In this document: positions 1 through 64,000 of the stretch, one piece after another | Position numbering within the stretch: the stretch's first letter is position 1 | How the letters are laid out: each line of letters opens with the position of its first letter | NCBI GenBank assembly: GCA_023374045.1 | Contig: CM041776.1 | Coordinates: 139,565,296 to 139,629,295 of the forward strand | DNA: 64,000 nt | Direction: 5' to 3' | DNA from: Limonium bicolor | Taxonomy: Eukaryota; Streptophyta; Magnoliopsida; Caryophyllales; Plumbaginaceae | Notes under the pieces: generated by a model | Seen by the model: only the letters and a program-made list of their open reading frames with translations | Database searches by the model: none | Told to the model about the DNA's origin: nothing | Made by a program: the position numbers and the translations under genes

Positions 1-13
1 AGACGGTGAAGAG

Positions 14-3000
14 ATGCCAGACTTCGTGGTTACTCTCCCGTCGAAAGAGCGGATCCGATGTACCCGCTACTACCGAGGTGCTATTGTTCAAATCAGGGGT
101 GAAGAGTTTCCGATCGACTTGATAGAGTTCGACGGACTAGGCTTTGATGTGATTGTCGGGATGAACTGGTTGGAGCGGCACAAGGGCAGAATTCTGTGTG
201 CCGAGCATCGACTGCTTCTTCGGAGTCCATCTGGGGTTACCATATCTTACCGCCAGAGGCCCAGGGAGCCTTCGACACAGATCATCACCGCCATGGCTAT
301 GTATCACGAGTTACGACGAGGGAGTGATGTATACCTCTGCTATGTTCAGGACATAGAGAGAGACCCTGAGTTTAGCCCAGATGTGCCGGTAGTGTCGGAG
401 TTTCCTGATGTATTTCCTAAGGAACTGCCGGGCATGCCGCCAGCACGAGAGGTTGAGTTTGAGATTGACCTAGTTCCGGGCACCGGACCCATTGCGAAAG
501 CACCTTACCGTATGGCTCCAGCAGAGATGACAGAGCTCAAGGAGCAGCTGAGAGACCTACTCGACAAGGGCTTTATCCGCCCTAGTGTGTCACCATGGGG
601 AGCGCCGGTCCTCTTCGTGAAGAAGAAGGACGGTAGCCTCCGCCTATGTATTGATTATCGGGAGCTGAATGCTGTTACGGTGAAGAACCGTTACCCTTTA
701 CCACGCATCGACGATCTATTTGATCAGCTTAGGGGAGCATCAGTATTCTCCAAGATAGACCTACGTTCCGGATATCACCAGATTGCCATCCGTGACAGTG
801 ATATCGAAAAGACAGCTTTCAGAACTAGGTATGGGCACTATGAGTTCACCGTTATGCCGTTTGGCTTATCAAATGCACCAGCAAAGTTCATGGACTTAAT
901 GAACCGTTTGTTCCAAGATCAGTTGGACAAATCAGTGGTAGTCTTCATCGATGACATACTTGTGTATTCGAAATCGAGAGGTGAGCATGAAAGCCACCTG
1001 AGAGATGTATTGCAAACGAGAAAGAATCAGTTGTATGCAAATTTTCGAAATGTGAATTTTGGTTGAACCAAGTATCATTCCTTGGACATGTGATTTCTGA
1101 GGCCGGGATCGCTGTTGATCCGGCAAAGATAGATGCAGTGCGCACCTGGCCTAGGCCGAAGACAGTTACCGACATCAGGAGCTTCCTCGGTCTGGCAGGT
1201 TACTATAGGAGATTTGTGAAGGACTTCTCCAGTGTCTCGAAGCCGATGACTTCCTTGATGAAAGGATGCACCATTCGAGTGGACAGTCGACTGTGAGAGA
1301 GCTTTCGCGAGTCTCAAGGATGCTCTGACATCTGCACCGATTCTGACATTACCAGACGGTCCAGATGGTTTTGAGGTCTATTGCGACGCATCAGGCAGGG
1401 GTATGGGTTGTGTGTTGATGCAACACGGGAAGGTCGTGGCTTACGCCTCCCGACAGCTGAAGAAGCATGAGGAGAACTACCCTACCCACGACTTGAGTTG
1501 GGGGCCATTGTCTTCGCACTGAAGATATGGCGACATCACTTGTATGGGGTAAGTGTGACGATCTATTCTGACCACAAGAGTTTAAAGTACTTGTTCACTC
1601 AGAAGGAGTTGAACATGAGGCAAAGAAGGTGGGTTGAATTTCTGAATGATTATGACATCAATTTACAGTACAAAGAGGGTAAGGCAAATGTGGTAGCTGA
1701 CGCATTGAGTCGCCGAGCACACTCTCTCCATTCGCTAGTCTCTCATACTGGCTTGGTTGAAGAGGTGCGGAGTGCTCAGATGACGGATCAGTACATGATG
1801 GAGATTAGACAGAAGCTTATTGATGGCACATTCGAGGGTCAGAAGTACGACTTCAGACTCCACGATGATGACCTGATTAGGCTTAATGGCAGGTTGTGTA
1901 TACCCAGGAGTAGCGCTGAGCTGAAGGAGCGCATATTGAGTGAATCCCACTGTTCTACTACTTCGATTCACCCCGGAGCTTCAAAGATGTATAAAGGTAT
2001 GAAAAGATATTTCTGGTGGGCTGGAATGAAAAAGGATGTGAATGACTATGTGTTGAGGTGTCTCACTTGTCAGAAGGTCAAGTTTGAGCACCGACGGCCT
2101 GGTGGTATGGTGCAGCCAATGCCAGTGCCGGAGTGGAAGTTCCATGACATATCTATGGACTTCGTGTAGGGCTTCCGCCTACAAGGGGAGGTCTGAATAT
2201 GATTTGGGTGGTAGTTGACCGACTGACCAAGGTGTCTCGATTCATTCCGATGAAGGACACCTGGAAAGTGGCAAGATTGGCAGAATTATTCGATAAAGAG
2301 ATTGTTAGACATCATGGTGTACCAAAGACGATAGTATGACAGAGATACCAGATTCTTATCCAGATATTGGAAGTCTACACGAGAGGCACTTGGTACTGAA
2401 CTGAAATTGAGCACGGCGTTTCACCCACAGACCGATGGTCAGAGTGAGCGCACCATACAGACACTTGAGGATATGCTACGTGCATGTGCACTTGACTTTC
2501 AGACCAGCTGGATTGATAAGTTACATCTGATCGAGTTTAGCTACAACAACAGTTATCATGCATCGATCAAGATGTCTCCCTTCCAGGCATTGTACGGTAG
2601 ACCATGCCGCACACGCCATTATGCTGGGATGAGTCGAGTGAGACGGTCATTATAGGACCAGAGTATCTTGAGCAAGTTCAGGCAGAAGTTCGCCAGATCA
2701 GATAATATGAAAGCAGCTCAGGATAGACAGAAGTCGTACGCAGATGTGCGCCGACGTGACCTGGAGTTCGCCGTGGGCGATCAGGTATTTTTGAGAGTAT
2801 CCCCCATGAAGGGAGTATTTCGTTTTGGCCAGAAGGGCAAGTTGAGCCCGAAGTATGTGGGTCCTTATGTTGTGACGGAGCGGATCGGCCCGGTAGCTTA
2901 TAGACTTGATTTACCCGCCGAGCTGGGCAAGGTACATGATGTATTTCATGTGTCCCAGTTGAAGAAGTATATGTCTCATCCGTCTCATGTGCTTCAGCCG

Positions 3001-3195
3001 GAAAGGCTAACTTTAGAGCCGACCATGCGATCAGTGGAGACTCCGGTACGGATTCTGGATACTAAGACTCGAGACACTCGCCATAAGTCTGTGAGACTGG
3101 TGAAGGTTCTCTGGTCCAACCAGGACGTTGAGGAGGCCACTTGGGAGCTGGAAGATAAGATGAAGGCGAAGTACCCGTCGTTGTTTACTTCTTAG
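14..3195 (+). pseudogene. pol: pol copy 1 of element A: PR (partial), RT, RNase H, integrase, chromodomain; frameshifted
   Basis: The reading begins inside the protease (…DVIVGMNWL…) and runs through reverse transcriptase ([19 protein letters not shown]), RNase H (YCDAS, YSDHKSL, VADALSR), the integrase HHCC finger (CLTC), the integrase core and a chromodomain-like end. Against copy 2 it carries many small indels: about 3 bp near 1016, 1 bp near 1043, 2 bp near 1265, 1 bp near 1496, 2 bp near 2337, an extra 2 bp near 2611 and 2 bp missing near 2701. The break at 2166-2169 is shared with copy 2. Conversely, copy 1 keeps the CA pair near 285 that copy 2 has lost. Substitutions are far fewer than indels. 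The copy cannot make full-length Pol as assembled. Confidence 0.9.
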
Positions 3196-3495
3196 TGTTT
3201 GTATGTATAGGGTACGGGGCGTACCCCTATTTAAGGGGGGTAGAGCCGTTTCGGTTATGTATATGACATGTATTTGTATACATTGTCTGTGTTGTGTTGT
3301 CATGTTGTTAATGTTACAGACCGCTAAGTCTGAATGATGTTGTGATGTTTTGTTGTTTGGACCATGTGTCCGATATGATGTAAGATGTTGTTAATGTGAT
3401 ATAGAAGTGTTGTTAATATGTGTTCTCATGTTCTAATGTTTAAGTTATGTGGAAGTATGAACTTTGGGGACAAAGTTCTTTTAAGGGGGGTAGAT
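3196..3495 (+). other. 3' untranslated tail of element A copy 1, with two polypurine tracts
   Basis: There is no ORF. The segment holds a first AAGGGGGGTAGAG tract near 3233, next to a short inverted repeat (GTACGGGGCGTACCCC), and the 3' polypurine tract AAGGGGGGTAGAT ending at 3495 directly before the LTR. The same arrangement occurs before the second LTR. Confidence 0.8.
3483..3495 (+). other. Polypurine tract (plus-strand primer) of element A copy 1
   Basis: AAGGGGGGTAGAT abuts the LTR 5' end TGAAATACCCC. It is preceded by the GGGGACAAAGTTCTTTTAA context common in Tekay-type elements. Confidence 0.85.
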
Positions 3496-4115
3496 TGAAA
3501 TACCCCAAACCTAGTTATGTGTTGTTTAAACACCTAAATAGGTGTAATAAGACTAAAAAGTCTTAGAAACCTTACTAAACAAATTTAAACAAAAGGAAAC
3601 ACAAATGTGCTTTAAAGTCAATAAGAGCTAAAATGTGCTCTAAGCTTGGGATAAACTTGAGTAAGACCTAATGAGCTTACCAAGACCTCATTTATTACTA
3701 ATAACTTATTAAACCAATTACCAAAGAAAACCAAGCTTGAAAACAAGTTAAAACACAAAATGTGCTTTAAGAAGTCTTAAAGCACGTTTTTGAAAAATTG
3801 TCTTGTAAATGAGTTTTGAATGGCTAAATGTCCATCATTACTCTTAATATATATGTGTACTATATAGTATCACATTTGGGTGGCTATATTAGTGGGAAAT
3901 CAAAAATTTCACTTCTAAGTGCCTTGTTTAGGTGAATAGTACTTTTTATAAGCTAGTTTGTAACATATGTTGTATTAAGTAATTAAATTGACAAACAAAG
4001 ACTAAAACACCCTCACACTAATAAAGGGGGCCGGTTTTTATAAGTGTGTGACTCACCACTCTTAGTTGATAATAATAAGTAAGTAAAGAAAACTAAGTAA
4101 ACTTACTTTTTACTT

Positions 4116-4122
4116 TATAAAC
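4116..4122 (+). promoter_or_regulatory. Candidate TATA box of LTR A1
   Basis: TATAAAC stands about 30 bp before a CT-rich leader (TTCTCATTTCTTTCC), a typical plant core-promoter layout. The second LTR has the equivalent TATAAGC at 14263. Position is inferred from sequence only. Confidence 0.4.
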
Positions 4123-5578
4123 ATAAATATCTCCTTAAAAGCAAATCCTATCTTCATTCTCATTTCTTTCCTTCATTCCCACGGTTTGCAAACACCACTC
4201 TTCTTCCTTCTTCCTTGTTCTCTCTCGGTAATACTACTACCACCATGGAAGTTCCAACTTTGACCACTTGCTAAATCTAGCTCACTTGTCCAAATCAAAA
4301 ACAAAGACCACCAATCTCTTCCTCTCATCAAGCTCTTCATTCCTATCTTCTCAAAACTCCAAGGCTCCATTTCGGTGCCAAGGTGTTCCACCATTGAAGG
4401 AGCTTGAGCTTGTATTTTGACATATTATTACTCTCCTTTGCTTCTAGGTAAGGAATCTCAAAGAAAAATCATGTTTCCTCCATGTTCTTACCTTAACCGA
4501 AAATACACATTGATATAGCTCTTTGTGTGACTTTGTTCTAGCTTCATTTCAACTCTTCATGGACTAGGTGGAGTCCTCTCTTGTTATATATTCAAACTCT
4601 CTTCAAAGATCAAGGTAAAACAACTACATTAATGTTTTTGAAACAATGTCAAATTAGGGTTTACAATGAGATGAAGCTTATAGCTTGAATACTCATTTTA
4701 ATTGTTTGTATATTGTTTAGAACTTGACAAGGAATCAAAATACCATACGGTTTTGTAAGGAAACAAGAAGGAAGTGTGTGGAAAAAGAGGTAAATCTACT
4801 AACTTAATGTTGTTTAATGCCTTAGGAGAAATGAGCTATAATTGCTTATTAAAACTACCTAAAGAGCACATGGTAAATGACCTAGTAAATGTTCTCAAGG
4901 AGACTAGTAAAATAACATATGTCTTGTTGTATGTAATCGCAGGTTAAAGGCATATATATTGTGGAAATTCAGTGTTTTATGATTTAAGCACTTTAAGGGC
5001 CTAAGAGCCATGCATTTTAAGGGCCTAAGTGCCATGCAATTTAAGTTATGCACTATATTGTGATGTAGTGTGGATTTGGTGAAGTTGTGTAAGAAAGTGT
5101 TCTTGGTGTTCTTAGTGTTCTAGGATGTTAATGATGAAAATAATGTGCTAAGGTGTAACAAATACTAGGAGAAACTATGTCGAAATTTAGAAAATGCATA
5201 GGAGTTCAAGATGTTGTAAAGGAATTTTGATGAACTAGGAAGTGTTCTAGAGTGTAATAAGGACTTAGGCATGATCTTGAGGTTTTAGTATGTACCAAAG
5301 TCATTTTGGACTTAGATGAAGGCTTAGGCTAACTTTGGTAAAATAAGGAGGAAGTGTAAGCTTAGGAAAAAGGGATTTTAAGAATGACTTAAGGAGTTTT
5401 AGTTTGTAAGAAACAATGTTAAAGTAATGATGTTGTGTGGAAGAAATATCTAGGAATAATGATTGGAATAGGCAAGGAATGCCACTTAGAAACTTAAGGA
5501 GAAGACACTATAAGTGTTGGAGGCTTTGGAGAAATTTGGTTAAGTGTTTAAGGTTGTAGAAAATGAGTATAATGGCAC

Positions 5579-5826
5579 GTCCGAACTTCCGTCCGAACTT
5601 GGAAGCTCGGACATGCCCTGTTACGCTTACAGTTTTCTGGATTTTAGGTAGTGTCCGAACTACCGTCCGAACTTGGAAGTTCGGACGCACCTGTTATTTC
5701 TTAGGGAATTTTCCTCGACTCATGTCCGAACTTCCGAAGTCCGGACACAAGTTCGGACATGTGTCTGTTTTCTGTCTAAAATCACGGCTGGTGTCCGAAC
5801 TTGGAAGCTCGGACACAAGTTCGGAC
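5579..5826 (+). repeat. Hairpin array of LTR A1 (4 units, about 71 bp apart)
   Basis: Units start at 5579, 5653, 5724 and 5793. Each opens with GTCCGAACT and closes with AGCTCGGAC or GTTCGGAC, so each unit can fold into a stem of 8-10 bp, some with an extra nested arm. Spacers between units differ. The equivalent array lies at 15723-15970 in LTR A2. Confidence 0.85.
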
Positions 5827-7128
5827 AGGGCACTATATGGACCAAAAATTATTGTTTTAAGATGGGAATTGTTACCTAAAAATAGTAGTTGGTTAGTAAA
5901 GATATTATGAGGTTAAGCAAGACATGTTAGGTGAGTTTTAAAGGCAATTAAAAAGGATGAAAAGTTGTAACAAGTGTAAAGTAAAAGTAAACTAGTAGTG
6001 TTGAGTAGATAATGTTAACAATGGACTAGTGCGTTAATTAACCGACGTTACTAATGTGTTTAGGATTCTTCCAAGGTGGAAACCAGTCGAGGCAAGGACC
6101 GAGGTATGGTTTTCTTGCAGTCTGTTGCCTACCGGTTTACACCGGCTTGTGTGTTGTTTGTTTTTCTGTGTGTTTATGACTTTGTAAGATTAAACCATGT
6201 AAAGAGTTTACAGTTGTTAAATATTATTATGTTGTTAAGTGTGACTCTCTCTTCCCTTGTGTGGGTCTAACAAGACTTGACCTATGATTGTGAATTGTGT
6301 GTTGTGTTCAATGATGAACTACTAACAAGGGCTAACGGGGGAAGTGAGGAGTCCGGTCTGTTCCGGCCACGCGTGTGAGTATGGGAGTCGATGTCATAAC
6401 CGGTTCGATTCTCTCTGTATGTTATGGTTAAGTTTCCAATTTGGTTTCTAACCTTCCCTTTAGCTTAACCAAGGCTATTTTACTGACTCACGTCGGGCCA
6501 CAGGGGCATACTATGTGTTTTGTTTCGGTGTGCTTGGATCACTATATCCGAGGCACCTTGTGTTAAGTTAACCGTTCAATCTAACCGGACGGTAACGAGT
6601 TATGTAACGAGCTAAGTATGAGCGTGGCAACATTCTCTAGGCTCTCAATGGGGACTAACTGTGTTGGTTCTCTTCCTAAAAGGAATTGTATGTTGTGATG
6701 TGTGTTATGATGTGTACAATACCTGTGTGTTATATATGTATATGTTGTGTGTTTTAAAATAAATATCATGTCATCATGACAATTGGTTGCGCGTATCCCG
6801 GTAGCCGATGGGCTGCGCGTTAGCCATACCAGCAAAGGTGCTGACCCCCTCGGGGGCTCCATATTTTTATTGCAGGATGAGGATCGAAGAGGCAGAGTGG
6901 CTCTAGATCCTAGAGAGTAGTTTACTTTTGGAGTACTTTTGGATGTTTGCCCGGGATGCGCCTGTGCTCCCGTGGCGTATTATATACTTGTTATGATGGA
7001 TTACAGTGATGGTATACAGTGAAGGATTTTGTAAACACTCGGTATTATGTTGATGTATATATATGGTTGTTAGTTCTATGCTCGGGAGTCTGATCATCAG
7101 ACCGGTACATTTGTATTTATTCAGCCTT

Positions 7129-7150
7129 GTTAGCCACGTGGGTGGTTGAC
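7129..7150 (+). repeat. Conserved terminal stem-loop of LTR A1
   Basis: GTTAGCCA and TGGTTGAC flank a CGTGGG loop about 92 bp from the LTR end. Equivalent stems occur at 17274 (A2), 24752 (B1), 49761 (F1), 58970 (F2), and in G on the minus strand where element F inserted. Confidence 0.7.
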
Positions 7151-7247
7151 GGCATTGTAGCACCAATCGTTTAGTTACCGTTTAGTTGTTTATTTTCCGC
7201 TGCGATTCCAAGTATAGTTATGTGCGTAGTAGGGGTGTTACAAAAAG

Positions 7248-7259
7248 TGGTATCAGAGC
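7248..7259 (+). other. Primer binding site, tRNA-iMet type
   Basis: TGGTATCAGAGC, complementary to the 3' end of plant initiator tRNA-Met, five bases after the LTR end. It is embedded in an exact 10-bp inverted repeat (ATCAGAGCGA, loop AGTA, TCGCTCTGAT) at 7252-7275. Confidence 0.93.
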
Positions 7260-7461
7260 GAAGTATCGCTCTGATGACTAGAATACCGAGCTTAGGGATA
7301 TACCGAGTTAGGAAACCTAACTACAGATACCTAAGTGAACATATTTGGAAAGGTTGACCACTAACTAAGTGTGGAGATACCTTATTGTCGGGAAGAAGTT
7401 ATAACCATTGGACCGATAAGTGTGCAAGCATAATGCTAATGAGATGTTCATATGAATACAG
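7260..7461 (+). other. 5' leader between PBS and gag of element A
   Basis: No ORF of note. It includes the downstream arm of the PBS hairpin. The sequence just before the gag ATG (GAATACAG) could be a splice acceptor, which is a guess. Confidence 0.5.
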
Positions 7462-8134
7462 ATGGCAGGTAGACCACGAGGTAGAGGCCGCGGGCGCGGT
7501 ACTGGAGGTATGGGTGACCAGGATGATGATACTACGGCACAGACCATGGCTGAGGCAGTTGCAGCCGCCGTAGCCCAGTTGGTACCCGACCTAGTTGCTG
7601 CTATACAGCAAGGGCGACAGCCTGGAGTTCAGCCACCACCACCACCGCCACGAGAGACCAATTGGGTCAAGGCGTTGGCTGATCTGAGGCCGCCCTCATT
7701 CAGTGGGGAGACCGATCCCCGTAAGCTCGAGGCATACATCTCCGAGATGGAGACCGCCTTCGAAACCCTAGCACCACCTGAGCAGGTCAAGGTACGACTT
7801 GCTGCTTATACTTGAAGGCTCGGCACAAAACTGGTGGAAGCTTGTGCGCGAGGGTAGAGTTGCTGATCCGACGTTTCAGTGGAGGGAGTACACGGCTCTT
7901 CTGCGAGCCAAATACTACCCTATACATGTGCAAGAGGCCAAGCGCCTGGAGTTGGACAACCTGAGACAAGGGGATAAGATGACGGTAGATGAGTACTACT
8001 CAGCCTTCATCGGACTTATCCACCTGCTACCGGATCTGGGTTACTCGGACCGGATCCTTGTGAACCGTTTTTACAACGGACTGAACTATCGCCTACGCTA
8101 CGGCATGGGGCCTACTGGATATACCACCTTGCAG

Positions 8135-8230
8135 GTAAAGGAACTTACAGTGTAATGTGAATAAGTGTGTACAATGTGTTAATGTGTTGTGAGTTTATTT
8201 GGCGGGGCATAACTGACACCCTAAATATAG
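8135..8230 (+). other. Putative intron 1 in gag (96 bp, phase 0)
   Basis: It begins TTGCAG|GTAAAG, ends CTAAATATAG|GAGTGC, is T/A-rich and contains in-frame stops. Removing it joins TTLQ to ECYHAAAIVE, giving continuous Gag with the usual downstream basic region. Confidence 0.7.
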
Positions 8231-8489
8231 GAGTGCTATCATGCCGCTGCTATTGTGGAGATCACCGTCCGTCTGAGGGACGAGGAGAGTGCGCTCAAGC
8301 GCAAGGCTCAGAACGAGGGCCAAGGCACGCAAGGGCAGTGGGGAGGGAAGAAGAAGAAGTCATACTCCCAGTCCCAGAAAGGACAGCAACAAGGTGGCAA
8401 GGGCCAGACCCAGACCACCACTGCTGAGGAGCCTCTGCAGCTCACCTATGCGTATGCGGCCAAGCCCCTACGTTCTTACCCACCTAAGG

Positions 8490-8572
8490 GTAATTGTCTA
8501 ATCCTGTGTGATAAGTTAGAGTATATGTTAATAAGTTGTGAAACAAGTATTAATGGTGTATTGTGATAGCAG
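8490..8572 (+). other. Putative intron 2 in gag (83 bp, phase 1)
   Basis: Donor CCTAAGG|GTAATTG and acceptor GTGATAGCAG|CTAGC. Phase 1 on both sides, so removal keeps the frame between SYPPK and ASTGSGPERHYYC just before the first zinc knuckle. AT-rich, with stops in all useful frames. Confidence 0.65.
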
Positions 8573-8914
8573 CTAGCACGGGCTCTGGACCGGAGCGCCA
8601 CTATTACTGCAAGTGGTGCAACGGCGACCACCCCGGCAAGGACTGCAAGGGTAATGATGTTCAGTGCCGGTACTGTAAGAAGATGGGTCACCGCGACCAT
8701 GAATGCTGGCAGAACCCGAACAGTAGGAACTTCAGGCCCAAGGGGCAATGGAAGGGTAAGGCCACTGCGACCACCGATGGCCAGAAGACGGCGAACCAGC
8801 CACCCCCAGATCAGAGGTACACGGAGTCCCAGAAGGGGAAGGGGTCGGGGTCCAACAAGGCCACCCTGAATGTGGTGGACCGGTCTGAGGCGCCAGGGCC
8901 CTCTTCTAGACCAG

Positions 8915-9967
8915 GTACCGCCTAAATGTTAATGAAATAAGTGTCTGCATACCGCATTTCATGCATGTGTGTGAGTGAGTTTAAATAAACAACCATGTGA
9001 GTGAATATAAAGTATAGTGTGAGATTTACCTAATTAGAGTACTCTAAACTTAAAGGAACTTTCAATATATGTTATCCAATCCCACCCACACCAACCCTGA
9101 AGAAACCACCATCAACATCACCGACTTTCCTTGGAGCAATGTCAGGTTCCAGCCAGGTATGATACTTTAAATGGATACCTGACACCGGAGGCACAAATCC
9201 ATATCATCAGACGATGCGACGAACTTGGAGCAAAACCAGGAGGGTTTTACACACCCGAATACCCGAACGGAGCAAGGATGCAATTGAAGATGATGTGCAT
9301 GGGTAAGGACTGGAACCCTTACACCAAGTCATATCAAGAAGTTCGAGCTGAAGATGGAGCAACAGTAGCAAGTATACCAGAGGAGTTCCATGCGGTCGTT
9401 AACCACGCCGTGGGAATTGCTCAACAAGTTGAAGCGGATTCAATTCCAAGTGTAAAAGCAGATTTATGCATTGTAAACTTCTACCAGAAAGGTGGACGGT
9501 TAGGTATACACCAAGACAAGGACGAGTCACCCGAGTCTCTAAGTAAGGGAGTACCCGTGGTGTCTTGGTCCATTGGTGATACCGCAGTGTTTGTGTATGG
9601 CGAGCAGAAGCGTGCTGACCTCGCAAAGAAGCTACTGCTGAAATCGGGAGATGTATTAATCATGGGTGGGCAATCAAGGATGCTATACCATGGCATCAGA
9701 AAGATCAAACTGAATACCGCACCGTCGGCAGTGATCAATGCCACACACATGAAACCCGGACGTTTGAATCTGACCTTCAGACAGTTTTAAGCCTTGTATA
9801 ATTATGTGATAAACCGTATGTATTAAGGATGTTGTAAGTGTGAATCATGGCGACAGTATAAGCCAATGAATGTTGTAAAAAGGAGTGTGTTAATGAATAA
9901 AGTGGAGTTGTTTGAATCATATAAACCGTGTTGTTACCCAATACTTATTAGTTTGCCAATGAATTAG
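8915..9967 (+). other. Putative intron 3 (1053 bp, phase 1) enclosing the AlkB ORF
   Basis: A donor-like AGACCAG|GTACCG follows the zinc-knuckle exon, and an acceptor-like CAATGAATTAG|GCTGTG precedes the protease reading. Both are phase 1; removal joins ...SSRP to CALGTGGILSVCNK and on to GTFPVNG of protease with no stop. The interval contains the whole AlkB ORF (9069-9790) plus AT-rich flanks 8926-9068 and 9791-9967 that hold no other ORF. The acceptor's pyrimidine tract is weak and another acceptor (10011) exists in phase 0, so exact sites are uncertain. Confidence 0.5.
9069..9790 (+). pseudogene. AlkB-family 2-oxoglutarate/Fe(II) dioxygenase carried by element A (one frameshift)
   Basis: The AlkB family oxidatively demethylates nucleic acids (1mA, 3mC, m6A) using Fe(II), O2 and 2-oxoglutarate. 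The main frame 9131-9790 encodes a 219-codon stretch with GYLTPEAQ, GGFYTPEY, SIPSVKADLCIVNFY, the iron-binding HQD at codons 127-129 (9509-9517), SIGDTAVFVYG, SGDVLIMGGQSR, the distal His at codon 187 (9689) and a C-terminal RLNLTFRQF with Arg 211 and 217 as the 2OG clamp. The 5' part (ATG 9069, ...FPWSNVRFQPGMIL) is in another frame; a single missing base at the T run 9171-9174 would account for the shift. All catalytic residues are present. Most like the plant ALKBH1-type group by eye. It lies between gag and protease, the same strand, with no transposon inside it. It could also be a host gene fragment, but placement between gag and pol of a young element argues for capture. Confidence 0.9.
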
Positions 9968-10416
9968 GCTGTGCACTCGGAACGGGAGGTATACTAAGTG
10001 TCTGCAATAAGGCAGAAGCCGGCAAGAGCGGCACGATCCTCACCGGTACCTTTCCAGTGAATGGCGTGGATGCATCATCTTGTTCGACTCTGGAGCCTCA
10101 CACACATTCATTTCGCTATCATTTGCGAAGAGGCTGGGGTTAGACGGTGAAGAGATGCCAGACTTCGTGGTTACTCTCCCGTCGAAAGAGCGGATCCGAT
10201 GTACCCGCTACTACCGAGGTGCTATTGTTCAAATCAGGGGTGAAGAGTTTCCGATCGACTTGATAGAGTTCGACGGACTAGGCTTTGATGTGATTGTCGG
10301 GATGAACTGGTTGGAGCGGCACAAGGGCAGAATTCTGTGTGCCGAGCATCGACTGCTTCTTCGGAGTCCATCTGGGGTTACCATATCTTACCGCCAGAGG
10401 CCCAGGGAGCCTTCGA
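9968..10416 (+). pseudogene. pro: Protease region of pol copy 2 (element A)
   Basis: Retropepsin-like aspartic protease that cleaves the polyprotein. The reading GTFPVNGVDA is followed, after a small frame shift at about 10074-10080, by the active site LFDSGASHTF and then VIVGMNWL. A 2-bp loss (CA) near 10416 relative to copy 1 breaks the link to reverse transcriptase. The start is set by the putative splice acceptor, because no ATG is suitable. Confidence 0.8.
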
Positions 10417-12315
10417 CAGATCATCACCGCCATGGCTATGTATCACGAGTTACGACGAGGGAGTGATGTATACCTCTGCTATGTTCAGGACATAGAGAGA
10501 GACCCTGAGTTTAGCCCAGATGTGCCGGTAGTGTCGGAGTTTCCTGATGTATTTCCTAAGGAACTGCCGGGCATGCCGCCAGCACGAGAGGTTGAGTTTG
10601 AGATTGATCTAGTTCCGGGCACCGGACCCATTGCGAAAGCACCTTACCGTATGGCTCCAGCAGAGATGACAGAGCTCAAGGAGCAGCTGAGAGACCTACT
10701 CGACAAGGGCTTTATCCGCCCTAGTGTGTCACCATGGGGAGCGCCGGTCCTCTTCGTGAAGAAGAAGGACGGTAGCCTCCGCCTATGTATTGATTATCGG
10801 GAGCTGAATGCTGTTACGGTGAAGAACCGTTACCCTTTACCACGCATCGACGATCTATTTGATCAGCTTAGGGGAGCATCAGTATTCTCCAAGATAGACC
10901 TACGTTCCGGATATCACCAGATTGCCATCCGTGACAGTGATATCGAAAAGACAGCTTTCAGAACTAGGTATGGGCACTATGAGTTCACCGTTATGCCGTT
11001 TGGCTTATCAAATGCACCAGCAAAGTTCATGGACTTAATGAACCGTTTGTTCCAAGATCAGTTGGACAAATCAGTGGTAGTCTTCATCGATGACATACTT
11101 GTGTATTCGAAATCGAGAGGTGAGCATGAAAGCCACCTGAGAGATGTATTGCAAACGTTGAGAAAGAATCAGTTGTATGCAAAGTTTTCGAAATGTGAAT
11201 TTTGGTTGAACCAAGTATCATTCCTTGGACATGTGATTTCTGAGGCCGGGATCGCTGTTGATCCGGCAAAGATAGATGCAGTGCGCACCTGGCCTAGGCC
11301 GAAGACAGTTACCGACATCAGGAGCTTCCTCGGTCTGGCAGGTTACTATAGGAGATTTGTGAAGGACTTCTCCAGTGTCTCGAAGCCGATGACTTCCTTG
11401 ATGAAAAAGGATGCACCATTCGAGTGGACAGTCGACTGTGAGAGAGCTTTCGCGAGTCTCAAGGATGCTCTGACATCTGCACCGATTCTGACATTACCAG
11501 ACGGTCCAGATGGTTTTGAGGTCTATTGCGACGCATCAGGCAGGGGTATGGGTTGTGTGTTGATGCAACACGGGAAGGTCGTGGCTTACGCCTCCCGACA
11601 GCTGAAGAAGCATGAGGAGAACTACCCTACCCACGACTTGGAGTTGGGGGCCATTGTCTTCGCACTGAAGATATGGCGACATCACTTGTATGGGGTAAGT
11701 GTGACGATCTATTCTGACCACAAGAGTTTAAAGTACTTGTTCACTCAGAAGGAGTTGAACATGAGGCAAAGAAGGTGGGTTGAATTTCTGAATGATTATG
11801 ACATCAATTTACAGTACAAAGAGGGTAAGGCAAATGTGGTAGCTGACGCATTGAGTCGCCGAGCACACTCTCTCCATTCGCTAGTCTCTCATACTGGCTT
11901 GGTTGAAGAGGTGCGGAGTGCTCAGATGACGGATCAGTACATGATGGAGATTAGACAGAAGCTTATTGATGGCACATTCGAGGGTCAGAAGTACGACTTC
12001 AGACTCCACGATGATGACCTGATTAGGCTTAATGGCAGATTGTGTATACCCAGGAGTAGCGCTGAGCTGAAGGAGCGCATATTGAGTGAATCCCACTGTT
12101 CTACTACTTCGATTCACCCCGGAGCTTCAAAGATGTATAAAGGTATGAAAAGATATTTCTGGTGGGCTGGAATGAAAAAGGATGTGAATGACTATGTGTT
12201 GAGGTGTCTCACTTGTCAGAAGGTCAAGTTTGAGCACCGACGGCCTGGTGGTATGGTGCAGCCAATGCCAGTGCCGGAGTGGAAGTTCCATGACATATCT
12301 ATGGACTTCGTGTAG
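10417..12315 (+). pseudogene. pol: Reverse transcriptase, RNase H and integrase zinc finger, pol copy 2
   Basis: One open frame of over 600 codons. Reverse transcriptase motifs: [32 protein letters not shown], catalytic [10 protein letters not shown] at 11083-11094, FLGHVIS. RNase [11 protein letters not shown] (Asp at 11530), [31 protein letters not shown]. Then the integrase HHCC finger ([10 protein letters not shown]..., CLTCQKVK) and the first catalytic Asp of the integrase core (SMDF, 12304). The frame ends at TAG 12313-12315. Apart from the ends this stretch is intact, unlike copy 1. Confidence 0.95.
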
Positions 12316-13343
12316 GGCTTCCGCCTACAAGGGGAGGTCTGAATATGATTTGGGTGGTAGTTGACCGACTGACCAAGGTGTCTCGATTCATTCCGATGAA
12401 GGACACCTGGAAAGTGGCAAGATTGGCAGAATTATTCGATAAAGAGATTGTTAGACATCATGGTGTACCAAAGACGATAGTATCCGACAGAGATACCAGA
12501 TTCTTATCCAGATATTGGAAGTCTACACGAGAGGCACTTGGTACTGAACTGAAATTGAGCACGGCGTTTCACCCACAGACCGATGGTCAGAGTGAGCGCA
12601 CCATACAGACACTTGAGGATATGCTACGTGCATGTGCACTTGACTTTCAGACCAGCTGGATTGATAAGTTACATCTGATCGAGTTTAGCTACAACAACAG
12701 TTATCATGCATCGATCAAGATGTCTCCCTTCCAGGCATTGTACGGTAGACCATGCCGCACGCCATTATGCTGGGATGAGTCGAGTGAGACGGTCATTATA
12801 GGACCAGAGTATCTTGAGCAAGTTCAGGCAGAAGTTCGCCAGATCAGGGATAATATGAAAGCAGCTCAGGATAGACAGAAGTCGTACGCAGATGTGCGCC
12901 GACGTGACCTGGAGTTCGCCGTGGGCGATCAGGTATTTTTGAGAGTATCCCCCATGAAGGGAGTATTTCGTTTTGGCCAGAAGGGCAAGTTGAGCCCGAA
13001 GTATGTGGGTCCTTATGTTGTGACGGAGCGGATCGGCCCGGTAGCTTATAGACTTGATTTACCCGCCGAGCTGGGCAAGGTACATGATGTATTTCATGTG
13101 TCCCAGTTGAAGAAGTATATGTCTCATCCGTCTCATGTGCTTCAGCCTGAAAGGCTAACTTTAGAGCCGACCATGCGATCAGTGGAGACTCCGGTACGGA
13201 TTCTGGATACTAAGACTCGAGACACTCGCCATAAGTCTGTGAGACTGGTGAAGGTTCTCTGGTCTAACCAGGACGTTGAGGAGGCCACTTGGGAGCTGGA
13301 AGATAAGATGAAGGCGAAGTACCCGTCGTTGTTTACTTCTTAG
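12316..13343 (+). pseudogene. int: Integrase core and chromodomain-like tail, pol copy 2
   Basis: Continues after the frameshift at 12310-12316, which lies between the first catalytic Asp (12304) and the remaining core. The second Asp is in IVSDRDTRF (12486) and the Glu in GQSERT (12594), 36 codons later, the D-D-35-E spacing of integrases. The C terminus has VGDQVFLRVSPMKG, HDVFHVSQLKKY and the chromodomain-like KVLWSNQDVEEATWELEDK...YPSLF before stop 13343. The same frameshift is present in copy 1 (2166-2169), so it predates the divergence of the copies. Confidence 0.93.
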
Positions 13344-13640
13344 TGTTGTATGTATAGGGTACGGGGCGTACCCCTATTTAAGGGGGGTAGAGCCGTTTCG
13401 GTTATGTATATGACATGTATTTGAATACATTGTCTGTGTTTGTTGTCATGTTGTTAATGTTACAGACCGCTAGTCTGAATGATGTTGTGATGTTTTGTTG
13501 TTTGGACCATGTGTCCGATATGATGTAAGATGTTGTTAATGTGATATAGAAGTGTTGTTAATATGTGTTCTCATGTTCTAATGTTTAAGTTATGTGGAAG
13601 TATGAACTTTGGGGACAAAGTTCTTTTAAGGGGGGTAGAT
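13344..13640 (+). other. 3' untranslated tail and polypurine tract of element A copy 2
   Basis: As for copy 1: an upstream AAGGGGGGTAGAG tract near 13380, then the PPT AAGGGGGGTAGAT ending at 13640 next to the LTR. No ORF. Confidence 0.8.
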
Positions 13641-16600
13641 TGAAATACCCCAAACCTAGTTATGTTGTTTAAACACCTAAATAGGTGTAATAAGACTAAA
13701 AAGAGTCTTAGAAACCTTACTAAACAAATTTAAACAAAAGGAAACACAAATGTGCTTTAAAGTCAATAAGAGCTAAAATGTGCTCTAAGCTTGGGATAAA
13801 CTTGAGTAAGACCTAATGAGCTTACCAAGACCTCATTTATATACTAATGAACTTATTAAACCAATTACCAAAGAAAACCAAGCTTGAAAACAAGTTAAAA
13901 CACAAAATGTGCTTTAAGAAGTCTTAAAGCACGTTTTTGAAAAATTGTCTTGTAAATGAGTTTTGAATGGCTAAATGTCCATCATTACTCTTAAATATAT
14001 ATGTGTACTATATAGTATCACATTTGGGTGGCTATATTAGTGGGAAATCAAAAATTTCACTTCTAAGTGCCTTGTTTAGGTGAATAGTACTTTTTATAAG
14101 CTAGTTTGTAACATATGTTGTATTAAGTAATTAAATTGACAAACAAAGACTAAAACACCCTCACACTAATAAAGGGGGCCGGTTTTTTAAGTGTGTGACT
14201 CACCACTCTTAGTTGATAATAATAAGTAAGTAAAGAAAACTAAGTAAACTTACTTTTTACTTTATAAGCATAAATATCTTCTTAAAAGCAAATCCTATCT
14301 CATTCTCATTTCTTTCCTTCATTCCCACGGTTTGCAAACACCACTCTTCTTCCTTCTTCCTTGTTCTCTCTCGGTAATACTACTACCACCATGGAAGTTC
14401 CAACTTTGACCACTTGCTAAATCTAGCTCACTTGTCCAAATCAAAAACAAAGACCACCAATCTCTTCCTCTCATCAAGCTCTTCATTCCTATCTTCTCAA
14501 AACTCCAAGGCTCCATTTCGGTGCCAAGGTGTTCCACCATTGAAGGAGCTTGAGCTTGTATTTTGACATATTATTACTCTCCTTTGCTTCTAGGTAAGGA
14601 ATCTCAAAGAAAAATCATGTTTCCTCCATGTTCTTACCTTAACCGAAAATACACATTGATATAGCTCTTTGTGTGACTTTGTTCTAGCTTCATTTCAACT
14701 CTTCATGGACTAGGTGGAGTCCTCTCTTGTTATATATTCAAACTCTCTTCAAAGATCAAGGTAAAACAACTACATTAATGTTTTTGAAACAATGTCAAAT
14801 TAGGGTTTACAATGAGATGAAGCTTATAGCTTGAATACTCATTTAATGTTTGTATATTGTTTAGAACTTGACAAGGAATCAAAATACCATACGGTTTTGT
14901 AAGGAAACAAGAAGGAAGTGTGTGGAAAAAGAGGTAAATCTACTAACTTAATGTTGTTTAATGCCTTAGGAGAAATGAGCTATAATTGCTTATTAAAACT
15001 ACCTAAAGAGCACATGGTAAATGACCTAGTAAATGTTCTCAAGGAGACTAGTAAAATAACATATGTCTTGTTGTATGTAATCGCAGGTTAAAGGCATATA
15101 TATTGTGGAAATTCAGTGTTTATGATTTAAGCACTTTAAGGGCCTAAGAGCCATGCATTTTAAGGGCCTAAGTGCCATGCAATTTAAGTTATGCACTATA
15201 TTGTGATGTAGTGTGAATTTGGTGAAGTTGTGTAAGAAAGTGTTCTTGGTGTTCTTAGTGTTCTAGGATGTTTAATGATGAAAATAATGTGCTAAGGTGT
15301 AACAAATACTAGGAGAAACTATGTCGAAATTTAGAAAATGCATAAGGAGTTCAAGATGTTGTAAAGGAATTTTGATGAACTAGGAAGTGTTCTAGAGTGT
15401 AATAAGGACTTAGGCATGATCTTGAGGTTTTAGTATGTACCAAAGTCATTTTGGATTTAGATGAAGGCTTAGGCTAACTTTGGTAAAATAAGGAGGAAGT
15501 GTAAGCTTAGGAAAAAGGGATTTCAAGAATGACTTAAGGAGTTTTAGTTTGTAAGAAACAATGTTTAAGTAATGATGTTGTGTGGAAGAAATATCTAGGA
15601 ATAATGATTGGAATAGGCAAGGAATGCCACTTAGAAACTTAAGGAGAAGACACTATAAGTGTTGGAGGCTTTGGAGAAATTTGGTTAAGTGTTTAAGGTT
15701 GTAGAAATGAGTATAATGGCACGTCCGAACTTCCGTCCGAACTTGGAAGCTCGGACATGCCCTGTTACGCTTACAGTTTTCTGGATTTTAGGTAGTGTCC
15801 GAACTACCGTCCGAACTTGGAAGTTCGGACGCACCTGTTATTTCTTAGGGAATTTTCCTCGACTCATGTCCGAACTTCCGAAGTCCGGACACAAGTTCGG
15901 ACATGTGTCTGTTTTCTGTCTAAAATCACGGCTGGTGTCCGAACTTGGAAGCTCGGACACAAGTTCGGACAGGGCACTATATGGACCAAAAATTATTGTT
16001 TTAAGATGGGAATTGTTACCTAAAAATAGTAGTTGGTTAGTAAAGATATTATGAGGTTAAGCAACATGTTAGGTGAGTTTTAAAGGCAATTAAAAAGGAT
16101 GAAAAGTTGTAACAAGTGTAAAGTAAAAGTAAACTAGTAGTGTTGAGTAGATAATGTTAACCAGGGACTAGTGCGTTAATTAACCGACGTTACTAATGTG
16201 TTTAGGATTCTTCCAAGGTGGAAACCAGTCGAGGCAAGGACCGAGGTATGGTTTTCTTGCAGTCTGTTGCCTACCGGTTTACACCGGCTTGTGTGTTGTT
16301 TGTTTTTCTGTGTGTTTATGACTTTGTAAGATTAAACCATGTAAAGAGTTTACAGTTGTTAAATATTATTATGTTGTTAAGTGTGACTCTCTCTTCCCTT
16401 GTGTGGGTCTAACAAGACTTGACCTATGATTGTGAATTGTGTGTTGTGTTCAATGATGAGCTACTAACAAGGGCTAACGGGGGAAGTGAGGAGTCCGGTC
16501 TGTTCCGGCCACGCGTGTGAGTATGGGAGTCGATGTCATAACCGGTTCGATTCTCTCTGTATGTTATGGTTAAGTTTCCAATTTGGTTTCTAACCTTCCC

Positions 16601-17387
16601 TTTAGCTTAACCAAGGCTATTTTACTGACTCACGTCGGGCCACAGGGGCATACTATGTGTTTTGTTTCGGTGTGCTTGGATCACTATATCCGAGGCACCT
16701 TGTGTTAAGTTAACCGTTCAATCTAACCGGACGGTAACGAGTTATGTAACGAGCTAAGTATGAGCGTGGCAACATTCTCTAGGCTCTCAATGGGGACTAA
16801 CTGTGTTGGTTCTCTTCCTAAAAGGAATTGTATGTTGTGATGTGTGTTATGATGTGTACAATACCTGTGTTATGTTATATATGTATATGTTGTGTGTTTT
16901 AAAATAAATATCATGTCATCATGACAATTGGTTGCGCGTATCCCGGTAGCCGATGGGCTGCGCGTTAGCCATACCAGCAAAGGTGCTGACCCCCTCGGGG
17001 GCTCCATATTTTTATTGCAGGATGAGGATCGAAGAGGCAGAGTGGCTCTAGATCTTAGAGAGTAGTTTACTTTTGGAGTACTTTTGGATGTTTGCCCGGG
17101 ATGCGCCTGTGCTCCCGTGGTGTGTTATATACTTGTTATGATGGATTACAGTGATGGTATACAGTGAAGGATTTTGTAAACACTCGGTATTATGTTGATG
17201 TATATATATGGTTGTTAGTTCTATGCTCGGGAGTCTGATCATCAGACCGGTACATTTGTATTTATTCAGCCTTGTTAGCCACGTGGGTGGTTGACGGCAT
17301 TGTAGCACCAATCGTTTAGTTACCGTTTAGTTGTTTATTTTCCGCTGCGATTCCAAGTATAGTTATGTGCGTAGTAGGGGTGTTACA
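13641..17387 (+). repeat. LTR A2 (3' LTR of the array)
   Basis: 3747 bp, TGAAATACCCC...GGGGTGTTACA, near identical to LTR A1 with scattered short indels, so a recent arrival. It has a TATA-like box at 14263, donor at 14594, hairpin array at 15723-15970, acceptor-like site ending 17020 and terminal stem-loop at 17274-17295. It abuts LTR fragment D with GTCAA as the next five bases. Confidence 0.93.
15723..15970 (+). repeat. Hairpin array of LTR A2
   Basis: Same four GTCCGAACTT...TTCGGAC units as in LTR A1, at the same distance from the LTR start. Confidence 0.85.
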
Positions 17388-18638
17388 GTCAAGGGGGTAG
17401 TGCAATTGCCATTCCAGCCAAACATTAAATGAAGAAATGAGATTAAGTAAGGGCACTTAACTCATTAATTAACTCAAGGATACAAGGAATGCTTAAAACA
17501 CTAAAATTGGGCATTACCTTGGAACCCTAGAATTTGTTTTTGGTCATGAATCAAGAGGGAGTTACAACCACCACTGGAGACTTGAACCAATGCTCCAATA
17601 AGGAAAGAAAGCAAGGCACATGAGAGGCCAAAATCGGCTAGGTCATGGAATGAAAGGAAATGTTGGATTTTTGTGAATTTCCTTACCTTAAATGAAAGAG
17701 GAGACTCCCTAGCTCCATAAATCAGATTTTCTCTTCAAATGGGATATACCCATGGAGATCAACATCATCCTTTTGAGATTTGGAAAAGAGGGAAAGAGAT
17801 ATTGATGAGGGGAGCAAGAATATGTGTTTTATTTTCTATTTGGAGCATTATTGTAGCTTGGGCATGAGATGGAAGAGGAGCTGCCATGTGAGGAGCTTTA
17901 AAAATCGATTCAGAAGAAGAGTGGAGGAAGGATATACGCAGGGGAGAAGGAAGAAATGTGAGGGAAGGAAGGAAGTGAGGGGAGAGAGAAAAGTAAAGTG
18001 TTTTTATTTTACTTTTCACCTTTTTGCTTAATGTTTTTTGCTTTTGTCTTCCACTAACAAATAAGCTAGTTATTAGTAGAGGGAAAAGAGTGCTGAACAC
18101 TCTAAATAAAATCGTCCCACTGCAGTAATTAAGCTGGGGCATTTTCGTCTTTTCACAAGAAACACTCCTAAACTCCCAGTTTTGACACTATTCACTTACT
18201 GGGCCCGTTTTCCGACGTTTCTCTCGTTTCTGTAATTTTAATGGTTCTTAGGATTCCATTAATGTTTGACTATAGTTATATAGTCAAATATAATTTTTAC
18301 GGGTCTGTTTGACCACTTAAAGTCACGTTTTCAGGTTTTATTGAAAATGTGCTTTAAGGCTCGTTTGCGTTTTTAATCCATATGGACCCGTTTTCTTCAG
18401 GACTTGTTCCCACATGTTATTTAGGCATAATTAAGCCTTAGGAATCCATCTAGGATGCTAACTAAGGTCATATACCTCCTATGGTTGTGTAACACTCATT
18501 TTCATGTTTTTACGCTTTTTAAGCGTTTTCTCTTTTCTTTTGGTTTTACTTTCTTCACCAAAGCTTTTTAGGCATCATTAGACCTCTAAAATTCATATTA
18601 GAATAGTTTACTCACCATATTTAAGTTCGGGTATTTCA
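17388..18638 (-). repeat. LTR fragment D, minus strand, interrupted by array A
   Basis: Read on the minus strand it starts at 18638 with TGAAATACCCG, and its first several hundred bases resemble the start of LTR B1 (for example the GATTCTAATATGAT block, and GACTTTAAGTGG). A CT/GA-rich leader follows near 17930-18000. It stops abruptly at 17388 where array A begins. The base pairs to the right (ATTCC...) are not a polypurine tract, so 18638 looks like the outer end of the D element or of a solo LTR. Confidence 0.75.
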
Positions 18639-20261
18639 ATTCCTATTACAATTGCATAAGGAACTGAAAGCGTATTCCTAGTGGATCAACTTGATAAGAG
18701 GAATAATAGCTTGGGACGAGAGAACCCGATAGCTAAACAACCAGCCGTACTAATACAGAAGACTTGTAAACGCAACAATGAATATGGCGCAAGCCAGTTA
18801 AGCGAAAACTTAGGAACAAATCGTGCGGCCTTGGGCCGAAGATGCACAAAGAGCGTTGGACAGACCAACAATCACAATACATAAATGCCACTAGAATAAA
18901 GCGGAAATAAGCTTATGAATGCTATAAGGACCGATGCATATGAAATACATGGTCGTACAATGAGAGAATACTTGTACAAGAACCAAATAAGTGAGCGTAA
19001 TTCAGAAGGAATGATCACGAGCCAGTAATAACAGAGGAAACACTACATACGCGTAGTAGCTCGACCTCAACCGACAACAAGTCGGAGGACTAAGTAAGTA
19101 ATCACGAGGTATACATCAGTATGCATAATAGATTTCCAGAAAACTAGATAGAAAACATATAACTCGTCGAGTTCGTGTACGGTAAGAAATACCACACGTC
19201 GATTGAGAGACCTTTATTTCCAAGATAAAAGGGATAAAAAGGAGATGTACAGTACATAAGAATAACGAGAGGGCGAACTAAGCTCTGAATTATCAGGGTC
19301 ACGCCAGAAAGCTAGTGGGCCCATAATTCTAAGGTTTAATACACCTAGTGAGTACGAGAGAATGGATAATTATCAATGCCTTGAAGCTTGAGAGGCTAGA
19401 ACCAAACCCGGTTATGAGTTAAATAAACTCCAATGGGAATTCTAGGTGTAGCGACTAAACCGTCAATATGGTTAAGCCCCTTTGGCCAAAGAACATTGTA
19501 TAATAGACCGCATGGAAGCTAAAAACTCATCACGGCTGAAGCCTTCTACCAATGTTCAACGATGACATAGCCATGATTGAACGTGGGTGTAATCCCTTTT
19601 AGGGGGGTAGAGCGAAAAAGTCGCTTAGCGTACGTTTCACGTATTAAGTATGTAAACCACAGTGTGCATAGCACGAAAGAAATTGTTTAAGGATTGGTAC
19701 GTAGGTTACAGAAAACATGTATTCATCCATAGTTTAATTATGGTCATTGCACACGAGAGATGCGAATACCATTGATATAAATTAACCATCTTGTACACTC
19801 CGGCGTGAGAATACAAGTGAAAAGGAGTAGAGAAAACTCCGGGGGAATTAAAATCCCTATGGTAGGTGTATATTTGAGATAGACATGTTGTATGATGTAT
19901 GAGCGGTATGAAACCGATGTAGAACCTAGTAGGAATGAGTCCCTAGGTAATTTACTTGGAGGAGAATTGAGTGATGATGGATGGCACCATCCTTGGAGAT
20001 GTATTGGTTTTTGATAGGACTATAAAGATTAAAAATATAGAAAAGGAAATTAATTGAAATATTGACTGTGTGAAATGAAGTGGGAAGTCGAACTTGAATT
20101 GCTAGCGGTCAAGGGAAATGAACACAAATTGGGGTGGAAGGATAGTCACACTGATGCTGATCACATCAGGGTCGAATGATTCTCGAAGCTCCCTGTAAGT
20201 GGACACAAGTAATCCTATTAGGATAGATGCAATTAGTATGAATTGGGTTTAGAGTGGTATG

Positions 20262-20480
20262 GTACTGTGAGGTACGTTTGTGTTGCACTAGTATGTTCAC
20301 GGTTGTAATTGCTTTGTGTTGTACTGGCATGTACACACATTGGTATTGTACTGTTATGTACGTCTGTGTTGTACTGGTATGTACACATTTGTATTGTACT
20401 GTGATGTACGTTGTGTTGTACTGATATGTACACGGTTGATAAGTGATTTTGTGTTGTACCAGCATGTACACACGGTGTTA
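20262..20480 (+). repeat. Degenerate GTAC-rich minisatellite in element B
   Basis: About eight imperfect copies of a 20-27 bp unit of the form TTGTACTGGTATGTACAC. The ORFs on both strands here are a by-product of the repeat. Confidence 0.75.
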
Positions 20481-20671
20481 ATTGTAACGGTTGTATTGAA
20501 TTATGCTTGCATTGTGGTATCGTGCTTGCATTGTGTGGTATGTGAACACCTTGTTGGACAGAGCTGAGAATCTGTAACGTTGTATTGATATATGCTCTAT
20601 GACATTGATGTTTCTAAATTGAGTAAGGATAGATTCACCTACTTTGACAAAATTTGAGGGCAAAGTTCTTT

Positions 20672-20684
20672 AAGGGGGGTAGAT
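20672..20684 (+). other. Polypurine tract of element B
   Basis: AAGGGGGGTAGAT directly before TGAAATACCCC, with GAGGGCAAAGTTCTTT upstream, as in A and F. Confidence 0.85.
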
Positions 20685-23600
20685 TGAAATACCCCAGAAT
20701 TAAATATGGTGATTAAATGATTCTAATATGATAATGAAAGGCCTAATGAAGCCTAAAGAATATTGGTGAAGAAATTAAACCAAAAGAAAAAAAAAGAGAA
20801 AATGCGTAAAAGCATAAAACGTAAAAATGTGTGTTACGCAACCATAGGAGGCATATGACCTCGACTAGGGTCCTATATGGATTCCTAACACTTAGTTAGA
20901 CAGTAAGAACATGTGGGAACAATTCCCGAAGAAAACGGATCAATATAGTGGGTTAAAAACACAAACGAAGTCCTAAAGCACGTTTTTTGAGAAAACCCAG
21001 AAACGTGACTTTAAGTGGTTAAATGGACTCGTAAAAATTATAGTTGACCATATAACTATAATTAAATATTAATGAAGGTTTCAGAACCATTAAAATTAAA
21101 TAAACGAGAAAAATCCAGAGAACGGGCCCGATTAGTGGATAGTGCCAAACCGAGAAAATTAGGAGCGTTTCTTGCGAAAAGACCAAAACGCCCCCAGCGT
21201 AAATATTAAGGGGGCTGGTTTTAAGAGTGACTCAGCACTATCCCTCTCAACTAATAAATTCTATTAAGTCTTTATAAGTTAGTAGAGGACAAAGTCATAA
21301 AGTAAAAAGCAATAGTACAAAAGTTGCTTTTATCTTGCTCTCTCCCCCATTCCACACTTCCTCTCACGTTTTTCCCCCTCCCAGACTTCTCTCTTCTTCC
21401 TCCCTTCTCCCATGGTGATTTCTTGAGCTTCAAACCAGCCTTGAGCTTCTTTTCCATTTCAATGGCTTAAACAAACCTAAAACACTAAAAAAATTACATA
21501 TTATTACTCCTCTCATCTTGGAGATTCTTTTCCACCCCTTAAAAATTACAAACCTTGAAGTTGGTCTCCATGGCTGGAGCTCCATTTGGAGGAAGGAGAA
21601 GGCCATTGTGAGCTAGAACACCTCCTTGTTTATCTAAGGTAAGAAAAAAGCATAAAATCTCTCTTTTCTAGCCTTTTCCTTGCAACCGAAATTTCCAGAT
21701 TTTGAATCCCATTTTGCTTCTTGTTCCTGGCAGTTTTATCTTTTAAAAAGGGCTAGAGTCTTGCTTTTGTTGTAGCCAAGAACTTCATCTAGAAGTTGGA
21801 TGGTAATATCTCTTTTAGAGCCTTGAACATCCTCTTGAAATCGAAGGTTTAATTCAAGAGTTAGATATTGATTTAGTATTGTTGTGTATTCCTTGGGACA
21901 TGGGCTGTAGCTTGGCTGATTTTAGACAAGTAACAAGGAGGAAGAAAAGAACTAGAAGAAAGGAAGAAAGGAAAGGAAAAAGGAAACCAAAGAGAACTAA
22001 GAAATTCTAAGGTAAAATTCATTTACCTTTGGAGCTGATTTTTATTGCTTTGTGAGATTAAGGTTGCATTGTTTTAGTGTAGCTAATGTGGGGATGGGTA
22101 ACTAAAAGAATGAACCAAATATATGCTAGAAATGTGTTTGGGTGACTTAAAAGAGAATTGTGATTCTCTTAGTGCAATTATGGATTGTTGGTGATTTAAG
22201 GGCCTAAGAGCCAATCATTTAAGATTATTGCATTGTGTTGTGATTGAAGAGATTTTGGGATTAAATTGTGTGCTAGTAGAATCCCCTAGGGATTTGGTTA
22301 GTTGATATTGATTGAGAAGAGAAAACTGTGTGAATTGTGAATATTTGGTTTAGGTGATGGAGTTGAGGAAATTTGGATTTTTTAGTATAGTGACGAAGTT
22401 ATGTATAAATGGAGTGGTTTAGGGGACTTTATGAGTTTGAGGAACCTAAGGTTAACTAGAAGTTGATAGGGATTAATTTGGGTTAATTAATCACCTTGAA
22501 GTGTTAGATGGAGGATGTAAAAGAGTTGTATAAAATCTGTAGCAAAGGTGTTATAGGATGCATTCGGATGGCTTAGGTATGAACTAGACGTGTGACCTTA
22601 AAAGTAAAGGTTGGACTTAAGTAATAAGAGATGAGGATGTCTAGGAAGAGTTTGGTATGGTCAAGGGAATTGGTATGAGTGAAACAATTAAGTTAGTGAT
22701 GTGGTTGAGCAAAAGTACAACTTGGGTTTCTAGGAACTAAGTTGCAAGTGCAGAAAATGAGAAAGGAAATTGTGTAATTGATCAAGAAATTAGTAAAAGG
22801 TTTGAACAAGGATTTAAGGAGGTTTAAAGTGTTTTTAAGGTGTTAGAACATGTTTAGATGCATGGGGAAAGATTAGGGAAGAAATGAGTAAGAAATGAAG
22901 TTAGGATAGCAAAATCAAGTTGTAAATTGTAGCAGGAAGTTACAGGGTCCGGGACTTTGGTCTTGGAAGAAGTCCCGGACCAAGCCTTAAAATCTGCTGA
23001 AAATTGCATATAACATTGGTCCGGGACTTAGGTCTTGCATAAAGTCCCGGACCAACACCGAAATGGGGCTGAAAATTCACTAGACAACTGGTCCGGGACC
23101 TTGCCCTTGGAAGAAGTCCCGTACCAAAGCTAAAATATGTCTAAAAGTTACAATTCACACTGGTCCGGGACTGTAGGTCCGGACCTAGTCCCGGACCACA
23201 CGAAAAATCACATTAAAGCTTAGTAAATGACATGAAATGATGGGGATGTTTTGGTATTGATGTTATATGAATGTTTGGTGACTTATAATGGTCATTAGAA
23301 GTGTGAACAAGTGTATGTTTTAATGAGAAGTAAGTAACTTATGTGAATGAGTTTAAATTTACAACGAGTTAGTAGTAGTTAATCGGGAATCATTAGAGAT
23401 GAAATGAAATAGGTTAACTAAAGGAAATTAACCACCCGATTCCATGGATGTTATAGGATTTGAGTAGTTGGACTCCGGAGGAGAGTCGACGATGAACAAC
23501 AACAGTGAACGGTATGATTTTCTCATGCCCTATAAGCTACCGAGGCTACCTCGATTTGTGTGATTATGTGTTTGCATGCCATCACCTAATCAAGATAAAT

Positions 23601-24876
23601 GCACGAAAATTATTTATTGCATTTCCTTATGTCTCGTGATTGAATATCTATTTGAATGAGTTGCGATTGATACATGAAGTTTGTATAATTCATGAAAGAC
23701 ATTGATGGTTGTAGTACCATGACTTGTTGAATGAAAGATTCTCACTAACTCCCTAACTATGAGACCTTCCTAACTTTGAGAAAATGGTAACTTGGAGTAT
23801 GTGAGAAGCTCGATATAGTTTTGGCCTCGCGTGGGAATGAGGAAACAAGAGAGGTTATTTTCTGAGTTCTGGCATAACCTTCCCACCATGGTCCAGACCC
23901 TTTATGGGCGCAACCCGGGGAAGTAAGCCAACCTAAAGCCCGGTGGTGAGATAGTCTTGTCTCTGCCCGAAGGTCAACCGACTTAACTGAAAAGATTATT
24001 GAAGAGGGGATAATTGGTGAAGTAAGATCATGACTAGTGTGGGACATTGATCAAGAGTAAAGAGTTAAAAACATCTGATTAAACCAGATGAGGTACTAAC
24101 TGACAAAGAGATGAGGTGAGAACTTGAGAAGAGAATCTCAAGGCCTCAAGGACTAATGATTGCATGACTTGTGAATTATCTTCCATTTGCATGTGTGATA
24201 TGCTATGCTGGGTGTCGCTTTTGCATGATTATTATGTTGTTCATGTTATCATGTTTGCTTGAATTAAAAATGAACTCCATGTATGCAACCAATTAGTTGG
24301 TGTACCCCCGTAAGCACGCGGGGTATGCGAATTTCATACCAGCAAGTTGTGTTGAGCCCCTTTGGGACCTATCATTTTATTTCAGGTACCGATAGCTGAA
24401 TGGTCGAGAGTGAGACCGGACGGTTATGCTATGTTAGCTAGGGTTTATTTGATTGTGGGCTGAGTTGTACATGGGCTTGTAGCCCTTTTAATGATTGATG
24501 AACCATGTGTACACTTGTTTATATTTAGGAACTAAGTAGATCTCGTTAGACATGAGCAATGTGTTATGCTCATAGTTGGTTTGTACAAACTAGTAAGAAC
24601 AGAATGTATGTTGGGATTATACGATAGTAAACTTGGTACCGTTTGGATTGTAAGTGTATTTGACTCGGTTTAGAATGGAATAAGATTTGTAATTGTATAA
24701 GTACTTGGGTATTCCGGTCCATCAGACCGGTACTATTATTGGTTAGGCCTAGTTAGTCACGTGGGTGGCTAACGACATTGTTTCACCCTCCGTAGTATTG
24801 GAAATGTCCGCTACGAATGTATTGATGAATGAGGCGATTATGAATTAATGACGAGATTAGCGGTAGGGGTGTTACA
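20685..24876 (+). repeat. LTR B1 (3' LTR of element B)
   Basis: 4192 bp, TGAAATACCCC...GGGGTGTTACA. It carries a CT-rich leader near 21330-21410, a donor (CTAAG|GTAAGA) at 21639, a hairpin array 22946-23197, a GAGCCCC hairpin and acceptor-like TTTTATTTCAG ending 24385, and a terminal stem-loop at 24752-24773. No PBS follows, and a PPT precedes it, so it is the 3' LTR. No coding content. Confidence 0.88.
22946..23197 (+). repeat. Hairpin array of LTR B1 (4 units, 72-bp period)
   Basis: Units start at 22946, 23018, 23090 and 23162, exactly 72 bp apart. Each is GGTCCGGGAC...GTCCCGGACC, a stem of about 10 bp with a loop of 15-17 bases. Spacers share CTGAAAATT-like text. Confidence 0.9.
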
Positions 24877-25932
24877 GATATAGCCTTTCCTTATTGAAAA
24901 ACAGAAAGTTCAAACACATTTGGAAGGCAAAAGCAGCCACTCAAGTGTGAGCCTCGATTTTTAAACCATTACCCTTTGTTGGTTCGAGTTGATTAGGGTC
25001 TGATCGGGTTCTAGGTCCACTTATAAACTAAGTTTAATAACTAAGTCCTATAACTATAATTATTAAAACCTAAGTTAGCTCACTGGAACCTATTGAGAGT
25101 CACCACCTAATTTTGACCTAGGGTTGATTAGGAAAGGAGTGTTCGGGTTTGGGGGCTTGGTATTCGACTTTTTCGGGGTTCAAATTACTTTCACTACCCT
25201 TTGAAGTCGCTTTTCCTCTACTTAGTTTATTTACGGCTTATTACAAGTCGTTTTAACCTTAGTGCACGAGCTTCTGAATTCTTTTATTTTTTAACATTTT
25301 TTGACAGAAAATTGAAATGACCTAAACTAGGGTTTTGAAGGCAGAATTAGGTCAAATTTTGATTCCGTCTGTGGCCATGGACCTAATGTCTGAACCCACA
25401 GACCCTAGTTAAACTAAGTGAAAATAAAAGCCGAATTATACAGAAAACATAATTTTGAAATATCTGGGGCCATGGACAGGGGGTCTGTGGGCCTGGACAT
25501 GTTTTATAAAACCCTAATTTATGAAAATTTGAAATCCTGCCACTGTCCAAGGGCGTCCGGGCCCACAGACGGCTATGAAACACCAATGGACGGTGGGTTT
25601 TCGATGGTTCCCAGCGGTGTTTTTAGCTCAAAGTTTATAGATGTGAAGCGTAAAAGATTCTAAACACGTTAGCAATCAAAGATTTTCAATTCGGCTTCAA
25701 ATTAATGATGAAACTTAACGAACAAGCTAATGGACAGAAATGAAAACAAACATTAATTCGGTAGCCGTAAATAGTTGGTTCGATCCCAAATTTTGACAGA
25801 GGGTAACTAAAGTCGAAAGGAGTTAAGGAACCTGTTTTCCAACCTTATTTGACCTCGTAATTGAAGTGATCCTTCACGTCGAGATACTTCGGGAGCCTCG
25901 TAGATGCTGAATCCGAAAAGACCTCGACCTGG
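24877..25932 (-). mobile_element. Left part of Tat/Ogre-like remnant I (LTR end and degenerate PBS)
   Basis: Non-coding. Read on the minus strand, the text near 25114-25090 (GGTGGTGACTCTCAATAGG) resembles the LTR/PBS junction of Tat/Ogre elements (canonical TGGCGACTCT), so the LTR would end near 25114. Between 25367 and 25572 lie three GTCTGTGG/CCACAGAC and CCATGGAC inverted-repeat units like the hairpin arrays of the other LTRs, but decayed. 24877-25100 shows nothing else. The segment continues at 28192 after solo LTR C. Confidence 0.45.
25928..25932. repeat. Target site duplication, left, of solo LTR C
   Basis: CCTGG, repeated exactly at 28187-28191. Confidence 0.9.
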
Positions 25933-28186
25933 TGTAACACCCCATTTTCTACCAACTGTTATCACGTGGTGTGATAAACAGAGTGCACAAATAAAATGTG
26001 GAAGCAAATAAAAGTCTTTACATGAGCGTTACCGCCACACTCACAACCTCTGTGAGTGCCTAGGCTTATTACAACATTCCAAACCCAAAATAAAAGCCTG
26101 AATAATAAACATTCCTGAAAACCTTAAATAAACTAGGTGGAAGTCTCTAATCCCCAAGTCTTCCCCACGCTCTCGTGCAGCTCCAAAGCTTCACTAGTAT
26201 TCTTCATCTACGGTCATTTGAAAACAACACAAAGAAGGGACCGTAGGGCAAAGCCATAAAACCACAAAACTTATTTGTCACCATAAAAAGCTTAGAACTC
26301 ATTTCGACTTCTTAAAGACGTGACCAATTCGCTAACCAAATGACTTCTAAAAATAGATCGAATAGGTGCAATAGATAGAGGGTTCAAATCAGTAGAGATT
26401 GATATGTAATAATAGAAATTTGGATGAGTAAAACTCCCTAAACTCATGTTACAAGTTAGGGTATCACAAATTACATTTTTCCACCTTTAAAGCTAGTTGG
26501 TTTAAATACTCAGTTCGCCCTATTAAGGCGTAGCAAATTTAACTATCCAAATGATGTCAACAAATAGAGAGAATAGATTCATTGGATAGAGGATTCAAAT
26601 CAGTATAGATTGATATGTATTAATAGAAAAATGAATGAGTATAGCCTTCTAAATCCTTCTCACAAGTTAGGGGATCTTAAAGCACGTTTTTCCCCCTTAG
26701 GTGTAACTTTCACAAAGATTTAGGGTACCTACGAACCCAAATAAATTGTATAGCTTGGAAGGGATCTTAGACAATGAAATTACCTTGAATATTCTTGGTT
26801 TAATCTCCGAAAAGGGCCTTGGAAACTTGCTAGATGACATAAACTCCACAAGGCTCCTCAAATTGCCTTTCTTTGCGCACAGAAATCTATTGCCTTATAG
26901 CAAGAGCTTTCGGTAAGGCTTTTGAATGGGGTTTTAGCCCAAAATGAAGAGGATTCAATGAAGATTAATTTTGGATTGGTTTTACCTGAAGATAGGCTCT
27001 AAGAACAAGCTTACTAGATCAAACTTTCTCGAACTCAGAAACTGTCTTTTGTGACTTCTTCACCTTCCTTTGCACTTTCCTTTGACCCTAGGCTCTCTTA
27101 GTGTTTGTAAAAGGACTTGGGAATGTCCACAGAGTAAGGGTGAGTGTTAGGGGTCGTGGATCATGGTTTATATAGGGAAGATATGGAGTAGACAAGCCTT
27201 AGAGTGCTAGACTTCATTTCTTGCCAGATTTGTATCTTTGCAATGATGCTTGCTTTAGACAGCATTATAGTGCTCCATTAATTCCTCCACTTGAATACAT
27301 TATTAGGCCACCATCAAGGCCTTTAGAAGATGCTAAATACAATTCATAAACTAGCTAAAGTAAGGCAGAACATGAGGTGGAAAACAAAAGAAGGGAATTT
27401 GTGCTTTATGAAACGTTGTAATGACACATGTGGCTGGCTACTTGATTGCCTTGCTGCTACTTTCTCTTCTTATATTTTATGTAATGGGCATGTTCTATGT
27501 CTGATAATGGAGGTTACCTAACATGTAAGGGACCCAAAGATGCTAAAGGAAGAAATTATATAAGCTAAAGACTTGATATGTTGGAAAGTAGTGCTGAAAT
27601 GGTGGGAGAGGTGGGTATGGACGAATTTTGTATGCCATTTACCTCTTTTTTTTTTCTTTGTCAACACATGTAACTTGGTAGATTGATGTGGTAAATAAGG
27701 TAGGTAATTACCATGAAGATATAATGGGTAAAAACTACAAATTGGAATCATATAAAATAACCTTTCTAAGGTAACTTTCTTCAGTAAATTTCCAAGTTAC
27801 CTTGCCAAGAGATTTCACCTTCTATACTACTACCATCTCATGGGTAATATTTAGGACTTCTAATAGCTTAAATAATATAAGAAAATCTAGCTTAATTCAC
27901 CTTAAAGAGTGCTTTAAGGGGTTAATAAGTTAATACCTCTTTTTAGTGTCAAAAATGACCGAGGTAAAAACCGGATTTTTACTGAGGTAAGTTCTTGGCC
28001 AAAACTTGAGCTTTTGTGAAGGCTATAATTCTAAGGAGTGAATATTTATTTATTAGACCTTTAATGCCTAGTAAAAGTCAAGGTTATACTAAGGTAAAAA
28101 TTCTAAGGAACGATTAACTTTTTACTAAGCCGTTAATGCCTAGTAAAATCTCCTCGTAAAAACTTACGTAACTTTGGGGTATTTCA
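25933..28186 (-). mobile_element. Solo LTR C
   Basis: On the minus strand it runs TGAAATACCCC (28186) to GGGGTGTTACA (25933), 2254 bp, flanked by CCTGG on both sides. No PBS, PPT or internal region, so it is a solo LTR left by recombination. Terminal motifs match the A/B type LTRs. Small ORFs inside (27330-27521, 27518-27751) show no domain. Confidence 0.92.
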
Positions 28187-28191
28187 CCTGG

Positions 28192-29060
28192 CCTTCTGAC
28201 TCCTTGTTGTTCTTGATGTTCTTCACGTTTTGATGTTCTTTTGGTGAAGGTTTGATGATGGCTTATGTTATGGGAGCTTGAAAAAGTGTTTTGATGTTGA
28301 TTTTGGAAGGTTTTCAGTGTGATTTTGGTGCTCGGGTGTGTAAAAACGTGGGAGCTTGGAGATGGCTAGGTATTTTGATTGTCTAGGATTCTTGGAGTTG
28401 TGTTTTGGTCAAGAGTTAAGGTTCCTTAAGTAGGCCTCACTAAAGATAGAAAAAATCCAATAAAAACCGAGATTTACCGATGTTTTAGCTTAAAGGCTTC
28501 CAAAGGAAATTCGACCATGAAAATTTAACCATGTGTAAATGAAGATATTTCTGATTTTTCTGAGGTGGAATTGGAATTTTTGAATATTTTTAAATTCAAT
28601 TTCTTGTCAGATTCAATCAGAAATTGCTTGAAAATTATCGAAAATTCGAAAAATCAAGATTCCAAATCCATTATGCTCAACATTTCGTCCTTTATCATGG
28701 GTAAAAAATTCAAATCATTTCGAGTTTATTTGAGTTGTTTTGGGAGGAGAGAGAAAGCCTATAAGAGATCTTTAGGAGCCTTGAAAAATACGAAAATGCT
28801 CCTGAAGATGACTAAGCTATCCCTAACACTCCGGAGCGCACCGGTAGAACCGGTATTCCTCATCATTTGACCAAAGTGTCCCTTGCAATACTAAAGCCTT
28901 AGAAACTCTACACCATGGTGTCAAAAGTTTGGGTATAACAGTTGCCACCTGCCAACTAGACTCTGGAATGGATATGAAAACTGAAGAGTCTAGTTGATGC
29001 TTGAGTGATACCCCGAAATTTCGGATCCTAAAAGACCCTATATGCCATTGAAAACCAGTG
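28192..29060 (-). mobile_element. Right part of remnant I: LTR start and 3' tail
   Basis: Read on the minus strand the LTR seems to start at 28940 with TGTTATACCC, preceded by GGCAGGTGGCAAC, which could serve as a PPT. 28192-28940 is the LTR interior, with no ORF of known type (28565-28870 is open for 101 codons without recognisable domain). 28941-29060 is AT-balanced tail sequence leading to the tandem repeat. Confidence 0.45.
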
Positions 29061-29277
29061 AGCTATTCTAAGGCGCTGACTACCGAAGGGATGAAAATGA
29101 TGTCAAGCTATTCTAAGGCGTTGACTACCTAAAGTGATGAAAATGATGTCAAGCTTTTCTAAGGTGTCAACTACCTATAGTGAAGAAAATGATGTCAAGC
29201 TATTCTAAGGCGTTGACTACCTAAAGTGATGAAAATGATGTCAAGCTATTCTAAGGCGTTGACTACCTAAAGTGAAA
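29061..29277. repeat. Tandem repeat, 45-46 bp x about 4.7
   Basis: Units begin AGCTATTCTAAGGCG at 29061, 29106, 29152, 29198 and 29244, each followed by TTGACTACCTAAAGTGATG. It sits between a minus-strand gag and a minus-strand LTR start; Tat/Ogre elements often have tandem repeats in their 3' untranslated region. Confidence 0.9.
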
Positions 29278-29499
29278 TAAAGTACGCTGCACATTCTAAG
29301 GTGTCGAGAACCACCTAGGTCGAGATGAGGCCTTGTTACTCTGTTTTGAAACACTGAGTTGGCGCACATTATTCACCTGTCGTGAAGTTGGGCCTATTTT
29401 GGGTGACCCCGATTTAAAGGTCTCGGCACCCATACCCTAAGCTTTAGGTTCTCCAAGCTTCAGCTCGCTTTTGTGAATCTTTTCTTCAATGATTCTCAC
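29278..29499. other. Non-coding spacer of remnant I
   Basis: No ORF or repeat seen beyond a last partial repeat-like ATTCTAAGGTGTCGAG near 29298. Continuous with the gag remnant on its right. Confidence 0.4.
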
Positions 29500-30122
29500 C
29501 TATCCCATCAGTATGTCAAAATTTGGGAAGTATGTGTAACCTCGCTCGTTGTTGTACTGCTTCTGCATATTGTCCACAATCATTCGAATCTGTTCTTGCT
29601 CATCCATTTTTGTAGGCATAGCAGCGGCCTTAATCCTCCATAGTTTGATGAAGTCGGACATTGATTCACTATCATTCTACCGAGTACTGGCAAGGTCGGA
29701 TCAAGTGACTTCGAGATAGAAAGCCACGCAAACCTCCTCATAGGTTTTGGTGTTCATACTCTGAGTTAAGTACCAACGTTGAGGTATTTCATCGAGGTAA
29801 CGGAAAAAAAACCTTGGCCTTCTGCATGTCATTCAACCTGAGGATGGACATCTCCCTATCGAACATCGCCAGATGGACCTGCGGGTCTGACGAACCCTAG
29901 TATAGGGCAAGTGTGGGCAGCTCCAACTTTAGAGGGAGATCAACCTCGGGGTACTACGCCATAGAAGAGTAATCGAAGCCTGCTGGATTGCTAGCTTTTT
30001 CCATGCACTCGATCCTTTTCATAGCCTTCTTGAATTCTACAGTTAGTTTGTGCTCTGGGGCAGCTTCCCCTGCAAATCTTTGCGAATCTTGGGCCCCAAC
30101 GGTGTTAACTTCGATGTGGTCG
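29500..30122 (-). pseudogene. gag: Degenerate gag (Tat-like remnant I)
   Basis: Minus-strand reading from about 30122 gives a helical charged stretch (KLTVEFKKAMKRIECM), then HLAMFDREMSILRL, RYLDEIPQRWYLTQSM, SMSDFIKLWRIKAAAMP and VDNMQKQYNNERGY, the order of a retrotransposon capsid domain. It is broken by stops (near 29953 and 29915), a shift at the A run near 29810 and another stop near 29680; it ends at 29500. No zinc knuckle, protease or RT follows on the minus strand before the LTR, so this may be a gag-only (TR-GAG-like) element or one that lost pol. Confidence 0.7.
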
Positions 30123-30125
30123 CGC

Positions 30126-32665
30126 TGATAAGTGTAAAATACTTATACTTTTAACAGTATATTTGATTTAATATTCATAATGAATTGGCTTATATTTCAC
30201 ACTTATCTTATAGTTTTTCTACTATTTATATTTTGATGTGAACTAATATATTTTATATGTAAAATGCAGGAAAACTGTTGGATTTACATTAAAGATTACA
30301 ACACAACAAATGGTGACATATGTATACATACATATATACAAAACCAAACCAGAAATTGAAGAGTCCGCCGTTTTCCCTTATATTGTCGGCCCAATATTGT
30401 GCCCCACTGGATTGATGCTGGATGTATATGCATGTTGGTCGAGGTTTGCAGCAGCCCATTGGAAGTGGTGACTAAATCTATCGCATGCATGGAGATAGGC
30501 TGAGAAGTCATTTACGTGGGCATAATTACGAAGCAACAACGTCATACACATAGAAGCCCATTCTTCTTTAAGTCTGGACCGACAAAACAACTACAGACGC
30601 ACAGACCATCGTGAGCAAATATCATATATGATATTAATATCACCCATGCTATTTGCTGGGATTCACGATGGCCGGGGATACAGACTGGCAAGAGCCGGGG
30701 ATCGCACTACTACCATCTTCCTCATCTCTATCACGATATAATCACTGTCTTCATACCATCTTCACGATCGACTTACACTCCACACTCACCATTCACCATC
30801 CATCACCGCCTTCACGACCACTCACACCACGCCCAGCCCTGCATCTCCATTTTTCACGCCACACACATTCAAGCAAATCTTTACTGACGTCTCACCCGCA
30901 CCGCACCTCACCATTCACCCATCATCCTCACGCCATCGCCATCATTCACCACCATCACCATCGTCTTCATTCCATCACCAACCTCACCATCTTCATGCCT
31001 TCACCGTATCCCTCCGTCGTAACATTTCATCACCCGCCATCGTCGAACAGAGGAGGATACATCTGTGTCGACCACCGGAATCACCCTCCAACACCATCAT
31101 CCCGCTACGGCCATACACACCACCGTCTTCACGATTTATCGCCATCATCGTAACGTCATCATTCATCATCTTCATTCACGATACTGCTACACACCCGCAT
31201 CGGATCATTCCATCCCCATCTACACCGACGACTTCACCATCGCCATCGCATCGTCATTCACCAACCACCATCACCCGAGGATCTTCTTCATCGCCATGAT
31301 CACCATTCACGCTCGCAACGGAGACAGACGACGCCATCATTTTCACGCCATTCACGCCGGTAAACAACTCACACAGACCATCGTCTTCTTCTGCCGATCA
31401 TCGTCTTCACCACCACCGTGACCATCGTTCTCGCACACACCCATAGCCGAAACACCTCAGACTATCGTCTTCTGTCATCACTACCGCATCATCATTCTCG
31501 AGCATCATCTTCATTCACTCACGCCTTCAACAGAGACTGAGGAGATCACCATCCACACCACGAACCATCATCGAGCGCATCTCCATCGCCACGATCCATC
31601 ACCGTAATCATCCGCATCATCACCGCCAACATCATTTCTTTTCGTCGTCGATTGTACGAGGAAAGCAAGCGGCGTGAGGAGGCAGATCGAGAATGTGAGA
31701 GCGACAACAGAGGTGAAACCGACACGGGTTGAGAACGGGGCGGGGGAAGATGACAAGAGCGAACCGGTTCGGGCAGAGACAAATCGTGAACCGGACCAGG
31801 GCTTAATAAGGGTTTTTACTAAACTTATCCTATTACATTAATTTGTTACATGTTATTCACTTCTTGTTACATTCTTAGTTATTACATAACATTTGATATT
31901 TGTTTTAATGTTTGTTTTCATCTTTGAAATAATGAGTGAGTAGTTTATATTTACTCTGGGTGATGGTTTATTTCAGTTTGTTTTAATTATGTAACTTATA
32001 TTCTTGCTGGTTTTAATTAATTATGGATTGTTATGATTAATATTATTCTTGCGTTTTTTAATAAATATCATGAGTTTATTGAACTACTTTACTAAATCTA
32101 TTTTGATCCGACCAAGTGATAAATAGATAGGTTAAATTAATCTGTATATCTGTGGAATTATTGATTGAATTAATTAATTATTCCTGCAGACGCAAATTAT
32201 TATTCCTCGTACTTAATCCGTTTACATGTGTTTCTACTTGAGTCTAGACTAGACCCCGCATTTCTGGTAAACGAATTCTTCTGAGACAATGATTTAGCTC
32301 TTAAGAAAATATTAGGGATTTTACCAATCTGTCTTTAATTAACCAATAGACATAATTGATCAAACGATTTTAACCTGAACCCAGAGTCCCGTTCATCCAA
32401 TTCATCTATCACTTTATTTTATCTGTTATTTATTTTCCTGGATGTTATTTTAATTATATCGTTCTTGTTATTTATTTAAATCCCAAAACAAAAACAACCC
32501 CCTTTGAAATACCCATTGTCTTAGGCTAGACTTATTTACCTCAAGTCCCGTGGATTGACACCTGGTCGCTTCCAAATTGCTATACTACTACGACCGGGAT
32601 TTTTACAACCCGGCGGTCTATTGATTTGTTGATTTCTAGGATTTTTCTTAGTTTTTAATACATCA
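30126..32665 (+). repeat. 5' LTR of element E
   Basis: 2540 bp, TGATAAGTGT...AATACATCA. Its centre (30700-31670) is a strand-biased CATCAY/CACCAT-rich stretch which keeps reading frames open by composition; the ORFs there (30653-31153, 31065-31421) differ from those in the 3' LTR and show no domain. Confidence 0.9.
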
Positions 32666-32684
32666 AATAAACCATTTTGCAAAA

Positions 32685-32702
32685 TGGCGCCGTTGCCAGG
32701 GA
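32685..32702 (+). other. Primer binding site of element E, tRNA-Asp type
   Basis: TGGCGCCGTTGCCAGGGA, one mismatch from the complement of plant tRNA-Asp 3' end, the primer known for Athila elements. Confidence 0.88.
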
Positions 32703-32882
32703 CTTGACTCTGTCTAGTCCCTAGCCTTGGTTAATTCATTGCTCTGTTGTATTATTTTGCTTTATATTTTTATTTGTTTCATAATTCAGTTTATAATTTT
32801 GGTTTATTATTTTAATTTTGTTTTGTAATTCTGTTTATTTTTGTCTGCTATTTATATTTACTGTTTACAGTATTTCTGTGCT

Positions 32883-32887
32883 GTTTA
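32883..32887. repeat. Target site duplication, left, of solo LTR H
   Basis: GTTTA, repeated at 35093-35097. Confidence 0.88.
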
Positions 32888-35092
32888 TGTAACACCCCTA
32901 AAACCGGCCTAAGAGTTAAGGGTGCTACACGCCGCGTATTACTACCTAATAACGCAAGGCTCTAAAACACTCAAACGCAATAAAGGCCCAAAACAACGTT
33001 TACATAAATATTGTAAACCAATGTATTCAAATACAGCGGAAGCAAATACCAAATCCCCAAATACGAAACTGAGTCGGAAACAGAAGTCAAAAGTATAAGG
33101 CCCGAAGGCTACAACATCCCAAAGTATCAAACTGAATGAACATAAAAGCTAAATACTATAGCTCCAGAACTCAAGATGATCCTCGCTGATCAATCTGCAA
33201 AAATGTTAGAAGTAGGGGAATGAGCACACAACTATGCCCAGTAAGCAGCGACCGTCATCAGTAAGGTCGCTCAACACAATTGAAAACAGAAGAAGGAGAA
33301 GATAAATATTTATCCACAATTCTCAATATCCAGAAGCTTTCAGAACAGAAACAGAGTGGAACTCAAGGGTTCCCAATTCAGAAACAGTCAGAACACTTAA
33401 ACAGAAAGGGGGACAAAACACAATGCACACACTCAGAAGGGTCGGAGACCCATAGACCATACCAGGTCTCTCGGCAACGCAGAAATGACTCGAAAGAGCC
33501 AAAGGGTTCGTCAACCCCACAAAACAGAAAGGGAATGACCCACACTCAGAATGACGTCTACATGGTATACCACGGAATAGCTCGACCCAGCCATTCACGG
33601 CTCAGAAACAATGTGCAATGTCCCAAAACAGAAGGGTTGCTTAAACAGAAGCAAAGTGCATTTAAATATGCCAAAACACTCATAAATCAGTAGTACAGAA
33701 CATAAGGAATCCAATGCCGCAGACGGCACTCAAATCGGAGTTCAAACGAAGAAGTTAAGTTGAAAACAGAGGGGTGTCCGAACTTGTGTCCGGACGTCGA
33801 AGTTCGGACACAAGTCGAGACTCAGAAACCAGAGAAAGCCAAATGTCCGAACTTGTGTCCGGACATCAATGTTCGGACACAAGTCGAGTTGAAATCAGAT
33901 AGAGGAATTCATGTCCGAACATCCAAGCTCGGACGGATGTTCGGATGGGTTTTACGGGAAAACACGCGGAAGGTCCGACCTTGTGTCCGGACTTCGAAGT
34001 TCGGACACAGGTCGAACTTTAAATCAGAGGGAAAACTTGAGGGTGTGTCCGAACATCCATGTTCGGACAGATGTTCGGACATACCCCGAACTTGAAAACC
34101 AGTAAGGCAAGAACGCACTGTCCGAACTTCAAAGCTCGGACAGAAGTTCGGACAGTGCGAAAACTGCAAATTCCAGAAGACGAACAGAGCAGAAAAACAA
34201 CGCAATCCAACACCACGAATTGCCAAATAAGCACACACACCAAATCAGACATTAAAACAGGAAACCATGGGGGTTTAGCCATCCAAAAATCACAACAAAA
34301 CGCTAATAGAAACCACACACACAAACCACAAACAATCCTTGCAACACCCCATGGCTGAACTTCCAAACTGAATCGAGTAACCACCTACCTCAATAATCAG
34401 CACAATCCAACGATCTGAGCAGTTCACAGCAACACGAAACGAAACCGCCAGCCAGACACCGATCAACGAGCACTGATTTCCACAATGACAAATCCATAAT
34501 CAGAAAACACAGAAGGAACCCCCAAACTCAAAACCTCGAAAGACTGTAACACAAACCTGGATTCGGAAGTCTAGAATCCCACAGTCCAAACAGTCTACAG
34601 CCTGTGCAACTTCACAACTCCAATCAGAACCAACGCCACTGATTCAACCACAATCGAAAGCCTAAAATCAGAACTGAGAGAGAGAGGAAACCAACGACGA
34701 AATTCGGAATTCTGCAGCGCAAACCTGATAGCGAGGAGAAGGAAAACCAGCAACGAAGAACTCCAATCCAAACGCAGCAGCAGAATTACAAATTTCAGCA
34801 GATGAAAGAAGAGAGAAGAGAGGAAGGAAGGAGCCAAAACTGTCGCTCTGAAGGCACGATGAAGAGACGCTCTCACGATCTATCTGACGTGAATGATTAG
34901 GAAAAGAAGAATTTAAGGAATTCCTTTCCTTATAACCAAATAATTAATTACCTTAATTAATGAATCAATGACCTCCTCGTCCTTGGCAATTAAAAGAATG
35001 TCGCTGACGTCCCAACTGGCAAGGGATTTTAATCCAACTTTAGAACACGTTGTAGCAGATATAATAAAGGTACAAATTGTACGGGTTATAAA
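32888..35092 (-). mobile_element. Solo LTR H with TT...CA ends
   Basis: On the minus strand it runs from TTTATAACCCG (35092) to GGGGTGTTACA (32888), 2205 bp, flanked by GTTTA on both sides. The 5' end begins TT rather than TG. It holds a six-unit hairpin array (33776-34153) of the GTCCGAAC type shared with LTR A. The ORFs of 33280-33693 and 33760-34384 fall on repeats and have no domain. Inserted in the leader of element E. Confidence 0.88.
33776..34153 (-). repeat. Hairpin array of solo LTR H (6 units)
   Basis: On the plus strand units start at 33776, 33845, 33913, 33974, 34047 and 34120 (61-73 bp apart), each GTCCGAAC...GTTCGGAC, several with a nested TCCGGAC arm. Confidence 0.88.
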
Positions 35093-35298
35093 GTTTAATC
35101 TATTTATTTTTGTTATTGTCATTTAATATTTCAATTATTTATTTATTGTCATTTACTTATTGTCATTTAATTTTCAGCAATTTTATTTTTTGTTGTTTAA
35201 TTTCCTTCTTTATTTAATTGTTATTAAATTCCCTCGTCATTTAAATTCCTGCAATTTAATTCTGTCCTTTTTAATTTTATTTACAGTATCCTGTTTAT
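35093..35298 (+). other. Leader of element E between solo LTR H and the MITE
   Basis: T-rich, with repeated TGTCATTTA/GTCATTTAAT text. No coding signal. Confidence 0.6.
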
Positions 35299-35807
35299 TA
35301 TTATTTGGGAGTAAATTACTCAGAACCCCCTTGAGGATTGGGCAATTACAGTTAACCCCCTTGTGTTTATCATAATTATTAGTAACCACCTTGAGGTTAC
35401 AGTATCTTTGACTATGAGCCCCCGAACTATAACTTTATTATAAAAACGTTAACCACGTGCTGCGCATCAGCTTGCTCACATTATTAATGACATGCTGGAC
35501 AAAAAAATACTACTTAATCAGCACTTATTGTCCGAAAAAACGTTAATCCTACCTCAAAATTGCATCTAAATTGGATGAGGGAGAGTTAATGATGTTAATT
35601 AAGCAGTTTGTTGTCTAGATTGTCATTAATAATGGATTAAGTTATGGATCAACATGTAGTTACGTTTTGATAACAAAGTTATAGTTCGAGGCTCTAGTCA
35701 GAGATACCGTAACCTCAAGGTGGTTACCAATAATTATGATAAACATAAGGGGGTTAACGGTATTATGCCCATACCTGAGGGGGGTTCCGAGTAATCTCTA
35801 TTATTTG
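35299..35807. mobile_element. Mutator-type MITE with 9-bp target duplication
   Basis: Element 35308-35798 (491 bp) flanked by TATTATTTG at 35299-35307 and 35799-35807. Terminal inverted repeats of about 145 bp: 35308-35455 and 35656-35798, sharing ATTACTC.GAACCCCC, GTTAACCCCCTT.TGTTTATC, CCACCTTGAGGTTAC and CGAACTATAACTTT blocks. No ORF. Long TIRs and a 9-bp duplication fit a non-autonomous MULE derivative. Confidence 0.9.
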
Positions 35808-36059
35808 CTTTGTAATTTATTTTGTCAATGATTTATATTTAAGGTTCAATTTATTTTTGTGCCATTTTATACAATTGTTTCTCATTACTGTCATTTAATT
35901 TCAGTTTAAAATTTTTCTGTCATTTAATTTTCAAGTACTATAAGTTCGTTTGTCTTAGTCATTTCGTTAATTTTGTTTTTTAGTATTCCTTTGTTAACTT
36001 TAGTTCCAAATTCAACACATTTCGTTCCTTTCTCTATTGCTGTTACAAGTACCTAGTGG
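35808..36059 (+). other. Leader of element E before gag
   Basis: T-rich non-coding, again with TGTCATTTAATTT repeats. Ends at the gag ATG. Confidence 0.6.
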
Positions 36060-38055
36060 ATGCGCAGAACGAGTTCATCTTGTCCACCAGATACAGACTT
36101 CGACCCCGAAATCGAGAGAAACTACCTCCAGGCTCTAAGAGCAAGAAGACAGCTCGATTTCAACATGACAGCAAACTACGACCAGCTTGGAGAAGGTCCA
36201 GTCGCCCAATACACGATGGGTAGAATAAACAGACCACTAGCCACACTGAGAAGAGGCCCAGTGGTTCTACCAGACCTAACTGCAGAGCTAATGGCAGATT
36301 GGCAGAAGATAAACCCCCCATCAATCCAATGCTGTTCGAAATCACCCTACAGGAACCTTTTCAGGTGCCGACCCAGCGGATGCACTAGACCACGTACATC
36401 GATTCCTAGTGCACTTGGACTCACTTGGCTTATCACAAGGCCTAGAGGAATATGCCAGACTAAGCCTGTTCTACCACAGTCTATCAGGAGAAGCTTCGAA
36501 ATGGTTCCATAGACTACCACCATGCATTATTACCACCTGGGAGCAGATGACGGATAAATTCTATGAGAAATACATCCCCATCTCCAAGACACGACAAATG
36601 ATTACCGATCTGATGGCATTCAGACAGCTGGGTAGCGAGACAATATGTGAGGCGTGGGACCGATTCAAAGAACTACTCCGCCAGTGCCCACACCACGTAC
36701 AGAATATCACCTCATTGGCTCCGGGATTCTTCCAAGGGTTAAAAGATGAAATCGGAGCTGAGATGAGAGTTGCCTTAGGAGGGAACCTACTAGCAAAAAG
36801 CGGGGAAGATTTCATGGCAGCTATGGAGTCCTACTGTGAGGAGCTTCGCCAATGGAGCTACAATGGGGGACGAGTATTCTCAATAGGTCATAGTTCTTCC
36901 CGAGCTTCGGACCCGATGATGGAACACATAGCAGCTGAGCAAGCGCATCTGAAAACCACAATGGGAAGTATGGCAAAGATGCTCGAACAACTCACCATGG
37001 GGCCAACCTCTAGGCAAACTGCCAAGAAAGTCTCTACAAGTGCCAACGAAGCCTGCTGCTCTCAGTGTGGGGACGCACATGAATATGAGGACTGCCCACT
37101 GGTAGCCGAGATGAAGCAAACTGAGGAGGCCAATGTCATAGGACAATTCAACAACAGGCAACCCTGGGTGCAGAATCAGCACCAAAACCTCAGGTACGGA
37201 AATCCAAATAACGCACTGAACTCACATCAGATGCAGCCTCAGAGGACGAACCAGGGAGGACCACCTGGCTTTGCTAGACCTCAGTATAATCAGTTCAGGC
37301 CATAGCAGTCTCAGGCTCAGCAACCATCATTGAGCTCAAACAATGCCAATCTGAAGGAGATGGTGGATAAGTTGATGGCTTCTCAGGAGCAGCAAATTGT
37401 AATCAATCAGAGTCTGGCAGTTGGTCAGCAAAAGCTAGAGAATGCCATGGTAGAGATGCAGGGAACGATGAGTCAGTTGACTCAGTTCCTCTTACAGCAG
37501 AGACCTTCTGGATCACTGCCTTCCCAACCAGACCCTAATCCCAAGGAGCAGTTGAAGGCAGTGTCGGTCTCAGAAGCAGTAGTGATTGAGGACTGCAATG
37601 ATTTTGGAGAGATAGCAGCAGTTTCCCTAAGAAGTGGAAGGAACTTAATCAATGACAAAGTGGCAGGGAACCATACTGATGAGGAGACCGAGCCCCTTTC
37701 TAATACCGTCGGTGCACCATCAGGGCATCTTGCCCCTCCTGAGGTAGTACATGAAGAGACCCAGGCTCCTATTCCTTCTCCCTCTCATTTAACTGCGATT
37801 AAAAATACAAAAGGAAAAACATCTGCAAAAGAACTTCCTTTTCCAAACCGTCTCAAAGAGCGAGAGCTTGATGAGCAGTTTGGAAGATTTTTAGATGTCT
37901 TTCGAAAGCTGACTATCAATATTCCTCTTATTGATGCGATCAAACAGATGCCAAATTATGCTAAATTTGTGAAGGATTTGATTTCGAATAAGCGGAAGTA
38001 TAAGGAGAAGGACACCATTCAGCTGACTGAGACCTGTTCTGCAGCGATCCTATAG
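36060..38055 (+). pseudogene. gag: gag of Athila-like element E
   Basis: Starts MRRTSSSCPPD at ATG 36060. Around 36340 the frame shifts into GADPADALDHVHRF-type text, then a long open stretch 36409-37305 with the capsid motif YARLSLFYHSLSGEASKWF, FYEKYIP and CEAWDRFKELLRQCPHH, and one zinc knuckle CSQCGDAHEYEDC near 37057. A TAG at 37303 interrupts it; 37306-38055 continues in frame with Q-rich text (MVDKLMASQEQQ), and the pre-protease part LKERELDEQFGRFLDVFRKL...IPLIDAIKQMPNYAKFVKDL typical of Athila. A TAG at 38053 leads into protease. Confidence 0.9.
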
Positions 38056-38440
38056 AAGCTACCTCCAAAGCGTGGTGATCCTGGTCAGCCCATTATTCCT
38101 TGCTCAATTGGAGATATGGATTGTGGATACGGTCTCTGCGATCTAGGAGCGAGCATCAACCTGATGCCATACATCATGTTCAAAAAGCTTCATGCGGGTG
38201 AGCTCATTTCAATTCATTTCAGACTCCAATTAGCTTATTAATCATCAATCACACCCAGAGGTATGGTAGAGAATGTGGTTGTTAGTGTGGGTAAGTTTTT
38301 CTTCCCAGCTGATTTCGTGATCCACGACATGGATGAGGATGTTGAGGTACCTCTAATTCTTGATAAATCTTTCCTTAGAACTGCGAAAACTATTATAGAT
38401 GTTGATAAGAAAGATTACCTTGAAATTTCATGACGAAGAG
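38056..38440 (+). pseudogene. pro: Protease of element E
   Basis: Reading CSIGDMDCGYGLCDLGASINLMPYIMFKKL holds the Athila-type aspartic protease active site (DLGAS). A TAA near 38239 and a frame change near 38410 break it. The downstream VGKFFFPADFVIHDMDEDVEVPLILDKSFL block is the second half of the domain. Confidence 0.82.
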
Positions 38441-40189
38441 TTAAGTTTTGATATTAATAAAATGATGCAGAAAAATACTTCTTCTCATGCTGTTTTCTCT
38501 ATGGATTTAATTGAGGATTTTTATGATCATGACGATGACTATATCCATAGGAGTACTGATACTTTTAATTCCTTGTTTAAGTGTTCTGACATTTTAGAGT
38601 AGGTATTGAGCCTATCCATTGAGGATGACAAGGAAAGCTATGAGATGGCCTCGGTCGTCCCGCAGCTCAATCAAGGAAGGTCATATTTTCGTTCCTCCAA
38701 CCCTCCAGTAGAAAAGCTGGATCGACCCATTCAAAGACCTATCCCTTCAATAGAGAAGCCTCTTACCCTTGAACTCAAATCTCTTCCTTCTCATCTTAAA
38801 TATATTTTCTTGGTAGAGGGTAATACCCGGCCTGTTATTATCTCTGCATCTTTGTCTGTTTCGCTGGAAACTAGACTTCTAGAGGTGCTCAAGAGGCATA
38901 AAGGTGCCATGGGATGGTCAATTGCTGATATAAAAGGGATCAATCCTGGTTTCTGCACTCACCGGATCTATATGGAGGATAATTATAAGGCAGTGAGGCA
39001 GGCCCAGAGAAGATTAAATCCCAATCTGAAGGAGGTGGTCAAAGCTGAAGTGCTGAAGCTTCTTGATGCAGGCATTATCAACCCGATATCTGACATCCCG
39101 TGGGTGTCTCCAGTCCAGGTTGTCCCAAAGAAAGAAGGGATCGTGGCAGTTCCCAATGAGAAGGGGGAGATTGTTCCTCAGAGGCAGACGACCGGGTGGA
39201 GAATGTGTATTGACTAGCGTCGCCTCAACAATGCCACAAGGAAAGACTATTTCCCGCTCCCATTCATTGACCAGATGCTCGAGCGGTTAGCCGGCCAAGA
39301 GTTCTATTGCTTCCTCGACGGCTACAGTGGATATTTTCAGATCCCCATTGCCCCAGAAGATCAAGAGAAAACAACATTTACCTGTCCATATGGGACATTC
39401 GCATACCGGAGGATGCCATCCGGGCTCTGTAATGCCCCAGCAACATTCCAGCGGTGTATGATGGCCATCTTCAATGACTTCATTGAGAAGAGTGTTGAAG
39501 TTTTTATGGACGACTTTTCAGTTTATGGGCAGAGTTTCGAGGTGTGTTTGGAGCAGTTGGATATGATATTGAGGAGATGTGAGGAAACAAACCTTGTGCT
39601 GAACTGGGAGAAGTGCCATTTTATGGTACGGGAAGGTACTGTACTGGGTCACAAGGTTTCTACGGAGGGCATCCAGGTAGACAAGGCCAAGGTGGAGGTG
39701 ATAGAGAAGCTTCCCCCACCGACTACTGTAAAAGATGTCAGGTCATTCCTTGGTCATGCAGGATTCTACAGGAGATTCATTCAGGATTTCTCAAGGATTG
39801 CTAAACCCCTGTCGGACCTGCTCCAGAAAGATGTCAAGTTCCAGTTCACTGAGGAGTTTTTGACAGCCTTTCAGACCATCAAAGATAAGCTCTGCTCAGC
39901 CCCAATTGTGGTCCCACCAGAGTGGTCAGAACCATTCGAGATCATGACAGATGCGAGCGATTATGCAGTTGGCGCCGCATTATGTCAGAAGAAGGATAAG
40001 ATGCTGAGAGTAATCACCTATGCTAGCAAGACCTTGATAGACGCTCAGAAAAATTATACTACTACAGAGAAGGAGTTGCTAGCTGTGGTGTTCGCTCTGG
40101 ATAAGTTTCGACCATATCTGCTAGGAATCAAGGTGATTGTCCACATTGATCATACGACCCTCAAGTATCTTTTCCAAAAAAATGAATAG
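38441..40189 (+). pseudogene. pol: Reverse transcriptase of element E
   Basis: 38606-39217 is the N-terminal part (LPSHLKYIFLVEGNTRPVIIS, HKGAMGWSIADIKGINPGFCTHRI, WVSPVQVVPKKEG, WRMCID) ended by TAG 39215 where RT normally reads Tyr. 39275-40189 gives LDGYSGYFQIPI, the catalytic FMDDFSVYG at 39503-39514, LGHKVSTEGI, and RNase H (DASDYAVGAALCQ, TTEKELLAVVFALDKFRPYLLG, HIDHTTLKYLF). A TAG at 40187 interrupts RNase H. Confidence 0.93.
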
Positions 40190-41787
40190 AAGCCTAGACT
40201 TCTGAGATGGATTCTGCTTCTCCAAGAATTTAACTTAGAAGTTGTGGATAAAAAGGGAAAGCAGAACGGAGTTGCTGATCACCTATCAAGACTTGACCTT
40301 CCTGATGATGGAGTCCCAATCAATGAGTTCTTCCCTGATGAGACAGCATTCAAGATTGGAAAGGTAAATGAACCATGGTACGCGAACTTAGTAAATTATC
40401 TAGTTTCTGGTTTAATTCCACATGACTACAGTTATAACGAGAGGAAGAAGTTCCTTTCAGAGACTCGCCATTATATATAGGAGGACCCTTATCTGTTTCG
40501 GGTCTGTGCTGATGGTCTGATAAGGCGCTGTCTCCTGGATGATGAGATTTCAAGTGTGCTAGAATTTTGCCATTCAAAGGAGGCAGGTGGACATCACGGT
40601 CCTACAAGGACAGCTGCCAAAATATTAGAGTGTGGTTTTTATTGGCCCACTCTTCACAAGGATGTCAACGCTTCTGCTCTCAATGTGATAAATGTCAAAG
40701 AATGGGTAATACATCAAGAAGGCATGAGATGCCTCAAAAAGGAATTCTGGAGGTGGAGTTGTTTGATGTATGGGGGATAGATTTCATGGGCCCTTTCCCT
40801 TCATCCCATGGGAATCAGTACATCCTTGTTGCAGTATATTATGTATCTAAATGGTTCGAAGCAATTGCTAGTCATGCTGCTGATGCTAAGACAGTAGTCA
40901 AGTTCCTAAAGAAGCATATCTTCACCAGGTTTGGTGTGCCTAGAGCGATCATCAGTGATGGAGGCTCACATTTCTACAACAAGGCCTTTGAATCATTAAT
41001 GACCAAGTACGGAGTGACCCACAAGGTAGCATTACCTTATCATCTACAAACCAATGGTTAGGCAGAAGTGAGTAATCGTGAGCTTAAATGGATTCTACAG
41101 AAAACTGTTACTGCTTCGAGAAATGATTGGTCAGTCAAGCTGGACGACGCCCTCTAGGCCTACCGTACTGCATTTAAAACCCCTATAGGGATGTCTTCAT
41201 TCAAGCTTGTATATGGAAAAGCCTGTCATCTCCCAGTAGAGCTCGAACATAAAGCATATTGGGCATTGAAAGCCCTAAATTTTGACTTACATGCTACAGG
41301 AGAGAAAAGGAAATTTCAGCTGTCTGAACTCGAAGAGCTAAGAGAACAAGCTTATGACAGCTCCAGAATTTATAAGGAGCGCACAAAGAGAATCCATGAT
41401 CAAATGATACAGAAGCGAGAATTTAAAGTAGGGGATCTGGTATTGCTCTACAATTCCAGGCTGTGCCTTTTTCCTGGCATGTTGAAATCCCATTGGGCAG
41501 GTCCATTTAAAGTTGTGGGGATCACTACCTATAATGCCTACGAGCTAGAAAACAAGTCAGGAGAGGTATTCAAGGTGAATGGTGCTCGACTGAAGAAGTA
41601 CCTAGGCGATACCTTTTCTCAGCCTCCTGCACCAGGTGTATCCTTAATTGAAAGTTCTTATTCCATTACTTCTGTCTCTGCTATCTGTACTGCAGCACCC
41701 CCTCCCAAATCATCAAAGAAACCGTGCTCGCAATGGTATTTCAGACTGAAGAAAGCTATTGCTAGTTGTTGTGGCGGCCCTCCTTGA
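40190..41787 (+). pseudogene. int: RNase H end and integrase of element E
   Basis: 40190-40300 continues RNase H ([26 protein letters not shown]). TAG at 40478. The integrase finger reads [19 protein letters not shown] with a frame shift near 40670 and [11 protein letters not shown]. The core has the first Asp in GIDFMGPFP, the second in IISDGGSHF and the Glu in SNRELKW, with TAG at 41059 just before it and TAG at 41155. 41191-41787 gives [29 protein letters not shown] and [12 protein letters not shown], the Athila C terminus, without a chromodomain. Confidence 0.9.
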
Positions 41788-43170
41788 TACTACCTGCAAA
41801 GTCTACCCAAAGATTATAAAGAAGGGCGGCTGACTGGGAGGCAACCAAGTGGTAGTTTACTGTTTAATCTATATTTTGCTTTTATTTTCCAGTTTTGTTT
41901 TTAGCATTTTGAATTTTTATTAGATCTCTTCGGAGCCCATGCGTTTAACGTGATACTTTTAAGTGTCAAATTTTTGTATTCTCTAAGGTTCTTACAGGTG
42001 CAATGATCATGGACACTCCAAGGTTGGACACTTGCTTTACAACAAGTGTGATGAAGACTCCTACTCCAGCTAAGGACTTTAGTGTGAGGAAGGTGCCCTT
42101 CCTCAATCTAAAGATATCATTGGAGTTTTCGTGTCCTTTCACTCTTATTTCAGTCCAGCTTACGCTTTGAATGAATTAAGTCCATGAGATCTTTAGTTAA
42201 ATCTTTGATGAATTTGCAATATTCAGAAAGTCCTCTTCTTGGTTAAATTTATGAACAATGAGGACATTGCTCCTCTTAAGTGTGAGGAAGTAGGAGTACT
42301 TTCTAAATATTGTCATTGCACTTAATGCCACATTTGTTTTTGTTTGTCCTCTTATTTTGAAAGAATTATCTCTTTTCAGTGGCCAAAAAATTTTTTTTTG
42401 GAAGCTTTGAAAACGAGCCTGATGACCACCTCAAGAATCTTTATGCTCTAGGCTGTTTGTATGTATAGTTTTGTCCAAAGTGAATCTGTTTTCACTGAAA
42501 TTTGGTGGATTAGCTGATTATGAAAATTGAATTGGTCTAGTTTGGGGTCTTGGGAATGATGAGAAAGTTTGGAATGAAAGGAAAAAGGGCAAGGTACTCC
42601 GCTGATCTGAATTAAAAATTTCTGAACCAAAACAGGCCACTTCATTCGGTTAGTAGGCCTTGGGGTGCCTTTATCCCCACTACCACTAAGGTCCTTGTGA
42701 TCTGGGATAGAAGGCCCAAAGCCGCTACATGGGTGAAGAGAAAAGTCTGAGGGGATGAATTAAATATGCAAATGGCAGAATAGAATGTTAAGGAAAATAT
42801 ACTTTGAAAAGTTAAATGCGTAATTCATTTTTGCTTATTCTGATCATGAGTATGTGGTGTTGAAAGGTATCACGGAATAAGGTGTTACTTCACACCCCTT
42901 GTCATCTAAAGGTTAGAGGAAAGAAATGGTGGAAGATCCCAAACTATTCTGTTTCAGTATCTATAGTCTAACTTCTCCATGCTTTTTAAACTTCATTCTT
43001 TTTCACTATTGCGAAAACCTACAGCTAGTAGCAGAACTTTTCTTTTGATTGTCATTTTGCTTGTTTTCCACCGGCAGTTGTTTGATCCTGAGTTTCAATA
43101 CTTCGGCCCTTAAGAGTAGTAATATTCTGTATTTGCTTGAGGACAAGCAAAAGCTAAGTGTGAGGAAGTT
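41788..43170 (+). other. 3' region of element E, no env-like ORF, PPT at end
   Basis: Holds GGCTGACTGGGAGGCAACC near 41827, typical after Athila pol. Athila elements often encode an envelope-like ORF here; no ORF above about 65 codons is present. GACAAGCAAAAGCTAAGTG and then GTGAGGAAGT lead into the LTR at 43171; this is the likely plus-strand primer, degenerate compared with G-rich Athila tracts. Confidence 0.7.
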
Positions 43171-45621
43171 TGATAAGTGTAAAATACAAATAAACATATA
43201 ATTCACTAACGTATATTTGATTTAATATTCATAATGAATTGGCTTATATTTCACACTTATCTTATAGTTTTTTCTACTTTATTTTGATGTGAACTGATAT
43301 ATTTTATATGTAAAATGCAGGAGGAAAACTATTGGATTTACATTAAAGATTACAACACAACAAATGGTGACATATGTATACATACATATATACAAAACCA
43401 AACCAGAAATTGATGAGTCCGCCGTTTTCTCTTATATTGTCGGCCCAATATTGTGCCCCACTGGATTGATGCTGGATGTATATGCATGTTGGTCGAGGTT
43501 TGCAGCAGCCCACTGGAAGTGGTGACTAAATCTATCGCATGCATGGAGATAGGCTGACAAGTCATTTACGTGGGCATAATTACGAAGCAACAACGTCATA
43601 CACATAGAAGCCCATTCTTCTTTAAGTCTGGACCGACAAAACAACTTCAGACGCACAGACCATCGCGAGCAAATATCATATATGATATTAATATCACCCA
43701 TGCTATTTGCTGGGATTCACGATGGTCGGGGATACAGACTGGCAAGAGCCGGGGATCGCACTACTACCATCGTCTTCATCTCTATCACGATATAATCACC
43801 GTCTTCATACCATCTTCACGATCGACTTACACTCCACACTCGCCATTCATCATCCATCACCGCCTTCACCACCACTTGCACCACGCCCAGCCCTGCATCT
43901 CCATTTTTCACGCCACACACATTCACGCAAATCTTCACCGATGTCTCGCCCGCACCGCACCTCACCATTCACCCATCATCCTCACCCATCACCATCATTC
44001 ACCACCATCAACATCGTCTTCATTCCATCACCAACCTCACCATCTTCATGCCTTCACCATATCCCTCCGTCGTAACATTTCATCACCCGTAATCGTCGAA
44101 CAGAGGAGGATACACCTGTGTCGACCACCGGAATCACCCTCCAACACCATCATCCCGCTACGGCCATACACACCACCGTCTTCACGATTTATCGCCATCA
44201 TCGTAATGTCATCATTCATCTTCTTAATTCATGATACTGCTACACACCCACATCGGATCATTCCATCCCCATCTTCACCGACGACTTCACCATTGCGATC
44301 GCATCGTCATTCGCCATCCACCATCACCCGAGGATCTTCTTCATCGCCACGATCACCATTCATGCTCGCAACGGAGACAGACGACGCCATCATCTTCACG
44401 CCATTCACGTCGGTAAATGACACACACAGACCATCGTCTTTTTCCGCCGATCATCGTCTTCACCACCACCGTGACCATCGCTCTCGCACACACCCGCAGC
44501 CGAAACACCTCAGACTATCGTCTTCCGTCATCACTACCACATCATCATTCTCGAGCATCATCTTCATTCACTCACGCCTTCAACAGAGACTGAGGAGATC
44601 ACCATCCACACCACGAACCATCATCGAGCGCATCTCCATCGCCACGATCCATCACCGCCATCATCCGCATCATCACCGCCAACATCATTTCTTTTCGTCG
44701 TCGATTGTACGAGGAAAGCAAGCGGCGTGAGGAGGCAGATCGAGTATGTGAGGATGACAACAGAGGTGAAACCGACACGGGTTGAGAACGGGGCGGGGGA
44801 AGACGACAAGAGCGAACCGGTTCGGGCAGAGACAAATCGTGAACCGGACCAGGGCTTAATAAGGGTTTTTACTAAACTTATCCTATTACATTAATATTTG
44901 TTACATGTTATCCACTTCTTGTTACATTCTTAGTTATTACATAACATTTGATATTTGTTTTAATGTTTGTTTTCATCTTTGAAATAATGAGTGAGTAGTT
45001 TATATTTACTCTCGGTGATGGTCTATTTCAGTTTGTTTTAATTATGTAACTTATATTCTTGCTGGTTTTAATTAATTACGGATTGTTACGATTAATATTA
45101 TTCTTGCGCTTTTTAATAAATATCATGAGTTTATTGAACTGCTTTACTAAATCTATTTTGATCCGACCAAGTGATAAATAGATAGGTTAAATTAATCTGT
45201 ATATTTGTGGAATTATTGATTGGATTAATTAATTATTCCTGCAGACGCAAATTCCTCGTACTTAATCCGTTCACATCTGTTTCTGCTTGAGTCTAGACTA
45301 GACCTCGCATTTCTGGTAAATGAATTCTTCTGAGACTATGATTTAGCTCTTAAGAAAATATTAGGGATTTTACCAATCTGTCTTTAATTAACCAATAGAC
45401 ATAATTGATCAAACGGTTTTAACCCGAACCCAGAGTCCCGTTCATCCAATTCATCTATCACTTTATTTTATCTGTTATTTATTTTCCTGGCTGTTATTTT
45501 AATTATATCGTTCTTGTTATTTATTTAAATCCCAAAACAAAAACAACCCCCTTTGAATTACCCATTGTCATAGGCTAGACTTATTTACCTCAAGTCCCGT
45601 GGATTGACACCTGGTCGCTTC
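43171..45621 (+). repeat. 3' LTR of element E, truncated by insertion G
   Basis: Starts TGATAAGTGT and follows the 5' LTR to GGTCGCTTC at 45621, where minus-strand LTR G begins. A 386-codon His/Ser-rich open frame (43570-44730) lies in the CAY-rich section and is broken in the 5' LTR copy. Confidence 0.9.
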
Positions 45622-45738
45622 TGTAACACCCCTAATCCTAAACCTGTAATGATGTCGCAAGTCGTAGCATAATAAATAATAATTCGCAGCGGAAAAATAA
45701 ACTAACTCCCTTGGTGTTACAGGCCGTTACTCACCCTT
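45622..45738 (-). repeat. 3' terminal part of LTR G (minus strand), left of insertion F
   Basis: Starts TGTAACACCCC on the plus strand. Its minus-strand reading has TTCCGCTGCGA and TGAGTAACGGC, shared with the ends of LTRs A and F. Continues at 59100. It interrupts the 3' LTR of E after GCTTC. Confidence 0.8.
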
Positions 45739-45743
45739 GTAAG
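45739..45743. repeat. Target site duplication, left, of element F
   Basis: GTAAG, repeated at 59095-59099. Confidence 0.92.
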
Positions 45744-47585
45744 TTTAATACCCCGAACCTAAAAATGGTGGTTAAATTATTCTAATATGATTATTTAAGG
45801 CCTAATGGTGCCTAAAGAGTATTAGTAAAGAGAATAAAACCAAAAGAAAAGAGAAAATGCGTAAAACGCGAAAAACGGTAAACACGCATTAAAATGAATA
45901 AAGGAGAAATATGATCTCGTTAGGGTTCGAGACGGACTTCTAAGGCTTAATTATGCCTAATTAATATGTGGGAATAATTCCCGAAGAAAACGGATCCAAA
46001 TAATGGATTAAAAATGCTAACGGAGTTTTATAGCACACTTTTCGAGAAAACCCGAAAACGTGACTTTAAGTGGTCAAACAGACCCGTAAAGATTATAGTT
46101 GATTAAATAACTATAAATAAGTATTAATGGAAGCTTAATAACCATTAAAAAAATAAATAAACGGGAAAAATCCGAAAAACGGGCCAGGTGAGTGAATAGT
46201 GCCGAACCGGGTAAAATAACGAGCATTTTCTGTAAGAAAACGAAAAACGCTCCTAGCTTATATTTTGTGTGGGGCCGGTTTTATTGGGATTTAATATCTC
46301 TATCTCACAACAATTAAGTAATCAATTTTCTATTAGTCACAAGATGACAAAAAAATAAAGTAGAGTGTGTGAATAGTGAGGAAGACTTTTAAACCCATCA
46401 CTCTCTGATTCCCCACACTCACGTTTTATTTCTTCCCACCAGAGCCTCCCTTCTTCATTCTCTGTTACGATGGCGATTTGCCTTTCCCCAAGAAGCTCGC
46501 TTCTTCTTCTTCTTCATCTACAAATTCTAAAATAACTCCAAATCGTAAAATAATCCCACCATGAGACTCCTCTCTTCTTGGGGATCACTCTCCAGTTTTT
46601 GAAATTCCAAAAGCTTGCACTCGACTTCCTTAGAGGTAGCTCCGACTGAAGGTCCAAGCTGCTCATTTTGAGCTAAAACAACCCTTTGGTTGTTTGAGGT
46701 AAGAAATAAGTCCAAACCTCTCCATTTCTAGCCTTTCTTTGGTGTCAAAAAAATTCCAACGTTGAACTTCCTTATTCTTCCATGTCCAGCTGTTTCCATT
46801 GGCAAGAAAGGTGCTAGAGTTCTACTTGTTGCTTCTAAACTCTCCATCCAAAGATTCAAAGGTAATCTCCCAATATAAACCCTAAATCAACTCTTGCAAA
46901 TCCTAGGGTTTGATTTGAGAAATCGGGAACTTATTAGCCTTGCTGTGTAACCCTTAGTGTGTGGGGAAAACATGGCCGATTGGACAAGAACAGAGAGGGA
47001 AAGATCAAGAAAGAAAGAGGTGAAGCAAGGAAGAATAAACAAGGGAAAACCCTAAGGTAATTGAACTATCCTTGAATAGGTTTTTACCTTGTCTTGTAGT
47101 AGTTAATCTATCTCGGATGAGAGTTGAGTAGGTTGTTGGGATTGGGATTAAGAAATGAGAATGGTTTTAATGTTATTAAGTGTGGGAATAAGCCTTAAGA
47201 CTAAACTGTTTTATAGGTGAAAACAAGCTGGGAATTAGTGTACTGCTGTAATGATTTTAATGCTTGTTCAAATAGGGAGGAAAAACTGATTTTTGTGAGC
47301 TGATTGATGTGGGGGAAATGCTAACAATGTAGGTAAGTTATGTAAAGAAGGAAGGATTTGAAAACTGCAACAGAAATAAGAATGAGAAAACTGTAACAGA
47401 GGGTAAAATTGCAGTGAAATGAGTTATTTGTAACAGGTCGATGTATAAGTAGTTTAGGTTAGTTTTGAATGCCTAAACAATGTCAAAACATGTTATAATA
47501 TATGTAGGAATATTATGGAAGATATTGGTGGAAGTTTAGAGTTGAAACATAATAAAAAACACATATATTTTACAATACTGCAACT

Positions 47586-47836
47586 TGTCCGGGTTTGCAA
47601 ACAAGTACACAAACCAGGACATGTCAAAAAACACGGCAGAATGTATTTCAGAATGGATGGTCCGGGATTGCAAACCAAGACCTAAACCCGGACCACCCCA
47701 AAATTCCACCCGAGAGGTTTACACAGGTATGGTCCGGGTTTGTAAACCCACCCCTAAACCCGGACCACACAAAAAGTCACCGAGAGCACATTCCAGTATT
47801 GGTCCGGGTTTGTATCCCCGGACACAAACCCGGACC
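47586..47836 (+). repeat. Hairpin array of 5' LTR F (4 units)
   Basis: Units start at 47586, 47659, 47731 and 47801, each GGTCCGGGTTTG...CAAACCCGGACC or a close variant. Same four-unit, roughly 72-bp layout as B1 and A with a different stem sequence. Confidence 0.9.
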
Positions 47837-49050
47837 ACCCCAAAAATTGTACAGAAAGTGTTTTCTTGCATTTTAATGATGGGGAATTGAATGGTAATGA
47901 TGTTTAAAGGTCATTAGGAGTGTAAACAAGTTTGATAAGTGAATGAGATAGTTGTGAGCTTAAGAACACATGAGTAAAACTAAGTTAAAGGGGATAACGG
48001 GGTTAAGTATGGGAGTATTAGTTTTACATGCCGTAACGCTTTGATGTTAATAAAAACATTTGAATGTTATCAGTGGAACAAGTGTGAACCGAGGAATGAG
48101 AGGTCACACGGTAAAGCTAACCCCGGTGAAAGGTATGATTTTCTCATACTCGCGTGCTAACCGAGTTACGTTGATTTGTGTGTTTGTGTGCCGGCTTAAT
48201 TAAGACTAAAGCATGAAAATAATCCCTTGTTTGATTATGTATGCCTTGTTGTATGTTGAATGAGCTAACATACTTGTATGCCGGTGTGGTCTAACATAGA
48301 GTAAAGACCGACTCATAGTGAGTAACGTTTGGCTAGAGACCCATAGATCGGGTCGATGCTTATGATATCGAAAACGTGCAAACACACAAACTATCCGTTA
48401 AAGTATAACGATAACGCAAACATACGAACTCCCTAGAATGTGAGGAGATGTGCGGGTTGAGTAATTACCCGATAACGGTTAGTAAACCATAATGACACAA
48501 CCCACGAAACTAATGAGAGTGGAAAGATAAGTGAACCTCCTTCAAGAGGATTGAAGATAGTTCGAAGATGTGAACTAGTAAAGAAAGTAAAAGCGACCTA
48601 AGGGATTAGTAGCTCCCTCGAGACATGGTCGACCTTCTATATGAGGATTTTGCCCGATATAAGAAAATAACTGCAAGTATGAGTAAGTGAAATGTATGGG
48701 TAACTCTTAAAACCTAAGATTAACCGAACTAAGGTAATGTTCCCAAGTCATTAGAAACATCGAGAGTGATGCTTCTAGACTAATACACATAATATTATTA
48801 TAACTCCGAGAGAGGAGTGTATGGGAATGAGAGCAGTCCGAGAGTAGTCGGACCTAAGTAAAAAGAGATAGGAACTAAGAGAGAGTTCCGTGAGCTAGTT
48901 GAACATTCCCACCATGCTAGACCCGGAGTAGGGTCGAAACCGGGGAAGTAAGACTATGCTTGAGAGCCATGGGTTTTGGCCTAAGTATGTATTCAGAGTA
49001 ACAAGCATGTCGTAGGAGACCTGTAATGTCTCGAGAATCTACAAGAGCTT

Positions 49051-49260
49051 GAGTATGGATAACCCAAGAGTGTGGGTGAGATAATGAGTATAAATAACCC
49101 AAGAGTGTGGGAGAGATAATGAGTATAAATAACCCAAGAGTGTGGGTGAGATAATGAGAATAAGTAACCCGAGAGTGTGGGTGAGTATAGTACGAGTAGC
49201 CCAAGAGAATGGGTGTGTATATGAATAAGTAACCCGAGAGAGCGGGTAGGTATTGAATAA
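49051..49260 (+). repeat. 35-bp tandem repeat in 5' LTR F
   Basis: Units start at 49051, 49086, 49121 and 49156 (GAGTATAAATAACCCAAGAG type), followed by two or three diverged units. Overlapping minus-strand ORFs here are repeat artefacts. Confidence 0.88.
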
Positions 49261-49885
49261 GTAAACAAGGCATAGTGAGGTATAACCCTCAAGGCCTAAG
49301 AGTAAACAGATACAACTAAACAACCTTGTTATGTTAGTTAGGAATTGTGTTCCGTGATTGGATGTAGATTCCTTGAGTATTACACGTACTTATTGTATTC
49401 TATGATGCATGTTGTTTGACTAAAATGAACTCCATGTATATCCGACAAGTGGTCGGCGTACCCCGGTTATCGCGGGGTATGCGAATTTCATATGCAACTT
49501 AAGCTGAGCCCCTAGGGGCAACGTTTTTATTCGCAGGTACACCGAAGACGAAACCGTAAGAGAGTAGGACGGGGTCAGTGATAGCAGGGTAGTTAGATTG
49601 TAATTACTTATGTATTTGATTGAGGTGTAAGTCCGAATATGTTATCGACATCCGTATATTGTAGACTCGGTATAGTAAGAAATGATTTGAGTAAAGTATT
49701 TGTATTGTGTATTCGGTTGTTCCAGTCCATCAGACCGTTACTGTATGTGAAATAGGCCTGGTTAGCCATATGGGTGGCTAACGGCGTTGTATCCCTCTGT
49801 TGTATTAGTGTTCCGCTGCGAGTTTATTGGTAAATTGTGATAGGTTAAGAGGTAATGACGATTAGCAGTTGGGGTGTTACAAAAA

Positions 49886-49897
49886 TGGTATCAGCGC
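49886..49897 (+). other. Primer binding site of element F, tRNA-iMet type
   Basis: TGGTATCAGCGC, one mismatch from TGGTATCAGAGC, five bases after the LTR. TATCGCTCTGATGAC follows, as in A. Confidence 0.85.
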
Positions 49898-52800
49898 AAA
49901 GTATCGCTCTGATGACTGGAAATACCGAGCTTAGGAAATACCGAGTTAGGAATCAGAGCTTAGGGCTATGGGTTGAGTGGTAGCGTGAGAGATGCTAGTT
50001 AGGAACTTCCAGTATGAACTGGATACCTACAATACCAAACCCGCCCTCCAAACCCCCGTATTAAAAGCTTGGGAAAGAACCAGAGAGACGAGGAAACCCG
50101 ATCTGGCAGTTATTAAATATTTTAATATGAACCAGAACCTGTCATGCGGTAGATCCTGAGAACCAGAAACCCCGGAGACGGATCCCGCTGGAACGACAAT
50201 AACCACACTCAATGGCGTGAGGTCGAGAAATCCTAATCCAATGAGACCAGAATCTGTGGCAGCATGGGGCGACATGCTTTGCAGTTGCGAGAACCAAACT
50301 GGCCGAGCGGCAGCAAGGAGAAAACACCAATCGTGCGACAAGACGGACTCATAAGAAATAACGAGAACCGGGACACATGTCTACGGACCGTCATGGCTAT
50401 GTAATACCACTAATGGCTAGTTGAGAGTAGGTGCACCCACCCTGCCACACCCGAAGAAGTTGAAATACTTAACTGGTATAGCTTAGACAGCTACGAGCAA
50501 CTACGGGATATACCCGAATAGGACTACAGAAGTAGTGCCTAAATGACTTAAACCTCGGTAACCACAGTGAAGACGTGGGAACGAGCAACGAGGAACTAAG
50601 TGATTAGGGAACTCCGAGAGTGGAGAAGCAGCTCTAAGGAGTAGTTATCCAACTAAAAGGTCAAGGAAGAGCCGACAAGGCTACCAAATATAACGTGGAC
50701 AATACCGTGACTGGTATGAGTTAACCCAAAAACCGCCTGTACCGCACACTTGCCATGGCAAGGGCAGTATTAATGCGACTGTTAAGAGGCGCTTTGACAA
50801 GCGACCAGTATTTGGCATTTACCTAAAAGGCGGGAGAAGCCAATATGGCAAAACAACCTTAAGAATTATGAAACAAAACCTTGAAAAGGCCTAAAGGCCT
50901 GATCACTGTATGAAGAACATACCAGTCAGCGAGAAGCTGGACTCGGTAAGGTGTAGCCGGCGTTGGTATGCCATGAAGAATTTATTTTCAACTCAAAATT
51001 TTCTTTCAAAATGTAAGATTTCCCAAAAACCCCCAAATTTCAAACCAAACCAAAGAACCACGGTAAGTTATCATAGAATGATACAAGAGGAGTTGGCAAC
51101 AGAATACTTCACCTAGGCGTGTGACCGACACTACAGTGTACTAAACGAGACATGGGACGACCGCACTCCGAAGGAGCTTGCGGACCTGACAGACCAGTTA
51201 TGAGTTAGTCGGGTAAGTGGTAATGTATCAATAAGATACTCCATGTATGTATACAAGTAGAGTACGAAACACGAGAAGTAGCCACTCCATACTACGGACG
51301 AAAGAGCCAACTCAAACCATGATATTTAGACACCTCGAATGATCGAAGAACACAATGAAGCTTACCAAGACAAGGGAGTTAAGAACCCAGTAAGGTGGCA
51401 AACCTAAGGATATAGCACTAATAAGTGCGAGAAGCACAGAGTAATGAGCATAGACATTGGATACGTCTTAGAAAACGAGGAGGAAATACCTAATAACTGG
51501 AATGTATATCAGCGTAAGTAATATGGCGAAAGCCTAAAATGAATATATTAATGTTCGATAACGGGATAGAGTTCCTATAGTATACTTCACTGAAGAGAAT
51601 GACAACCTGACCAAGAAGGTAAAGGAAAAGTACCAAGGATCTACCCAATAATGGGAGATACTACAACCCTAACGGGATAGTTCAAACTATATGCAACTGC
51701 ATGACGGTGTAAGGAACTGAACACACCCATGAATTCAGGCCAGATGTGATGGCATAACTCAGTAACACCCAGAAGCAATCCGTGAAGGGTGCCGGAGTCA
51801 ACAGTAGTTGAACGAAACATCGTGTTGAGAACATCAGTATAAACTGAACACTCGGGTAGAACCAGAAGGGATACAAAAGGGCCTTCCATGTACGGAAGTG
51901 TGATGAGACAACCATATCAAAGAGCCCAGAAATACCTCCTAACCATTTAATGGCATACGGAGAAGAAGAAACCTATATAAACAGCCTGCATGGAGCATGG
52001 CGAGGCAATGTGGCTTGTAAGCCGGAAAACCAACTACAATTTGTAGATCCAAACGTTGTAAACTTATGCATAAAGGCATAAAAAGGAATCGTGGTAATGG
52101 AACCACTACCTTAGAGTGGGGATACCACTTGTTATTATGGGGCCTATGGAGCGGCAATTGCGTGAATCCTCCAGAGAAAGGCTACCACCTATGTATGTAA
52201 TGTGAAACCGTTAAAGCGGTGTAATAAAACCTGAGCATGTGTATATTTCCAAGGAGTATTTGAAATCAAATAGTCTGTAGAAAGGCTTGATAGTAATGGA
52301 AGGAAACCGATAGATTAGTCGGATGAGTAGTGAACACGGCATGTGTGCAATATGAACTGCAGAGTAAGCAGTGCGCAAGTGCGCAGAGAGATTTAAAAGA
52401 GTAGCGTATTTCATTGAGCCAAGTAAATGGCAAGCCATTGTGTGAATGGCGGGAGTATATGAGCGGAAGCTAAAGTAGTAGCGGATGCCATGTAAACAAA
52501 TGTTGTTTAATGAGTAAGAACATGGTACGCAGCAAGCGACCATCGTAAGAGTATAATCAGATAATGATATGAAGCTGATAAGAAGTGCGATAAAGAAGAC
52601 ATGTTCATTCCTATCTCATGAGAGATTTACTGTCAAGGGTTTACGCTTCTGCACTCTGTATGACTGAGTGTTTTGGTATTGCACTTGTGCGGTAATGATC
52701 GAGTGGGAGAGCCAGGAATTGAGAAATGTCAACGAAGCCTGTTGAGCGAGAATCTAAAGAAATAACCGTGCGGCCTTTGGCCAAAGATGCACGAAGAATG

Positions 52801-54843
52801 TGGGTTGTAACCCACAGGTCCCAGGACCGATGAAAGGTTAATGCAGAGTAGTATGAAGGAGGAATTTTTGTACAGAAATAAATGAATAAACATGATTGAG
52901 AAGCACTATTAAACGAGGAAGCACTACATACTGAGTAGTAGCTTGATCTCAACCGACAATAAGTCAGAAAAAGTAAGTGAATAATCACGAAGGTATATAG
53001 AGTTATACGAAATAGATTTCTAGAGAACTGGAGAGAAAACATATAACTCATCGAATTCGCATACGGTAAGAGATACCTAGCGACGATTGAGAAACCTTTA
53101 TTCCTAAGTCAAAAAGGGATAAAAGGGAGTGGATAATACATTAAGAATATGAAAAGAGCGAGTTAAGCTCTAGTTATCAGGTCACGCAGCAAAAGCTAGT
53201 GGGCCGTAATTCACAGGTTAAGTATACCTAGCGATTGTGGGTAATTGGCTAATCCTAAACGCCTGAAGCCTTAGAGGCTAGAACCGAACCTGGTTATGAG
53301 TTAATTAACCATATTGAAGTTAAAACACTTCATGATACCCGAATTAGTGAACCAATGTTCAATAATAACATATGGTCTGTTATGCGGGCGTAACCCCTTT
53401 TAAGAGGGGTAGGGCGAGAAACCGCTTAGAGTATGTTTACGTATAGGTGCGTAAACTACTATGTGCATGGCACAAAAGAAATTATTTTGATGGTTGGAAC
53501 TCATGTTACATAAACATGTGTACCCATCCATTGTGTAAGTATAAGTATTGTGCATGAGAGATGCAAGTAACGAGTATATAATATTTATGAAAAGAGGAGT
53601 AGAGAGACTCTTGGGGAATGGAATCCCTTTAGTATTTGTCTATTGAGATTAGACGTGAGATATGACGAGTACGAATCGGTATGAAACTGATGTGTAACCT
53701 AGAAGGGAGTGAGTTCCCTAGGTGATTGTATTTGAGAATGATTGATGGAGTGAGTTCCATCCTTTGGAGTTGGATGCTGTGTGTTTTAAATTGAGTAACA
53801 ATTTGAGGAAAAGAGGCCATAAGTATGGAATACCTAGGTAAAGTAGTGAAGCAATGAGAATGACAAATGACCTAAGTACTAGGAACTGGAGATTAATTAA
53901 AATGGATTGTTTTATGAATATGACTAGAAAGAGTAAAAGATATAAAACGAAAATGTTTGACTATCTGCTTGTTTGAAACTGACGTGGGAGATGGAACTTG
54001 ATCTGCTAGCGATCAAGGGAAAACGAACACAAATTGGGGTGGAAGGATAGTTCAACACTGATGCTGATCACATCAGGGTTGGATGATTCTTGAAGCTCCC
54101 TATAAGTGCTCACAAGTAATCACGCTAAGAAAAGATGCAGCTACCATAAACCGAACTTGGAGTGGTGTGATGTTTTGAAAGGAATTTTCAAACAGAATTT
54201 GAAAAGGGATTTTCTTGAAGTATGAAGATGGAAATGAAAACTGGGTTTTAAACCGCTATCACCCGCCGATGGCTACGGCCTTAAGTCTTGATGACCGGTA
54301 GAACGGTGGGCGTGTATTAGTTTTGAAACCATTGCACCGTACGTGCGGCGGTCCTAAGTGACTGGTTGGGGCGATGACAGTGTGTGATTTTTCCAAAGGC
54401 AGCGGGACAGGGAGAGTACCCTGAGACGATCATGTGTTGAGTGAGTCAACCAGAGTGCTTGAGGATATATATATGTGTAACGTTTTGATCAGAACCGAAG
54501 GGACCGTGGGCCAGAGAGAGTAAGTGCCCAGTAGTCATTAAACGGCCGTGGACCAGAGAGCATAAGTGTCCAATGTGACCGGTACCTGAGGGATCAGTAG
54601 TGTATTACTCAATATGGATTCGAGGATCGTAGTGCCTTCTTGTCTTTAGACCGATTCCATGGAGAGAATACAAAGAGTATTTTTTTTATTTCTATACATG
54701 CTATGATTTGCGTGTGGTATGTGTAGTGTGAAATGAGAATGACATGTGAAGTCTGTAAGGTTGTACGTGTATTATAACCTTGGCATAGTACGCCCATGAG
54801 AGTAACGAGATTAGATTCACCAACTTTGAGGGCAAAGTTCCTT
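49898..54843 (+). other. Internal region of element F, non-coding
   Basis: No ORF above 136 codons and no retroelement domain recognised in any frame. The right half shares conserved blocks with the internal remnant of element B (52768, 52950, 53190, 54006-54139). A GAGGGGTAGGGCG tract near 53404 parallels the upstream second PPT of A and B. The GAGATT/CCAGAGAG text near 54500-54570 is a short two-copy repeat. Confidence 0.75.
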
Positions 54844-54856
54844 AAGGGGGGTAGAT
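54844..54856 (+). other. Polypurine tract of element F
   Basis: AAGGGGGGTAGAT before TTTAATACCCC, with GAGGGCAAAGTTCCTT upstream. Confidence 0.88.
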
Positions 54857-56757
54857 TTTAATACCCCGGACCTAAAAATGGTCGTTAAATTATTCTAATA
54901 CGATTATTTAAGGCCTAATGGTGCCTAAAGAGTATTAGTAAAGAGAATAAAACCAAAAGAAAAGAGAAAATGCGTAAAACGCGAAAAACGCTAAAACACG
55001 CATTAAAATGAATAAAGGAGAAATATGATCTCGTTAGGGTCCGAGATGGACTCCTAAGGCTTAATTATGCCTAATTAATATGTGGGAATAATTCCCGAAG
55101 AAAACGGATCCAAATAATGGATTAAAAATGCTAACGGAGTTTTATAGCACGCTTTTCGAGAAAACCCGAAAACGTGACTTTAAGTGGTCAAACGGACCCG
55201 TAAAGATTATAGTTGATTAAATAACTATAAATAAGTATTAATGGAAGCTTAATAAACATTAAAAAAATAAAGAAACGGGAAAAATCCGAAAAACGGGCCC
55301 GGTGAGTGAATAGTGCCGAACCGGGTAAAATAACGAGCATTTTCTGTAAGAAAACGAAAAATGCTCCCAGCTTATATTTTGTGTGGGGCCGGTTTTATTG
55401 GGATTTAATATCTCTATCTCACAACAATTAAGTAATCAATTTTCTATTAGTCACAAGATGACAAAAAAATAAAGTAGAGTGTATGAATAGTGAGGAAGAC
55501 TTTTAAACCCATCCCTCTCTCTGATTCCCCACACTCACGTTTTATTTCTTCCCACCAGAGCCTCCCTTCTTCATTCTCTGTTACGATGGTGATTTTCCCT
55601 TCCCCAAGCAGCTCGCTTCTTCTTCATCTTCATCTACAAATTCTAAAACAACTCCAAATCGTAAAATAATCCCACCATGAGACTCCTCTCTTCTTGGGGA
55701 TCACTCTCCAGTTTTCAAAATTCCAAAAGCTTGCACTCGACCTCCTTAGAGGTAGCTCCGACTGAAGGTCCAAGCTGCTCATTTTGAGCTAAAACAACCC
55801 TTTGGTTGTTTGAGGTAAGAAATAAGTCCAAACCTTTCCATTTCTAGCTTTTCTTTGGTGTCAAAAAAATTCCAACGTTGAACTTCCTTATTCTTCCATG
55901 TCCAGCCATTTCCATTGGCAAGAAAGGTGCTAGAGTTCTACTTGTTGCTTCTAAACTGTCCATCCAAAGATTCAAAGGTAATCTCCCAATATAAACCCTA
56001 AATCAACTCTTGCAAATCCAAGGGTTTGATTTGAGAAATCGGGAACTTATTAGCCTTGCTGTGTAACCCTTAGTGTGTGGGGAAAACATGCCCTATTGGA
56101 CAAGAACATAGAGGGAAAGATCAAGAAAGAAAGAGGTGAAGCAAGGAAGAATAAACAAGGGAAAACCCTAAGGTAATTGAACTATCCTTGAATAGGTTTT
56201 TACCTTGTCTTGTAGTAGTTAATCTATCTCGGATGAGAGTTGAGTAGGTTGTTGGGATTGGGATTAAGAAATGAGAATGGTTTTAATGTTATTAAGTGGG
56301 AATAAGCCTTAAGACTAAACTGTTACATAGGTGAAAACAAGCTGGGAATTAGTGTACTGCTGTAATGATTTTAATGCTTGTTCAAATAGGGAGGAAAAAC
56401 TGATTTTTGTGAGCTGATTGATGTGGGGGAAATGCTAAGAATGTAGGTAAGTTATGTCAAAATTGGTTTAGGAAACTATGGGCTTGAGTGTGTTAATACG
56501 TGGAGTTGAAATGGAAAGAAAGGAAGGATTTGAAAACTGCAATAGAAATAAGAATGAGAAAACTGTAACAGAGGGCAAAATTGTAGTGAAATGAGTTATT
56601 TGTAACAGGTCGATGTATAAGTAGTTTAGGTTAGTTTTGAATGCCTAAACAATGTCAAAACATGTTATAATATATGTAGGAATATTATGGAAGAGATAGG
56701 TGGAAGTTTAGAGTTGAAACATAATCAAAAACACATATATTTTACAATACTGCAACT

Positions 56758-57010
56758 TGTCCGGGTTTGCAAACAAGTACACAAACCCGGACATGTAAAA
56801 AAACACAGCAGAATGTATTTCAGAATGGATGGTCCGGGTTTGCAAACCAAGACCTAAACCCGGACCACCCCAAAATTCCACCCGAGAGGTTTACACAGGT
56901 ATGGTCCGGGTTCGTAAACCCACCCCTAAACCCGGACCACACACAAAAGACACCCGAGAGCACATTCCAGTATTGGTCCGGGTTTGTATCCCCGGACACA
57001 AACCCGGACC
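56758..57010 (+). repeat. Hairpin array of 3' LTR F
   Basis: Same four GGTCCGGGTTTG...AAACCCGGACC units as the 5' LTR. The first unit here is better paired (CCCGGAC) than in the 5' LTR (CCAGGAC). Confidence 0.9.
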
Positions 57011-58255
57011 ACCCCAAAAATTGTACAGAAAGTGTTTTCTTGCATTTTAATGATGGGAATTGAATGGTAATGATAGTATAAGGTAATTAGGACATGAATA
57101 ATGATGTTTAAAGGTCATTAGGATTGTAAACAAGGTTGATAAGTGAATGAGATAGTTGTGAGCTTAAGAACACATGAGTAAAACTAAGTTAAAAGGGATA
57201 ACGGGGTTAAGTACGGGAGTATTAGTTTTACATGTCGTAACGCTTTGATGTTAATAAAAACATTTGAATGTTATCAGTGGAACAAGTGTGAACCGAGGAA
57301 TGAGAGGTCACACGGTAAAGCTAACCCCGGTGAAAGGTATGATTTTCTCATACTCCGCGTGCTAACCGAGTTACGTTGATTTGTGTGTTTGTGTGCCGGC
57401 TTAATTAAGACTAAAGCATGAAAATAATCCCTTGTTTGATTATGTATGCCTTGTTGTATGTTGAATGAGCTAACATACTTGTATGCCGGTGTGGTCTAAC
57501 ATAGAGTAAAGACCGACTCATAGTGAGTAACGTTTGGCTAGAGACCCATAGATCGGGTCGATGCTTATGATATCGAAAACGTGCAAACACACAAACTATC
57601 CGTTAAAGTATAACGATAACGCAAACATACGAACTCCCTAGAATGTGAGGAGATGTGCGGGTTGGGTAATTACCCGATAACGGTTAGTAAACCATAATGA
57701 CACAACCCACGAAACTAATGAGAGTGGAAAGATAAATGAACCTCCTTCAAGAGGATTGAAGATAGTTCAAAGATGTGAAATAGTAAAGAAGGTAAAAGCG
57801 ACCTAAGGGATTAGTAGCTCCCTCGAGACATGGTCGACCTCCTATATGAGGATTTTGCCCGATATAAGAAAATAACCGCAAGTATGAGTAAGTGAAATGT
57901 ATGGGTAACTATTAAAACCTAAGATTAACCGAACTAAGGTAATGTTCCCAAGTCATTAGAAACATCGAGAGTGATGCTTCTAGACTAATACACATAATAT
58001 TATTATAACTCTGAGAGAGGAGTGTATGGGAATGAGAGTAGTCCGAGAGTAGTCGGACCTAAGTAAAAAGAGATAGGAACTAAGAGAGAGTTCCGTGAGC
58101 TAGTTGAACCTTCCCACCATGCTAGACCCGGAGTAGAGTCGAAACCGGGGAAGTAAGACTATGCTTGAGAGCCATGGGTTTTGGCCTAAGTATGTATTCA
58201 GAGTAACAAGCGTGTCGTAGGAGACCTGTAGTGTCTCGAGAATCTACAAGAGCTT

Positions 58256-58470
58256 GAGTATGAATAACCCAAGAGTGTGGGTGAGATAATGAGTATAAAT
58301 AACCCAAGAGTGTGGGTGAGATAATGAGTATAAATAACCCAAGAGTGTGGGTGAGATAATGAGAATAAGTAACCCGAGAGTGTGGGTGAGTATAGTACGA
58401 GTAGCCCAAGAGAATGGGTGTGTATATGAATAAGTAACCCGAGAGAGCGGGTGAGGTATTGAATAAGTAA
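58256..58470 (+). repeat. 35-bp tandem repeat in 3' LTR F
   Basis: Same repeat as 49051-49260 with equal unit count. Confidence 0.85.
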
Positions 58471-59094
58471 ACAAGGCATAGTGAGGTATAACCCTCAAGG
58501 CCTAAGAGTAAACAGATACAACTAACAACCTTGTTATGTTAGTTAGGAATTGTGTTCCGTGATTGGATGTAGATTCCTTGAGTATTACACGTACTTATTG
58601 TATTGCTATGATGCATGTTGTTTGACTAAAATGAACTCCATGTATATCCGACAAGTGGTCGGCGTACCCCGGTTAGCGCTCGGGGTATGCGAATTTCATA
58701 TGCAGCTTTAAGCTGAGCCCCTAGGGGCAACGTTTTATTCGCAGGTACACCGAAGACGAAACCGTACGAGAGTAGGACGGGGTCAGTGATAGCATGGGTA
58801 GTTAGATTGTAATTACTTATGTATTTGATTGAGGTGTAAGTCCGAATATGTTATCGGCATCCGTATATTGTAGACTCGGTATAGTAAGAAATGATTTGAG
58901 TAAAGTATTTGTATTGTGTATTCGGTTGTTCCAGTCCATCAGACCGTTACTGTATGTGAAATAGGCCTGGTTAGCCATATGGGTGGCTAACGGTGTTGTA
59001 TCACCCTCTGTTGTATTAGTGTTCCGCTGCGAGTTTATTGGTAAATTGTGACAGGTTAAGAGGTAATGACGAGATTAGCAGTTGGGGTGTTACA

Positions 59095-59099
59095 GTAAG
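59095..59099. repeat. Target site duplication, right, of element F
   Basis: GTAAG, matching 45739-45743. Confidence 0.92.
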
Positions 59100-62000
59100 T
59101 AACAAGGCATCCATCCAACAACCTTAACTCTACGCGCTGTGATGAACAGATACTGAGCTCTCCTAATTATTACAAACCCAATCCAACTAAATGAGCAACT
59201 AACTGAATACAACAATCTCTTTATTACAATACAAAATAATCCAAAGGTGTTTGCTGCAAACACATCAGCTACCCCCGTGTCCCGCACTCCGGCTTGAGAC
59301 TTCTTCAATAACCTGGAATGTTTGGCCCAATGAAGGGCTCAGCAATCGAAATGCTGGTATGCTAAATGTAGTCTTAAATCATCAAGATTCCTTAAGTCGT
59401 TCTAGCCATCTTGGTATTAGATTCTTTACATGAAATACCGGTTTACAATAGTAACAGTAGTAATTGAAAATATCTAACAATCACTTAACAATTCACCTGC
59501 AAACATCAGTGTACAATAGTACACAACACCAATAATCTCACAACAATAATCCATAGCAATAACCAATAATCACACATTAACAATCCATAGCAATCACCAA
59601 ACAAGGTACGCGTATTAACTGTACTTGTTAGTTGGTCACCTGACCCTTATCTTTTAAACCAATCAATTAACCTTTTCCAATTAATTTCCACCACAAGTGT
59701 CATGTTAAGTCAAACCTTAATAACTTATTAATGGACGAATGTCCCCTGTGTTCCATTGGAACTGTTTACCAGCTGACCCTATGGCCCTGGTTAATTGACC
59801 GATCCGGTCGAACCTGTGCACCAACGGTAGTGCCCTCCGCCATCCCCGAATGTGGCTGATGGATTTCTTTGAGTGACTCTCCATTGAAGTCTCTCGTAGT
59901 GATCACAATGCGCAACCAGAAAGTCGAAACGATCTGGATTCCTCTCTTTATAAGTTAGCCCTTTTTGTCAGTGGTACAATAACCAATATTTGAATTAAGA
60001 CCTTAATAGTTGACCTTTGTTAGGTTCAATAATACCTAAAGGTCAGTTAGTCTTCTTCCCAGTTTAGATGTATAAACTTCCAGTCATAAGACGTTCGCGT
60101 ATAAAACACAACGCAACAGTTTGAGCAATACAGTACACAATTTCATATACATAAAATCACAGATATCGCTCTTAAATAATTAACACATAATGTCTGGACC
60201 TTAGGATAATCCTTAGGACATTCAGACCACACAATTAACATACCGTTCACCAAGTAACTGCTAGCTTGACAAGTTCCTCTTCAGTAGTTCCTTCCCGTAC
60301 GTTGTTATTTAATCATGCAATACCAGGTAATATTAATATAACTATTCATTAAATATCATAGTATTGTCACTGTAGAGTTTATTTACGTAGTATACTAACT
60401 CCGTATGTTCTTTAGTTTCCCCCTGTTATTTATCAGTGGTTCTAGGTAGTTCAACAGTTCGTTATTTTATGTGATATTCACATGTGATAATGAATTTCCA
60501 CCTTGTGTTAAATTTCTATTTCCTTATTTATAAACTCATAATTGTTTCCACTTATTCTTTATATTATATTCCTTGGTCATTTTTATTACCACTACAATTA
60601 TTTTATAAACTTTATATTATACTTCATAATATACCATATTACATTATATTACCTAGTTTCAATTCCTTCTTTATTAAATTACAAACCAACCTTATTAACT
60701 TGGTATTTATTTATTATACCCACCAACTAAATAAATTACTAAATAACCACATATAATCTCCGGTAATCATAAATTGAACCCCTTAACTTTTACAACTTAC
60801 CAAACAACCATATACTTTTATAATTACTAGATACCCATATTAATTTTTGGAAATCGTAAAACAATTATATGAACTTCATTAAATTGCCAAATAACCTTAT
60901 AACTTTTATAATTATTAATTAACCACATTCCCTTTTTAATTTACCAAATGTCCACCTTAATTTTCGTAAATTACAATCTCATTATACCAACTTTTATAAA
61001 TTACAAATAAACCCCTTAACTTTCGGTTTTCACTAATATTTTCCTTTATTCACTTTTAAACCCCAAAATTTTATATAAGTTACATATTAACTTATAAACT
61101 ATATTTTAAATATTTTTATTTCTTTAAATAACCAAAACAGCCCACAACTTTCTTCAATTTATATTTCCGCCCACATTAAATTCTATTTTTCATATATACT
61201 TCCATAAATTACATATTCACCCAAAAGCTTTTATAAACTTAATATTTAATGTCATAAATCATTTTAACCCAAAGTTTTTGGTCAACACTTTGACCAAGAC
61301 TTAATTTCATCATTAATACTTTAATATACCCATAAAATCACATGTAATTCGGTTTCACTCTCAAACTTCTCAATAATTACAAAATAGTCCCAAAACTTAA
61401 TAAAATGTTATTTTAGCACTTAACCACTTATTTAAATTCACCAAAATTCATAATATTAATTCCTACCTTATATTATAATGTAAATATACCAAACAAACCC
61501 CTTTGTCCTCGGTTTTTATTATTTGTACTCTAAACATTTCAAAATTTATATTTTAGCCATATAACTTATTAAACTAGACATATAAATAATTGTAGCTATT
61601 TTTAATGTTCCCAAAATTTATTATATAAGTTAATACACTTATATATTTCGAAAATCACCCAAATTATACATTAACCTCTCGGCTTTAATTTTATTTTTAC
61701 CATATGGTTTTAAAACTTGTTTTAAACTTTATAATAAATACATATAAATGTATATAAGCCATATAACACTTCTAAAAATTATGCTAATGACTTAGAATGA
61801 TTATAAACCCAAAATAGAACATATTATCCTTTGATATTTCGGTCTAACCATATATGTATCATATTTAATTTTTGTGACACAATTTTATACCTTAAGGTAA
61901 TAATCTTACCTTATATGTCATAAATTATTTTCCTTGATACTTTTAACCCAATAATTTTCGGCCTTAATATTAACATGGCCTAAACATAATTTTTATACCA

Positions 62001-63892
62001 AAGTTTGAAGCTTAAATTAAGCTTAAACTTAATATACCTTAATTATATAAACTTACTCCTTAAATCAAGACAATTCTTGTACTTGATTTCTCCTTGAATT
62101 CCAAGCTCTCCAAATGTGATCTTGATGAAGAATTTTCGGCTCCTTATACATATTTAGGAGATCCATTTGTTAGACTTTTAACCAAGATTTATAAATAATA
62201 TTTGAAGTAATTTTATAAGAGTTTACCTTAGGAATTTATCAAGGTATTTTTGATACACCTTGGGATGATTGTAGATCCAAGTTTCCTTCATGAAATAATG
62301 AAGAGAACATAGATTTAGGAGGTTTTAAATTTTGAAAATTGCTTAAGGAATTTTCTTAAGATTTTCAACATGAAAATTTACCTTAACTTGATCTTGTTGT
62401 TCCTTGTGTTGTTGTTGAATCTAGGAACCTCCTTGGACCATGTAAGCTTGGCGAAAATTAAGAGAGTTGCTAGGATGATTCTTGCTTCAAGACTTAGTAG
62501 ATTTGACTAGGAATTTACATAGAAATGGTGTTAGAACTTAATTCACCATTAATAGAGCTTTAAAGCTCTAAGTAATAACTTAACAAAGGAAGAAAAAAAG
62601 AGAGAAAGGAGGAAGCTTACTCAATCGGCCAAGTGAGTGGCAAGAAGGAAATGGAGCCTAACTCACGTATGAATAAGGTAGGAAAAGACCATGAATCAAA
62701 TGGAATTATTTGACACAATTATTGTCAAATTGTTTAATCTATCTTTTATTTAATAATTGGTGTTTGGCTCAATTAAATTGTCTATCATTTAGACATGTTT
62801 TCGGCTGAATGGAAGAATTATTGGAGCTTATTTGACAACGGAAACTAGAAGACAACACTAGTTAGGTAGGTGTAATACTTTTACAATTTAAATGTTGTTT
62901 TTGTTCTTTGTCTTCTCCTTTGATTGCTCACGTGAATGGGCATTGAATGGGCATTTGATTTGATGATTGAAGACATTAGATAATGGCTAGGTAGCTAGAT
63001 GATTTATCTTGATTTTATAAGGCAACAATGTCTTCTTTTTTCCTTATTGAAATCGGTACATGAATTGTAGATAGCCATTTGATTTGTCAATGTCAACATT
63101 AGACATAGGCAACTAGCTTAATTAGGTACATGTTCCCTTGAATTAATTTAGTAGCAATTATACTCCCCTTTCTTTTGATTCCAATCGACACCCACATGCC
63201 CATTTGATCAACTTGTTTTCTTTGTTTGCAACTTGCTCAAAGTAGATTCTAGTCATATGTTTTATTCCATTATTTTAGTTTTAACTTGTCTCTTTGTTGT
63301 GTCTTGTAGGTCATACGTAGGTGGAGTCTTATTTGACTGCAATTAATTGCTACACTAACATATAATACATGCTAGGTGAGTCACATTATCCATAAGACAT
63401 TATTTTTGCAAAAATCCTAGTTAATTACACCTAAACTGGCGCATACTATGGAGGTCAGATGGAGTTGATTTTTAACTTGATTTTTGTTACACTATATTGT
63501 ATTAAGACCATACTAATATGTGTAATACGTTCCAGAATTTATTTGGTACATTTATATGACGGTAAAAGATGAAAGTTTTAAGGTAAAATGCTAATTTTAG
63601 GTACCTTTTTGACTCAAAAATCGCCCCTGTTTGTGCTATGATTTTAGAACTGGAATTAATTGATTTAGATGTTCAATTTATCCACTTTTAAGATTATCAA
63701 CTCGTGGCTCCTCAAAAACTTCAAGGCAATTGCGTAAAACGCATTTTTGTGACACCCGAAGGTGCGTTTTTGTGCATTAAGAAATTTTCTGATAATTAAT
63801 TAGTCGCTATGAGTTCCAAATGTTTAATGACATTGTTTATAGTCAATAATAATATGTTAAGGTGTTACATTGAGTTATATGGGGTTATAACA
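59100..63892 (-). repeat. Main part of LTR G (minus strand), very AT-rich
   Basis: Continues 45622-45743 across insertion F. On the minus strand a CT-rich leader lies near 62640-62590, a donor-like AAG|GTAAATT near 62385, and an acceptor-like GTTTGCAG|GTGAA near 59500, the same order as in the other LTRs. 60300-62000 is AT-rich, non-coding, with recurring CCAAATAACC and ACTTTTATAA text. A possible LTR start TGTTATAACCCC lies at 63892, but no GCTTC duplication or PPT follows, so this boundary is tentative. No gene seen. Confidence 0.55.
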
Positions 63893-64000
63893 ACTCAGAA
63901 CACAACTCCCGGGCTAACTGGGCAAAAAGGAGCGTTAAGAAATTCGTCCGAGCACTTTGTTTATTTTTGAGGAAGTAGCTCGTGCATTCTCTTTATAATT
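63893..64000. other. Unassigned right edge
   Basis: No ORF or repeat identified. Contains CCCGGGCTAACTGGGC and GGAGCGTT text that recalls the upstream part of LTRs B and F, so it may still be LTR sequence. Confidence 0.3.

Follow-up and report, generated by a model that had tools for sequence, protein, structure and literature searches.

A well-formed AlkB gene is carried by an LTR retrotransposon in the stretch of 64,000 nucleotides analysed here (the window). Its domain, which is of the plant ALKBH1 type and possesses a complete set of catalytic residues, is situated between gag and protease of a Ty3/gypsy element and forms a clade with six unnamed sequences. That a relative with a 76% identical pol has AlkB on the same contig is strongly suggested by the protein searches described below.

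The carrier element and its AlkB domain

The coordinates of the element and of the gene it carries are collected in Table 1. The carrier is a Ty3/gypsy element, apparently chromovirus-type, with a chromodomain match below cut-off, PF00385 after the integrase reaching 21.5 bits with a cut-off of 25.1 (E 2.2e-4) and not being listed for the related pol protein P0239. Pfam matches above cut-off in pol comprise PF08284, PF00078, PF17917, PF17919, PF17921 and PF24626, with PF00665 below cut-off as PF00385 is, and RNase H is represented by one stretch each of PF17917 and PF17919, which overlap in residues and are followed by the chromodomain-like end. In gag, PF03732 is matched with E 7.2e-18 within 7799-8152 and CCHC-type pieces are found in frame at 8554-8925. 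The two LTRs are 99.15% identical over 3757 columns, with 12 mismatches and 15 gap openings. A host gene merely located beside an element can be dismissed, the AlkB domain being enclosed by the gag and the protease of a single LTR unit.

Table 1. Features of the AlkB-carrying element in window coordinates; a slash marks a putative splice junction.
Feature	Position	Strand	Remarks
5' LTR, 3747 bp	3496..7242	+	begins TGAAATACCCC, ends GGGGTGTTACA; common to the preceding, incompletely seen unit
Primer binding site TGGTATCAGAGC	7248..7259	+	read directly 3' of the 5' LTR end; presumably of the initiator tRNA-Met type
gag, in pieces	7462..8914	+	frame break near 7800, two putative introns; PF03732 and CCHC-type pieces
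Putative intron 1 in gag, 96 bp	8135..8230	+	CAG/GTAAAG...ATATAG/GAG; in-phase join
Putative intron 2 in gag, 80 bp	8490..8569	+	AAGG/GTAATT...GATAG/CAG; in-phase join
Putative intron-like segment, gag to protease, holding AlkB	8915..10015	+	donor 8915, acceptor before 10016
AlkB N-terminal part	9056..9130	+	frame-disrupted in the window copy; starts at putative splice acceptor AAAG/GAAC
AlkB domain, ALKBH1-type	9131..9790	+	PF13532 E 1.2e-46; 5xeg E 1.3e-64; 47% fold match to OsALKBH1; open to stop codon
Protease, RT, RNase H, integrase, chromodomain-like C terminus	10016..13343	+	at least three frames
Polypurine tract TTTTAAGGGGGG	13624..13635	+	read just 5' of the 3' LTR
3' LTR, 3747 bp	13641..17387	+	pairs with 3496-7242

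The AlkB element constitutes one unit of a partial tandem with a spacing of approximately 10.14 kb, the window starting inside the preceding unit. The units at 1-7242 and 10142-17387, aligned over 7263 columns, are separated by 25 indels as against 18 substitutions, with several 2-base indels falling in coding sequence. In the window copy, gag, pol and the N-terminal part of AlkB are interrupted by frame breaks, as is the pol of the neighbouring unit. Indels outnumbering substitutions in this way point to errors of assembly or to very recent decay, and the frame breaks of the window copy are therefore to be read with caution.

The AlkB frame on the plus strand at 9101-9790 is open from stop to stop, and the 219 amino acids read from 9131 match PF13532 (AlkB / 2OG-FeII_Oxy_2) over residues 13-217 with 159.8 bits, far above the curated cut-off of 31.2 bits, the full AlkB domain lying at 9131-9787 in nucleotides. 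As first-order simulation of 8900-10100 produces a stop-free run of at least 229 codons in 2 of 2000 cases, the length of the frame alone is only moderately unusual; the real evidence for AlkB is the Pfam match and not the frame length. In NCBIfam, only E. coli-type AlkB models were matched, all below their own cut-offs. An AlphaFold2 model built from 33 aligned sequences has a pLDDT of 92.8 and a pTM of 0.89, with residues 1-6 below 50. All catalytic residues are present, including the iron ligands H127, D129 and H187 of the HxD...H motif (codons at 9509, 9515 and 9689), the 2-oxoglutarate residues N116, Y118, R211 and R217 of NxY and RxxxxxR, and N213. These roles are the usual ones of AlkB residues and agree with a study on AlkB in orchid retrotransposons (PMC9289625).

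The initial annotation had placed an AlkB open reading frame between gag and protease, with HQD at 9509-9517, the distal histidine at 9689 and no catalytic residue missing, and had proposed a Pfam profile search of the frame; on all these points the search bears it out, with PF03732 upstream and PF08284 and RT downstream of the PF13532 match. The start that it had set at 9069 has to be abandoned, as the ATG at this position opens a different frame, which stops soon after, and the first ATG in the frame of the domain is 9278. Similarity to the relatives begins upstream at around 9055 in a third frame, where a search confined to 9000-9300 pairs GTFNICYPI with GTYDICYPI of P0054 (9 residues, 78% identical, E 0.002), and the N terminus of the window copy is therefore frame-disrupted with the domain proper open. 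By tblastn, AlkB is present once in the 64-kb window.

Subfamily, origin and known counterparts

The window AlkB is of the plant ALKBH1 type in both sequence and fold searches. Among PDB sequences, the best match is 5xeg, followed by AlkB of E. coli (E 6e-23 at best) and ALKBH1 of mammals (E 1.5e-11 at best), and none of the 21 sequences matched is an ALKBH5 by name. Equally, the fold search is headed by two entries with the title 'The structure of OsALKBH1', namely 5xeg and 5xoi, which are 47% identical to the window AlkB, with the first ALKBH5 at rank 47 of the 50 rows shown (16% identity) and the top viral match at 18%. An origin from ALKBH9/10 is rejected, as both searches give ALKBH1, and so is a viral origin, with 18% identity for the top viral fold compared with 47% for OsALKBH1. 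No relative was confirmed in viral contigs, which were scanned with the AlkB and pol proteins and with the AlkB alignment, and in a scan of prokaryotic contigs the 80 loci listed of 584 were all bacterial by title, with a top identity of 43%.

A search of 5.8 billion proteins, of which the best 120 rows of each of two listings (240 rows) were considered, gave unnamed proteins as the closest among the matches listed, namely P0001 (70% identity), P0003 and P0004 (66% each) and P0002 (60%), with P0016 (69% over 63% of the query) and P0030 (56% over 64%) as relatives of partial cover. Named plant proteins follow in these listings at 42-53% identity, several of them termed ALKBH1C/D or 'DNA N(6)-methyladenine demethylase'. 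Plant ALKBH1B/C/D and OsALKBH1 are thus the closest named sequences and folds, from which the window AlkB differs in being borne by a retrotransposon and in belonging to a clade of its own on a long stem. In a tree of 62 rows (the window AlkB and 61 chosen of 235 proteins), this clade of the window AlkB and six unnamed rows has an SH-aLRT support of 95 and is separate both from a group of 39 plant rows (support 97) and from one of 16 bacterial-like rows (support 100); in a 41-row tree with the outgroup removed, its support is 100 and its stem 0.75. Placement of the clade with monocots, eudicots or Asteraceae is not rejected in any case (p-AU 0.547, 0.524 and 0.565 in the 41-row tree), and therefore no donor group is singled out. 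Among the proteins listed, P0121 of Artemisia annua is an annotated protein of 478 aa in which part of the ALKBH1-type domain is duplicated, a gene-model artefact or a real duplication.

AlkB in Ty3/gypsy elements is already in print. Of 121 angiosperm genomes screened in PMC9289625, only those of two Phalaenopsis species are reported to contain Ogre/Tat elements with AlkB. There, the orchid AlkB groups with ALKBH5 and Arabidopsis homologues, and it demethylates m6A in single-stranded RNA in vitro, drastically less so in the H448A mutant. The orchid element Gypsy_Pa_2799 as described there and the element in the window have in common that they are plant Ty3/gypsy LTR elements with an extra PF13532 gene and complete catalytic residues. 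Gypsy_Pa_2799, however, is a Tat/Ogre element of 25.5 kb with dual RNase H, 6.4-kb LTRs and an ALKBH5/9/10-type AlkB that has a 565-aa ORF to itself, gag and pol being joined in one other ORF (PMC9289625), whereas the element in the window is apparently chromovirus-type with 3.75-kb LTRs and holds an AlkB that by the above searches is not of the ALKBH5/9/10 but of the ALKBH1 type, between gag and protease and probably in an intron. As the orchid elements captured a related AlkB described earlier, the present case looks like a second, separate capture. In the open-licence PMC literature searched, neither an ALKBH1-type AlkB in an element nor an AlkB borne by a chromovirus was met.

The initial annotation had considered a host or a viral ALKBH gene as the one captured and had proposed a comparison with ALKBH1/9/10 and viral AlkB; a plant host gene and ALKBH1 are what remains of these options. 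Its interpretation as capture holds in so far as a host-type AlkB resides in a Ty3/gypsy LTR element, but the kind of event is not new, since the statement that no standard retrotransposon lineage with AlkB was known is superseded by the orchid Ogre/Tat elements (PMC9289625).

Putative splicing and possible action of the enzyme

Gag-AlkB and Gag-Pol can plausibly be brought into one phase by GT-AG joins at putative sites. The gag frame reaches a stop just after CAG/GTACCG at 8915; joining of this donor to GCAG/AAGCC at 10016 would give SSRPEAGKSGTILTGTFPVNG, which aligns ungapped to six melon proteins where their linker between gag and protease is uninterrupted (E 8e-4 to 5e-3), and joining, in the same phase, to AAAG/GAAC at 9056 would give SSRPGTFNICYPIP, which equals the AlkB N terminus. 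Such a layout would explain the missing start codon of the AlkB frame. Equally, removal of the two putative introns at 8135-8230 and 8490-8569 would keep gag in phase. When all GT-AG pairs without early stops were ranked by homology, the proposed exact joins were not singled out, the gag-pol join coming third of 25 when eight relatives were used and fourth of 25 when three were, that of gag and AlkB sharing second place among 14, and that of gag intron 1 being only 16th of 22. By matrix score, the donors are located in the top 0.8% (intron 1), 2.6% (intron 2) and 7% (third donor) of the GTs of the window.

Taken together, we incline, if only slightly, towards capture and retention of an ALKBH1-type gene with formation of a Gag-AlkB fusion by splicing and action on the nucleic acid of the element. 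A plant chromovirus-type Ty3/gypsy lineage would have captured a plant ALKBH1-type gene, which would have been kept between gag and protease while the element copies diverged, and AlkB would now lie within an intron-like segment of gag-pol. Usage of the donor at 8915 with the acceptor around 9056 would lead to a Gag-AlkB fusion for which no start codon of its own is needed, and usage with the acceptor around 10016 to Gag-Protease-Pol. The Gag-AlkB fusion would bring the enzyme into virus-like particles, where it would strip methylated adenine (m6A or 6mA), or else the lesions 1-methyladenine and 3-methylcytosine, from the RNA or the single-stranded cDNA of the element. It is only from family and context that we infer a function of the window AlkB, including demethylation of the element's own RNA or cDNA. 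Rice ALKBH1 is reported to act on 6mA, with ALKBH1 preferring DNA that is single-stranded or unpaired (PMC10469495), and cDNA is therefore a possible target besides RNA. The more specific proposal, that the lineage produces a Gag-ALKBH1 fusion by alternative splicing and, with the enzyme packed in its particles, rids its RNA or single-stranded cDNA of adenine methylation or alkylation, and that this represents a second, independent and differently targeted AlkB capture by Ty3/gypsy elements, is put forward as a tentative possibility.

The AlkB might, on the other hand, be functional as a separate protein, produced from its own promoter, a downstream start or another splice event, and act on cellular RNA or chromosomal DNA and not in particles. 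This we regard as unlikely, albeit with some claim to attention: the AlkB of the orchid element is a separate ORF (PMC9289625), and for rice ALKBH1 an action on 6mA of chromosomes and an influence on histone marks are described (PMC10469495), whereas a start at the first in-frame ATG would cost the first 49 residues of the modelled domain.

Other plant elements are comparable in part. Ogre and EVADE elements reportedly possess introns that are functional, and introns or alternative splicing lead there to different products, as predicted for the element in the window; no enzyme gene is described inside an intron there, unlike in the window, where AlkB would lie in an intron and splicing is only predicted (PMC12786077). 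Tekay elements of sunflower and grasses, which are chromovirus elements with a gene additional to gag-pol as the element in the window apparently is, reportedly possess extra ORFs of no known protein domain 5' of gag-pol, whereas the extra gene in the window encodes an enzyme between gag and protease (PMC11728184). Two different Ty3/gypsy lineages with two different AlkB subfamilies would indicate, by convergence, that plant retrotransposons are held in check by adenine methylation or alkylation, and switching between Gag-AlkB and Gag-Pol by splicing would be an uncommon arrangement for an additional gene of a retrotransposon. Fungal DNA transposons reportedly carry TET/JBP dioxygenases, which are a different family (PMC12730594). 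Together with the AlkB carried by plant RNA viruses (PMC9289625), the top viral fold match being only 18% identical to the window AlkB, they are cases of mobile parasites whose 2OG-Fe dioxygenase has, or is presumed to have, methylated nucleic acid as its substrate, as would apply to the element in the window.

Relatives with AlkB and with a related pol

Carriage of AlkB by the element is probably not a one-off. The pol proteins P0246 (82% identity to the window pol over 76% of the query) and P0239 (1095 aa, 76% over 96% of the query) are the most identical among the best 120 of 7948 pol matches, within which named proteins top out at 69% over 41% of the query, and the two form a clade with the window pol (support 100 in a 41-row tree). 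The open frame of P0239 starts at protease, and gag is therefore out of frame with pol there too. P0239 and the AlkB protein P0002 are each reported from an ENA contig of 26,561 bp; judged by equal size only, both seem to be encoded by the same contig, and we infer that a chance match of this size with just this pol is unlikely. A relative seemingly with both genes on one contig is the reason to think that the AlkB-carrying element is more than a single case.

Over the seven rows of the AlkB clade, the catalytic columns are invariant in 8 of 8 cases where covered (by six of seven rows at R211 and N213 and five of seven at R217), compared with 81 of 208 domain columns (p 4e-4). This invariance, which is not a dN/dS estimate, would fit purifying selection; as the catalytic columns are also conserved in cellular relatives, it is no proof of selection in the element.

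A passenger gene, taken up from host ALKBH1 by one element family through template switching and decaying without function, would account for the frame-disrupted AlkB N terminus and the broken gag and pol of the window copy, for the single AlkB in the window and for the long stem of the clade (0.75). This is nevertheless rather improbable, given that the frame of the domain proper is open and no catalytic residue is missing, that P0001, P0002 and P0003 reach the AlkB C terminus at 60-70% identity with motifs intact, and that P0002 appears to sit with a related pol; moreover, the 25 indels versus 18 substitutions between the units may reflect assembly error and not decay. Least probable, with only a small chance of being correct, is that the six unnamed relatives represent normal cellular ALKBH1 genes from a plant group outside the sampling, only the element in the window having a recent copy of such a gene. 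The equal size of the ENA contigs of P0002 and P0239, the near identity over their overlap of P0003 and P0054, which derive from different sources and contigs, and the lack of any named plant protein of the clade among the 240 rows listed argue against such cellular genes, even though P0002 and P0054 retain a DICYP stretch resembling FDIC of cellular proteins, and the clade points to no particular donor group.

Besides the AlkB-carrying element, the window holds further repeats; scans for tRNA and Rfam families in the window gave no match. Gag- and pol-like frames of another Ty3/gypsy element, which by eye we take to be Athila-like, extend over 36057-41787, with P0239 pol matching 38993-40666 (36%) and 40591-41604 (24%). 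A second LTR element at approximately 45743-59094, without AlkB by tblastn, has LTRs ending in GGGGTGTTACA at 49881 and 59094, of which the first is followed by a primer-site-like TGGTATCAGCGC, and contains repeat blocks that are 96.6-97.3% identical. Long His/Pro/Ser-rich frames of similar wording at 30638-31421 and 43558-44894 are probably repeated non-coding sequence. Furthermore, short stretches of 33762-34158 match the LTR at 15719-15971 with 76-92% identity, some of them inverted, the LTR itself containing internal repeats.
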